37,047 nt of DNA from Halanaerobium saccharolyticum (lineage in GTDB: Bacteria > Bacillota > Halanaerobiia > Halanaerobiales > Halanaerobiaceae). Location of the stretch: NCBI RefSeq assembly GCF_004362045.1, contig NZ_SNWX01000032.1, positions 1-37,047 on the forward strand, written 5' to 3'. Under the pieces are notes generated by a model that was given only the letters and a program-made list of their open reading frames with translations, made no database searches and was not told the origin of the DNA. The stretch's first letter is position 1; every line of letters begins with the position of its first letter. The position numbers and the translations under genes were made by a program. This document shows positions 1 through 37,047 of this stretch, in pieces.

Positions 1-14
1 CAATCCCATGTTAT
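1..14. repeat. Left copy of att core direct repeat (attL)
   Basis: The 14-bp sequence CAATCCCATGTTAT opens the window and recurs exactly at 37034-37047, closing it. A perfect direct repeat at both extremities of an integrase-bearing prophage is the expected product of site-specific integration. The core may be longer, because flanking host DNA is not included. No tRNA 3' end is recognisable in the core. Confidence 0.75.
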
Positions 15-23
15 GTGAATACA

Positions 24-66
24 AATAACGTTTAATAACGAATATTAACTAATCTACGAAATAACG
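24..66. repeat. Three AATAACG repeats beside attL
   Basis: The heptamer AATAACG occurs at 24-30, 34-40 and 60-66 in the non-coding DNA just inside the left att core. Short repeats in this position can bind integrase or excisionase. This is inference from position only, and the AT-rich context makes chance partly plausible. Confidence 0.25.
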
Positions 67-128
67 GTGATTATAGGGCTTTTCTTTCTTTTCCAAAATC
101 AGTATATTAATATATATTAACTGGTTGG

Positions 129-150
129 GTGCAGGATTTGTGCAGGATTT
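129..150. repeat. Putative integrase arm-type sites, left (P' side)
   Basis: GTGCAGGATTT occurs twice in tandem (129-139 and 140-150). The same 22-bp double repeat, with one mismatch, lies at 36954-36975 at the other end of the prophage in the same orientation. Paired direct repeats about 115 bp and 60 bp from the core, on either side of the reconstituted attP, are what a tyrosine integrase with an arm-binding N-terminal domain uses. Binding itself is inferred. Confidence 0.55.
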
Positions 151-190
151 ACTCTTTATATAGTTCTCTAATGAATGCTAGAAACCTTTT

Positions 191-230
191 TAAATAAAAA
201 AATAACCCCGAGCATTCACTCGAGGCTATT
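191..230 (-). terminator. Rho-independent terminator of the late operon
   Basis: On the - strand, 230 to 201 forms a 12-bp stem (219-230 with 201-212, two G-U wobbles) around a 6-nt loop (213-218), followed by a T-rich run (200 down to 191). The wobbles pair only in the - strand RNA, so the terminator faces leftwards and closes the lysis/late operon. An extended reading frame from the last gene would stop inside its loop (216-218). Confidence 0.75.
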
Positions 231-354
231 ATATTTTTCTGCCGCATCAATCAACTTTTGCTCAAAATCAATTTTTTTCTTTCCGAGCAATTCTCGACTG
301 GTCCGCGGTCTGTATTCAGCTTTTAAGTTTTTTCCAAACTCATCATAATCGAAA
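216..354 (-). pseudogene. Out-of-frame 3' continuation of the 355-651 gene
   Basis: Directly after the TAA at 355-357, the +1 frame is open for about 45 codons and stops at 216-218 in the terminator loop. The predicted residues are rich in Glu, Lys and Asp, beginning NFDYDEFGKNLKAEYRPRTS, and look like real coding sequence. The frame has no ATG, GTG or upstream TTG start, so it cannot be an independent gene with a normal start. It is either the tail of the upstream gene cut off by a frameshift or the product of programmed +1 frameshifting. I cannot tell these apart from one sequence. Confidence 0.4.
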
Positions 355-651
355 TTACTTTGACTTGCTTCGAAACTGGCCGATCACATTCATTAAATCA
401 ACTATTACATCTATAGCTTTGTCAACAAGCCCCATGATCGTTTCCTTTTTGAAAGGTAAATCTACAGTATTATCTGCCGCATCATAGACAGCCTCCACCA
501 ATTCGACAATTGCATTTTTCTTTTCTGGACCATGCTTTTTGCCGTCATCGGTATCAGCCTGCTCAAAAATTTCAACAAGTTCTTTTACTTCTTTTAATAC
601 ACCGAAAGCCACCTGAAAAACAGTCCAAATTTTACTTATAGTTGTTAGCAT
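355..651 (-). CDS. Hypothetical late protein, end of lysis module
   Basis: This 98-residue protein of unknown function is encoded last in the late operon, 24 bp after the endolysin. AAGGAGATG precedes the ATG. It is alpha-helical by composition: an amphipathic N-terminal stretch (residues 1-30), an acidic/Lys-rich middle (30-50), and a hydrophobic C-terminal helix (about 70-92) without a clear transmembrane length. The frame stops just before a coding-like stretch in the +1 frame (216-354), so the full product may be about 145 residues. Its position suggests a lysis or membrane-associated role, but no family is recognised. Confidence 0.6.
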   Translation of the reverse strand: MLTTISKIWTVFQVAFGVLKEVKELVEIFEQADTDDGKKHGPEKKNAIVELVEAVYDAADNTVDLPFKKETIMGLVDKAIDVIVDLMNVIGQFRSKSK

Positions 652-675
652 ATTATTAACATCTCCTTATAATTT

Positions 676-1128
676 TTATTTCCAATTTCTTAAAACTTTA
701 TTTACATAGATCTGATTTTCATATTCACCATGTTCATTTTTTCGATTGCTGCCCTGGTTGAATGCGCTTATAGCATCATTCCAATCATTGTAGCGATTGT
801 AATTCCATTTCAGATGCTTGCAGCCAAACTTGATTCCTAGCTCTGGTTTGCTTAGCTCTGATAAGTACCTACCTTTAAATCCCCTTTCTCGAGCAACAGC
901 TCCCATTATCTGCATTAAACCCCAGCTAGTCTTTTGGGACTGTTTTTCAGTTTCGGCGTGCCAATGGAATTGAGAAAATGGTTCAACTAACCAGCGATAA
1001 TGATCTTCATATCTCATGGCAAACGGGTTGCCTGAACTTTCTACTTCAATAATTGCTTTAATTAATCCTGGAGGAATTCCGTATTGTTCAGCATATTTTT
1101 TTATTGCTGCATTAATTTTTTGTTTCAA
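676..1128 (-). CDS. Endolysin, lytic transglycosylase (SLT-like)
   Basis: The 150-residue protein cleaves the peptidoglycan glycan strand at the end of the lytic cycle. It shows the GH23/SLT motifs in order: the catalytic Glu in ESSGNP (30-35), GLMQIM (70-75) and AFNQG (122-126). The ORF starts at TTG after GGGGGTGAT. There is no signal peptide, so release should depend on the adjacent holin-like protein, encoded 4 bp upstream. A tail-associated wall hydrolase is the alternative, but the small size and the location beside a holin-like gene favour endolysin. Confidence 0.85.
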   Translation of the reverse strand: MKQKINAAIKKYAEQYGIPPGLIKAIIEVESSGNPFAMRYEDHYRWLVEPFSQFHWHAETEKQSQKTSWGLMQIMGAVARERGFKGRYLSELSKPELGIKFGCKHLKWNYNRYNDWNDAISAFNQGSNRKNEHGEYENQIYVNKVLRNWK

Positions 1129-1132
1129 AATA

Positions 1133-1372
1133 TCACCCCCCTAAAAGTGTAACTGCCATCCCAACTATCATACTAGACATTACAGTAATCATGACTGTAA
1201 TCGCCCAGGTCGGCCTGCCTTGTAAATTTTCGACTATCTTTGCGATGTCTTGTTTCATATTCTCGATATCTCCCTCATTAGTATTCTTCAAATCTTTTTT
1301 TAATGATCTACCAAACTCGCATCCTTTTTCATTTAGCATCTCAGCATCAATTTCTGAATGTCCGTTTGCCAT
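1133..1372 (-). CDS. Holin-like protein, XhlA-type
   Basis: The 79-residue protein has a charged N-terminal half with coiled-coil character (residues 10-50) and a single C-terminal transmembrane segment (about 55-77, rich in Ile, Val, Met and Thr). This is the layout of the haemolysin XhlA family, which pairs with endolysins in Bacillus-type phages. TGAGGTGAAATT precedes the ATG, and the stop is 4 bp before the endolysin start. Only one membrane span is seen, so it may need a partner to form lesions. No second holin gene is obvious nearby. Confidence 0.65.
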   Translation of the reverse strand: MANGHSEIDAEMLNEKGCEFGRSLKKDLKNTNEGDIENMKQDIAKIVENLQGRPTWAITVMITVMSSMIVGMAVTLLGG

Positions 1373-1455
1373 AATTTCACCTCAAATATTTATATCTATT
1401 TGTTTCCAATTTTGTAAAATCGTCTGCGTAAAAAGTTTGTTTCCACTGGGTAAAT

Positions 1456-2577
1456 CTATATGCTTTTTAATTCTAACCGGTCTTCTAAACCTAGCTGATT
1501 AAGTATTTTATCGTCTAATTTATTAATAACTGACATTGTAAGATTATAACTATTGCAGTGTTTTAAAATTCCCAAATAAGAATTAACACTCGCTCTAATA
1601 TCTTCTAAAGTCACCTCCTCTTCATAATATTTTTTCTGTAAGTATTTTAATTTCTTTTTCATTTTCTTTTTGGTCGATTTTCTCAGTTTGCGATATGGTG
1701 GGTAAGTTACATATCCGCAAAAATCTATTCCATTCCATATATTATCAACAGTAGTTTTGTTATTAAGTTCTAATTTTAGATAATCATCAAGAAATATTTC
1801 TATCTCTTTTCTGATTGTATGTAATTCTTTTTTAGACTTTCCCAAAATAACAAAATCATCCATGTATCTGACATAATGTTTAATTCTGAGATTATGTTTA
1901 ATAAATTTATCTAAAAAATCTAAGTAGACATTTGCAAATAACTGGCTTGTTAAATTGCCTATCGGGATTCCAATTCCTTTTATCTTGCCTTTTTCAAAAT
2001 GATGATCTCCCAGGTGGATTCCAAATTCTCCATCATCACTTTTTATTATTTTCCATAAAAGCTCTAAAGTGTCTCTGCAGCCAATTTTTCTTTTTAGGAT
2101 ATTCATTAAAACATTATGATCAACTCTATAAAAATATTTTGCTACATCTGCTTTTAAATAATAAGTTTCTCTTGGTTTCCTATCCATGATTCTCATTTTA
2201 TCTTGAAGGTGATCTGCAGCATAATGAGTGCCTTTATTTTTCTGGCAAGCGCAAGAATACTGATAAAATATTTTGCTGTAAATCGGATACAATTGACGAT
2301 ATATTCCCCATTGGACTACCCGGTCCCTAAAAGGTAAAGCCATTACTAGCCTTTGCTTTGGTTCATATACATAAAATTGATGATATTTGCCCTGTTCATA
2401 AGTTTTATATATCAGTTCATTCTGCAGCTGGATAAGATTGCTTTCTAATTGACTTGTAAATTTTAACACTTCATGTTTATATCTTTTGCTTTTTCTCGAA
2501 TTCAAATAAGCCTGGTATAAATTTTCAAAATCATATATTTTAGAATAAATATTTCTAACTTTTTTCGGGATAACCAA
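1456..2577 (-). CDS. brt: DGR reverse transcriptase
   Basis: The 373-residue reverse transcriptase copies the TR RNA into adenine-mutagenised cDNA for transfer to the VR. Visible RT motifs are KADVAKYFYRVDH (142-154, first catalytic Asp), IGNLTSQ (206-212) and YMDD (238-241, the metal-binding aspartates). The [I/V/L]GxxxSQ form of motif 4, instead of the QGxxxSP of group II introns, is characteristic of DGR RTs. There is no maturase or endonuclease domain and the length is typical for the class. The start is TTG at 2577, because an in-frame TGA lies immediately upstream. The gene lies 231 bp downstream of the TR on the same strand. Confidence 0.95.
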   Translation of the reverse strand: MVIPKKVRNIYSKIYDFENLYQAYLNSRKSKRYKHEVLKFTSQLESNLIQLQNELIYKTYEQGKYHQFYVYEPKQRLVMALPFRDRVVQWGIYRQLYPIYSKIFYQYSCACQKNKGTHYAADHLQDKMRIMDRKPRETYYLKADVAKYFYRVDHNVLMNILKRKIGCRDTLELLWKIIKSDDGEFGIHLGDHHFEKGKIKGIGIPIGNLTSQLFANVYLDFLDKFIKHNLRIKHYVRYMDDFVILGKSKKELHTIRKEIEIFLDDYLKLELNNKTTVDNIWNGIDFCGYVTYPPYRKLRKSTKKKMKKKLKYLQKKYYEEEVTLEDIRASVNSYLGILKHCNSYNLTMSVINKLDDKILNQLGLEDRLELKSI

Positions 2578-2807
2578 TCACCACTTTCTCTATATTTGGG
2601 TGAAAAGAAAAGCCTACCCAAATGAGAGCAGGCTGTCGCTGACTGTGATAACTTTCTATGTTTCAATACTAGCTATCTGGCCAGCAATTCAAATTTTTTG
2701 CTGGATTGACTTTTATTAAGTTCTCAGCAGGGATTAAAGGCCTGTTCTCTAAAAACACTGTAATAGTGGCCGTAACCAACTATTATCTGTAAAATTTATA
2801 TAAAGAG
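2578..2807 (-). ncRNA. Non-coding spacer between TR and RT, probable part of the DGR RNA
   Basis: No ORF with a ribosome-binding site is seen in these 230 bp. The - strand RNA can fold into several hairpins: a perfect 7-bp stem 2681-2687/2698-2704, a perfect 8-bp stem 2594-2601/2616-2623, and an overlapping 5-bp stem 2611-2615/2630-2634 followed by U-rich sequence that would compete with the latter. In the Bordetella DGR the RNA downstream of TR is required for cDNA synthesis. The same role here is inferred. The competing hairpins near the RT start could also attenuate RT expression. Confidence 0.5.
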
Positions 2808-2915
2808 CACAGGCGCCGCGGCAACCGTTATTGCTGTTGACATTCCACGGATAGTTGTTCAGATTCACCGTCCGAGCGCCGCAATTGACACCGTTGCTCC
2901 AGTTGCCGCCAGCAC
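2808..2915 (-). repeat. DGR template repeat (TR)
   Basis: This 108-bp non-coding copy of the VR at 3322-3429 has a constant coordinate offset of 514. The 13 mismatches (2831, 2832, 2837, 2844, 2852, 2856, 2858, 2864, 2865, 2871, 2886, 2895, 2903) all fall on T of the + strand, that is, A of the coding strand. None of the other 84 positions differs. The GC-rich end 2808-2830 is identical to VR and is the likely initiation-of-mutagenic-homology (IMH) side. Read in the VR frame, TR encodes mostly AAC/AAT codons at the variable positions, the usual DGR design. It begins 22 bp downstream of the avd stop. Confidence 0.97.
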
Positions 2916-2937
2916 CAACGCCTTTAACCCCATAAAT

Positions 2938-3231
2938 TTATAAGCAAGATTTAATCCAACCACCTAACATTCGGCCGATTTCATCTATTTTCTTAGATAC
3001 ATTTTCGTATTTCTTGTGACTTAAATATTTTCTGTCATGAGCAAACCTGATCAACATTCTTAATTGCTCAATTTTGACATCAATTCTATTCAAAAATCTA
3101 ACTTTGCTTTTTGATTTATTAGCTTCAATAATTAATTTTGATATTTCCAATACTAAATTTTTAATTTGTGTACATAAAACAAACTTTTCATATTTTGGGA
3201 AGTTATCCACTATTGGAAAAAACCACTTCAT
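2938..3231 (-). CDS. avd: DGR accessory variability determinant (Avd)
   Basis: The 97-residue basic, all-helical protein lies between the variable-protein gene and TR, the place of avd in the BPP-1 DGR. Avd is a small four-helix-bundle protein, related in fold to the 23S rRNA intervening-sequence proteins. It forms a pentamer that binds the RT and the TR RNA. The Lys/Arg-rich helical pattern and its C-terminal half, with RMLIRFAHDRKYLSHKKYE, fit that family. It is somewhat shorter than the Bordetella protein (128 residues). No strong Shine-Dalgarno sequence precedes the ATG, so the start is less certain than the family call. Confidence 0.85.
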   Translation of the reverse strand: MKWFFPIVDNFPKYEKFVLCTQIKNLVLEISKLIIEANKSKSKVRFLNRIDVKIEQLRMLIRFAHDRKYLSHKKYENVSKKIDEIGRMLGGWIKSCL

Positions 3232-3310
3232 TAAGTCATATAGCTTTTGTTGTATAGTTAAGTTCTTAATTCAAAACCACCCCAAACCAAAACCATTTCC
3301 AAATTACAAA

Positions 3311-4342
3311 TTACAGAGAATCACAGGCGCCGCGGCAACCGTTAACGCTGCTGACATGCCACGGACAGTCGATCAGAGCCACCGCCCGAGCGCCGCAATA
3401 GACACCGTGGCTCCAGCTGCCGCCAGCACGCATAGCAATTAATGATACATTATTTTGCATATATGCCTGGCCTTGACCATCTGAGCTGTCTTTTCCTGCA
3501 TTTAAAACATCATGCCAATCAAAGCCAGTTGATCCTGTATTTCTATAAGTAAATTCATCTAACCATTCTTGGACATTCCCTGCGCAATCAACAATTCCAT
3601 GAACAGAAACTGCTTGTTCTACAGTACCTGTTGCAGCTCTACCACTATTGCTTGTTGCAGACCATGCAGCATTATTGTCGCCATCATGACCCTGCGGACT
3701 ACCATAAGCAGCTTGAATCCATTCCGCATAACTTAACATTCTTTTATCTACATTACTAAATAACCTTTGAAAATCATACCAGCAGTAACCTTCTGTACCA
3801 GTAACAGGTGTCGAATTATATTCGCTGACTACTTCTTGATCAGGCCAGCTACCAGCTCCGTGACTTGTGAGGTAAATATCTACCCAGATGTCTCCCACTT
3901 TTGCCATGCCGGTAGGGTCGCAAGTCGGTCTATTCTGCAAATCCCAAACTGAATTAGAAACTATATTAACATCAATGCTTGCGTTATCATTGAAAGCATC
4001 AGCTGTCGATCTTATTCTTCCATAATGAAACCCACCAATTTTCCTTGAATTATTTTCTGTATATCCATCTGGATAAGTTGAGTTAATTGATATAACAAAA
4101 TCCGGCTCAGCATCAGCTGATGGCTGCAGTGCATATATATAATAGTTTTCTCCAAGAGTGAAACTTGCAAAGCTGCCGTCATTATCTGCAACAGTTAAAA
4201 TAGTGTCAGTCTCTTTTTTGAGATTTTGCCTATCAATTCTCAAAGCTAATGGAGGTACTGTAATTTCATCAGCTGCACTCTTTTCAATATGTCCTTTGAA
4301 GTTGAAAAACGAAGGTGAATCAGCTCCAACGAAAGTTAACAT
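3311..4342 (-). CDS. DGR variable protein, receptor-binding tail protein with CLec/FGE-like fold
   Basis: This 343-residue protein is the target of the DGR. The N-terminal part (about 1-130) is probably a tail-attachment module. From about 140 it resembles formylglycine-generating-enzyme-type C-type lectins, with GNVQEW (255-260) and a C-terminal AGGSW...CGAR...NGCRGAC segment (306-340). The VR covers residues 305-341. Eleven residues there differ from the TR-encoded version: 309, 312, 315, 320, 322, 324, 325, 326, 329, 331 and 333. The FGE-like fold is used as a display scaffold in DGR proteins such as Mtd and TvpA; enzymatic activity is not implied. GGAGGTGATTGATCA precedes the ATG, which overlaps the preceding stop. 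It follows tail-tip and fibre genes, so it most likely sits at the tail tip and binds the host surface. Confidence 0.92.
   Translation of the reverse strand: MLTFVGADSPSFFNFKGHIEKSAADEITVPPLALRIDRQNLKKETDTILTVADNDGSFASFTLGENYYIYALQPSADAEPDFVISINSTYPDGYTENNSRKIGGFHYGRIRSTADAFNDNASIDVNIVSNSVWDLQNRPTCDPTGMAKVGDIWVDIYLTSHGAGSWPDQEVVSEYNSTPVTGTEGYCWYDFQRLFSNVDKRMLSYAEWIQAAYGSPQGHDGDNNAAWSATSNSGRAATGTVEQAVSVHGIVDCAGNVQEWLDEFTYRNTGSTGFDWHDVLNAGKDSSDGQGQAYMQNNVSLIAMRAGGSWSHGVYCGARAVALIDCPWHVSSVNGCRGACDSL
3322..3429 (-). repeat. DGR variable repeat (VR)
   Basis: This is the mutable copy of TR at the 3' end of the variable-protein gene, ending 8 bp before the stop codon region at 3311-3313. It matches TR 2808-2915 except at 13 sites, each an A in the TR coding strand. 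There are 24 such adenines in TR and about half have changed. Replacements include N to S, H, Y, A, I, D and V. The last 23 bp (3322-3344) are identical and GC-rich, as expected for IMH. Homology stops abruptly at both ends. Confidence 0.97.
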
Positions 4343-4647
4343 TGATCAATCACCTCCTGGACTTCATCAATTGTAAATCCTAGTTTAAATATTTTACCAT
4401 CTGGATTATTTACTAATTTATATTGCACTATCTTTTCTGTTCCCTCTTCTTCCTGAGTCATAACTTTGTACTCAGGCTCAGGGCCAGTTCTATCAGATTC
4501 TGCTGCAAGTTCTTTGTCAAACTCATACTTTTTGGCTGTATTTAGCAGCCCCTGGTATGCTCTTTTTACTTTTGGTGTGTAGCCAAAGTCATTAATCACA
4601 TTTTCATAATCCTGTCTTGAATTAAGCACTTTTGGAAAACCTCTCAT
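4336..4647 (-). CDS. Hypothetical tail-region protein
   Basis: This 103-residue acidic protein is not assigned to a known family. Residues 1-30 include FPKVLNSRQDYENV, and the C-terminus ends in a short helical stretch (FTIDEVQEVI). Its stop overlaps the start of the variable-protein gene by 7 bp, so the two are probably translationally coupled. Coupling immediately before a receptor-binding protein would fit an assembly chaperone or a small tail component; this is inference only. GGAGGTTAGATAAC precedes the ATG. Confidence 0.7.
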   Translation of the reverse strand: MRGFPKVLNSRQDYENVINDFGYTPKVKRAYQGLLNTAKKYEFDKELAAESDRTGPEPEYKVMTQEEEGTEKIVQYKLVNNPDGKIFKLGFTIDEVQEVIDQC

Positions 4648-4648
4648 G

Positions 4649-5344
4649 TTATCTAACCTCCATTGCTAATGAGCCGTCAATCATTTTAAATTCGTAAATA
4701 TCCCCTGTTGTTTCGTCTATTAAGTTGTTTTCTGGGTTTGAGCCCTCAGGGCCAGCTTTTACAAGCCCGTACTCTACTTTTTGAATTGTTCCATCTATTA
4801 CTGCATCAAATAGAACTATAGTTGTCTCATCATTAGTTGAGCTGTAATTAGCTGATTCTACAGCAGAATATACTGAACTAGAATCTAATGTCGCTTTTAT
4901 TTTTCTATTGGTGACAAATACATCCGTGTAATCTCCGGGCACTGTAAAAGTTTCAGCGCTTACATATGTTACAGTTAACGCGCTGTCAATCCATTCGGTC
5001 ATATTTTCAGCAAGGTCAGACTTGATAGTTCCGTCCTCATTCATAGCTACTTCCAACCGCTCCCAGAGGGTTTCTTTTGAACCCCTGGCAACTCTTAAGT
5101 CTTTTATATACGGATTATACTCATTTGCTAATATCCAGCTTGAGCCGTTCCAAAATTTTAATTTAGCGTCAGTCCAGCCCGATGAAATATCTAACCATGG
5201 TTGGCCTTGAGTAGGAGACCCAGGAGAACTTGCTCCTGCCCATTGGCTTATTATTGTTTCAAAGTTTTCATGGAGATATTCGGCCAGTTTGGGGCCGTTA
5301 GAGTCTCCCATATCTGCTAACGATTTATGATATTCTTGAGTCAT
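4649..5344 (-). CDS. Tail fibre-like protein
   Basis: In this 231-residue protein, residues 35-75 contain a Ser/Gly/Pro-rich stretch followed by WLDISSG and LKFWNGSSWI. That is the pattern common in phage tail-fibre and collar proteins, where a WxNTST/PPxxKxWNGxxW element links to the fibre shaft. The C-terminal half is beta-rich. It is encoded directly after the J-like tail-tip protein, with the variable protein two genes on, so it likely connects the tail tip to the receptor-binding protein. There is no catalytic motif. AAAGGAGTGATCAG precedes the start. Confidence 0.65.
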   Translation of the reverse strand: MTQEYHKSLADMGDSNGPKLAEYLHENFETIISQWAGASSPGSPTQGQPWLDISSGWTDAKLKFWNGSSWILANEYNPYIKDLRVARGSKETLWERLEVAMNEDGTIKSDLAENMTEWIDSALTVTYVSAETFTVPGDYTDVFVTNRKIKATLDSSSVYSAVESANYSSTNDETTIVLFDAVIDGTIQKVEYGLVKAGPEGSNPENNLIDETTGDIYEFKMIDGSLAMEVR

Positions 5345-5356
5345 CTGATCACTCCT

Positions 5357-8095
5357 TTAATATCCTTCTATTATTAATTCTTCTATTGTCCCTCCGACAT
5401 CATTGTTGTTAATATCTAATATTTTTACATCTACACTTGTTTTACTTTTATTTGTAAAGTTAGCATATTTCATTGTTGACCCATTCTGAACAATATCAGC
5501 GGAATATCTAACCGGAACTTTATAAAATTCTATCCCATAATCAGAATAATTTATTGTTTTCCCACCTGTATCAACTGAAATATATCTTTCTACAAGTTCT
5601 AAATCAGGAACATCAAATATCATTTCAAGTTGCTCAATTTCAAATTCTGTGCTTTCAGTTTCTATATTAATTTCAGCCTTAAATTGCGCGTATCTGAACT
5701 TATATTCGCCTGTCATATACTGCTGCCAGTCAGACCAGTCTATGTTATCATCAGAAAATTTTACATAAATTTGAGTATCATATATTGCAGGTGGATTATT
5801 CATACTGTTATTTGGGAAATCATTTAGATTTCTATCATTGAAACTAAGTAAACTTAAATCTAAATCTTGAAAAAACCAATCTTTTTTAATCCTTATATCA
5901 GTTCTGCCTACATGACCTGTGTCTATAGCTTCTGTAATGTAATTTGCCTGTTTCTCAAAATCTGGAATTCCGTTTGAATAAGCTTCCAAATCAGGCCAAT
6001 CGTTAAGAGTATAATTTTGCAAATCATTAAGAGTAAACATATGATTAAACATAATTTTATTATTTATTTTGCTTAAATTTTCAAGTGTAGCATTGTCTAT
6101 ATAATTAAGTTCATTTCTTTCCTGTATTATATTGAGTTCGAGGCCTGTATCTGAAACCTCAAAAATAGTAGAAGTATAATTTACTGATTTTTGCTTAACT
6201 CTATCAATAGACTTGATCATGTATCTGTGAGTGCCATCTAGTTCATTTTCTGATGTCCATCTATCCCCAGTTAGTTTGGTCCCGAGAATATCTCCGTTTT
6301 CCCAGTCGGTTCCTTTTCTAATTTCATAACCTAATATGTCTGGTTCATCAACTTCAGACCATTTAAAAATAACTTTTGCTCCTTTTTGAGCTACTTGCAG
6401 AGTATTGGGCGCTGCAGGTTTATTATCTTTCCCAGAAATAACTATTGAGTTTGAAACCACTCCCGCACTTGTTATCCCTCTATATTTTGACACTGATCTA
6501 ACTCTAATTTTATAATTGGAATTAACTTTAAGATTCTTAATTTCATAATCATCAGTTTCGGTTGTTCCAGCTATTTGATAATTTCCTCCATCTTCTGAAT
6601 AATCAACAACTGCATGGTCAAATCTTTCATCGTCAGGAATATCAAATTCAACAACTAGATTAGAATTAAGATTTCCATCTATAGTTGTATATCCATATTC
6701 AGTAACAGATAAATTGTTAACTTCTTTTGGCGCTTCAAAAGGATTTTTAAATGTAGATGCATAATTTTCCTGCTGGACTAAACCATCGTCAGTATATATT
6801 GCTTCATTATATTCAATAGCAGTAATAGACATATTTTCTTCATTGTCTTCTGATATTTCTGTTATACGAAAAGGTTTGTCTACCCACCCAGGCCTTTCAT
6901 GAGTAACTAATATTTTATCTCCTACTTCTGCTTCAATTGAGTTTATACCAGCACCAAAGCTAATTATTTGAGTGCATAACTTTGATTTTTTCTGATAATA
7001 TCTTGCTTCTCTACCCGCTTGAGAAAATCTATTAACACCATTCAGGGTTATAGTTTTCATAGCTTCACCAGACACGCTGTTATCTATGAATCTAGCTCCA
7101 ATAGTTTCAAAGTTTTCAGCTGGGTCCGTATATTCAACTACAACTTCTCTTAATCTTTCTTTCCTGGAAGAACCTCGCCTTCCAAAGCTTCCTTCGATAA
7201 TATTATCTGTTTCTTCATCATCAGAAAATATAAAACTTTGAGTTGCTACATCTGGTTTATCAATCTTTAATTTTAATTTTCCATCGGACCAGATAAGAAA
7301 TGCTCTAAAAGTAGAAAGCATCTCATTAAGAATATCCAATGCTGAACTTTTAGCATCAATAACAAAATCTAACTCAAAGCGCTTTTCCCCGTCCACATAT
7401 TGATCAGCATATTCTGCAGCCTCTTTGAAAGTTTCTAAATCTATAAAAGCATCAGCGACACCAAAACCAAATCTTTTGTTACTTATAAAATCTAAAACAC
7501 ACCAGGCAGGGTTATTACTGTATTTTGTTATCCATCGGCTGCCGGTCCAAACTCTTACATGCCGCCCTTTTACAATCGCGGTCATAGTTGGAGTGCCTGA
7601 TGTCTCTAGTTTTTCAGCATCTAAAGTTGTTGAGTAATGGGCAAGATAAGGAAATGTTTGAGAATGCTCGTTTTTCGACCATGAAGATTGGTTTCTATAT
7701 CCTAATCTAGTTTCTGCACTAATAGATTTATCATCGGCTTTGATTTCTGAAATTGATTCAATCGGGCCTTCCGAAATTCCAACTTGCAGATCCATTAAAT
7801 TATCATTTTCGCCGCGAATCTTTTGGTTAATTATGTTTCCTGCTACAAGATTCCGGCCATAAACTACCGGGACTGGTATCTGATGAGACTTAGTATTACT
7901 AATCGGGCCAAATGAATATGTTGGAGAATTTTTTGATTGATTCATGCTTTCTTGAAATTCTTTGGCTTCTTTATAGTTGTCATAAGAATTACCTACACTA
8001 AATCCAATCATTGCTCCGGCTGCTACTGTAACACTTGCCGCTGTACTAGCTGCTGCAGCTCCTGCTGCTAATCCAACTAATGCTCCTACTCCCAT
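5357..8095 (-). CDS. Tail tip / host-specificity protein, lambda J-like (TipJ)
   Basis: The 912-residue protein is the central tail-tip hub of a lambda-like siphovirus tail. The N-terminus has a Gly/Ala-rich hydrophobic segment (5-35), then a conserved hub region with IPVPVVYGRNLVAGNII and GISEGPIESI. Residues of about 450-650 look like two fibronectin type III domains (for example KPAAPNTLQVAQKG, then DEPDILGYEIRKG). The order K-like, then J-like is as in lambda. It is shorter than lambda J (1132 residues), and receptor recognition here is probably taken over by the downstream fibre and DGR protein. GCGAGGTGAGGAA precedes the ATG. Confidence 0.85.
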   Translation of the reverse strand: MGVGALVGLAAGAAAASTAASVTVAAGAMIGFSVGNSYDNYKEAKEFQESMNQSKNSPTYSFGPISNTKSHQIPVPVVYGRNLVAGNIINQKIRGENDNLMDLQVGISEGPIESISEIKADDKSISAETRLGYRNQSSWSKNEHSQTFPYLAHYSTTLDAEKLETSGTPTMTAIVKGRHVRVWTGSRWITKYSNNPAWCVLDFISNKRFGFGVADAFIDLETFKEAAEYADQYVDGEKRFELDFVIDAKSSALDILNEMLSTFRAFLIWSDGKLKLKIDKPDVATQSFIFSDDEETDNIIEGSFGRRGSSRKERLREVVVEYTDPAENFETIGARFIDNSVSGEAMKTITLNGVNRFSQAGREARYYQKKSKLCTQIISFGAGINSIEAEVGDKILVTHERPGWVDKPFRITEISEDNEENMSITAIEYNEAIYTDDGLVQQENYASTFKNPFEAPKEVNNLSVTEYGYTTIDGNLNSNLVVEFDIPDDERFDHAVVDYSEDGGNYQIAGTTETDDYEIKNLKVNSNYKIRVRSVSKYRGITSAGVVSNSIVISGKDNKPAAPNTLQVAQKGAKVIFKWSEVDEPDILGYEIRKGTDWENGDILGTKLTGDRWTSENELDGTHRYMIKSIDRVKQKSVNYTSTIFEVSDTGLELNIIQERNELNYIDNATLENLSKINNKIMFNHMFTLNDLQNYTLNDWPDLEAYSNGIPDFEKQANYITEAIDTGHVGRTDIRIKKDWFFQDLDLSLLSFNDRNLNDFPNNSMNNPPAIYDTQIYVKFSDDNIDWSDWQQYMTGEYKFRYAQFKAEINIETESTEFEIEQLEMIFDVPDLELVERYISVDTGGKTINYSDYGIEFYKVPVRYSADIVQNGSTMKYANFTNKSKTSVDVKILDINNNDVGGTIEELIIEGY

Positions 8096-8099
8096 TTCC

Positions 8100-8486
8100 T
8101 CACCTCGCTCTCCATATACTATGCAATTTTTTTCTCCACTTTGAAAATTTACTTATTCTTGCTTTCGAATTATCAAATATGTGTATAAATCTATAATTGT
8201 CAATCAAAATACCTGCATGTCTTGGCATTCCTCCGACTTCAAAAACAACAACATCTAAGGGCTGCTTATTTTTTTTATTTATCTGATCACAATATAAACT
8301 TAATCCTTCGGGCAGTCTATTTGGATTTTCTTTCATCCAGTCAGGTGGCAAAATTTCTCCATCGTTATCTGGGAGATTAATATTATTATCTGCTAAAACA
8401 TCGACAACCAGTCCTAAACAGTCATAACCTTCTTCCCCTCGGCCGTTAAACTTATATTCTTTACCTAAATACTTTTCTAAATCCAT
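8100..8486 (-). CDS. NlpC/P60-family tail peptidase, lambda K-like
   Basis: This 128-residue protein has an NlpC/P60 triad: Cys23 in YDCLGL, His90 in PRHAGI and a third polar residue at His102. It is expected to cut peptide stems of peptidoglycan during DNA entry. Lambda K also has an N-terminal JAB-type domain; only the NlpC/P60 half is present here. The start overlaps the preceding gene's stop (TGATG), and the gene lies between L-like and J-like genes exactly as in lambda. Confidence 0.85.
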   Translation of the reverse strand: MDLEKYLGKEYKFNGRGEEGYDCLGLVVDVLADNNINLPDNDGEILPPDWMKENPNRLPEGLSLYCDQINKKNKQPLDVVVFEVGGMPRHAGILIDNYRFIHIFDNSKARISKFSKWRKKLHSIWRAR

Positions 8487-9325
8487 CAGTCAACACGCCT
8501 CACATTTCTAATTTTCGGAATGTCTAAGAAACCGCCATAAAACTGAGTGTTATTCCAGTATTTACACCCATGACCACCGTTATAGGTTAAATCACAGCCG
8601 GCTTCTAAATGATAACTGTCGCCCGCCTGAGCATTTTGAAAAGGATATTCAACATCTACAAAACCACTTGCAGAATAAATTATTTTTCTGCTTTCATTTC
8701 CAACCTTTATAATTCCATGTTTCCAGCGATCAGCCGGCTGATTCATTGCACTATCATATATTCTGTTATTAGATATGCTGTCAATGGTCCCATTTAAAGT
8801 TGGGATATTGTAACCGCAACCTTCTCCACCAAATCCACCAGGCCATCTGCAATTAACCCCGTAACTTCTGCGAGGTAATTCGACTTCTAAAGCATCAAGA
8901 TTAGACACAAGCTCAGCAGTTAAATTATATTCATCAGTTGAAATTGAATCGATAACTGAGTCAGTGAACATTTCTATTTTGTTTTCAAATTTGTCTAAGT
9001 GATTTCGAAATACTTTCCAGATCGTTACTTTTCTACCCTCGAATTGAGTATTAGCAATATAGGCCGAAAAGTTTTTATTGACATTATCAAAGGTGACTGT
9101 CACACTATCTGGAGCTGTCTTGTTATTCTTTTTGATTTTGCTTCTACTGATACTTGCTGCATAATAGGTTTGTTCATTCCCCTGCTCATCAAAAAACGCT
9201 ATATTCTCAGGGAACATAGCGTAGTACAAAGTTTCTTCATCTAATTTTATTTGATATAGTTCTATCGGCCAGTTATAATCTTTATCTTTTTCTGCAATTA
9301 CATCAGGGCTGAGAGTTCGGGGCAT
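8486..9325 (-). CDS. Minor tail protein, lambda L-like (BR0599/DUF2163 type)
   Basis: In this 279-residue protein the C-terminal part contains spaced Cys residues in NCRWPGGFGGEGCGYN and CDLTYNGGHGCKYWNN. This recalls the phage BR0599/DUF2163 C-terminal domain and the four-Cys iron-sulfur site reported for lambda gpL. The rest is beta-rich, as in tail-hub proteins. Position between the M-like and K-like genes supports a tail-tip hub role. Metal binding is inferred from the Cys pattern. Confidence 0.75.
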   Translation of the reverse strand: MPRTLSPDVIAEKDKDYNWPIELYQIKLDEETLYYAMFPENIAFFDEQGNEQTYYAASISRSKIKKNNKTAPDSVTVTFDNVNKNFSAYIANTQFEGRKVTIWKVFRNHLDKFENKIEMFTDSVIDSISTDEYNLTAELVSNLDALEVELPRRSYGVNCRWPGGFGGEGCGYNIPTLNGTIDSISNNRIYDSAMNQPADRWKHGIIKVGNESRKIIYSASGFVDVEYPFQNAQAGDSYHLEAGCDLTYNGGHGCKYWNNTQFYGGFLDIPKIRNVRRVD

Positions 9326-9682
9326 TTAAACCAGCTCCTTTAATTCAATTGAAAATGAGTGAGCTTTATTGTCATATACTTCATCGCTTAATTTAGACTG
9401 GTTGAATCTAACTTTTATGTCAGACTCAATTATGTTTCCTTCTGAGTCTTTATAATCCCAGAGAAAAGGTTCATATTCGCCCTTTCTGGCATAGAAAAAG
9501 TTTGCTATTTCTTCTGCATCATTGTTATAATTGCTTGTTTTGTCAAATTCTAGTTTGAACACTCTGAAAGGCAAACCTTTGGGGCGCCTCTGTTCTCTAC
9601 CGCCTTCCATTTTGGTGATAAGAGTATTGGTGTTAATATCAACAACCCATGCTTTTTTGTACTTGTAATCAAATTTTTCCAA
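9326..9682 (-). CDS. Minor tail protein, lambda M-like
   Basis: This 118-residue beta-rich protein begins at TTG with AAGGAGGTGAGCTT in front. The segment FYARKGEYEPFLWDY (residues about 66-80) resembles the conserved core of the lambda M/DUF2460-type minor tail proteins, which join the tape-measure complex to the tail tip. The gene order tape measure, M, L, K, J supports this. The stop abuts the L-like start. Confidence 0.65.
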   Translation of the reverse strand: MEKFDYKYKKAWVVDINTNTLITKMEGGREQRRPKGLPFRVFKLEFDKTSNYNNDAEEIANFFYARKGEYEPFLWDYKDSEGNIIESDIKVRFNQSKLSDEVYDNKAHSFSIELKELV

Positions 9683-9694
9683 AAGCTCACCTCC

Positions 9695-12625
9695 TTAAGA
9701 TTTTTTAATAGCTTGTCTAAGAGTTCCATTTCTCATAATATCTCGGCCTACAACATTGATAATTGCATCCGGATTTCTACTAACATATTCAGCAAATGAT
9801 TGAGTATCAATGGCAGTAATGTCGAATATATTTATTGGCGCTGAACCACCACCATTTTGTAATCCTTTTACCTGGTCTTTATTTAGCACATATTCGCCAT
9901 TTTCTAAAATTGCAGGCACTTCATTACTTTTAAGGCCGATTCCTCCACCTTCGTGATACCTCTGCATTTTTGCAATAGCATTAGCTGGGCTAACAAAACC
10001 TCCTTCATGGAAGGTTGGAAGATTTAAACCGCCTAAAGCATAATTAACTATAGGGCCAACAACAGCTTTTTGTAATACCATTGAAGCAATTTGATCAGCT
10101 ATATTGTCGAATACATCTCCTAAGTCTTCGCCTCTAGCTATTGCATCTGATAAGCCAGTTATTAAATCATCTTTCCAATCAACAAATTTCTGGTTAGCTT
10201 CTTCGATTTCTAGTCCTAAATCAACAAAAGCATCAGTCATCCAGTTGATAGATTTGGCTCCTTCTTTTGAATCGCTTTCTCCAGTATAGCCAGTAGCTGC
10301 ATTTCTTCCCATTCTTCCGAGATTGGCAAGATTAGTTGAAAAGTCATTAGGATCGCTTTCTGCTTTTAATGTTTCATTTATTTTTTCTCTAATTCGCCGC
10401 CATTCATCAGTGTCTTTTTCATATTGTTTTAGACGCTCTCTTAAATATTTTCGATATTGAGTTTCAGATATTTTACCCATTTCAAAGCGGTTTTCCATTT
10501 TCTCTCTTTCAAGTTGAAGTTCTTTTTTATTATATTTTTCAATAATATCTAATCTTTTTTCTCGATAAATTTTTGTGAGAGTGGCTGTATCCTGGCCTTT
10601 TTCCTGCATCAATTCTTTTTCAGCTTCATACTGCTGCTCTAATTGAGCAAGTTCTCTTTCTTTACCATCTTTTTTGAGAAGCTCAAGCTCATTTTGCAAT
10701 TGTTCTTCCCTTTCAATAGCAGCCTCTTTGCGGCGCTCTGCTTCCTCTTCTTCCTGTTCGTTAACTTCTTCAAGATAATCTTTATACTGGTTATTGTAGA
10801 ATTGCTCAACCATTTCTTTTAATTTTTCTTTTTGTTCAGCTGTTGCATCTTTGAGATTATCAATTCTTTCAAATTCACCATACATTTTATTTTCTAATTT
10901 AGCCCAGGCTTTTTCTGAGTCATTAGACATATTTTCTACTTCTTGCTCAAAATTATATGATTCTATTTCAGCTCTTAATTCATCAATGTAATTTTTGTAA
11001 TCGCTTTGATCAGATGTTGAACCTCCGCCACCGCCACCAGATAAATCTACTTCTTCTAATTCATTGTTAGTTTCTTCAATTTCTTGCAAAGCCTTTTCAG
11101 TCTCATCTAAATCTTTTTTTAGATTATTCAATCTGTTTTGTGATTCGCTTATAGAATATTTTTCACCTATTATGGAATCTTCGCTTGCCCCATTTCTGCG
11201 AGCCTCTAATCTCCGTTCTTCTTTTTGGATGTCAGATTCAAGTAGGTCTTTTCTTCTTTTAAGTTCGGCTTCGTTTAGCGATTTAACATTTCGCTCCATA
11301 AATTTAAGCTGCTTGTTTCCCTCGTAAATTCTTTTTGCAAGAAGGCCAAAGCCTACTATAACAGCTCCGCCGATCATATAAGGATTTAAAGCTGCAGTTA
11401 ATCCGCCGGCTCCGTTAATTACATTTGTTAAAGAGCTCAATGTAAGAGATAAGTTTCCGGTAATGCTTAATACTGGTCCTAAAGCAGCCGCCACTCCTGC
11501 ACCAAAAATAACCATGTCTTGCTCTTCTTCTGATAAGTCATTGAAAGCATCTACTACATCTATGACATTTTCCTTTATTTGAGTCATTATTGGTTCTAGT
11601 TCTGCACCTAATTCAGCTAAAGATTGCTCTAAATCATAATTAGCTTCTGCACTTTCTACAAGTGCTTCATTATTATCTTTATACTGCTCATATACATCTG
11701 ATAGTCCGGTATTGGCAAGAGTCTGCATTACATAATCAGTTGCTTTGCCGTTTTCTTTTGCAGTCTGCAGCCCTTCATTAAAATCATCTAAATTAATACC
11801 TAATCTTGACAGCATTTCATCAAATTGACCAACTGACTGTCCCGATCCAATAGTTTCCTGGATTGATTCAGATAAATTTTCAAACTTCAATGTGTCTGGG
11901 AACTGTATAACAGCACCAGCTATATCATCAATAACACTTGATAATTGTTCATCTCTGAAACCTGCAGCTAACAAACTGGATAATCCCTCAACGTTAGAAT
12001 CTAATTCGCCAGTAACGGCGTTAAGATCTGACATATATCCGTGCATTTCATCAATACTTACATTTGCAGTTCGAGCGTTATTTTCAAGAGTCGAAACTTC
12101 TTTTCTAAAATCTCTTGTTCCTTCTGTAAGCGCAAAAAAGGCAGCTGTAATAGGTAAAGTGACATGAGTATTAAGGTTATCACCGATTCCTTTCATTCTA
12201 TTCCCGAACTTTTCCATGCCGTCCGCAGCTTTTTGCATCTTTCTGCTAAATTCATTCGCTTTTCTTTGGGTTTTCTCGAGTTCATCTGTAAAACTTTCAA
12301 GCTGATCTTCAGTTTTAATCAGCTCTCTGCGATATTCCCGGTATTCCTTTTCTCCAACATCTCCAGACTTATATTGTTTCTGCATGTCTTTTTCAGCTTG
12401 TTTTAATACATCAAGTTTTTCTTTAGTTTGCTCAACTCTTTCTGTAAGAATATCCTGTTTTTGAGCCCAGAGTTCAACTGAGTCTGGATTGAATTTTAAT
12501 GCTCGATTAACCTGGTATAATTCTCTTCCTATTTTTCTTGATTGAGAACGAATATCTTTAAGAGCCTTGTCAAGGCCTTTTGTCGATGCTCCAATTTCTA
12601 CAGTTATACCTTTTTTCTGAGCCAC
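9695..12625 (-). CDS. Tape measure protein
   Basis: The 976-residue protein sets tail length and is the longest in the window. It begins at GTG after GGGAGGTGATTAA. Residues 1-150 and about 440-760 are highly charged coiled coil. About 370-450 are hydrophobic (two candidate membrane-active segments). A poly-Gly tract (DLSGGGGGGS) lies near 530, and the C-terminus contains the usual FHEGGFVSP-type motif. The family scaling of roughly 0.15 nm per residue would suggest a tail near 145 nm, which is an estimate. It follows the frameshifted chaperone, as expected. Confidence 0.92.
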   Translation of the reverse strand: MAQKKGITVEIGASTKGLDKALKDIRSQSRKIGRELYQVNRALKFNPDSVELWAQKQDILTERVEQTKEKLDVLKQAEKDMQKQYKSGDVGEKEYREYRRELIKTEDQLESFTDELEKTQRKANEFSRKMQKAADGMEKFGNRMKGIGDNLNTHVTLPITAAFFALTEGTRDFRKEVSTLENNARTANVSIDEMHGYMSDLNAVTGELDSNVEGLSSLLAAGFRDEQLSSVIDDIAGAVIQFPDTLKFENLSESIQETIGSGQSVGQFDEMLSRLGINLDDFNEGLQTAKENGKATDYVMQTLANTGLSDVYEQYKDNNEALVESAEANYDLEQSLAELGAELEPIMTQIKENVIDVVDAFNDLSEEEQDMVIFGAGVAAALGPVLSITGNLSLTLSSLTNVINGAGGLTAALNPYMIGGAVIVGFGLLAKRIYEGNKQLKFMERNVKSLNEAELKRRKDLLESDIQKEERRLEARRNGASEDSIIGEKYSISESQNRLNNLKKDLDETEKALQEIEETNNELEEVDLSGGGGGGSTSDQSDYKNYIDELRAEIESYNFEQEVENMSNDSEKAWAKLENKMYGEFERIDNLKDATAEQKEKLKEMVEQFYNNQYKDYLEEVNEQEEEEAERRKEAAIEREEQLQNELELLKKDGKERELAQLEQQYEAEKELMQEKGQDTATLTKIYREKRLDIIEKYNKKELQLEREKMENRFEMGKISETQYRKYLRERLKQYEKDTDEWRRIREKINETLKAESDPNDFSTNLANLGRMGRNAATGYTGESDSKEGAKSINWMTDAFVDLGLEIEEANQKFVDWKDDLITGLSDAIARGEDLGDVFDNIADQIASMVLQKAVVGPIVNYALGGLNLPTFHEGGFVSPANAIAKMQRYHEGGGIGLKSNEVPAILENGEYVLNKDQVKGLQNGGGSAPINIFDITAIDTQSFAEYVSRNPDAIINVVGRDIMRNGTLRQAIKKS

Positions 12626-12629
12626 TTAA

Positions 12630-12836
12630 TCACCTCCCGAAATGATTTTGAAAACTTTGCGGAGTTCCTTGGGGTTCAGATATTTTCTTTTCTTCTTCAA
12701 TATCTTCGCCAAAATAAATTCTTTGTAATCTTAAAAAATCTAATAAATGTATATAATTTAATTCATCGATAGAATAATTCAATCTTTTAGCAATAGATAA
12801 TATATATAAATCTAATCTATCTATGTTTCTTTCAGT
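12630..12836 (-). CDS. T-like extension of the tail chaperone, made by -1 frameshift
   Basis: This frame is open from the slippery run to a TGA at 12630-12632 and has no start codon with a ribosome-binding site. It adds about 68 residues, starting TERNIDRLDLYILSIAKRLN, to the upstream 146-residue chaperone after 142 shared residues. This gives a product of about 210 residues. The stop lies inside the tape-measure Shine-Dalgarno sequence. The arrangement (short ORF, slippery run, overlapping extension, tape measure) is that of lambda G/GT. Confidence 0.8.
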   Translation of the reverse strand, partial: TERNIDRLDLYILSIAKRLNYSIDELNYIHLLDFLRLQRIYFGEDIEEEKKISEPQGTPQSFQNHFGR

Positions 12837-13261
12837 TTTTTTTTACTCTTTTTTTCGTTTTTATTATCTTCAAATTCTTTACCACTGAAATTTTCTTCTA
12901 ATCTTATAACTAGATCCACAAGCCAGTTGAGATTAAGTAAGTTCGGTTTATCAAATTGATTAAGCCACTCATCATAAGTAGGAAATTTAAAAATGTCATT
13001 ATCTGCTTTGTTGAGACAATAAACAAATTCTAGCAGCTCATCAGATATTTTTTTGATTTCATCCTGCTCTTTTTTAATTTCTCTAAAATCTCCAGTTTCA
13101 TAATTTTTATATTTTTCTTGAATGCCGCCAACTTTGGCGACCGCTTTCCCTACTTCTTCTAAAAAGTTTTTATCAAAATTATCTCTGTAAAGTTTTGGGA
13201 CTAAGGCGGAAAACCTCAGTCCCAAAGTGTGATCCCATATATTAATCTTTTCTTGCAGCAT
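12821..13261 (-). CDS. Tail assembly chaperone (lambda G-like), frameshift donor
   Basis: The 146-residue acidic, helical protein lies between the major tail protein and the tape measure, the site of the G/GT chaperones that coat the tape measure during assembly. Near its end the coding strand carries nine consecutive A (12844 down to 12836), which includes the heptamer A AAA AAA in the right phase for -1 slippage. Non-shifted ribosomes stop at 12821 after a Lys-rich tail. Shifted ribosomes continue to 12630. TAGGTGATAATTA precedes the ATG. Confidence 0.8.
   Translation of the reverse strand: MLQEKINIWDHTLGLRFSALVPKLYRDNFDKNFLEEVGKAVAKVGGIQEKYKNYETGDFREIKKEQDEIKKISDELLEFVYCLNKADNDIFKFPTYDEWLNQFDKPNLLNLNWLVDLVIRLEENFSGKEFEDNKNEKKSKKKLKET
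12836..12844 (-). promoter_or_regulatory. Slippery sequence for -1 ribosomal frameshift
   Basis: This run of nine A on the - strand is read AAA AAA AAA then CTG in the zero frame. Moving back one base gives AAA ACT GAA and opens the 68-codon extension to 12630. A A AAA AAA-type slippery heptamer at the end of the chaperone gene is the standard device in siphoviruses. I did not identify a clear downstream pseudoknot. Confidence 0.75.
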
Positions 13262-13271
13262 TAATTATCAC

Positions 13272-14162
13272 CTACACATCAGTAGTTGAAGGAACGGAAT
13301 CAAAGAAGTTAACATACCCAGAATCATTTTCGAATATTTCTCCCATAACTCTACGCGCTGTTTCTTCTACAAACATTGTTAAGTTAAGGGTTTCTGTATC
13401 AAATGTAACTGAGTCCTCATTAGTGTTGTTATCTTTTGAAGGTCTAGAAGCTTTAGTTCTCCAAAAAACAAATCTCATGTCTTCTTCATTTCCATTTATT
13501 TGAGCCATTAAAGCAAATTCTTTTGGCTCATCATCTGCAGACTCGACAATCATTCCATTTGAAAAGACTGTTTTCCCGAGCATTTCAGCTTGAATCTCTC
13601 TAGGGATAAAGCCAGCTTCAATAGAGCCTGTATATCCGTTATTAGTTTCTTCTTCAAGTTGCTTAGTATCATCTCCGAACAATTCAGCTGTGTCACCTTC
13701 TGGATCTGCAGCAAAGTTAATAACTCCTGGAATTTGTTTTACTTCACCGTATCCAGTTGTTCCAGCAGTGACAGCTGCAGAACTACCCATTGTAGCTCCA
13801 GTTGTTCCAGTGTCAGTGAATGCAATTTCTAAAGTAGAATCATTTTCTTGCACTACTTTAGTTTTAAGGGATATAACACCTTTATCGTTTCTAGCATCAA
13901 AAACTGGACTAATGATATCATCATTGTTTAAAACATTGACAATTGCAGATGCAACTTTGCTCACTGTAGTATGAGTTTCGCTTGCTAACGGAACTACTAC
14001 AGAATGAGGAGAATCTGCTCCAAGCAAAGTTCCTGCTGTAACTTGAATTTCTATTTCTCCGTCTGTCGAAGGTGCTGCAGTAACTTCAATTTTTTCAGCC
14101 TGCGCTTCTCCTTTAAAAGCTATGTGGAGATTTCTTAATCCCCATGTACCTTTATTTGACAT
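13272..14162 (-). CDS. Major tail (tube) protein, phi13-like
   Basis: This protein of about 296 residues forms the tail tube. Start is ATG at 14162, after AAGGAGTGAAATTT. An upstream GTG (14171) lies within the Shine-Dalgarno sequence and is unlikely. The N-terminal GLRNLHIAF and the C-terminal region (VIVESADDEPKEFALM..., then FVFWRTKA) resemble phi13-family major tail proteins. Between them, about residues 25-150, is a Thr/Val/Ala-rich beta domain that looks like an inserted surface module. Position after the tail terminator and before the chaperone is canonical. Confidence 0.8.
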   Translation of the reverse strand: MSNKGTWGLRNLHIAFKGEAQAEKIEVTAAPSTDGEIEIQVTAGTLLGADSPHSVVVPLASETHTTVSKVASAIVNVLNNDDIISPVFDARNDKGVISLKTKVVQENDSTLEIAFTDTGTTGATMGSSAAVTAGTTGYGEVKQIPGVINFAADPEGDTAELFGDDTKQLEEETNNGYTGSIEAGFIPREIQAEMLGKTVFSNGMIVESADDEPKEFALMAQINGNEEDMRFVFWRTKASRPSKDNNTNEDSVTFDTETLNLTMFVEETARRVMGEIFENDSGYVNFFDSVPSTTDV

Positions 14163-14175
14163 AAATTTCACTCCT

Positions 14176-14487
14176 TTATATTATTGATATTTCATAAACT
14201 GTCTGATACAAATCTTCATCGTCTAAAAATTCTTGTGATTTCTGATAAGCAATCCCTAAACTTTTAAATAAATTTTCGATTTCTTTTTCAACTGGCGGAT
14301 TCCACTTTTTTGTATATAGTTCAACATTAAAATATTCAACTCCAACATAATTAATATTATCCGCCATAAAATCATTGTTATACCGATAAACAATTAGAAT
14401 AAATGGAGGAGATTGAGGTTCTTTAAACTTTCGATAAGCTGTTGGGTATAAAGTTTTGAGTTCAGCCAGTAATTCTTGATAAATCAT
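14176..14487 (-). CDS. Tail terminator / tail completion protein
   Basis: This 103-residue alpha/beta protein lies between the HK97 gp10-like gene and the major tail protein, where siphoviruses encode the tail terminator. It includes VGVEYFNVELYTKKWNP, resembling the strand pattern of small tail-completion proteins. No catalytic residues are seen. The call rests mainly on size and position. GGAGGTTGATTGA precedes the ATG. Confidence 0.6.
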   Translation of the reverse strand: MIYQELLAELKTLYPTAYRKFKEPQSPPFILIVYRYNNDFMADNINYVGVEYFNVELYTKKWNPPVEKEIENLFKSLGIAYQKSQEFLDDEDLYQTVYEISII

Positions 14488-14491
14488 TCAA

Positions 14492-14878
14492 TCAACCTCC
14501 ATTCTCTAGTATTTTGTTAATATTTCTTTGGTACTCAGCAATATATTTCTTCTCAGCCGGTCCGATATGCGGTATTCCTTCGACTCTACCAGTTCCACCA
14601 TCAATTGCATGTCCATTCTCAAGTAAATGAGTTAGCTGCGGTTTATCTTTGTTATATACTGTAATAACAATTTTCCCGTACTTTTTGCTTGTAGAATAGC
14701 TCCAGCCGTTAGCATATTCACCCGTTTCTTTAGGAGAATTACTTTTAATTTCTCTTTTCATTTTACGAGCAGTTGAACGAGTTTCTTTTTCAATTGCATC
14801 TTTAACAGGTTCAGTATAATCCTGGACTGAGTTAACTATTTCATCTGCGAGCTGGTCAATGCTAACTGTTTTAGACAT
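14492..14878 (-). CDS. HK97 gp10-like head-tail connector protein
   Basis: This protein of about 128 residues contains SPKETGEYANGWSY and LTHLLENGHA, the conserved landmarks of the HK97 gp10 family of tail-completion/neck proteins. I place the start at 14878 because GAGGGTGA is spaced properly for it; the ATG at 14884 would touch the Shine-Dalgarno sequence. It overlaps the end of the head-closure gene. Confidence 0.8.
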   Translation of the reverse strand: MSKTVSIDQLADEIVNSVQDYTEPVKDAIEKETRSTARKMKREIKSNSPKETGEYANGWSYSTSKKYGKIVITVYNKDKPQLTHLLENGHAIDGGTGRVEGIPHIGPAEKKYIAEYQRNINKILENGG

Positions 14879-15173
14879 CGCCATTCACCCTCTCGCAAGT
14901 GAGAATAGTTCTTGCGCCCATCTTTTGGCTGCGGATAATATTATAAATTGTTCCATCAAATTTAATTTCTTTCTCGCCATCATATTCAACTGAGCGAATT
15001 TCAAATTTAACTTCTGGTCTTAATCCCTGGCTAGCTGCATTATAATATTCAGATGATCCAATAGAATTTTCATTTGCAAAGACTTTTCTTTCGGTTCGAG
15101 TTTCAATCTCATTTCCCCACTCGTCTTGAGTAATTGTAGTTGAAATAAGATGAATAATTTTGTTATATCTCAT
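14871..15173 (-). CDS. Head closure protein (SPP1 gp16-like)
   Basis: The 100-residue beta-barrel protein has the DEWGNEIETRTERKVFANE pattern and a C-terminal ILTCERV strand typical of phage head-tail joining/head-closure proteins. These form the ring below the connector that closes the filled capsid. It sits between the gp6-like connector and the gp10-like protein. GTGGGTGATTGA precedes the ATG. Confidence 0.75.
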   Translation of the reverse strand: MRYNKIIHLISTTITQDEWGNEIETRTERKVFANENSIGSSEYYNAASQGLRPEVKFEIRSVEYDGEKEIKFDGTIYNIIRSQKMGARTILTCERVNGDV

Positions 15174-15177
15174 TCAA

Positions 15178-15627
15178 TCACCCACTTATCGTTATGTCGC
15201 CAGTGATATCAATATATTGAGCTTCGCCATCAGCAATTTTATATTCTACTTGATTTTTTGGCCTGCTATAAAAAATAACTGTCCCAGAGCTGGCAGTTTC
15301 TTTTTCTTCTCCATCAAAAACAACAGTACATTGTTCAGAAGCATTGATAGTAATTTTGTAACTGTTATATTCTCTGAGTTGAGATAATTTATTTGCAATT
15401 GACTCATAAACTTCTAAAAATCTTTCAGCTTCTGGGTTGTCATAGCCAAAGTTTCCTTTGCAGTATAAAGTAATTGCATAAACAGTTAAATCATCTGTCT
15501 CTTCTATTTTTAATAAACCTTTAGTGTCTAAATCGCTTTTGGCTGCTTCGATTACTCCGGTTATTTCTGCATCATAATCATTGGCTGTAATTCTTAATGA
15601 AGTCTTTACATCATCCAAGAGAGCCAT
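15178..15627 (-). CDS. Head-tail connector, HK97 gp6-like
   Basis: The N-terminal about 90 residues of this 149-residue protein are helical and match the gp6 family pattern (MALLDDVKTSLRI, then DAEITGVIEAAKSDL and a Y-ALTLYxKxNFGYDNPEAERF-type stretch). These proteins form the ring that docks on the portal. Residues about 95-149 are beta-rich and exceed the usual gp6 length, so an extra C-terminal module is likely. GGGGGCGATTAA precedes the ATG. Confidence 0.75.
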   Translation of the reverse strand: MALLDDVKTSLRITANDYDAEITGVIEAAKSDLDTKGLLKIEETDDLTVYAITLYCKGNFGYDNPEAERFLEVYESIANKLSQLREYNSYKITINASEQCTVVFDGEEKETASSGTVIFYSRPKNQVEYKIADGEAQYIDITGDITISG

Positions 15628-15638
15628 TTAATCGCCCC

Positions 15639-16226
15639 CTATACTATTAGATACACATTTACATCAGTGCCGTTCATTGCGCTATCTAATAGCACTGTAT
15701 TGTTTTCAATGTTGGCAGAATCGACAGCAACAGTTGGAGCGGTAGCTTCTAAAACATTATCTCTATAAGCTTTTAATACGGTGTTTCTTTCAAGCTTATA
15801 AGGTAATCCTAATTTGTTGGCTACTCCCACCTGGACCTCATCAGTTCCAGCATTTGTTTCAACCGGCAACTCAATACTTATGACAGTTTTGAAAGCTTTA
15901 TTGCCTTGCACTTCTGTATCGCCATTAAGAGCAATTGTTTCGCTGATTGCATTATCATCAATGTCAGTTCCGTTAATTACAATATCCCCAGCCACACTTG
16001 CTGCATTAGCTTTAATTTTTAAGTTTCTAGGAACATTAGGATCAGTAATCCCAGATGTAATAGTCTGAGTTTGAGAAGTTAAGGATGTAGAGCCTAAAAC
16101 TCCAGCAATATCTTGAGCTTCAACTGCGCCAATATCTAATTCTGCAATAGCTCTTAGTTTTTCACTTGTGCCAGCATCATTTTTTACTTTTCTGTCAAGT
16201 TTATGATTCAATGCTACATAACTCAT
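15639..16226 (-). CDS. Putative capsid-associated (decoration-like) protein
   Basis: This 195-residue protein is rich in Ala, Val, Thr and Asn, with alternating beta pattern and a motif LGLPYKLERNTVLKAYRDNV near 140-160. I do not recognise a characterised function. Its position between the major capsid protein and the gp6-like connector is where decoration or head-fibre proteins are often encoded; that role is inference. AAGGAGGTATAAATAA precedes the ATG, consistent with high expression. Confidence 0.6.
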   Translation of the reverse strand: MSYVALNHKLDRKVKNDAGTSEKLRAIAELDIGAVEAQDIAGVLGSTSLTSQTQTITSGITDPNVPRNLKIKANAASVAGDIVINGTDIDDNAISETIALNGDTEVQGNKAFKTVISIELPVETNAGTDEVQVGVANKLGLPYKLERNTVLKAYRDNVLEATAPTVAVDSANIENNTVLLDSAMNGTDVNVYLIV

Positions 16227-16280
16227 TTATTTATACCTCCTTATAGAAAAGGGCTAGCATAAGCCAGCCCTAATAATTAT

Positions 16281-17423
16281 TTATCCTTTTTTGACTCTTA
16301 AGAATCCATTTTTAGAAACGACATTACCTCCAGAGAATACAACTCCTCTATGAGCTAACATACCTTCCTTAAATTTATAATCGCTAGATCTTTTAACATC
16401 AACGTCAGAGAATACTGTCATTTTATAATGAGACAAGACTCCATAAGCCATGGAATATTCGCCTGCTGTTACTGCATCATCGGAGATAGCATTACAAGCA
16501 GAGTTAATGATATAAGGAACGCTGTCAATAGTCCCTGTGTTGCCGTTATTTTTTACATCATACACTTTTGTTCCATCGGTATGTCTTAATGTAGCAAATT
16601 CTTTTAAGTCTTTTTTGTTAAGTATTAATACAGCGGCATCTTCAACATCTTCATCCCCACCATAGCTATAAATGATTTCATCAAGAGTATTTTCATCAAT
16701 AGAGGCAATTGACTTGTCAGTAGTTGCATCAATAGCAGTTGCTCCATCATCAAAAATCCCGACAAAGTGACCTGTTGTTCCATCGCCAATAAGAATTTCT
16801 TTAGTGATTTTCTTTCTGATAGCTTTTGTTATACCTTTCATTACTTCTTCGTCATAATCGGCAGCAGGAAGTTTAAGTATTTCTTCTGTATCTTCAGCAT
16901 AAGCAGTAACTTTTGTTTTGTTAATATCAGCATATCCAAAAGTTGTTTCTGCAGTAGTCGGAGTTCCCTCTTCATCAGTATATCCACCTTCGCCATAACT
17001 TTTTACATATGATTCTTGGTAGCTTTCCCCGCCCGGTAGATTTTTAACTGCAACTCTATCAATTAAGCTAGATACTTCGTTGAATGTAGGGTTAATGGCA
17101 TCTGACTGGTGTTTTTCTAAAAGAACGTTAGATGATCCAACAGTAACAGAACGTTTTTCTTTTAGGTCTTTGCCTCTCTTTTCAGCTTTGTCTACTTTTG
17201 GTTTTGTTTCTTTGGCTGCTTCAATGCTTCTTACTTCTGTTTCCCCAGCTTTAATACTTTCCGCAACTTTTTGCCGCTTTTCTTTTTCTCTCAACTCTTC
17301 TTTTTCATCCTGAAGTTCTCTAACTTCTTTTTCTAGCGCATCAATATCAACATCAGCTTCTTTATCCTTTAATTTGCTTCTGATTTCTGTTAATCTTTTT
17401 TCAATTTCTTTTATACGGTCCAT
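16281..17423 (-). CDS. Major capsid protein, HK97 fold
   Basis: In this 380-residue protein, residues 1-70 form a charged coiled coil, the delta/scaffold domain removed by the protease. The mature shell protein follows (from about 95-110, near SVTVGSSNVLLEKHQ). Recognisable family features are ETTFGYADINKTKVTAYAEDTEEIL and ADYDEEVMKGITKAIRK in the P-domain region and a C-terminal EGMLAHRGVVFSGGNV. It lies next to the protease and portal genes, as in HK97. The cleavage site is not pinned down by sequence alone. Confidence 0.92.
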   Translation of the reverse strand: MDRIKEIEKRLTEIRSKLKDKEADVDIDALEKEVRELQDEKEELREKEKRQKVAESIKAGETEVRSIEAAKETKPKVDKAEKRGKDLKEKRSVTVGSSNVLLEKHQSDAINPTFNEVSSLIDRVAVKNLPGGESYQESYVKSYGEGGYTDEEGTPTTAETTFGYADINKTKVTAYAEDTEEILKLPAADYDEEVMKGITKAIRKKITKEILIGDGTTGHFVGIFDDGATAIDATTDKSIASIDENTLDEIIYSYGGDEDVEDAAVLILNKKDLKEFATLRHTDGTKVYDVKNNGNTGTIDSVPYIINSACNAISDDAVTAGEYSMAYGVLSHYKMTVFSDVDVKRSSDYKFKEGMLAHRGVVFSGGNVVSKNGFLRVKKG

Positions 17424-17438
17424 TATTTAATCATCTCC

Positions 17439-18041
17439 TTAAATTTTTGTTAAAAGAATTAATCTTTTTCGCTTTTCTTTTTCATTTTTATAACCTTTAA
17501 GACTTCTCATTTTGATTTCACTACTTGAATAAGCGGGGAAAGTGCATGGACTAACTTCATGTATTTCAGCTTCTAAAACAGTTCTTTTAAGAATAGTTCT
17601 GCCTTCAATCTCTATTTCTGACCATTTATCATCAATGACTGTAAATGCGAATGAGCTGCCGTCAACATCGCCTCTTTTAATGCTTTCTAAAGCATCATCT
17701 CCCCATGAGTTGTTTGGCAAATCAATGTCGTAGTTTAAACCATTAGAATCAGAATTAAACCTTAATGTTCCACTTTTAACACTTCCTAGCGGGAGTTCTG
17801 ACTTATGATTCCAGAGAGCTTTTTGGCTTCTATCTTGTAAGCTTGCATCAAAAGCACCTTGAGCAAATTCTTCTACAAATTCATCACCCCAATAGTCAGT
17901 TAATATTTCTGATCGCTGGTTATATTTAAGGGCATAACCACCAATAGTTCTGCTTTGCCCTTCTTCTAACTCTCTTAATTCAATATCAGTAGAACGGTTT
18001 CTTTTTTCTTTTTTATTCTTCATCTTCTTCGGTGTCTTCAT
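17439..18041 (-). CDS. Prohead protease, HK97 family (S78-like)
   Basis: This 200-residue serine protease matures the capsid. It has the catalytic-His segment ALWNHKSELPLGS, the Ser segment GDVDGSSFAF, and EIHEVSPCTFPAY near the core's end. Its 5' end overlaps the portal gene by 29 bp. A downstream ATG at 18023 is an alternative start; I keep 18041 because GGGGGTG lies upstream of it. The basic tail after residue 180 is probably removed or disordered. Confidence 0.88.
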   Translation of the reverse strand: MKTPKKMKNKKEKRNRSTDIELRELEEGQSRTIGGYALKYNQRSEILTDYWGDEFVEEFAQGAFDASLQDRSQKALWNHKSELPLGSVKSGTLRFNSDSNGLNYDIDLPNNSWGDDALESIKRGDVDGSSFAFTVIDDKWSEIEIEGRTILKRTVLEAEIHEVSPCTFPAYSSSEIKMRSLKGYKNEKEKRKRLILLTKI

Positions 18042-19200
18042 CTACAAATTCACCCCCTTCTACTGGTGCTGTATCTAATCGCCTGACTGGCTCATCTCCG
18101 CCTTTGATTGGACCTAAATTCATTACTTTGCGCCATTCATTAGGAGTTAGCGCTCCTCTATCAACCATATTCAGCAGATTCAGCTTTGTTTTCATGCTTG
18201 CATACTGCAAGTTTGAAGCTTCAAAAATTATTCTATTGCCATATCCTCGCTCTCTTTTGGTAAAAAACACATTTGTAAAAGCATTAGATAATTGAATCGC
18301 AATTGGTTCTATTTCTGACTCATAAAAAGAGTTCCATTCGTCTTCATCATAGTTATTCATTACAATGCTTTCGTTTACACCAAAATAAGCATATAGCCGT
18401 TTTATTGAGCGATCCATTTGTGCTGCATTGGGAACATAATCATTGGGCTCAACTTGTTCTGCATCATAAGACGGATCTGTTGCTGCAGCTCCAACTTCAT
18501 TCTCGACTGACAAATAATTATTGACAAACTCTTCAAGTTCCACTTTTTTATCTTCTGGTCTAAGTTTAGACTTAAACTTTAGTAACCAGCGAATAACCGC
18601 TCCATTTTTAATCGCATTTATAACTGAATTGTCTGTGTTTGTTATTACATCCATTAAATTTTGCAAGGCTTGATAATGGCCGTCTCCGAAAATATCATGT
18701 TCATTAAAATCTTTTCTAAGATGAATAACATCTTCATAAGGAACAACTACATATTTGCCAGTTTTAAACCAAAGTTTCATATATAAATCATTTGAATTGT
18801 CCTCAACTAACTCTGATCTACTCACTGGAATTGGATAAATAGCTTTTATTTTTGCATCTTCCCTATCTATATAAGCAAAAGCATTATGGTTAAGTTCTCT
18901 TTGAATAACCATTTTAGAAAGAAAATCCTGCATACTCATGTAAGAGTTTGGGTTTTGTAAAACTTCTCGAATTTGTGGCCTATCATTTACTTTTATACTG
19001 TCGCCTGAGCCTTCAATATGTTTAGGATTTAACTTTCCGATAGCGTCTGATTTCGGCCTTATGCAAGCTCTGACAATATCGTTCTGCCAAACATCACCAG
19101 ACCAGGGAGAAAAATAATTATTAGATGAACTGATTAACTTAAAAGCCTGAGTGGTTTTATTAGTTTTCCCGCCTCCGAATATCTTGTCAAATAACCCCAA
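18013..19200 (-). CDS. Portal protein, HK97 family
   Basis: The 395-residue protein forms the dodecameric DNA gate of the capsid. Family features are YFSPWSGDVWQNDIVRACIRPKS (about 30-55), LNHNAFAYIDRE (about 105), YVVVPYEDVIHLRKDF (about 150-165) and RGALTPNEWRKVMNLGPIKGGDE near 345-365. Start is TTG preceded by TAGGAGGTGATTA. The C-terminus is acidic. It lies between the large terminase and the protease. Confidence 0.92.
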   Translation of the reverse strand: MGLFDKIFGGGKTNKTTQAFKLISSSNNYFSPWSGDVWQNDIVRACIRPKSDAIGKLNPKHIEGSGDSIKVNDRPQIREVLQNPNSYMSMQDFLSKMVIQRELNHNAFAYIDREDAKIKAIYPIPVSRSELVEDNSNDLYMKLWFKTGKYVVVPYEDVIHLRKDFNEHDIFGDGHYQALQNLMDVITNTDNSVINAIKNGAVIRWLLKFKSKLRPEDKKVELEEFVNNYLSVENEVGAAATDPSYDAEQVEPNDYVPNAAQMDRSIKRLYAYFGVNESIVMNNYDEDEWNSFYESEIEPIAIQLSNAFTNVFFTKRERGYGNRIIFEASNLQYASMKTKLNLLNMVDRGALTPNEWRKVMNLGPIKGGDEPVRRLDTAPVEGGEFVDEDTEEDEE

Positions 19201-19211
19201 ATAATCACCTC

Positions 19212-21041
19212 CTAAATCATGTTTTCATACTCTTGCATTTTGTCTTGGAGTATCACATAAGCATTAAGCATTGCAGCTGTACCATCAATTCTTTTTCTTT
19301 GATTACGCTGCTTTGCGGGTTGTATATTAAGATTTTTATCTATATCAACTGAGGTATTACTCAAACACCATTTAGTTATTGGATTGTTGTCATAATTAAT
19401 TTTATGAGCTTTTAAATCAGCCCCCAGTTGTTTCATTGGTCCTGATAATGTTTTTTTACCCTGGATAACTGGAATCATTGCTTCTTTACCAAAATGACCT
19501 TGCATTTCCTCAACCCAGTAATTAGCACTCCAGGAGTCATAACCAATCCAGGGAATATAAATATCTAATTCATTTTGGACCTCTAAATACCACCGAGTAA
19601 CAAATTTCGGATGCACTTTGTTGCCTGGAGTGGTTCTCATATAACCTTGTTTAACCCACTGGTCATAAGGAATTTTATCTTCTCTGGAACGCTGCTCTAA
19701 TAAATCTTCTGGCAGCCAATACATAGATAAACAATATATTGTCGGATCATCTGGAAGCATAAAAAGAACACTACTTGCAGTTAAATCAGTAGTGCTGGAT
19801 AAGTCAGTTCCTCCGATGCCATAACGGGGATTTAGCTCCCCAACATCAAAGTTTGCTGTATTATTCAATTCTTCAAAGTTTAACCATGCTTCAGAAGATG
19901 TTTCTCTGATATTAAAATCTTTAGTTAATAAGTTTTTAACTAATAAAGGATTATTTTGTGCTTTATGAACCTTAGTTTCTAAGTTGTCGGTTTTCTTAAT
20001 AGTACCAAGCCCTGGATTAGCTTTTCTCCAGTTTTTTCTGTCAGTCCATTCGGACCTTTTGTCTAACTCATAAATAATTGGTAAAAATCTTTCGTCTTTA
20101 TAACCTTCTGGATCATCAAATCCATTAATAATCATTTCTGCTTCATCATACTTTAGGTCGTAAACTTGCTCTCTAACAGTCCCAGCAGTTGTGATCATAA
20201 ATATTAAAGGTTGTTCTCTTGCTGATGTACCGTCTTTGATAACATCGTAAAGGTTCTTGTATTTCCATGCGTGTATCTCATCAAGAGAGGCTCCATGCAC
20301 ATTGAGCCCGTCTAATCTATCGCTGTCAGACCCGAGAGGCACAAAAGTTGAATCATTATGTCGGCCCTTTAATTCTTTAACCAAAGGTTTAATGCTTTTC
20401 AGTAAGAATGGTGATTTTTTAACCATTTTCTTAGCTTCTGACCATACTATTTTGGCCTGTTTTTCTTTTGTAGCAACCGCATATATTTCGGCCCCTGGTT
20501 CATTATCGGCAACTTGAAGATATAAAGAAATCGCCGATGAAAGAGTTGATTTTCCATTCTTTCTGGCAACGACTAATAATACTTCTCTATATTTTCTTGT
20601 TCTGTTAGTTTTATGAATAAACCCAAAAATAGCTGCTATAAAAGCCTTCTGCCAGAGTTCTAATTTAAGCGCCTGGCCTCCCCATTTACCTTTTGATTGT
20701 TTGCAAAAATTTTCTATAAACTCAATTGCATGATTAGCGTGGCCGGCACTATACTCCCACTGGCTTTGATCGTCATGAACATCAGCTACAAGTTTTTTAT
20801 AAACTTTTTTAACTTTTTTGCAGGCTATTATTTCGCCAGATTGAATTTTATTATTATATTCAATGATTGGATTATAACTCAAAGGATATCTTATATAATT
20901 ACTGTTGTTTTTCTTAGTTTTTTCTTTTGTTTTTTTAGGGTGCTGCCAACATCTCCACTCATTTGGTGGATTATCATTAAATTCTTTTTCTCTGCTGCAT
21001 CTGCTGCCATCGTTTTTAGTTCCTGAGCATCTAACTATCAT
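19212..21041 (-). CDS. terL: Terminase large subunit
   Basis: This 609-residue packaging ATPase/nuclease has Walker A VVARKNGKST (157-166) and a Walker B-type LDE (253-255 in GASLDEIH). The C-terminal nuclease half begins near GIGGTDLSSTTDLTA, with Asp residues expected to bind metal. The N-terminal 35 residues carry four Cys (CSGTKNDGSRC and then CWQHP), a possible small zinc-binding add-on not found in most family members. It follows the P27-type small subunit with 2 bp between them. Confidence 0.95.
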   Translation of the reverse strand: MIVRCSGTKNDGSRCSREKEFNDNPPNEWRCWQHPKKTKEKTKKNNSNYIRYPLSYNPIIEYNNKIQSGEIIACKKVKKVYKKLVADVHDDQSQWEYSAGHANHAIEFIENFCKQSKGKWGGQALKLELWQKAFIAAIFGFIHKTNRTRKYREVLLVVARKNGKSTLSSAISLYLQVADNEPGAEIYAVATKEKQAKIVWSEAKKMVKKSPFLLKSIKPLVKELKGRHNDSTFVPLGSDSDRLDGLNVHGASLDEIHAWKYKNLYDVIKDGTSAREQPLIFMITTAGTVREQVYDLKYDEAEMIINGFDDPEGYKDERFLPIIYELDKRSEWTDRKNWRKANPGLGTIKKTDNLETKVHKAQNNPLLVKNLLTKDFNIRETSSEAWLNFEELNNTANFDVGELNPRYGIGGTDLSSTTDLTASSVLFMLPDDPTIYCLSMYWLPEDLLEQRSREDKIPYDQWVKQGYMRTTPGNKVHPKFVTRWYLEVQNELDIYIPWIGYDSWSANYWVEEMQGHFGKEAMIPVIQGKKTLSGPMKQLGADLKAHKINYDNNPITKWCLSNTSVDIDKNLNIQPAKQRNQRKRIDGTAAMLNAYVILQDKMQEYENMI

Positions 21042-21043
21042 CT

Positions 21044-21433
21044 TTAATCAGGCCTCGATGCTTCAAACTTTTCTATAATATTTTCGGGATTAGTAACTTC
21101 TTCTTTTGGCAACAAGTCAAGCAATTGCTTCATAACAGCATTATGTCTATTAACTAATGAAATATAGGTGCTTGCTTCTGGAGATTGTTTAGTACCCCAT
21201 TGGTTTTCTCCATTCTGATACTTTGATACAACTCCATTAGCATTGATTTCATCCTGCAAGTCCTGGAGAGTTATGGCCATAAATGCTGCATTTGCAATTA
21301 ATGACTTTGCTATATCCATTCTCTGGCTATCTATATCTAAATCTTCTAAAATTGCTCTTAATCTTTCTTTTTCTTCTTTAACTCGCCTATCTTTTTCTAA
21401 AAACTCGTTATTTTTAGCTGCTGTATTTGACAT
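21044..21433 (-). CDS. terS: Terminase small subunit, P27 family
   Basis: This protein of about 129 residues recognises phage DNA. It has the P27 pattern: an N-terminal charged helix, SLIANAAFMAITLQDLQDEI, KQSPEASTYISLVNRHNAVM and a C-terminal Asp/Glu-rich LLDLLPKEE. I start it at 21433 (MSNTAAKNNEF), because the upstream in-frame extension to 21508 runs through C-rich intergenic DNA and lacks a better ribosome-binding site. Confidence 0.88.
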   Translation of the reverse strand: MSNTAAKNNEFLEKDRRVKEEKERLRAILEDLDIDSQRMDIAKSLIANAAFMAITLQDLQDEINANGVVSKYQNGENQWGTKQSPEASTYISLVNRHNAVMKQLLDLLPKEEVTNPENIIEKFEASRPD

Positions 21434-21528
21434 TTTATACCACACCCCCCTCGTGAGCTTGATATGTATTAATTGTGTATCCCCTCTCGGTCCCCAAGCA
21501 GCCACCACCCCCGAGAAAAATAGGGGGG
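21434..21528. other. GC-rich intergenic segment, candidate cos / terminase-binding site
   Basis: These 95 bp between the small terminase and the preceding short ORF are strikingly C-rich on the + strand compared with the AT-rich surroundings. They hold two related G tracts on the - strand (GGGGGTGGTGG and GGGGGGTGTGG), an inverted repeat TCTCGG/CCGAGA and a stem CCCCC/GGGGG running into the neighbouring gene. Phages with a P27 terminase and an adjacent HNH endonuclease usually package from cos, and cos lies near these genes. The placement is inference. Confidence 0.35.
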
Positions 21529-21759
21529 CTACATGTTTTCTTCCAAAACGTTTGCTATTTCTTCAGGGCAACCACTGGCTCTAACTTTTATTAAATAACT
21601 TTCAGGCTTTTCTTCAATGTCTAAAATTTTTTCAATCTCATCACAAACTCTTCTCTTTCTGTCTGCTTCTGATTCAACTTCTGTATTTGATAATAAATCT
21701 AAATAAGTAAATAGAAGTTCTAACCTATTTTTATTTTGATCGCTTAAAAATTTACTCAT
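21529..21759 (-). CDS. Hypothetical protein between HNH and terS
   Basis: The 76-residue helical, acidic protein has no recognised domain. AAGGAGGGATAAATA precedes the ATG. It lies 3 bp after the HNH gene and upstream of the GC-rich segment and terS, so it is probably part of the packaging module. The sequence shows no Cys pairs or membrane segment. Confidence 0.65.
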   Translation of the reverse strand: MSKFLSDQNKNRLELLFTYLDLLSNTEVESEADRKRRVCDEIEKILDIEEKPESYLIKVRASGCPEEIANVLEENM

Positions 21760-21762
21760 TAT

Positions 21763-22080
21763 TTATCCCTCCTTAATCAGTTCTCCATGACTGTTAAACA
21801 TTAATCCTTGTCTAACTACCTCCGCACTCGCCCCTACTCCATGTTCCTCATTATGGCAGTCTAAGCATAGGTATTCTAAGTTGTCGAAGCTAAGAGTAAT
21901 TTCTGGATCATTAATATTGTCAGGAGTTAAGTATTCAATGTGATGAACTATTTTGCCTGGATTGACCTTGTCATTCTCCAGGCATCTCTCGCACAGTCCA
22001 TTCACTTCTGTGATATAAGCCTCTCTGCATTCTTGCCATTCTTTACTCTTATAAAAACTTTTAGCCCATTCCTTTGCCAT
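21763..22080 (-). CDS. HNH endonuclease of the packaging module
   Basis: This 105-residue protein has an HNH core: CERC (about 30-33), KIVHHIEYLTPDN with the catalytic HH, an Asn-containing segment LSFDNLEYLCLDCHNEEHG, and paired CxxC zinc ligands. HNH proteins beside P27 terminases assist cos cleavage in HK97-like and staphylococcal phages, which is the expected role here. The start overlaps the end of the preceding zinc-finger gene. Confidence 0.88.
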   Translation of the reverse strand: MAKEWAKSFYKSKEWQECREAYITEVNGLCERCLENDKVNPGKIVHHIEYLTPDNINDPEITLSFDNLEYLCLDCHNEEHGVGASAEVVRQGLMFNSHGELIKEG

Positions 22081-22255
22081 CTTTCCAATCCTCCAGGCTA
22101 ATTATGTCATTATCATCAGCAAAAATATATCTATGATAAGCAAGTATGCAATCAAAGCAAAGATTATGCTTATTCATATCTTTAGTAGCGTTTTTGGAGA
22201 AGTATTTACTTTCACACTTGCTGCATGTCTTGTCGCCTCTAATAATGGCTGGCAT
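22061..22255 (-). CDS. Small zinc-finger protein, first gene of late operon
   Basis: In this 64-residue protein two Cys pairs (CSKC and CFDC) about 22 residues apart suggest a zinc ribbon. I start it at ATG 22255 (MPAIIRGDK), because CAGAGGTGATTTG is well placed there; the longer frame to 22345 runs through the putative promoter and hairpin. It overlaps the HNH start and is probably translationally coupled to it. Function unknown. Confidence 0.65.
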   Translation of the reverse strand: MPAIIRGDKTCSKCESKYFSKNATKDMNKHNLCFDCILAYHRYIFADDNDIISLEDWKDGKGMG

Positions 22256-22286
22256 CAAATCACCTCTGGCAAATATGTAATATAAA

Positions 22287-22318
22287 CCGGCTGGGCTGGC
22301 CGGCAGCAGTATATTATA
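22287..22318 (-). promoter_or_regulatory. Candidate late promoter and leader hairpin
   Basis: On the - strand a perfect TATAAT (22318-22313) lies about 60 bp upstream of the first late gene, without a convincing -35 element. That fits a promoter needing the late activator encoded just upstream. Between it and the gene is a 5-bp GC hairpin (22287-22291/22299-22303) followed by T-rich DNA, possibly an attenuator. Both are read by eye. Confidence 0.4.
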
Positions 22319-22375
22319 AAAGAGGTATCCAACAGACGCCCACAACGATTTCTGTAATTATTAGTTTTTGGCATA

Positions 22376-22407
22376 GAAAAACCCAGCTCGTCTGGTAACA
22401 AGCCGGG
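22376..22407 (-). terminator. Rho-independent terminator ending the early/middle operon
   Basis: On the - strand CCCGGCT (22407-22401) pairs with AGCTGGG (22388-22382), one G-U wobble, around a 12-nt loop, followed by five T and TCTAT. It lies downstream of the late-activator gene and upstream of the late promoter, separating the two transcription units. It could be an antitermination point if the late genes are driven from upstream. Confidence 0.7.
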
Positions 22408-22431
22408 CAAAACAATAAAGGAGGAAAGTTA

Positions 22432-22485
22432 TTGAAAAAACTTATACTTTCCATGATATTAATATATCATCTTTTAAAGCCTTAA
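22432..22485 (+). CDS. Possible 17-residue hydrophobic peptide on the + strand
   Basis: A strong AAGGAGG (22418-22424) is followed at 7 nt by TTG and an open frame of 17 codons, MKKLILSMILIYHLLKP in translation. It is opposite in direction to all neighbours and sits in the late control region. It could be a leader peptide or a type I toxin-like peptide, or chance in a purine-rich stretch. No promoter is evident. Confidence 0.2.
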   Translation: MKKLILSMILIYHLLKP

Positions 22486-22519
22486 ATGTTTACTAATTGT
22501 TTACTAACTGTTTATTTTT
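22453..22519. repeat. Palindrome and 11-bp tandem repeats in the late control region
   Basis: ATGATAT (22453-22459) and ATATCAT (22464-22470) form a perfect dyad with a 4-bp centre. Just beyond, TGTTTACTAAT (22487-22497) and TGTTTACTAAC (22498-22508) repeat in tandem, with a degenerate third copy TGTTTATTTTT (22509-22519). They straddle the stop of the late activator and precede the terminator and late promoter. A binding site for that activator is the natural suggestion, not shown. Confidence 0.45.
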
Positions 22520-22949
22520 TTGCATATCCGAGAATTCTTGCTATTTTCTCTATTGCCTGGTCCTTAAAATCATAATATTTGTTTCTTCCCCACTCGAATT
22601 TTGGGTGAGTATATATGTTCACATCTTTCTCGAATCTTCCTGTCATATACTTTTTTTCCACTACAAATCTTTCTATCGTGTCTAGCGCCTTTAGAGCTTC
22701 TTCAATTTTTGCTATCATGCACTCTTTACTTCTTAATTCTTCTTTGAGTTCACTTTCATCTCGATTAATTACTGCATTTTCTGTAGCTGATCTAAAATCA
22801 TTGCTGCCTTTAACGTTTACTCCTTCATAACTTACCCCTCGATTTGACTCAATTAATTCGTCTAATTCTATTCTGATTACGGCACATCGCTGTTTATATT
22901 CTTTGTAGTTAAGCAGCTCCTTAATTACTCTTGAATAATAATCCTGCAT
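22512..22949 (-). CDS. Late transcription activator, RinA/ArpU-like
   Basis: This protein of about 145 residues has an N-terminal helical part and a C-terminal sigma-region-4-like HTH (KYMTGRFEKDV..., then GRNKYYDFKDQAIEKIARILGYA). This is the layout of RinA/ArpU-type regulators, encoded just before the terminase/HNH module in Gram-positive phages. I start it at 22949, preceded by AAGGGTGATTGG and 4 bp after the upstream stop; the longer frame has no better site. It likely turns on the late operon that starts downstream. Confidence 0.75.
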   Translation of the reverse strand: MQDYYSRVIKELLNYKEYKQRCAVIRIELDELIESNRGVSYEGVNVKGSNDFRSATENAVINRDESELKEELRSKECMIAKIEEALKALDTIERFVVEKKYMTGRFEKDVNIYTHPKFEWGRNKYYDFKDQAIEKIARILGYAKK

Positions 22950-22953
22950 CCAA

Positions 22954-23190
22954 TCACCCTTTTTGTTGAAATAGTTTAGCGAACTCATTAAATATTATTT
23001 TTTCTAATTCTTCAGTACTATCCGGGATTTCTTTAATTTTAATTGTTATTGGCTCAATCTTTGTAATTAATTCATTAGAATGTTTTTCAAAATAAAAAGT
23101 TACATTCCAGGAGTCAATAGTTATGCATTCTTTTCTACCGACCATAAACCCAGTAGTATTGGCTGATATTTTAATGATTTCAATATTCAC
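22954..23190 (-). CDS. Hypothetical protein
   Basis: This protein of about 78 residues is predicted to be beta-rich and to end in a helical Lys/Glu segment. No family is recognised. I prefer the GTG at 23190, since AGGGGTGAT sits just upstream; a TTG at 23196 abuts it. It lies in a run of overlapping early genes, 4 bp from the late-activator start. Confidence 0.6.
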   Translation of the reverse strand: MNIEIIKISANTTGFMVGRKECITIDSWNVTFYFEKHSNELITKIEPITIKIKEIPDSTEELEKIIFNEFAKLFQQKG

Positions 23191-23435
23191 CCGCAATCAC
23201 CCCTGTTAGTCCTCATTTTAATATCGGTACCTTTGTGTCTTTCCAGCCAATCAGCTTCCTCTTCCCTCAGAAGCTCATTAATTGGTTTCTCTCTTCCGCA
23301 TCTAATGCAAGTGCCTTTATTCTTAACACTATCTAATATCATTGTCCTCCGGTTGCAGTGAGGGCAAATAACCGGCACTTGAATATGAGTTTTAATTCCT
23401 TGATATTCACATATCTTTTTTGCTTCCTCCAGCAT
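23187..23435 (-). CDS. Zinc-ribbon protein
   Basis: In this 82-residue protein CPHC and CIRC are separated by about 16 residues, a classic zinc-ribbon spacing, and are followed by a charged helix (INELLREEEADWLERH). Function unknown. The gene overlaps the MazG-like gene upstream by 29 bp, suggesting coupled translation. Such ribbons are frequent among the small early proteins of this phage. Confidence 0.7.
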   Translation of the reverse strand: MLEEAKKICEYQGIKTHIQVPVICPHCNRRTMILDSVKNKGTCIRCGREKPINELLREEEADWLERHKGTDIKMRTNRGDCG

Positions 23436-23700
23436 TTTGAATCAGCCCTTCCAATCTATCAAGTTTATTTTTATAATGCTTATCAGTTTCTTTTTCTGCA
23501 ACATCTCCGTAAAAAGTTTTGATTTGTTCTATCATAATTTCAACATCCGCTATTTCCTCATACATTTTATTTGGATTTCCGGTCCTATGCAACTTTGATA
23601 CAGCTTGAATTAATTCTGCGCACTCTTCCATTAGCATAATTGATTGAGATTTAAAGCCCCACTTGTCTATTGCTTTTATATAAATTTGTTTTTTATCCAT
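23407..23700 (-). CDS. MazG-like nucleotide pyrophosphohydrolase
   Basis: This 97-residue protein has the MazG-type metal-binding helices EECAELIQAVSK (about 26-37) and EEIADVEIMIEQI (about 49-61), matching ExxE and ExxD. It may hydrolyse non-canonical or regulatory nucleotides such as (d)NTPs during infection. The family is common in phage early regions. It is a small single-domain version; substrate unknown. Confidence 0.8.
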   Translation of the reverse strand: MDKKQIYIKAIDKWGFKSQSIMLMEECAELIQAVSKLHRTGNPNKMYEEIADVEIMIEQIKTFYGDVAEKETDKHYKNKLDRLEGLIQNAGGSKKDM

Positions 23701-23738
23701 TTTTAATTCCGATCACCGGGCCAGCATCTATATTTTTG

Positions 23739-24050
23739 TCACTCATTAACCTCAACTCCTATTTTTATTTTCATTCTATTGAGTTGATCAATAGCATTAT
23801 TAATCTGATCATTGATAGTTATTAACCTTCTTTCAATCGGCTGTAGCTTCTGCATAACTTCTAGTTCATCAACATTAAATCCTACCGTAAATTCTCTTAA
23901 AAGTAATGGATTGTCTAAGTCGTTTTTTATTTCTTTTACAATTTCCTCAATTCCATCAGTTAAATATTCTCTAGCAGTTCTGCTTGTTGGAATTTCTTTA
24001 GATTCTTGAACAAGTTCATTCAACGCAAAAATAATATCTTTTTTATTCAT
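23739..24050 (-). CDS. Hypothetical helical protein
   Basis: This 103-residue, mostly helical protein ends in a predicted coiled coil (about 65-98, RRLITINDQINNAIDQLNRM). No family recognised. GAGAGGTTTAATT precedes the ATG. The TGGCCCGG motif lies in the gap after it (23716-23723) and in the gap before it (24071-24078). Confidence 0.65.
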   Translation of the reverse strand: MNKKDIIFALNELVQESKEIPTSRTAREYLTDGIEEIVKEIKNDLDNPLLLREFTVGFNVDELEVMQKLQPIERRLITINDQINNAIDQLNRMKIKIGVEVNE

Positions 24051-24083
24051 AATTAAACCTCTCCTTTCGACCGGGCCAGCACC

Positions 24084-24437
24084 CTAAATTTCTTCAATCC
24101 TAATTACAGCTCTCGGCTCATCATCAAAAAATATTCCAGTTTTGCCGTATCTCTTAATCTGCTTATCATTGTCAAAAGCATTTGCATACTGCAGCCCATC
24201 TTCAACTGCTTTTACTAGATTACTTAAGTCTCCGTGCCGCTTGTCATTGAAATAAAATTCACAACTTAATTTTAAATCACCTTTTAGCTTTTTCCCTTTA
24301 GAAGCCTTTTTCCACAGCCAAGCTATATCTCTTTGATACTGTAAGCTTTTTCTAGCTCTTTTTGTCCACTTAGATTTCTGTGTCATTCTTTGAGCAGGTA
24401 CTGGTCTACCTGCAACTACAAATCCAAACTTCTCCAT
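24084..24437 (-). CDS. rusA: Holliday junction resolvase, RusA-like
   Basis: This 117-residue protein shows the RusA core: VVAGRPVPAQRM near the N-terminus, HGDLSNLVKAVEDGLQ with the metal-binding Asp, and FDNDKQI followed by FFDDEPRAVIRI. RusA enzymes resolve four-way junctions during phage replication and recombination. I place the start at 24437, because AAGGAG is then 9 nt upstream; the ATG at 24446 touches it. Confidence 0.85.
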   Translation of the reverse strand: MEKFGFVVAGRPVPAQRMTQKSKWTKRARKSLQYQRDIAWLWKKASKGKKLKGDLKLSCEFYFNDKRHGDLSNLVKAVEDGLQYANAFDNDKQIKRYGKTGIFFDDEPRAVIRIEEI

Positions 24438-24442
24438 AATAT

Positions 24443-24682
24443 TCATCTCCTTATAATGTCATACCAATTCCCCTCAGGTTCACAGCCTAACCACTCTTTA
24501 TCAATTTTGCTTATTTTATGGCTTTTCTTGTCGATAGAAAGTCTAACATTCAAATCATCATGTGTTTTTCTATCTTCAAGCAATAATTCATTTCTGGTGC
24601 CTGGACTACATGCTATAACTCTGCCAGTGATCATATAACTTAAATACCAATCTTTAGTACAATAAACTTTTAAATCAGGCAT
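24443..24682 (-). CDS. Hypothetical protein
   Basis: The 79-residue protein has mixed strands and two isolated Cys; no domain recognised. It sits between the HNHc nuclease-like gene and rusA, and its stop overlaps the rusA leader, suggesting coupling. GAAAGGAGATAATA precedes the ATG. Confidence 0.65.
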   Translation of the reverse strand: MPDLKVYCTKDWYLSYMITGRVIACSPGTRNELLLEDRKTHDDLNVRLSIDKKSHKISKIDKEWLGCEPEGNWYDIIRR

Positions 24683-24709
24683 TATTATCTCCTTTCATTG
24701 CCCGGGCCA

Positions 24710-25543
24710 TCAAGGATAAACAATAGCATAAACATGATACTTCTTTTTGAATGATTCCCAGCCCATTTTGTGAGCTATATAGTGGTATTCAGCCGATAAA
24801 CATATTTTCTCCAACTCACTGTCATCAATTTTTTGCCTGTTTCTTCCCATTCCAATATTATTACCATGATGAACATGGACTATTTCACCTGAATTGTCTA
24901 TATAATAGTTTTTACCTGGCTTAGTACTGACAGCACATATTTTTTTATCCAGGCACATCCTTAACCATCTATCCAGGCTATCCAATCTATTCCTGGGGTT
25001 TTCTTTCCACTCCACTCCCAGCTCATAACCTAGCCTTATTGCAAAGTCTATAAAATCAATTGCTGCCTTTTTAGAACAATCTGATAAACTTATTCTTCCA
25101 TGTTCAGATACCTCAGCAAACCTCATAACCAGGGCCTCTTTCATTTCTTCCTTTTCATACCCTATTGAGTTACCCATATCCTCAATGACAGCAAATGCTT
25201 TATTTCTCTGGCTTTTGGTTATCATATTCATTAATCTTTGCTGCTCTTTTTTGTTTATTTCAAATTTTACTCTGATTTCTTCCATTTCTTTGAGTTTTGG
25301 CCCGACATTAATCAAAACCCTTTTGCTGTCTTTCCCAGTTATCAATATAACTTCATGATCTCCATTAGCCAACTGTTCTATATTTTTGATTTTAGCTGAG
25401 GCCTGGGCCATCTGATTAAAGTTCACAATTAATGGTTTATCTTCAAACTTATCAAATCCATCTGGTATATCTTTTATGATCAGGTTTACTATTCCTGAAT
25501 TTTTACGAGTCTTCCATTTTTTTAAGCTGCATCTAAATATCAT
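24710..25543 (-). CDS. Putative HNHc-type nuclease
   Basis: This 277-residue protein has a C-terminal third with HVHHGNNIGMGRNRQKIDDS and CLSAEYHYIAHKMGWESFKKKYH. That matches the pattern of the putative HNHc nucleases encoded near ssb and rusA in staphylococcal and related phages. Several of the usual Cys ligands are replaced here (for example at the position before SAEYH), so zinc coordination or activity may differ. The N-terminal 170 residues are a separate domain of unknown role. A recombination/replication function is inferred from the neighbours. Confidence 0.7.
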   Translation of the reverse strand: MIFRCSLKKWKTRKNSGIVNLIIKDIPDGFDKFEDKPLIVNFNQMAQASAKIKNIEQLANGDHEVILITGKDSKRVLINVGPKLKEMEEIRVKFEINKKEQQRLMNMITKSQRNKAFAVIEDMGNSIGYEKEEMKEALVMRFAEVSEHGRISLSDCSKKAAIDFIDFAIRLGYELGVEWKENPRNRLDSLDRWLRMCLDKKICAVSTKPGKNYYIDNSGEIVHVHHGNNIGMGRNRQKIDDSELEKICLSAEYHYIAHKMGWESFKKKYHVYAIVYP

Positions 25544-25821
25544 TCTTCAACCTCCTGTAACCATTCCTCAGGAACTCTATAAAACCCACTCCAATTGCAA
25601 GCTACCAAAATTACTTCTTTGTATTCCTCGGGAACAAAGTAATGATAACCTAGTTCTTGGTCTGAGTATCCTTTGTAAGGTATTGTTCTTTTGCCTGAAA
25701 TATAACCTTCTAATGGCTCATCAAGTTCTAACGTCTTATACTTAACATTGTCCATTCTTTCATCGTATCTATCTCTCTTTTTTAAATGACTATTGAATTT
25801 AACTTTTTGCCCTAATTTCAT
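25540..25821 (-). CDS. Hypothetical phage protein
   Basis: This 93-residue protein, rich in Tyr, Glu and Lys, starts like a small SH3-type barrel (MKLGQKVKFNSHL) and contains EGYISGKRTIPYKG. Proteins of this appearance are common in phage early regions, but their role is unknown. It overlaps the HNHc gene by 4 bp and the preceding Cys-rich gene by ATGA. Confidence 0.65.
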   Translation of the reverse strand: MKLGQKVKFNSHLKKRDRYDERMDNVKYKTLELDEPLEGYISGKRTIPYKGYSDQELGYHYFVPEEYKEVILVACNWSGFYRVPEEWLQEVEE

Positions 25822-25976
25822 TTTCCGCCTCCTTCAACATCAAAATTAAATTTTACTTCATCATCTTCATTCTCTACAAATACATATATATGATTTGTAT
25901 ATTCACAAATACAACAACCTTCTTCTGGATCACAATATGGATTTGGGCAAGGTATTCTTTTCTTGATTTTGCTCAT
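25818..25976 (-). CDS. Cys-rich 52-residue protein
   Basis: ATG at 25976 with AAAGGGAGAAATTTA in front; the stop overlaps the next start (ATGA). The N-terminal half has five Cys (CPNPYC, then CCIC), suggesting a metal knuckle, and the C-terminal half is acidic. Function unknown. The strong ribosome-binding site and tight overlap support reality. Confidence 0.65.
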   Translation of the reverse strand: MSKIKKRIPCPNPYCDPEEGCCICEYTNHIYVFVENEDDEVKFNFDVEGGGK

Positions 25977-26021
25977 TTAAATTTCTCCCTTTAATATATC
26001 ACTCTCTGTTTAATAAGACCT

Positions 26022-26076
26022 CAGTTCAAGACCAGCCGGGGGAAGATCTTAAGTTCTTAAGGTCTTTAGGTCTTAA
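26022..26076. repeat. 8-bp tandem repeats GNTCTTAA with inverted copies
   Basis: Four contiguous 8-bp units lie at 26045-26076: GATCTTAA, GTTCTTAA, GGTCTTTA and GGTCTTAA. Two inverted copies of the unit (AATAAGACC near 26022-26030 and TCAAGACC near 26035-26042) face them, so hairpins can form. The block spans the 3' end of a small ORF and the gap to the next gene. Protein binding or RNA regulation is possible; no known element is recognised. Confidence 0.5.
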
Positions 26077-26231
26077 ATCCTGTCTGATTTCTTCTGGCCC
26101 GCTCGTTGGGCGAACCAACTCATGTCTTTTTCCATACTTCCAGTTTGCTGTCTTTCGTAACATCTACGGCAGACGCCTCCTCTACCATCTTCCTCTGCAT
26201 ACATTGTTTCGCATTCAGGACATTTATTCAT
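26073..26231 (-). CDS. Zinc-ribbon 52-residue protein
   Basis: ATG at 26231 preceded by AAAGGAGACAAAA. CPEC at the N-terminus and CRRC about 20 residues on give a small zinc ribbon, followed by a basic C-terminus. Its start overlaps the end of the preceding 55-residue gene. Function unknown. Confidence 0.65.
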   Translation of the reverse strand: MNKCPECETMYAEEDGRGGVCRRCYERQQTGSMEKDMSWFAQRAGQKKSDRI

Positions 26232-26391
26232 TTTTGTCTCCTTTCTTTATTATTTGGCTAATTTCATCATGACAAATAGATTGAATATAGTTATGTGCTT
26301 CCGGTGGCAATTCTGGCATTTCTTTGCACACCCTTTGCGCAATTCTGTTTGTTAACGCGTCAATTTCATAATTGTTAAAGGTGTATATCAT
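26224..26391 (-). CDS. Small hypothetical protein (55 residues)
   Basis: ATG at 26391 with AAAGGAG 11 nt upstream, TAA at 26224-26226, overlapping the next start. Mostly helical, with three His/Cys residues in its second half. No family recognised. Placement in a chain of overlapping genes with good ribosome-binding sites supports it being translated. Confidence 0.6.
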   Translation of the reverse strand: MIYTFNNYEIDALTNRIAQRVCKEMPELPPEAHNYIQSICHDEISQIIKKGDKNE

Positions 26392-26424
26392 TATTATTCT
26401 ACTCCTTTCTACTGGCCCGGGCCA

Positions 26425-26685
26425 TCACCCTTGATTAAGGCCAGTCAACCTTTCAATTATTTCTATTCCATCTTTTGGGTCTATATGGTCCTCACAACCT
26501 TCACAGCTGACATTATCAAATCTTTCTACTTTCTTATCACACCACTCAACCGAAGCTATCCCGAGTTCTTTATGATAATACCAGGCACATGGCCGGTTAG
26601 TTAATGACTTGTGATAATGACAAAGGCTTCCTTTTCTAATTTGTTCGTCACAACCATCTATTTCGCAAATATAATAATCTTCCAT
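26425..26685 (-). CDS. Cys-rich protein, possible double zinc knuckle
   Basis: The 86-residue protein has CEIDGC, then CHYH, then a lone Cys, then C and CEGC, suggesting two zinc sites. Function unknown. AAAGGAGGTAA immediately precedes the ATG. The gene is transcribed just after the structured element at 26698-26777, so that element may sit in its leader. TGGCCCGG lies at its stop. Confidence 0.65.
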   Translation of the reverse strand: MEDYYICEIDGCDEQIRKGSLCHYHKSLTNRPCAWYYHKELGIASVEWCDKKVERFDNVSCEGCEDHIDPKDGIEIIERLTGLNQG

Positions 26686-26697
26686 TTACCTCCTTTC

Positions 26698-26777
26698 TGG
26701 AGGGTTGAAACAATGTCTACCGGCGCCCACCCGGTGTCAGGATATCAATAGATGATTTCTATTGCTCCTACCCTCCA
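26698..26777 (-). ncRNA. Candidate structured RNA, three-way junction
   Basis: 80 bp without an ORF fold into a closed three-way junction. P1 is 26698-26705/26770-26777 (8 bp, perfect). P2 is 26719-26723/26731-26735 (5 bp, 7-nt loop). P3 is a 6-bp perfect hairpin 26746-26751/26759-26764 stacked on 26739-26742/26766-26769. P3 directly abuts P1. It ends 7 bp upstream of the Shine-Dalgarno of the 26425-26685 gene. I do not recognise a known riboswitch or ribozyme consensus. Confidence 0.4.
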
Positions 26778-26794
26778 ATGCCAGGCACATAAAC

Positions 26795-26932
26795 TTATGA
26801 AACTTTTTCTTTTGGTTTATATGATATTTTTAGCTGGCCCGGTCGATCGTTCTCAATTTCAGCCGGTGGTCTCATTTTAATTCCATCTATTATTAGTATT
26901 CCAAATCTCTTTTTGACCACTTTTGTTTTCAT
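26795..26932 (-). CDS. Small basic protein (45 residues)
   Basis: ATG at 26932 with TGAGGTG 5 nt upstream. The protein is basic with a hydrophobic patch (FGILIIDGIK). No family recognised. It ends 17 bp before the structured element and follows the 140-residue gene by 9 bp, so it fits the operon. Confidence 0.55.
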   Translation of the reverse strand: MKTKVVKKRFGILIIDGIKMRPPAEIENDRPGQLKISYKPKEKVS

Positions 26933-26941
26933 GCAAACACC

Positions 26942-27364
26942 TCAATCGTAGATTATTTCGTCAACGCAGTGAGCAAATATTACAGTTAATTTTCCTTCAA
27001 ATTGCTCATCATTGATAATTCTGCAGAAATATACTATTTTATTGTTATAATAGTCTTTTGCTCTTTTTATGATTTTGTATTCATTCCCGTGCTTGTCTTT
27101 TATTTTATCCCCGCCTTCTAATTCATCTGGCTTTTTAGGAGTAGATAGTTGGCCTCTTGCAGCTGTTATATAATTATCTTCTCCAAGTTTAATTACGTAA
27201 TTATCACCATCATAGCCAACTATTTTTACTTTTACTTGTCTGTCAAAAAACTGGAATATAGCTTCATCACCAATGCCAAATTGTAATTTATTTTTATTCG
27301 AAGTTTTCAAGGTTTTCCACTCTCCTTTATCGTAAATTTGAACAGTTAAATTCGCAATTCTCAT
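26942..27364 (-). CDS. Hypothetical beta-rich protein
   Basis: This 140-residue protein seems to consist of two small barrel-like halves (about 1-75 and 80-140), with repeated V-K-I-V-G-Y / I-I-K-R-A-K strand patterns. No family recognised. Encoded 10 bp after ssb with TAGGAGGTAAATC in front, so a DNA-metabolism role is possible but not shown. Confidence 0.65.
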   Translation of the reverse strand: MRIANLTVQIYDKGEWKTLKTSNKNKLQFGIGDEAIFQFFDRQVKVKIVGYDGDNYVIKLGEDNYITAARGQLSTPKKPDELEGGDKIKDKHGNEYKIIKRAKDYYNNKIVYFCRIINDEQFEGKLTVIFAHCVDEIIYD

Positions 27365-27374
27365 GATTTACCTC

Positions 27375-27911
27375 CTAAAAGGGTACTTCAAAATCTTCTC
27401 CCTCAAAATTATCGTTATACTGTTCGTTTACTTGCTGTCCACTATTTTGCTGGGTTTTTTGATTGTTATTTTTGCTATTAGAGTGCTGGCTATTATTCTT
27501 AGAGTGCTGGCCGTTAGAATGCTGGCCCGGTCCCTGGCTGTTATTCTGCTGCTTATTCCCTTTAGTTTGTGAATTATTTCTCTGGCTATTATTGTTTGCA
27601 AAGTCCAGAAATCGAACATTATCTGCATTTACCTCTGGATTAATGTAAGTTCTGTTGTTCTTTTCACTCTTTCTAATCTGCAGGCTGCCATCTACTCCTA
27701 CTAATCTTCCTTTTCCCAGATGCCTGGCGCAATTTTCTGCCAGGCCCCTCCAGGTAACGATATTGATGAAATCTACATCTTTTTCTCCATCTGCATTTGT
27801 GTAGTTCCTTTCTACTGCCAAAGTTAAGTTACAGACGGGAGTTCCGTTGCTGGTATAGCGTAGCTCGGGGTCTCGAGTTAGGCGGCCTATTAAAACTATT
27901 CTGTTGAGCAT
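27375..27911 (-). CDS. ssb: Single-stranded DNA-binding protein
   Basis: The 178-residue protein has an N-terminal OB fold (1-105) with MLNRIVLIGRLTRDPELRYT, NLTLAVERN and FINIVTWRGLAE. A long Asn/Gln/Ser-rich linker (106-165) and the acidic tip GEDFEVPF follow, equivalent to the DDDIPF tail that recruits partner proteins. It protects single-stranded DNA during phage replication. The linker is encoded by repetitive DNA, which also produces open shadow frames on both strands. Confidence 0.95.
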   Translation of the reverse strand: MLNRIVLIGRLTRDPELRYTSNGTPVCNLTLAVERNYTNADGEKDVDFINIVTWRGLAENCARHLGKGRLVGVDGSLQIRKSEKNNRTYINPEVNADNVRFLDFANNNSQRNNSQTKGNKQQNNSQGPGQHSNGQHSKNNSQHSNSKNNNQKTQQNSGQQVNEQYNDNFEGEDFEVPF

Positions 27912-27956
27912 TCAATCACTTCCTTGATTTGGTTTTTATATTCTTTTCCAGTAAGT

Positions 27957-28238
27957 TTAAACATCATTATCACCAAGAGCGAGCAATATGAATTTATCAA
28001 TATCATATTCTCCCTCTCTCAATATCTTTTCTAGATTAAATATAACAGTTCCATCTGAACATAAATCAACATCGTCTTCGAATATCCCTGTTTCCAAAAA
28101 ATACTGAGGAATAGTTTCTAAAAAATCTTTTAGGTTACATGGCCTTATTAAAACTGTCATTTGATTAAAAATATCCATGGGGTCAAACCTTAGATCGCAA
28201 TTATTTTCTTTGAGAAAATCATAAAGTTCAAAATTCAT
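27957..28238 (-). CDS. Hypothetical acidic protein
   Basis: This 93-residue, strongly acidic protein has no recognised domain. I take ATG 28238, which lies 7 nt after AAAAGGAGG; the TTG at 28244 would be too close. Small acidic phage proteins are sometimes anti-host proteins or DNA mimics, but nothing here proves that. Confidence 0.6.
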   Translation of the reverse strand: MNFELYDFLKENNCDLRFDPMDIFNQMTVLIRPCNLKDFLETIPQYFLETGIFEDDVDLCSDGTVIFNLEKILREGEYDIDKFILLALGDNDV

Positions 28239-28253
28239 AAACAAACCTCCTTT

Positions 28254-28442
28254 TTAATATTCTGCTAAATCTGCCATATAACTTATTTCATCTTCTATAG
28301 CATCATTTAACTGTTTAATAGTTTTAACATCATCATAACTAGGTTCGCTTGACATAACTTCAAATTCTTGATCAAAAACACCTTCCATACCTAAGAATAT
28401 TTTCAAATTATTATGCAACCTTTCGATTTGTTTATTAGACAT
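28254..28442 (-). CDS. Small hypothetical protein
   Basis: This 62-residue acidic, helical protein overlaps the preceding stop by one base (TAATG), so coupling is likely. No family recognised. Confidence 0.6.
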   Translation of the reverse strand: MSNKQIERLHNNLKIFLGMEGVFDQEFEVMSSEPSYDDVKTIKQLNDAIEDEISYMADLAEY

Positions 28443-28768
28443 TATTTATCATCTCCTATATTTGAATATTTTCCATGCACTAAATACCCAAAATCATTTT
28501 TTATCAAAGTTTCTAAAAGATCTATATCATAACCCCTGACAACTAAACTTCCTTCTTCCATATCCATATAATTTAGTAATTGAGCCACTGCCATTCCTAA
28601 TTTGTTATATTTCTTTTCAAAATTCTCTTTAACTTCTAATGGCGGTGGTGGCGGACCTTTGGTAGTCTTAAATTTGATTGTTTCGCCATGTCTTTCTAAT
28701 GCTGCTCCAATTTTTTTAAGGCCTTCCTCAGCACCTTCATTATCTCCATTCATTTTAGTTTGAACCAT
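28442..28768 (-). CDS. Hypothetical protein with poly-Pro segment
   Basis: In this 108-residue protein a KGPPPPPLEV tract (about 38-47) separates a charged N-terminal helix from a helical C-terminal part with LGMAVAQLLNYM. The five prolines may need EF-P for translation. No family recognised. AAAGGAGTTGATGAATA precedes the ATG. Confidence 0.6.
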   Translation of the reverse strand: MVQTKMNGDNEGAEEGLKKIGAALERHGETIKFKTTKGPPPPPLEVKENFEKKYNKLGMAVAQLLNYMDMEEGSLVVRGYDIDLLETLIKNDFGYLVHGKYSNIGDDK

Positions 28769-28783
28769 TATTCATCAACTCCT

Positions 28784-29041
28784 TTAGACTTTTTTAATAA
28801 TACATTCAAGTTCATATCCTAATTTTTTCCCTAAAGATTCTTCAGGAAACTCTTTTAGATAATCTTGCGCTTCTCCCGCTGCCTGTAACAAATCTGGTGC
28901 AGCTGCTATTAATTGAGCTTTCTTTTTCTTTTCTGCATAAGTTAACTGGTCAGCAACAAAAGTCTTAACAACATTCCCATCTTCGTCTATTACTTCGATA
29001 ATCTTATACATTGACCGCTCAAATTCTTTTAGTTTCCACAT
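28784..29041 (-). CDS. Small phage protein with IAAAPDLL motif
   Basis: The 85-residue protein has an N-terminal beta hairpin (YKIIEVIDEDGNVVKTFVAD) followed by KKAQLIAAAPDLLQAAGEA. The motif A-x-L-I-A-A-A-P-D-L-L-x-A is widespread in phage early proteins of unknown function. An internal ATG (M11, MYKIIEV) is an alternative start. Confidence 0.65.
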   Translation of the reverse strand: MWKLKEFERSMYKIIEVIDEDGNVVKTFVADQLTYAEKKKKAQLIAAAPDLLQAAGEAQDYLKEFPEESLGKKLGYELECIIKKV

Positions 29042-29057
29042 TTTAAGCCCCTCTTTT

Positions 29058-29414
29058 TTATAATAAATCTTCTAAATATTTTTTATTCTTAGCTCTTAAT
29101 TTTGATCTGAATAAATCGAATCTAACAATGTTTTCTTCAACCTGGTAAGCAAATATATACCCATGTCTTATCAACTCGTTTATTGCACATTTGACTTCAT
29201 ACTCTGAATTACTGAACCGGTGAGTTATAAACTTGATATTAGTTTTATCAGTCCATTCTAGCTGGTCCCACAAGTAATTCATAACACCTTTAGCCTGCAT
29301 TGATAATTTATTATTCTTATACCATGGTTCAAACTTGCCTTGTATTCCTTCTTGTCTTCTAATCTGAATATTAACTTCATTTTTTAAATGCTTTTCCATT
29401 TCTTTTATATTCAA
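29058..29414 (-). CDS. Winged-helix DNA-binding protein, replication-associated
   Basis: This 118-residue protein contains LSMQAKGVMNYLWDQLEW and ITHRFSNSEYEVKCAINELIRHGYI, the pattern of the N-terminal winged-helix domain of phage replication initiators and DnaD-like proteins, here without a C-terminal domain. It starts at TTG after TAGGAGGATAAA. It probably acts with the initiator at 30808-31551 or regulates it. Confidence 0.6.
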   Translation of the reverse strand: MNIKEMEKHLKNEVNIQIRRQEGIQGKFEPWYKNNKLSMQAKGVMNYLWDQLEWTDKTNIKFITHRFSNSEYEVKCAINELIRHGYIFAYQVEENIVRFDLFRSKLRAKNKKYLEDLL

Positions 29415-29423
29415 TTTATCCTC

Positions 29424-29684
29424 CTACCTTGCTCCACAGGCTCCACTATTACAATCTGGGTCTACTTCTCTATCAAATCCACCGTCGAGACCAACTTTAT
29501 TTGCTTCCGTTTCAGACTCATTATTTGACTTTTCCCGGCTTTCTAATATTTTTTCTGGAACCATTTCTTTTTCGCCGCACTCCTGGCAAATTAGAATTTT
29601 GTAATCAGAATAACTTGTTAATTCAGTTTCTTTAATTCGGTGATCAGTTTCTTTTCGACAACTTTTGCACTCTTTATTAATCAT
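29424..29684 (-). CDS. Zinc-ribbon protein
   Basis: This 86-residue protein has CKSC and CQEC about 30 residues apart forming a zinc ribbon, and a C-terminus with two further Cys (CNSGAC). I start it at ATG 29684, preceded by GCAGGAGGTAAAT; the longer frame to 29741 lacks a comparable site. Function unknown. Confidence 0.65.
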   Translation of the reverse strand: MINKECKSCRKETDHRIKETELTSYSDYKILICQECGEKEMVPEKILESREKSNNESETEANKVGLDGGFDREVDPDCNSGACGAR

Positions 29685-29750
29685 ATTTACCTCCTGCCTA
29701 TTTTTGTAAACCTCGCTATAAACCAAATTATAAATATCCAAAATACAATT

Positions 29751-29873
29751 CTACTGTTCATCTTCTTCCTCTTGCAACTTTCTGTACTTCTCCTCGACAA
29801 TTTCATCAATTACTGATTCCGGTAGTCCTGGATGCTCTTTTCTAAGTTTTTCTTTGATGTGATCAAGATTCAT
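29751..29873 (-). CDS. Small charged helical protein (40 residues)
   Basis: ATG at 29873 with AAGGAGGGCGAC in front and TAG at 29751-29753. Very charged and helical (MNLDHIKEKLRKEH...), with a Leu-Pro-Glu-Ser-Val-Ile pattern. No family recognised. Confidence 0.6.
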   Translation of the reverse strand: MNLDHIKEKLRKEHPGLPESVIDEIVEEKYRKLQEEEDEQ

Positions 29874-29883
29874 GTCGCCCTCC

Positions 29884-30084
29884 TTAGCCGATTTTGTTAA
29901 TCCACTCAATATTAGTGATTACTAATTTGCTTTTTTTATTCAATTTTTCTTCTAATTCATCTTCTAATCTCCGCCTTCGCGCTGGAGTTATTCTTTTGGA
30001 AGTGCTTATAAGCACGTTTCCTGTATCCTCAAATGTTTTATAATGAATTCTATATCTGAAAAAATTTTGTTTTTTAATTTTCAT
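29884..30084 (-). CDS. Small basic hypothetical protein
   Basis: The 66-residue, highly basic protein includes ITPARRRRLEDELEEK; a nucleic-acid-binding role is possible. GGAGGGACAG precedes the ATG. No family recognised. Confidence 0.6.
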   Translation of the reverse strand: MKIKKQNFFRYRIHYKTFEDTGNVLISTSKRITPARRRRLEDELEEKLNKKSKLVITNIEWINKIG

Positions 30085-30099
30085 CTGTCCCTCCTAACT

Positions 30100-30423
30100 T
30101 TAACCAGTATTCCTTTGATTTTTCCAATATTCCCAGTGATCACAATCCTCCAGTTCAATTTTACAGTTATCTTTTTCTTTGCAGTGACCGCAGAAGTTAT
30201 CTTCAAGCTTTTTTAGCATTCTTTCTTTCGCGCTAATTCTTTCAATGCCGAGATATTTGCTTTTGAATTCTGACCATTTCATTCTTTTAATGATAAACCC
30301 TATACTCGGTCCGCCAAACTTTTTCTTATATCGCTTATAGGACCTATAAGTCAAATCTTTTTCTCCACTCCATTTGACTGCAGCCTTTGCAGTTTTTATC
30401 GCGTCCTTCATAGACCAAGCCAT
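30100..30423 (-). CDS. Hypothetical basic protein with Cys cluster
   Basis: This protein of about 107 residues is basic and helical in its first 70 residues. It then has CGHCKEKDNC and a further CDHW, a likely zinc site. I start it at ATG 30423 (MAWSMKDA), since AGAGGTGCTTAAA is well spaced; GTG 30432 lies in the ribosome-binding site. Function unknown. Confidence 0.6.
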   Translation of the reverse strand: MAWSMKDAIKTAKAAVKWSGEKDLTYRSYKRYKKKFGGPSIGFIIKRMKWSEFKSKYLGIERISAKERMLKKLEDNFCGHCKEKDNCKIELEDCDHWEYWKNQRNTG

Positions 30424-30424
30424 T

Positions 30425-30646
30425 TTAAGCACCTCTCACTTTGATTTCCAGCCTGATTTCTTTGAAGCTTTCGCTAAGGTCTATCTCAAAGTCTGTATAA
30501 TTAGCACTTTCCAGCGCTCTTTCAATGACCGGGCCAGCAAGTTTAATCCTTTTTCCTTCATTTTCCCGTTTTACGCTTTTAATCAAATCTGCCATATCGT
30601 CTTTAGTCGTCTGGTCAACATTCCCATTAACTATTACTGGTTTCAT
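30425..30646 (-). CDS. Small hypothetical protein
   Basis: This protein of about 73 residues starts at ATG 30646 (MKPVIVNGNV) after GGGGTGGTGAAAGAG. The in-frame extension to 30742 overlaps a convincing zinc-ribbon gene in another frame and is discarded. Strand-helix-strand pattern; no family recognised. Its start overlaps the end of the zinc-ribbon gene. Confidence 0.6.
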   Translation of the reverse strand: MKPVIVNGNVDQTTKDDMADLIKSVKRENEGKRIKLAGPVIERALESANYTDFEIDLSESFKEIRLEIKVRGA

Positions 30647-30803
30647 CTCTTTCACCACCCCTAATAAATTTAGCGCCTGTTTTGCCACCACATTCTTCAC
30701 ATGTTGTTCCATATACAGTCCAGTTTTCAGTTGACTCCTCATGATTTATTGGAGCTTCTTTTCCGCACTCCATACAAACTATTTCAATATTTGAAATTGA
30801 CAT
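30627..30803 (-). CDS. Zinc-ribbon 58-residue protein
   Basis: ATG at 30803 with AAGGAGTGAGGAA, stop at 30627-30629. CMECG and CEECG spaced by 22 residues form a zinc ribbon. It lies 5 bp after the replication initiator gene. The two Cys pairs and good ribosome-binding site make it more credible than the overlapping frame. Function unknown. Confidence 0.7.
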   Translation of the reverse strand: MSISNIEIVCMECGKEAPINHEESTENWTVYGTTCEECGGKTGAKFIRGGERDETSNS

Positions 30804-30807
30804 TTCC

Positions 30808-31551
30808 TCACTCCTTAAATCTATCCCAATCGTCTATGAAATGGTCTTTCCACTTGTAGTCGCAATTATCAGGACTGTCTTTATTTTTAGCATTTTTAGC
30901 AGCTGTCTTAAGATCGTCAATATCTTCAATGCCTTTTTGGGTCCAATCGTTCAATACTGCTCGACAATATGCCAGGGGTTTATCTTTTTCGACTGAAATC
31001 TTGCAGGCTTTCAAAATTACTGCCTCTGACATTTGCTGCAGGTAGTTTTCGAACTTATCCACATTTTCTTCAAAGAAAATTTTGAATTTCTTTTTCTTAT
31101 TTTCATTATTTTTCATTATTAAATCATTATTAACATTATTGTTTGTGTGTTTTTGATGTGTTTTTGATGTGTTTTGGTTATGCTTTTGATATGTTTTTGC
31201 GTCGTTTTTACAATTATCTAAACCTTGATAATCGCTATAATTTAGCACCTTAACGACCGTCTTTTTAGTGTCGCTTTTATAACTTATCATTTCTTGATTG
31301 GTCAAAAGTTTTAGAAAGTTTTTAACTTTTGTATTTGACCAACCCCAGCGATCACAAAGTTTTCTAATTGAAGTTATCATTTCCCCTGGCTCGACCTTTA
31401 CAACTTCATTCCCCAGCAGAACTTCATTTTCTTTATGATTAACCGAAAGCAGTATATCTATCCAAGCTTGACCTTTCGCAAAAGGTTTATCCTGCCAGAG
31501 AATATTATTCTGCATTTTTCTATGAAGAGAAATCCATCCTTGAGCTCCCAC
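30808..31551 (-). CDS. Replication initiator / replisome organizer (DnaD-like)
   Basis: The 247-residue protein has an N-terminal winged helix with GWISLHRKM, KGQAWIDILLSVNH, SIRKLCDRWGWSNTKVKNFLKLL, as in phage replisome organizers that melt the origin and load helicase. A low-complexity Asn/Gln/His/Lys/Thr linker follows (about 118-145), then a C-terminal helical domain ending in WKDHFIDDWDRFKE. The linker is encoded by the repeats at 31150-31204. No helicase gene is present, so host helicase would be recruited. GTG start after AAGGGGTTGATTAG. Confidence 0.85.
   Translation of the reverse strand: MGAQGWISLHRKMQNNILWQDKPFAKGQAWIDILLSVNHKENEVLLGNEVVKVEPGEMITSIRKLCDRWGWSNTKVKNFLKLLTNQEMISYKSDTKKTVVKVLNYSDYQGLDNCKNDAKTYQKHNQNTSKTHQKHTNNNVNNDLIMKNNENKKKKFKIFFEENVDKFENYLQQMSEAVILKACKISVEKDKPLAYCRAVLNDWTQKGIEDIDDLKTAAKNAKNKDSPDNCDYKWKDHFIDDWDRFKE
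31099..31204. other. Candidate replication origin: iterons beside an AT-rich stretch
   Basis: Within the initiator gene, five units with 11-bp period lie at 31150-31204: TTTTTGATGTG twice perfectly, then TTTTGGTTATG, CTTTTGATATG and TTTTTGCGTCG. Immediately left (31099-31149) is very AT-rich DNA with repeated TCATTATT. Iterons inside the initiator gene next to an AT-rich unwinding region is the lambda O plan. Function inferred. Confidence 0.5.
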
Positions 31552-31555
31552 CTAA

Positions 31556-32092
31556 TCAACCCCTTGTGTCACCTTCTAAAGCATTTAGCAAATCTTTAAG
31601 TTCTTTGTTTAATTCAAACCGATCAGGTCTAACTGGCATAACTAAGCCAACCAGATTTCCGTTGTCAGAATAAATTGCGACAATAGAAATTTCACTCTTG
31701 ATTTTTAATTGATAACCTTCAAAAATTTGATAATAATTATCTTGCATTACACCAACGCAATTGTTGGTATAATAAAGTCTATATTCATCATCAAATATAA
31801 ACTTAGATGCTTTTGCCGGTTCAAAACTATCTAGTTTTTCAAATAATTCTCCGATATCCGGGCCATCTCCACTCAAAGTCATTCCATAGGTGGAGCACTT
31901 ATCTCCAACTTCTAAATCTGGTATATAGGCATTTCTTTTTAATGAAGAATATTTACTCTTGAATCTATTAAACTGATTTTGATTCATCCTAATTAAAAAA
32001 TACGTATTAGTTACCCAATAAGTGTTTTCTTCTTCCCGCCAACAATGAACATTATCTTTCTTTAACTCCTTAATTGCTTTTTTAATTTTCAT
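31556..32092 (-). CDS. Hypothetical early protein
   Basis: This 178-residue alpha/beta protein has NGNLVGLVMPVRPDRFE near the C-terminus (about 145-161). No confident family. It is encoded directly upstream of the replication initiator, 4 bp apart, so a replication or regulation role is possible. Confidence 0.65.
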   Translation of the reverse strand: MKIKKAIKELKKDNVHCWREEENTYWVTNTYFLIRMNQNQFNRFKSKYSSLKRNAYIPDLEVGDKCSTYGMTLSGDGPDIGELFEKLDSFEPAKASKFIFDDEYRLYYTNNCVGVMQDNYYQIFEGYQLKIKSEISIVAIYSDNGNLVGLVMPVRPDRFELNKELKDLLNALEGDTRG

Positions 32093-32450
32093 TAGGCCTT
32101 TCCTCCTCTAATAGTTTTGATTTTCTCAACCTCAGATTACTAAATTTAATCTTTTCTTTCTCCAGTATTTCATTTGCCCGCCAGAATGGATTATCGTCAC
32201 TTCTGAAAAAGAAATACATTGTCTGACCTAATTCCTTATCAAAATAAATGGCCTCGTAAAGTTCCATATTTGCCTCTTTCTCGTCAATCTTCTTTTCGAT
32301 AGCCTTTTGTACCTTAATCTCAATCGTCTGCTCGTTTGATACGAGATTATCCAAATATTCGTCGGCTGTTAAGACAGTTCCGACCGCAATTCCAATAGAA
32401 AAGACCATGATGAAAAAACTGAATGCTATTTTTTTGTTAATTGTCATCAT
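32082..32450 (-). CDS. Membrane-anchored hypothetical protein
   Basis: In this protein of about 122 residues an N-terminal hydrophobic segment (about 8-28, FSFFIMVFSIGIAVGTVL) acts as a signal anchor, with a charged helical remainder expected outside or peripheral. No lipobox. I prefer ATG 32450 to 32456 for spacing from GGAG. Overlaps the neighbours at both ends. Function unknown. Confidence 0.6.
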   Translation of the reverse strand: MMTINKKIAFSFFIMVFSIGIAVGTVLTADEYLDNLVSNEQTIEIKVQKAIEKKIDEKEANMELYEAIYFDKELGQTMYFFFRSDDNPFWRANEILEKEKIKFSNLRLRKSKLLEEERPNEN

Positions 32451-32674
32451 TTCCATCGCTCCAGGTTGTTAATGTTTTTAAATTCTGATATATTATAGTT
32501 AGATTGTTTTTTCTTAACTAGCTTAGCTGATTCGAACTCAGCTGAGCTTTTTCTGCTTTTTCTCCATAATTTTCTGATGTTTTCAAAAAGAAAGAGAATG
32601 ATTTTCTGTAATAAAAAACTCCAGATCATTCCCATTATGAATGTTTGTAGTAATAACTTCTCTATCTCTGTCAT
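32447..32674 (-). CDS. Small membrane protein
   Basis: This 75-residue protein has one hydrophobic helix (about 8-30, LQTFIMGMIWSFLLQKIILFLF) followed by a basic cytoplasmic-type tail. Overlaps the next membrane-anchored protein, suggesting they work together. Function unknown. Confidence 0.6.
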   Translation of the reverse strand: MTEIEKLLLQTFIMGMIWSFLLQKIILFLFENIRKLWRKSRKSSAEFESAKLVKKKQSNYNISEFKNINNLERWK

Positions 32675-32686
32675 TAATTTCCCTCC

Positions 32687-32848
32687 TCAATCAGTCTTTT
32701 CTGTAAATTCAATTCTATCTGAGTATTTTCTTTCAATATATCCTACATTGGTCTCATTAATTACTTTTCCATCGTCATTAATCTGAACAGCTACAATGTG
32801 CATTAAGTTTCCAACTTTGTGAGGGTTTAATTTTAGTGTAAATTTCAT
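32687..32848 (-). CDS. Small hypothetical protein (53 residues)
   Basis: ATG at 32848, overlapping the previous stop (TAATG), TGA at 32687-32689 leading into GGAGGG of the next gene. Beta-rich: a strand pattern KVGNLMHIVAVQINDDGKVI. No family recognised. Confidence 0.6.
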   Translation of the reverse strand: MKFTLKLNPHKVGNLMHIVAVQINDDGKVINETNVGYIERKYSDRIEFTEKTD

Positions 32849-33126
32849 TATTTATTTTCCTTTATAATTCTTAATGCTTTTTCTAAACCTGCAATATTTC
32901 CGGCCCTCCAGGATGTGTTGTCATCTCTTCTTGCCTGTTTCGAAATTTCTAGAGCCTTTTTTATTTCTTTAGCTGCAGCTGGCTTACCCTGCTGCGCTTT
33001 TAGCATATCTTTATTTATTTCTCGTAATTCTTTCAGTAGTTCTTTTTTAGTGCCTGTTCTTTCATATCTTTTGATAAGATCATAAACATCAAGTTCTATT
33101 TTTTTGATTTTTTTGAATTCAATCAT
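32848..33126 (-). CDS. Hypothetical helical protein
   Basis: The 92-residue, highly charged all-helical protein contains RDDNTSWRAGNIAGLEKALRI. No family recognised. GGGGGGTCAATAAT precedes the ATG. Confidence 0.6.
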   Translation of the reverse strand: MIEFKKIKKIELDVYDLIKRYERTGTKKELLKELREINKDMLKAQQGKPAAAKEIKKALEISKQARRDDNTSWRAGNIAGLEKALRIIKENK

Positions 33127-33142
33127 TATTATTGACCCCCCT

Positions 33143-33424
33143 CTATTTAACTACCCTTATTTCTTTAAAAGGTTTTTTATCTATAACTTCTTCTCCATAA
33201 AACCAACTTAAAAATGTATCTCTCGGGATCCGCCAGGACTGATTGATTTTTTTTGCTCCTGGTATGTCTCCAGCTGCTATAGCATCATAAACTTTTCTTT
33301 TGCTGATTCCTAAAAGTTCAGATAAATGATTAGCAGTTAAGGCAAAAGGTAGTTTCATTCTCTCTTCTTCTATTTTTTCTTCAAGTATTTCTCTTGCCTG
33401 AATAGTTATATCCAATTTTCTCAC
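33143..33424 (-). CDS. Excisionase-like helix-turn-helix protein
   Basis: This 93-residue protein contains TANHLSELLGISKRKVYDAIAAGDIPGAKKINQSWRIPRDTFLSWF, in parts, the MerR/excisionase-type winged HTH with the wing turn IPGAKK and SWRIPRD (motif around 30-75). Such proteins can act as excisionase or as early regulators. Its distance from the integrase and place beside the antirepressor leave both open. GTG start with weak ribosome-binding site. Confidence 0.75.
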   Translation of the reverse strand: MRKLDITIQAREILEEKIEEERMKLPFALTANHLSELLGISKRKVYDAIAAGDIPGAKKINQSWRIPRDTFLSWFYGEEVIDKKPFKEIRVVK

Positions 33425-33428
33425 CCAC

Positions 33429-34154
33429 TTAAGCTGAATACTTAATAACTAATTTCTCAACTACCATTGTATAAATTTCTTTCAGTCTTGGTTCCTCTTC
33501 AATTACATCAAGTTTATTTACTTGCCTAATCTTTGATTTTTTAGCTCCAGCCTGCTCTAACCTGTCTTTTAAATTATTTAGCCTGACATCGAGTCTGCAT
33601 CTTGCTCTATTTTCCAAAATGTCATAACTCTGTTTTCTAATTTCCCTGTAATTTTTGTTTCTAAAAGCTATACTGTTAATTTGCTGATTAACCCAGTTTC
33701 TCCAATCCTCGTCAGTATGGATTATTGCACCTTTAATTGTTTCGATTTGTTTTTCTTGATGATCAACTTTCTGTTTTAATTCTTTTACTGATTCAGCTTG
33801 CATAATTATTAAGTCTTCTACTGAATTTGGTTTTGAAATATACTGGCCGGTTTTTCTGATTTCAGGTATCACTTCATGAGTTATCCATCTCTTAAATTTC
33901 TTAGCTTCTGGCTTTCTGCTACCTAATACTAAATTATAAAGGCCAAATTCATTAACTAAGTTTGTTTCTCCAACTCTACCCCCTAGATTCAATCTAGTCA
34001 CTTCGTCAGCATCTAATCTTTTAACAGCATCAGTAGTATTTTTTATATCTAAAGAATCACAAACATCTTTTGCAACAAATAAAACCTGATCATTTCTTTT
34101 TAAAGTTCTTACTTCTCCAAAATTTTTATTTTCAAATATTTTAATATTGCTCAT
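33429..34154 (-). CDS. Antirepressor with Bro-N and ORF6C-type domains
   Basis: This 241-residue protein has a Bro-N domain at 1-105 (FVAKDVCDSLDIKNTTDAVKRL, NEFGLYNLVLGSRKPEAKKF, ITHEVIPEIRKTGQY). A coiled coil (115-145) and a C-terminal ORF6C-like domain (150-241) follow. Such proteins counteract the CI-type repressor at induction. A repressor-operator-like dyad lies in its leader (34170-34184). ATAGGAGGTAAAAA precedes the ATG. Confidence 0.85.
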   Translation of the reverse strand: MSNIKIFENKNFGEVRTLKRNDQVLFVAKDVCDSLDIKNTTDAVKRLDADEVTRLNLGGRVGETNLVNEFGLYNLVLGSRKPEAKKFKRWITHEVIPEIRKTGQYISKPNSVEDLIIMQAESVKELKQKVDHQEKQIETIKGAIIHTDEDWRNWVNQQINSIAFRNKNYREIRKQSYDILENRARCRLDVRLNNLKDRLEQAGAKKSKIRQVNKLDVIEEEPRLKEIYTMVVEKLVIKYSA

Positions 34155-34169
34155 TTTTTACCTCCTATA

Positions 34170-34184
34170 TTCACTATTTACGAA
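34170..34184. promoter_or_regulatory. Operator-like dyad upstream of the antirepressor
   Basis: TTCACTATTTACGAA, the reverse of TTCGTAAATAGTGAA, matches the imperfect dyad TTCRY-N5-RYGAA also found at 34454-34468 and, degenerate, at 34576-34590 and 34597-34611. It lies between the Cro-like gene and the antirepressor start. Repressor or Cro binding is inferred from repetition in the control region. Confidence 0.5.
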
Positions 34185-34199
34185 CCTTTGCGCAAAAAA

Positions 34200-34436
34200 T
34201 TATTTGCTTTTGTTCTCTCCTACTTCTTCATAGTTCGATTCTTCAAAAATTTGAGTCATGCTGACATCCAAAGCTAATGTTATTTTTCTTAAAGCCCTGA
34301 GACTCGGGTCAGCATTCTCATTTTCAATTTCAGAAAGATAATTTCTTGAAAGATCAGCTTTTTTTGCTAACTCATTTTGCCTCATCCTTTTTTCTACTCT
34401 CAATTCTTTAATTAATTGCCCTATTGACTTACTCAC
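34200..34436 (-). CDS. Cro-like XRE-family regulator
   Basis: The 78-residue protein is essentially one XRE HTH domain (IGQLIKELRVEKRMRQNELAKKADLSRNYLSEIENENADPSLRALRKI, in parts, 5-52) with a short acidic tail and no protease domain. It is divergent from the CI-type repressor and closely resembles its HTH, so it likely plays the Cro role and binds the same operators. GTG start after AGGAGGTGGTTTAA. Confidence 0.85.
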   Translation of the reverse strand: MSKSIGQLIKELRVEKRMRQNELAKKADLSRNYLSEIENENADPSLRALRKITLALDVSMTQIFEESNYEEVGENKSK

Positions 34437-34453
34437 TTAAACCACCTCCTTTT

Positions 34454-34468
34454 TTCGTAAATATTGAA
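34454..34468. promoter_or_regulatory. Operator-like dyad upstream of cro
   Basis: TTCGTAAATATTGAA, one base from the dyad at 34170-34184, lies just downstream of the predicted cro promoter and 18 bp before the cro start. A regulator bound here would block early transcription. Confidence 0.5.
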
Positions 34469-34478
34469 TTCTAAAATT

Positions 34479-34507
34479 ATTATATAAACTAAAGTTCATT
34501 ATAGCAA
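34479..34507 (-). promoter_or_regulatory. Predicted early (cro) promoter, leftward
   Basis: On the - strand, -35 TTGCTA (34507-34502), a 17-bp spacer and a perfect -10 TATAAT (34484-34479). An overlapping extended -10 TGCTATAAT (-10 at 34503-34498) is an alternative. Either would drive the whole leftward early operon. Confidence 0.6.
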
Positions 34508-34575
34508 AACCCATAAAATATAATTATGGACTCTTAAAAGCGGTTAGGTAATATTAACTCTTTAATTCTTTGATG

Positions 34576-34611
34576 TTCGTAGAAAGTTAACAAATTTTCT
34601 CTTTACACGAA
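34576..34611. promoter_or_regulatory. Two operator-like sites at the repressor promoter
   Basis: TTCGT-N5-GTTAA (34576-34590) and TTCTC-N5-ACGAA (34597-34611) are variants of the control-region dyad. The second covers the -35 of the rightward promoter. An outer inverted pair ATGTTCGT (34573-34580)/ACGAACAT (34606-34613) links them. This suggests repressor autoregulation. Confidence 0.45.
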
Positions 34612-34630
34612 CATAATAATGTATTATAAT
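34602..34630 (+). promoter_or_regulatory. Predicted repressor promoter, rightward
   Basis: -35 TTTACA (34602-34607), 17-bp spacer, -10 TATAAT (34625-34630), 44 bp before the repressor ATG. It would transcribe repressor, two membrane proteins and integrase as one lysogeny operon, since the gaps between these genes are 15, 3 and 3 bp. Confidence 0.75.
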
Positions 34631-34673
34631 GTAATTGTACAATCATAGTGAACATACAGAAAGGAGCAAAATT

Positions 34674-35285
34674 ATGAGTTTGGGCGAAAAAATTAAAAAG
34701 ATTAGAAAAGAAGCTGGTTATACTCAATCAGATTTAAGAGAAAAAGCTAATATATCTAAAGGTTATTTATCTGAAATAGAGAATGATAAGCAAGAACCTT
34801 CTTTAAAAGTACTTAGAAGAATAGCTAAAGCTTTAGGTATATCCTCCTCTTACCTTTTAAGCGAATTTGAAAACCACGAAAATAAAATAGAAGGATATAA
34901 AGAATTTGAAATTATACCAGTGTTAGGTTCAATAGCAGCAGGCCAACCTGTATTTGCTGAGGAAAACATTAAAGAATATGCAAAAGTTCCTACTGAGAAA
35001 GTTCAAAACGGTCAATATTTTTATTTAGAAGTTAGCGGCGACAGTATGATCGGAGCTGGGATTCATGAAGGCGATTTAGTTTTGGTTAGAAAACAAAACG
35101 ATGTAGCACATAAAGAAATAGCGGTTGTTATGGTTAATGCTCATGATGCCACTTTAAAGAGAGTCTTCAAGCAAAACGGCAATGTAATTTTACAGCCAGA
35201 GAACAAAAAGTATGATCCAATTTTTATTAAAAGTAAAGACGCAAGAATTATTGGCAAAGTTGTTGGTCTCACAAGATCATTTTAA
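34674..35285 (+). CDS. CI/LexA-type prophage repressor
   Basis: This 203-residue protein has an N-terminal XRE HTH (5-60, IKKIRKEAGYTQSDLREKANISKGYLSEIE in parts) and a C-terminal S24 peptidase domain. Cleavage site Ala89-Gly90 (SIAAGQ), Ser124 in SGDSM and Lys162 in ATLKRVF form the self-cleavage machinery, so induction should follow the host SOS response. I start it at ATG 34674, after AAAGGAGCAAAATT; the longer frame to 34635 begins within the promoter leader. All catalytic residues are intact. Confidence 0.93.
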   Translation: MSLGEKIKKIRKEAGYTQSDLREKANISKGYLSEIENDKQEPSLKVLRRIAKALGISSSYLLSEFENHENKIEGYKEFEIIPVLGSIAAGQPVFAEENIKEYAKVPTEKVQNGQYFYLEVSGDSMIGAGIHEGDLVLVRKQNDVAHKEIAVVMVNAHDATLKRVFKQNGNVILQPENKKYDPIFIKSKDARIIGKVVGLTRSF

Positions 35286-35300
35286 AAAAGGGGGCAAATT

Positions 35301-35555
35301 ATGACAGATGTAATTTTAGGAATACTTTGGTTTTTTACAGCAGGAAGTTGGTTATTGTCAGCAATAGTTTTCTATTTTTCTTTCAGCGGAATGCGTTCAA
35401 TGGTTTTGATGGGTTCAAATTATGGTTTATTTGGAGCTTTTCAAGGTATAGCTTTCGGGATTATGCTTATTGCGGTCGGTACTATTTTTGGAGGTTTAGC
35501 AGCTTTAATTTCAGAAGTTAGAAACACTAGGCAAGTTTTGCAAAAGGAGGAATAA
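35301..35555 (+). CDS. Small membrane protein in the lysogeny operon
   Basis: This 84-residue protein has two predicted transmembrane segments (about 4-28 and 44-70) and a short charged C-terminal tail. It is transcribed with the repressor, so likely expressed in the lysogen. Proteins in this position often alter the host or exclude other phages, but no family is recognised. Confidence 0.65.
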   Translation: MTDVILGILWFFTAGSWLLSAIVFYFSFSGMRSMVLMGSNYGLFGAFQGIAFGIMLIAVGTIFGGLAALISEVRNTRQVLQKEE

Positions 35556-35558
35556 ATC

Positions 35559-35789
35559 ATGGTAGGTTTCTTGCAGTTTCTCGGTATATTGTCAGCTTTA
35601 GGCGGGATGTTAGGTGTTTTTGAATTTGGATATATTGATTACGGATCAGGTATAATGGAAGCTAATCCATATTTAATTGGCGTTTATATCGCAAGTGGCC
35701 TTGTAGGTTTCGGACTTTTTTGGGCCTTAGCTGCTATAATTGATAATCTCAAAAAAATTAATGAAAAACTCAAAAAAGAAGGTGATTAA
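35559..35789 (+). CDS. Small membrane protein in the lysogeny operon
   Basis: This 76-residue protein has two hydrophobic segments (about 3-25 and 38-63, GVYIASGLVGFGLFWALAAI) and a Lys-rich tail (KKINEKLKKEGD). It has the same two-helix layout as the preceding protein, 3 bp away, so they may be distant paralogues or a complex. Function unknown; superinfection exclusion is a reasonable guess. Confidence 0.65.
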   Translation: MVGFLQFLGILSALGGMLGVFEFGYIDYGSGIMEANPYLIGVYIASGLVGFGLFWALAAIIDNLKKINEKLKKEGD

Positions 35790-35792
35790 TCA

Positions 35793-36965
35793 ATGGCAAG
35801 TGAACCCAGAAAGACTAAAGCAGGCAACTGGGAAGTATTTGTCTATATGGGCCGGGATTCTGAAGGTAAACAAATTAGAGAAAGCAGCACTTTCGATACA
35901 AAAAAAGAAGCTCAAAGGTGGGCCAGAGATAAAGAGCTAGAAAAAGAAACGGGCATCTTGATGGAATTTGCCAACATGACTTTCAAGCAGTATATTGACA
36001 GGTGGTTTGATGAGTATGTAGATGAGCAGCTGTCTCCTGTTACTCATGATAGGTACTATAATGTACTCTATCATCAAGTTCTAAAAATGCTGGGTAAATT
36101 AAAACTTAAAGAGATTCAGCCGGCTCACATTCAGTCTTACCTCACTTCTATTCGAAAGCGCGGCGGAAGTACAAAAACTCAACAATATCATTATGCGATT
36201 ATCTCTTCTGCTCTCACTTATGCCGATGAAATGAATTATATTTATCAAAATCCAATACAGAATGTCAGGAAGCCTGGTGGCAAAACTCAGCGAAAAGTCA
36301 CAAAGAAAAAGAAAAAAGTAAAAGCAATCAATAGAGATATGCTTAAAAAATGGCTAGAATTTGTTCAGGATTATGATCAGTATCTATTTGATTATTGTTA
36401 CATTGCAATTAATACCGGAATGTGTCTTGAGGAGATGATAGGCTCCAGGTGGAAGGATTTAAACTTTAGCAAGGGGATTATTACTGTTGAGCAGGTTGCT
36501 GTCTATGTTATCGGCAGAGGAACTGTATTTAAAGAGACTCCGAAAGCGGCTGATAGGTTTAGAAAGATACCTATATCAGATAGCCTAGCAAACTTTTATC
36601 GCGGTATCTGGAAAAGGCAGCAGGAAATGAAAATGCACTTAGGCGATGAATATAAGGACCATAATTTAATTCTTTGCAAAGATGATGGAGAACATTATGC
36701 TCCCAGAACTGTACAGAATAAAATAAGAAAAGCCAGAGAAGCTGGCGGCTTCCCTGACTGGATCACATCCCATATATTTCGACACACTTTTGCATCTCTA
36801 TTTTTAGCTGAAAACAAAAATATTAAAGAACTTCAAAAGTTACTCGGCCACTCTTCTTACGTGATTACTGCTGATACTTACAGCCATTTTCTAAAGAAAG
36901 ATTTTGAAAGAGCGAGAAATGATATTTCAAAAGCTGTAGGGTCCGTTTTCTCAGTGCAGGATTAG
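35793..36965 (+). CDS. int: Tyrosine integrase with Cys in place of the first catalytic Arg
   Basis: The 390-residue phage integrase has an AP2-like arm-binding region at about 1-55, a SAM-like core-binding domain at about 60-165 and a catalytic domain at about 185-375. The C-terminal box is intact: His327 and Arg330 (HIFR), His353 (LLGH) and Tyr363 (ADTYSHF). The first box reads NTGMCLEEMIGSRW instead of the usual TGxRxGE. The catalytic Arg is therefore Cys211 (TGT, one transition from CGT) and the Gly is Glu. The enzyme may be inactive or impaired. It lies next to the right att site, and its last codons overlap the arm-type repeats. Confidence 0.93.
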   Translation: MASEPRKTKAGNWEVFVYMGRDSEGKQIRESSTFDTKKEAQRWARDKELEKETGILMEFANMTFKQYIDRWFDEYVDEQLSPVTHDRYYNVLYHQVLKMLGKLKLKEIQPAHIQSYLTSIRKRGGSTKTQQYHYAIISSALTYADEMNYIYQNPIQNVRKPGGKTQRKVTKKKKKVKAINRDMLKKWLEFVQDYDQYLFDYCYIAINTGMCLEEMIGSRWKDLNFSKGIITVEQVAVYVIGRGTVFKETPKAADRFRKIPISDSLANFYRGIWKRQQEMKMHLGDEYKDHNLILCKDDGEHYAPRTVQNKIRKAREAGGFPDWITSHIFRHTFASLFLAENKNIKELQKLLGHSSYVITADTYSHFLKKDFERARNDISKAVGSVFSVQD

Positions 36966-36983
36966 TGCAGGATTTTGCACTGA
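36951..36983. repeat. Inverted repeat spanning the integrase stop
   Basis: TCAGTGCA (36951-36958) and TGCACTGA (36976-36983) form a perfect 8-bp dyad around the second arm repeat. It may help integrase or accessory protein binding. No T-run follows, so it is not a good terminator. Confidence 0.4.
36954..36975. repeat. Putative integrase arm-type sites, right (P side)
   Basis: A tandem repeat of GTGCAGGATT(A/T), same orientation and one mismatch from the left copy at 129-150. It overlaps the end of int (stop 36963-36965) and lies about 60 bp from the right att core. Confidence 0.55.
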
Positions 36984-37033
36984 CCATTCCCTATAATCCC
37001 TGTTATATTAATACTTTAGTTATTTTATGCGCA

Positions 37034-37047
37034 CAATCCCATGTTAT
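37034..37047. repeat. Right copy of att core direct repeat (attR)
   Basis: CAATCCCATGTTAT, identical to 1-14, ends the window. It lies 69 bp downstream of int. Together the two copies define the prophage boundaries. Confidence 0.75.

Follow-up and report, generated by a model that had tools for sequence, protein, structure and literature searches.

Among the closest described systems, the diversity-generating retroelement (DGR) of Bordetella phage BPP-1 comprises a target gene (mtd) with its variable repeat (VR), avd (bbp7), a template repeat (TR), a spacer RNA and a reverse transcriptase (RT) gene (brt), arranged in this order on one strand. One study reports that disrupting the stem of the BPP-1 hairpin lowers tropism switching over 1000-fold, and proposes the hairpin 3' of VR as a conserved requirement (PMC3240598). 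According to three papers, the hairpin/cruciform is an efficiency element in BPP-1, and a subset of DGRs needs it (PMC3240598, PMC3521204, PMC12875486). How the cDNA locates and replaces VR is called incompletely understood in the last of these (PMC12875486). The Chromohalobacter phage YPCBV-1 has a Mtd-like target alongside an annotated Avd and RT, and in the Faecalibacterium phage Lagaffe a Mtd-like target, an Avd-like protein and an RT are annotated.

We analysed a 37,047-nucleotide stretch of DNA from Halanaerobium saccharolyticum, hereafter the window. The sequence analysis confirmed positions 1456 to 4342, on the minus strand, as a DGR in the BPP-1 order. The element is very probably an active BPP-1 (Mtd)-type DGR of a temperate tailed phage with a probable Halanaerobium host; the phage is called temperate because of its CI-like repressor. 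The features are as follows.

1..14, no strand: att core, left copy, 14 bp (terminal repeat; circular junction of viral contig L019)
1456..2577, minus: DGR reverse transcriptase, TTG start, with IGNLTSQ and YMDD (phrog_1423, bRT structure, tree)
2639..2807, minus: structured RNA, Rfam RT-14, presumed RT/Avd-binding spacer of the DGR RNA (covariance model)
2808..2915, minus: template repeat TR, 108 nt, 24 adenines (repeat search)
2938..3231, minus: avd; homologous frame reaches 3270, non-ATG start possible (PF22296, NF033474)
3232..3321, minus: region 3' of VR, hairpin/cruciform site in canonical DGRs, none found here (scans, folding)
3322..3429, minus: variable repeat VR, 108 nt, GC-rich 3' end (repeat search)
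3311..4342, minus: target gene, predicted 343-aa Mtd-like tail protein with VR in a C-type-lectin-type C-terminal domain (PF21916, phrog_11262, structures)
4336..4647, minus: 103-aa ORF upstream of the target (DUF6509 match only, below its cut-off)
4649..5344, minus: 231-aa ORF without family match
5357..8095, minus: J-like central tail protein (phrog_31, 6.7e-88; PF13550, fn3)
34635..35285, plus: CI-like repressor, HTH and peptidase S24 (domains)
35793..36965, plus: phage tyrosine integrase (PF00589, phrog_1)
37034..37047, no strand: att core, right copy, 14 bp (terminal repeat; circular junction of L019)

The initial annotation had listed a 343-residue frame with VR at its 3' end, an Avd-like frame, a TR and an RT, all on one strand in the BPP-1 order. 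Each part was recovered on the minus strand, with TR and VR offset by 514 and with IGNLTSQ at residue 206 and YMDD at residue 238 of the RT. The list had missed the RT-14 RNA, and although all genes and repeats of a complete DGR are there, as it had stated, the target-site hairpin of BPP-1 was not found. It had also placed the element directly behind J-like and fibre genes; the J-like gene is there, whereas the two frames between it and the target gave no support for a fibre.

The window resembles BPP-1 further in the predicted fold of its target, in its RT and Avd (27% identity for Avd), and in the structured RNA directly 3' of TR. It differs from BPP-1 in that nothing in the target aligns with roughly the first 50 residues of Mtd, a J-like tail gene lies upstream, the RNA belongs to RF02921 instead of RF03022, and no hairpin was found 3' of VR where BPP-1 has an 8-bp GAAA hairpin. 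The YPCBV-1 target is 46% identical to that of the window, but its RT is only 33% identical and a stable stem lies 3' of its VR. Lagaffe likewise has a stable stem 3' of VR, with a 7-nt loop; its RT is 45% identical, and its target is absent from the 15 records matched by the window target. A second DGR resides in the same genome (L002, G000 contig C6). Its RT is 81% identical to that of the window, and it has its own Avd, TR and VR (16/16 mismatches at adenines) and a RT-14 RNA. In contrast, its target is unmatched by the window target, its Avd is 34% identical, and an imperfect GATA-loop hairpin is present.

The 14-bp terminal repeat of the window is accompanied by a circular junction in L019, and the same kind of junction was observed in all six loci with a close integrase (L170 to L175; L175 is the L019 contig). 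A search with patterns from both phage ends found no junction with host DNA and matched L019 alone. The att core is identical in sequence to the 3' terminus of attC-like sites in the host. The integron integrase model TIGR02249 has matches in 12/12 genomes of the genus and in 14/14 control genomes, none over the cut-off, so that this model singles out no integron integrase. One ORF of 368 aa scores 230.8 bits with NF040815 (XerA / integron integrase), above the cut-off of 220, and fails TIGR02249.

Target protein, RNA element and repeats

The target matches mtd_2nd (PF21916, 3.6e-24), the tail family phrog_11262 (8e-54) and, in a sequence search, the Bordetella Mtd structures (1.4e-16). The initial annotation had taken this protein for the phage adhesin, and its structure was predicted with AF2. 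The model built on 62 aligned sequences has a pLDDT of 94 (a prediction with 15 aligned sequences, pLDDT 36, was not used) and superposes on the Mtd fold with a Z score of 33 across 294 residues. The structural alignment begins at residue 6 of the model and residue 50 of Mtd; the mean pLDDT of model residues 1-10 is 59. The model supports the target as a Mtd homologue with a C-type-lectin fold and VR at the C-terminus. By analogy with Mtd, it may be an adhesin that binds a receptor at the tail tip, and the DGR might drive receptor switching.

The avd frame matches the bAvd family (PF22296) at 1.3e-32, or 3.8e-36 when extended, and NF033474 with 118.9 bits, above the cut-off of 80. Homology extends beyond the first ATG by 13 codons on the upstream side, up to 3270, so translation may really start at a codon other than ATG. 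The RT-14 RNA (RF02921, 50.4 bits, gathering value 48.1) sits directly 3' of TR, as it does in related DGRs, and its helices covary.

Of the 108 aligned positions of TR and VR, 13 are mismatched, each at one of the 24 adenines of TR (hypergeometric P 1.2e-10), a pattern far beyond chance; their similarity ends at the limits of the 108 nt. The pair was also recovered by a repeat search without adenine bias. The TR/VR finder used on relatives favours adenine mismatches and drops pairs with less than about 70% of them, so that pooled adenine fractions are biased upward. Computation indicates that the TR adenines can alter 14 codons, 10 of them AAY, giving about 1.5e14 protein variants with no stop codon within reach. 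No second target or remote VR copy for the window TR was found in the genome.

The region 3' of the variable repeat

A hairpin or cruciform 3' of VR is not strictly DGR-defining. Folding in silico covered every 34-nt stretch between -8 and +112 relative to VR. The best local fold reaches only -1.5 to -3.6 kcal/mol in all 10 distinct Halanaerobium Mtd-type regions, and no hairpin 3' of VR was found in any of the ten; 48 of the 51 other regions fold at -5.3 kcal/mol or lower, two of which (L111 and L115) are no better than background. G runs 3' of VR raised the idea of a G-quadruplex that might stand in for the hairpin; judged by eye, these runs are not conserved in the clade. A promoter scan was uninformative (13 sites versus a mean of 15.7 in shuffles).

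We consider it rather likely that the DGR lineage of the window retrohomes without a GC-rich GRNA-loop hairpin 3' of VR. A more specific and tentative reading is that the Halanaerobium Mtd-type DGRs are a lineage in which the VR-side hairpin has been lost and retrohoming works efficiently via another target signal, read by their divergent Avd. Such a signal could be, for example, AATCTG and a ATGGTTTTGG-like stretch seen by eye just 3' of VR.

It seems unlikely that a hairpin is present but was overlooked, being distant, long-looped or inside the target gene, in which case the locus would hold nothing unusual. In strict scans the co-resident DGR and Lachnospiraceae elements did appear to lack a hairpin, until free folding revealed imperfect ones in both; that of the co-resident DGR is itself modest, at -8.2 kcal/mol with a z of about -1.7 to -2.0. 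Nanoarchaeal DGR hairpins, according to two papers, lie within the target gene (PMC4372165, PMC5006420), and our scans covered the 3' side of VR. However, nothing strong emerged when the 85 nt that follow VR were folded freely at 12 Halanaerobium Mtd-type loci, nor in the scan of the 10 distinct regions, and the only inverted repeat in 3200-3330 is a single 7-nt pair, 76 nt apart.

Variation between near-identical phages

Activity was deduced from assembled contigs. Viral contig L019 equals window positions 1-4273 outside VR (0 differences in 4165 bases), with RT, Avd, TR and RNA 100% identical, and its VR differs at 15 positions, 15/15 at TR adenines. This comparison indicates that the window DGR has recently been active. 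L026 and L028, which are of the same Mtd type and also gave no hairpin, differ in VR at 15 positions, again all at adenines, and once in 5461 bases outside it; between L027 and L028, VR has changed with RT, Avd, TR and RNA kept, as in window/L019. The initial annotation expected VR variants to be confined to TR adenines, which holds at contig level for window/L019 and L026/L028, whereas some relatives deviate. In the worst pair, L038/L050, 9/12 VR changes lie at adenines and 3/12 elsewhere; changes off TR adenines number 3/23 in L038/L039, 1/15 in L002/L039 and 2 of 14 to 17 in the L023 pairs, and 2/15 TR/VR mismatches within L023 are not at adenines.

That a once-active DGR is now frozen, with old TR/VR differences and a dead machine, is very improbable. 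Decay does occur in the genus: on contig L067 of Halanaerobium salsuginis, the target and the final third of an RT gene are left, and the TR/VR finder gave no pair there. Hairpin loss would also suit a decayed DGR. Yet the reading frames of the window are intact, its RNA helices covary, and the 15 adenine-site changes beside identical machinery are paralleled in another Mtd-type lineage (L026/L028 and L027/L028).

Still less probable is an origin of the VR differences in homologous recombination with target genes of other phages, without retrohoming. Recombination does take place at the target-DGR block, as L021 and the 5' end of the L019 target show, and comparison of L021 with L171 suggests that target and DGR can be exchanged as one block. 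It would, however, bring changes at further bases too, whereas the window/L019 differences end at the VR edges and affect only TR adenines, the bases beside VR and between adenines being identical.

As for the enzyme itself, the window RT matches phrog_1423 (1.1e-136) and the BPP-1 bRT structure 8ub7 (2.3e-55). In a quick tree of 74 rows it clusters with RTs of DGR loci, including that of BPP-1, as the initial annotation would predict. Four of five other RTs of the same genome fall apart from it; the fifth, L007, has a very long branch and an unsure placement, and L004, a sixth and weaker match, was left out. There is next to no chance that the RT belongs to another kind of system, be it a group II intron, a retron or a defence RT, and stands beside a chance repeat: the best NCBIfam match of the RT is group_II_RT_mat, yet its 117.8 bits fall well short of the cut-off of 300, and this shortfall, the RT tree, the bRT structure match and the DGR-type I/L/VGxxxSQ motif (IGNLTSQ here, QGxxxSP in 4/5 of the other same-genome RTs compared) led us to reject a group II intron or defence RT, with phrog_1423 and the Avd equivalog also against another system.

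Proposed mechanism and significance

By analogy with BPP-1, the TR transcript would be bound by Avd and RT through the folded RT-14 RNA 3' of TR. The RT would copy TR, misreading adenines, and the cDNA would replace VR at the 3' end of the Mtd-like gene, altering codons of the C-type-lectin-type domain. Retrohoming would proceed without a GRNA-loop hairpin 3' of VR. Recombination that swaps the whole target-DGR block would provide a second route of change.

The place of the RT-14 RNA in these DGRs suggests a role for this Rfam family. The near-identical contigs provide base-exact evidence for recent diversification of a tail protein in phages of a little-studied host. If the lineage indeed retrohomes without the hairpin, Avd, RNA or target, and not RT, would set the need for it, because the same-genome DGR with an 81% identical RT keeps its hairpin. 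A natural lineage with a varying VR and no hairpin found, beside a hairpin-bearing DGR of the same genome, may permit a direct swap experiment.

Organization of the retroelement and its target

The window is the entire contig C32 of the host genome G000 (3.36 Mb, 79 contigs) and contains portal, terminase, protease, capsid, repressor and integrase genes; by gene content, it is therefore a temperate tailed phage. The target with its variable repeat (VR), avd, the template repeat (TR) and the reverse transcriptase (RT) share one strand, as initially annotated, and this is the minus strand. Of the J-like and fibre genes placed before the target in that annotation, the former stands, but the two ORFs that follow it have no convincing family.

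Features of the window, in order of transcription
5357-8095, minus strand: J-like tail gene (phrog_31)
4649-5344, minus strand: short ORF without convincing family (family searches)
4336-4647, minus strand: short ORF without convincing family (family searches)
3311-4342, minus strand: target, 343 aa, with the VR in its 3' end
3322-3429, minus strand: VR
2938-3231, minus strand: avd, homologous frame open to 3270
2808-2915, minus strand: TR
2639-2807, minus strand: structured RNA, Rfam RT-14 (50.4 bits; gathering score 48.1)
1456-2577, minus strand: RT
After the RT, minus strand: 79-aa ORF
676-1128, minus strand: lytic transglycosylase, downstream of the 79-aa ORF
1-14 and 37034-37047: att core, CAATCCCATGTTAT

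The homologous N-terminus of avd (3231-3270) has no ATG, GTG or TTG start, and its frame opens with ATT. With the frame extended to this codon, the bAvd score is 124.3 instead of 112.9 bits, and translation may begin at AUU. The target matches Mtd structures by sequence (1.4e-16). Structure prediction, suggested as a check by the initial annotation, gave a model with pLDDT 94 and the Mtd fold (Z 33, 2.1-2.2 Å over 294-295 residues; next rows Z 17.6 or lower), aligned from Mtd residue 50 onwards.

The gap-free alignment of TR and VR spans 108 nt. It contains 13 mismatches, every one at a position where the TR has one of its 24 adenines (P 1.2e-10; A>G seven times, A>C and A>T three times each). 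The TR adenines fall in 14 target codons, 10 of which are AAY. No adenine change can create a stop codon in the target, and about 1.5e14 protein variants are possible. A TR/VR pair was recovered in 31 of 37 loci; 29 of the pairs are distinct. Adenines account for 333 of the 348 mismatches, a pooled figure that is biased because the finder favours adenine mismatches.

The closest solved relative of the window RT is bRT of BPP-1. RT phylogeny, also proposed earlier, was run as a quick 74-row tree with SH-aLRT support only, in which, as the software cautioned, long branches adjoin one another. A 19-row clade with support 100 unites the window RT with the RTs of viral contigs, of the co-resident DGR and of one Halanaerobiales MAG, and the BalMu-1 RT lies in the next clade out (28 rows, support 98). 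Of the five other G000 RTs included in the tree, four are placed elsewhere; L007, the fifth, has a very long branch of unsure placement. The I/L/VGxxxSQ motif is present in 73 of 85 RT rows, the other 12 being seven fragments and these five G000 RTs.

Variation and exchange among related phages

L019, a 5455-base viral contig, is identical to window positions 1-4273, including RT, Avd, TR and RNA, except for 15 differences in the VR, all at TR adenines. The expectation that VR variants are confined to TR adenines, checked here on contigs, thus held for this pair. A further 35 differences lie in the gene before the target and in the target's initial 69 bases, which places a recombination edge there. 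Nine further pairs were taken from contigs more than 95% identical. At the level of sequence, DGR gene content, the adenine pattern and recent VR change are all demonstrated.

VR differences at adenines over all VR differences, then differences outside the VR
L026/L028: 15/15; 1 in 5461
L027/L028: 12/12; 10 in 5795
L026/L027: 14/14; 822 in 9926
L023/L027: 12/14; 11 in 10232
L023/L028: 13/15; 2 in 6295
L023/L026: 15/17; 823 in 9928
L002/L039: 14/15; 1 in 3672, within the TR
L038/L050: 9/12; 0 in 5420
L038/L039: 20/23; 84 in 7172

Between about 5850 and 4500, the related locus L021 and the window are identical. They then diverge across target, avd, TR, RT (56-76% in blocks 3900-1500) and the lysis genes, and identity returns to 99.9% from the att core to 35841. 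Deeper in the phage they part once more (83% at 31690-32452, for example); they are therefore mosaic relatives rather than one phage with a single swap.

The second DGR of G000 (L002, C6:132104-136213; TR 1143-1257, VR 574-688) is followed by lysis-like ORFs. Its RT is 81% identical to that of the window, whereas its target is unmatched by the window's. The window RT is about 70-72% identical to those of other Mtd-type elements (93% for L068), and its Avd is 34% identical to the co-resident Avd and 56-66% to other Mtd-type Avds. DNA identity between the two co-resident elements climbs close to the RT gene start, from about 52% to 76%. The discordant RT and Avd identities suggest that RT modules have been exchanged; the order of the three RT groups was not resolved by the 74-row tree.

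RT matches at E 1e-60 or better were found in 2 of 12 genus genomes searched, G000 having two and the other a piece, with a 90% match to the same RT part as in an H. salsuginis contig (target 72%, RT piece 90% identical to the window's). These matches make Halanaerobium the probable host. L067 (H. salsuginis, 5400-9845) is a decayed DGR that keeps the target and only the last third of the RT gene; the finder recovered no TR/VR pair there.

Spacer RNA and the region 3' of the VR

RT-14 lies directly 3' of the TR above gathering in 11 of 16 other sources (L002, L019, L040, L043, L044, L046-L049, L052, BalMu-1). L021, L028, L034 and L068, not listed in the first search, scored 45.4, 46.7, 45.9 and 48.4 bits at this place in a laxer one (gathering 48.1). 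For 17 of 20 predicted pairs, an alignment of 13 rows shows both-side changes in at least one row. BPP-1 has RF03022 directly 3' of its TR, whereas the window has RT-14 (RF02921). Since it lies directly 3' of the TR in the window and its relatives, RT-14 occupies, by position, the expected DGR RNA spacer site in this clade. RT motifs were reportedly described in an earlier paper; the literature searched, which did not include that original description, contained no mention of RF02921.

Phage DGRs are described as carrying GC-rich 7-10 bp hairpins, closed by a GRNA loop, at 4-34 bp 3' of the VR; breaking the stem reduced tropism switching more than 1000-fold, and a conserved requirement was proposed (Guo et al. 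2011, PMC3240598). Other sources describe the hairpin as needed in a subset of DGRs (PMC3521204), or as important yet not strictly required (PMC12875486). We surveyed 113 loci, of which 76 had a TR/VR pair; removal of 15 duplicate or too short regions left 61, with best 34-nt folds of -14.8 to -1.5 kcal/mol. Thirteen were weaker than -5 kcal/mol, namely 10 distinct Halanaerobium Mtd-type regions, L070, L072 and L109. No hairpin was found in the 34-nt folds of these 10 (window, L020-L023, L030, L031, L033, L034, L068), which cover Halanaerobium Mtd-type loci with a TR/VR pair and so leave out L029, L032, L035-L037, L051 and L067. Mtd-like targets also occur in L070 and L072, and in L069, which has a hairpin. 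Folding recovered the hairpin in BPP-1, the co-resident DGR, sister loci L043-L049 and L052, BalMu-1 and the four Lachnospiraceae elements folded. For L111 and L115, which are among the 48 stronger regions, the fold does not exceed that of stretches picked at random from the same locus.

Across 14 Halanaerobium Mtd-type loci (L024 and L025 omitted as copies of L023), 166 of 175 TR/VR mismatches found by the same adenine-favouring finder are at adenines, and the VR differs within two sets of near-identical phages of this type. On these signatures, retrohoming in this lineage seems to proceed either with no hairpin that can be recognised or with a differently formed signal.

Attachment sites and working model

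The host genome contains 23 copies of the att core (reversed control, 0), with sites on G000 contigs C12, C14, C38, C45, C53, C56 and C60 (L064-L066, L166-L169). At 20 of the 21 places outside the window contig it ends a fully extracted hairpin-like element of 107-162 nt, and the remaining one has the same flank. In all, 26 such elements were extracted. The variable bases at an element's 3' end equal the 5' start of the next element in 21 of 23 cases, but that of the same element in just 9 of 28 (shuffled mean 6.4), the pattern to be expected if these are attC sites of an integron cassette array. The phage thus seems to attach at attC 3' ends, although a search with patterns of both phage ends revealed no phage/host junction. 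A Vibrio prophage flanked by attC sites is a described precedent (PMC9892861). In five related circular phage contigs (L170-L174), the att cores vary at one base, AATC[C/A/T]CATGTTAT; the A form equals a variant site in the host array, and these variants may be traces of earlier integration into different sites of the array. On C38 (L166 2415-3521), a 368-aa tyrosine recombinase of XerA/integron-integrase type (NF040815, over cut-off) is encoded some 0.5 kb away from the closer of two att-like sites, and is possibly the integrase of the array.

Our literature search found no paper on both Halanaerobium and diversity-generating retroelements. By analogy with BPP-1, we infer priming, integration and receptor use. 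Avd and RT would bind the folded spacer RNA, and the RT would copy the TR, erring opposite adenines. The cDNA would replace the VR, and the phage population would display many tail-protein variants.
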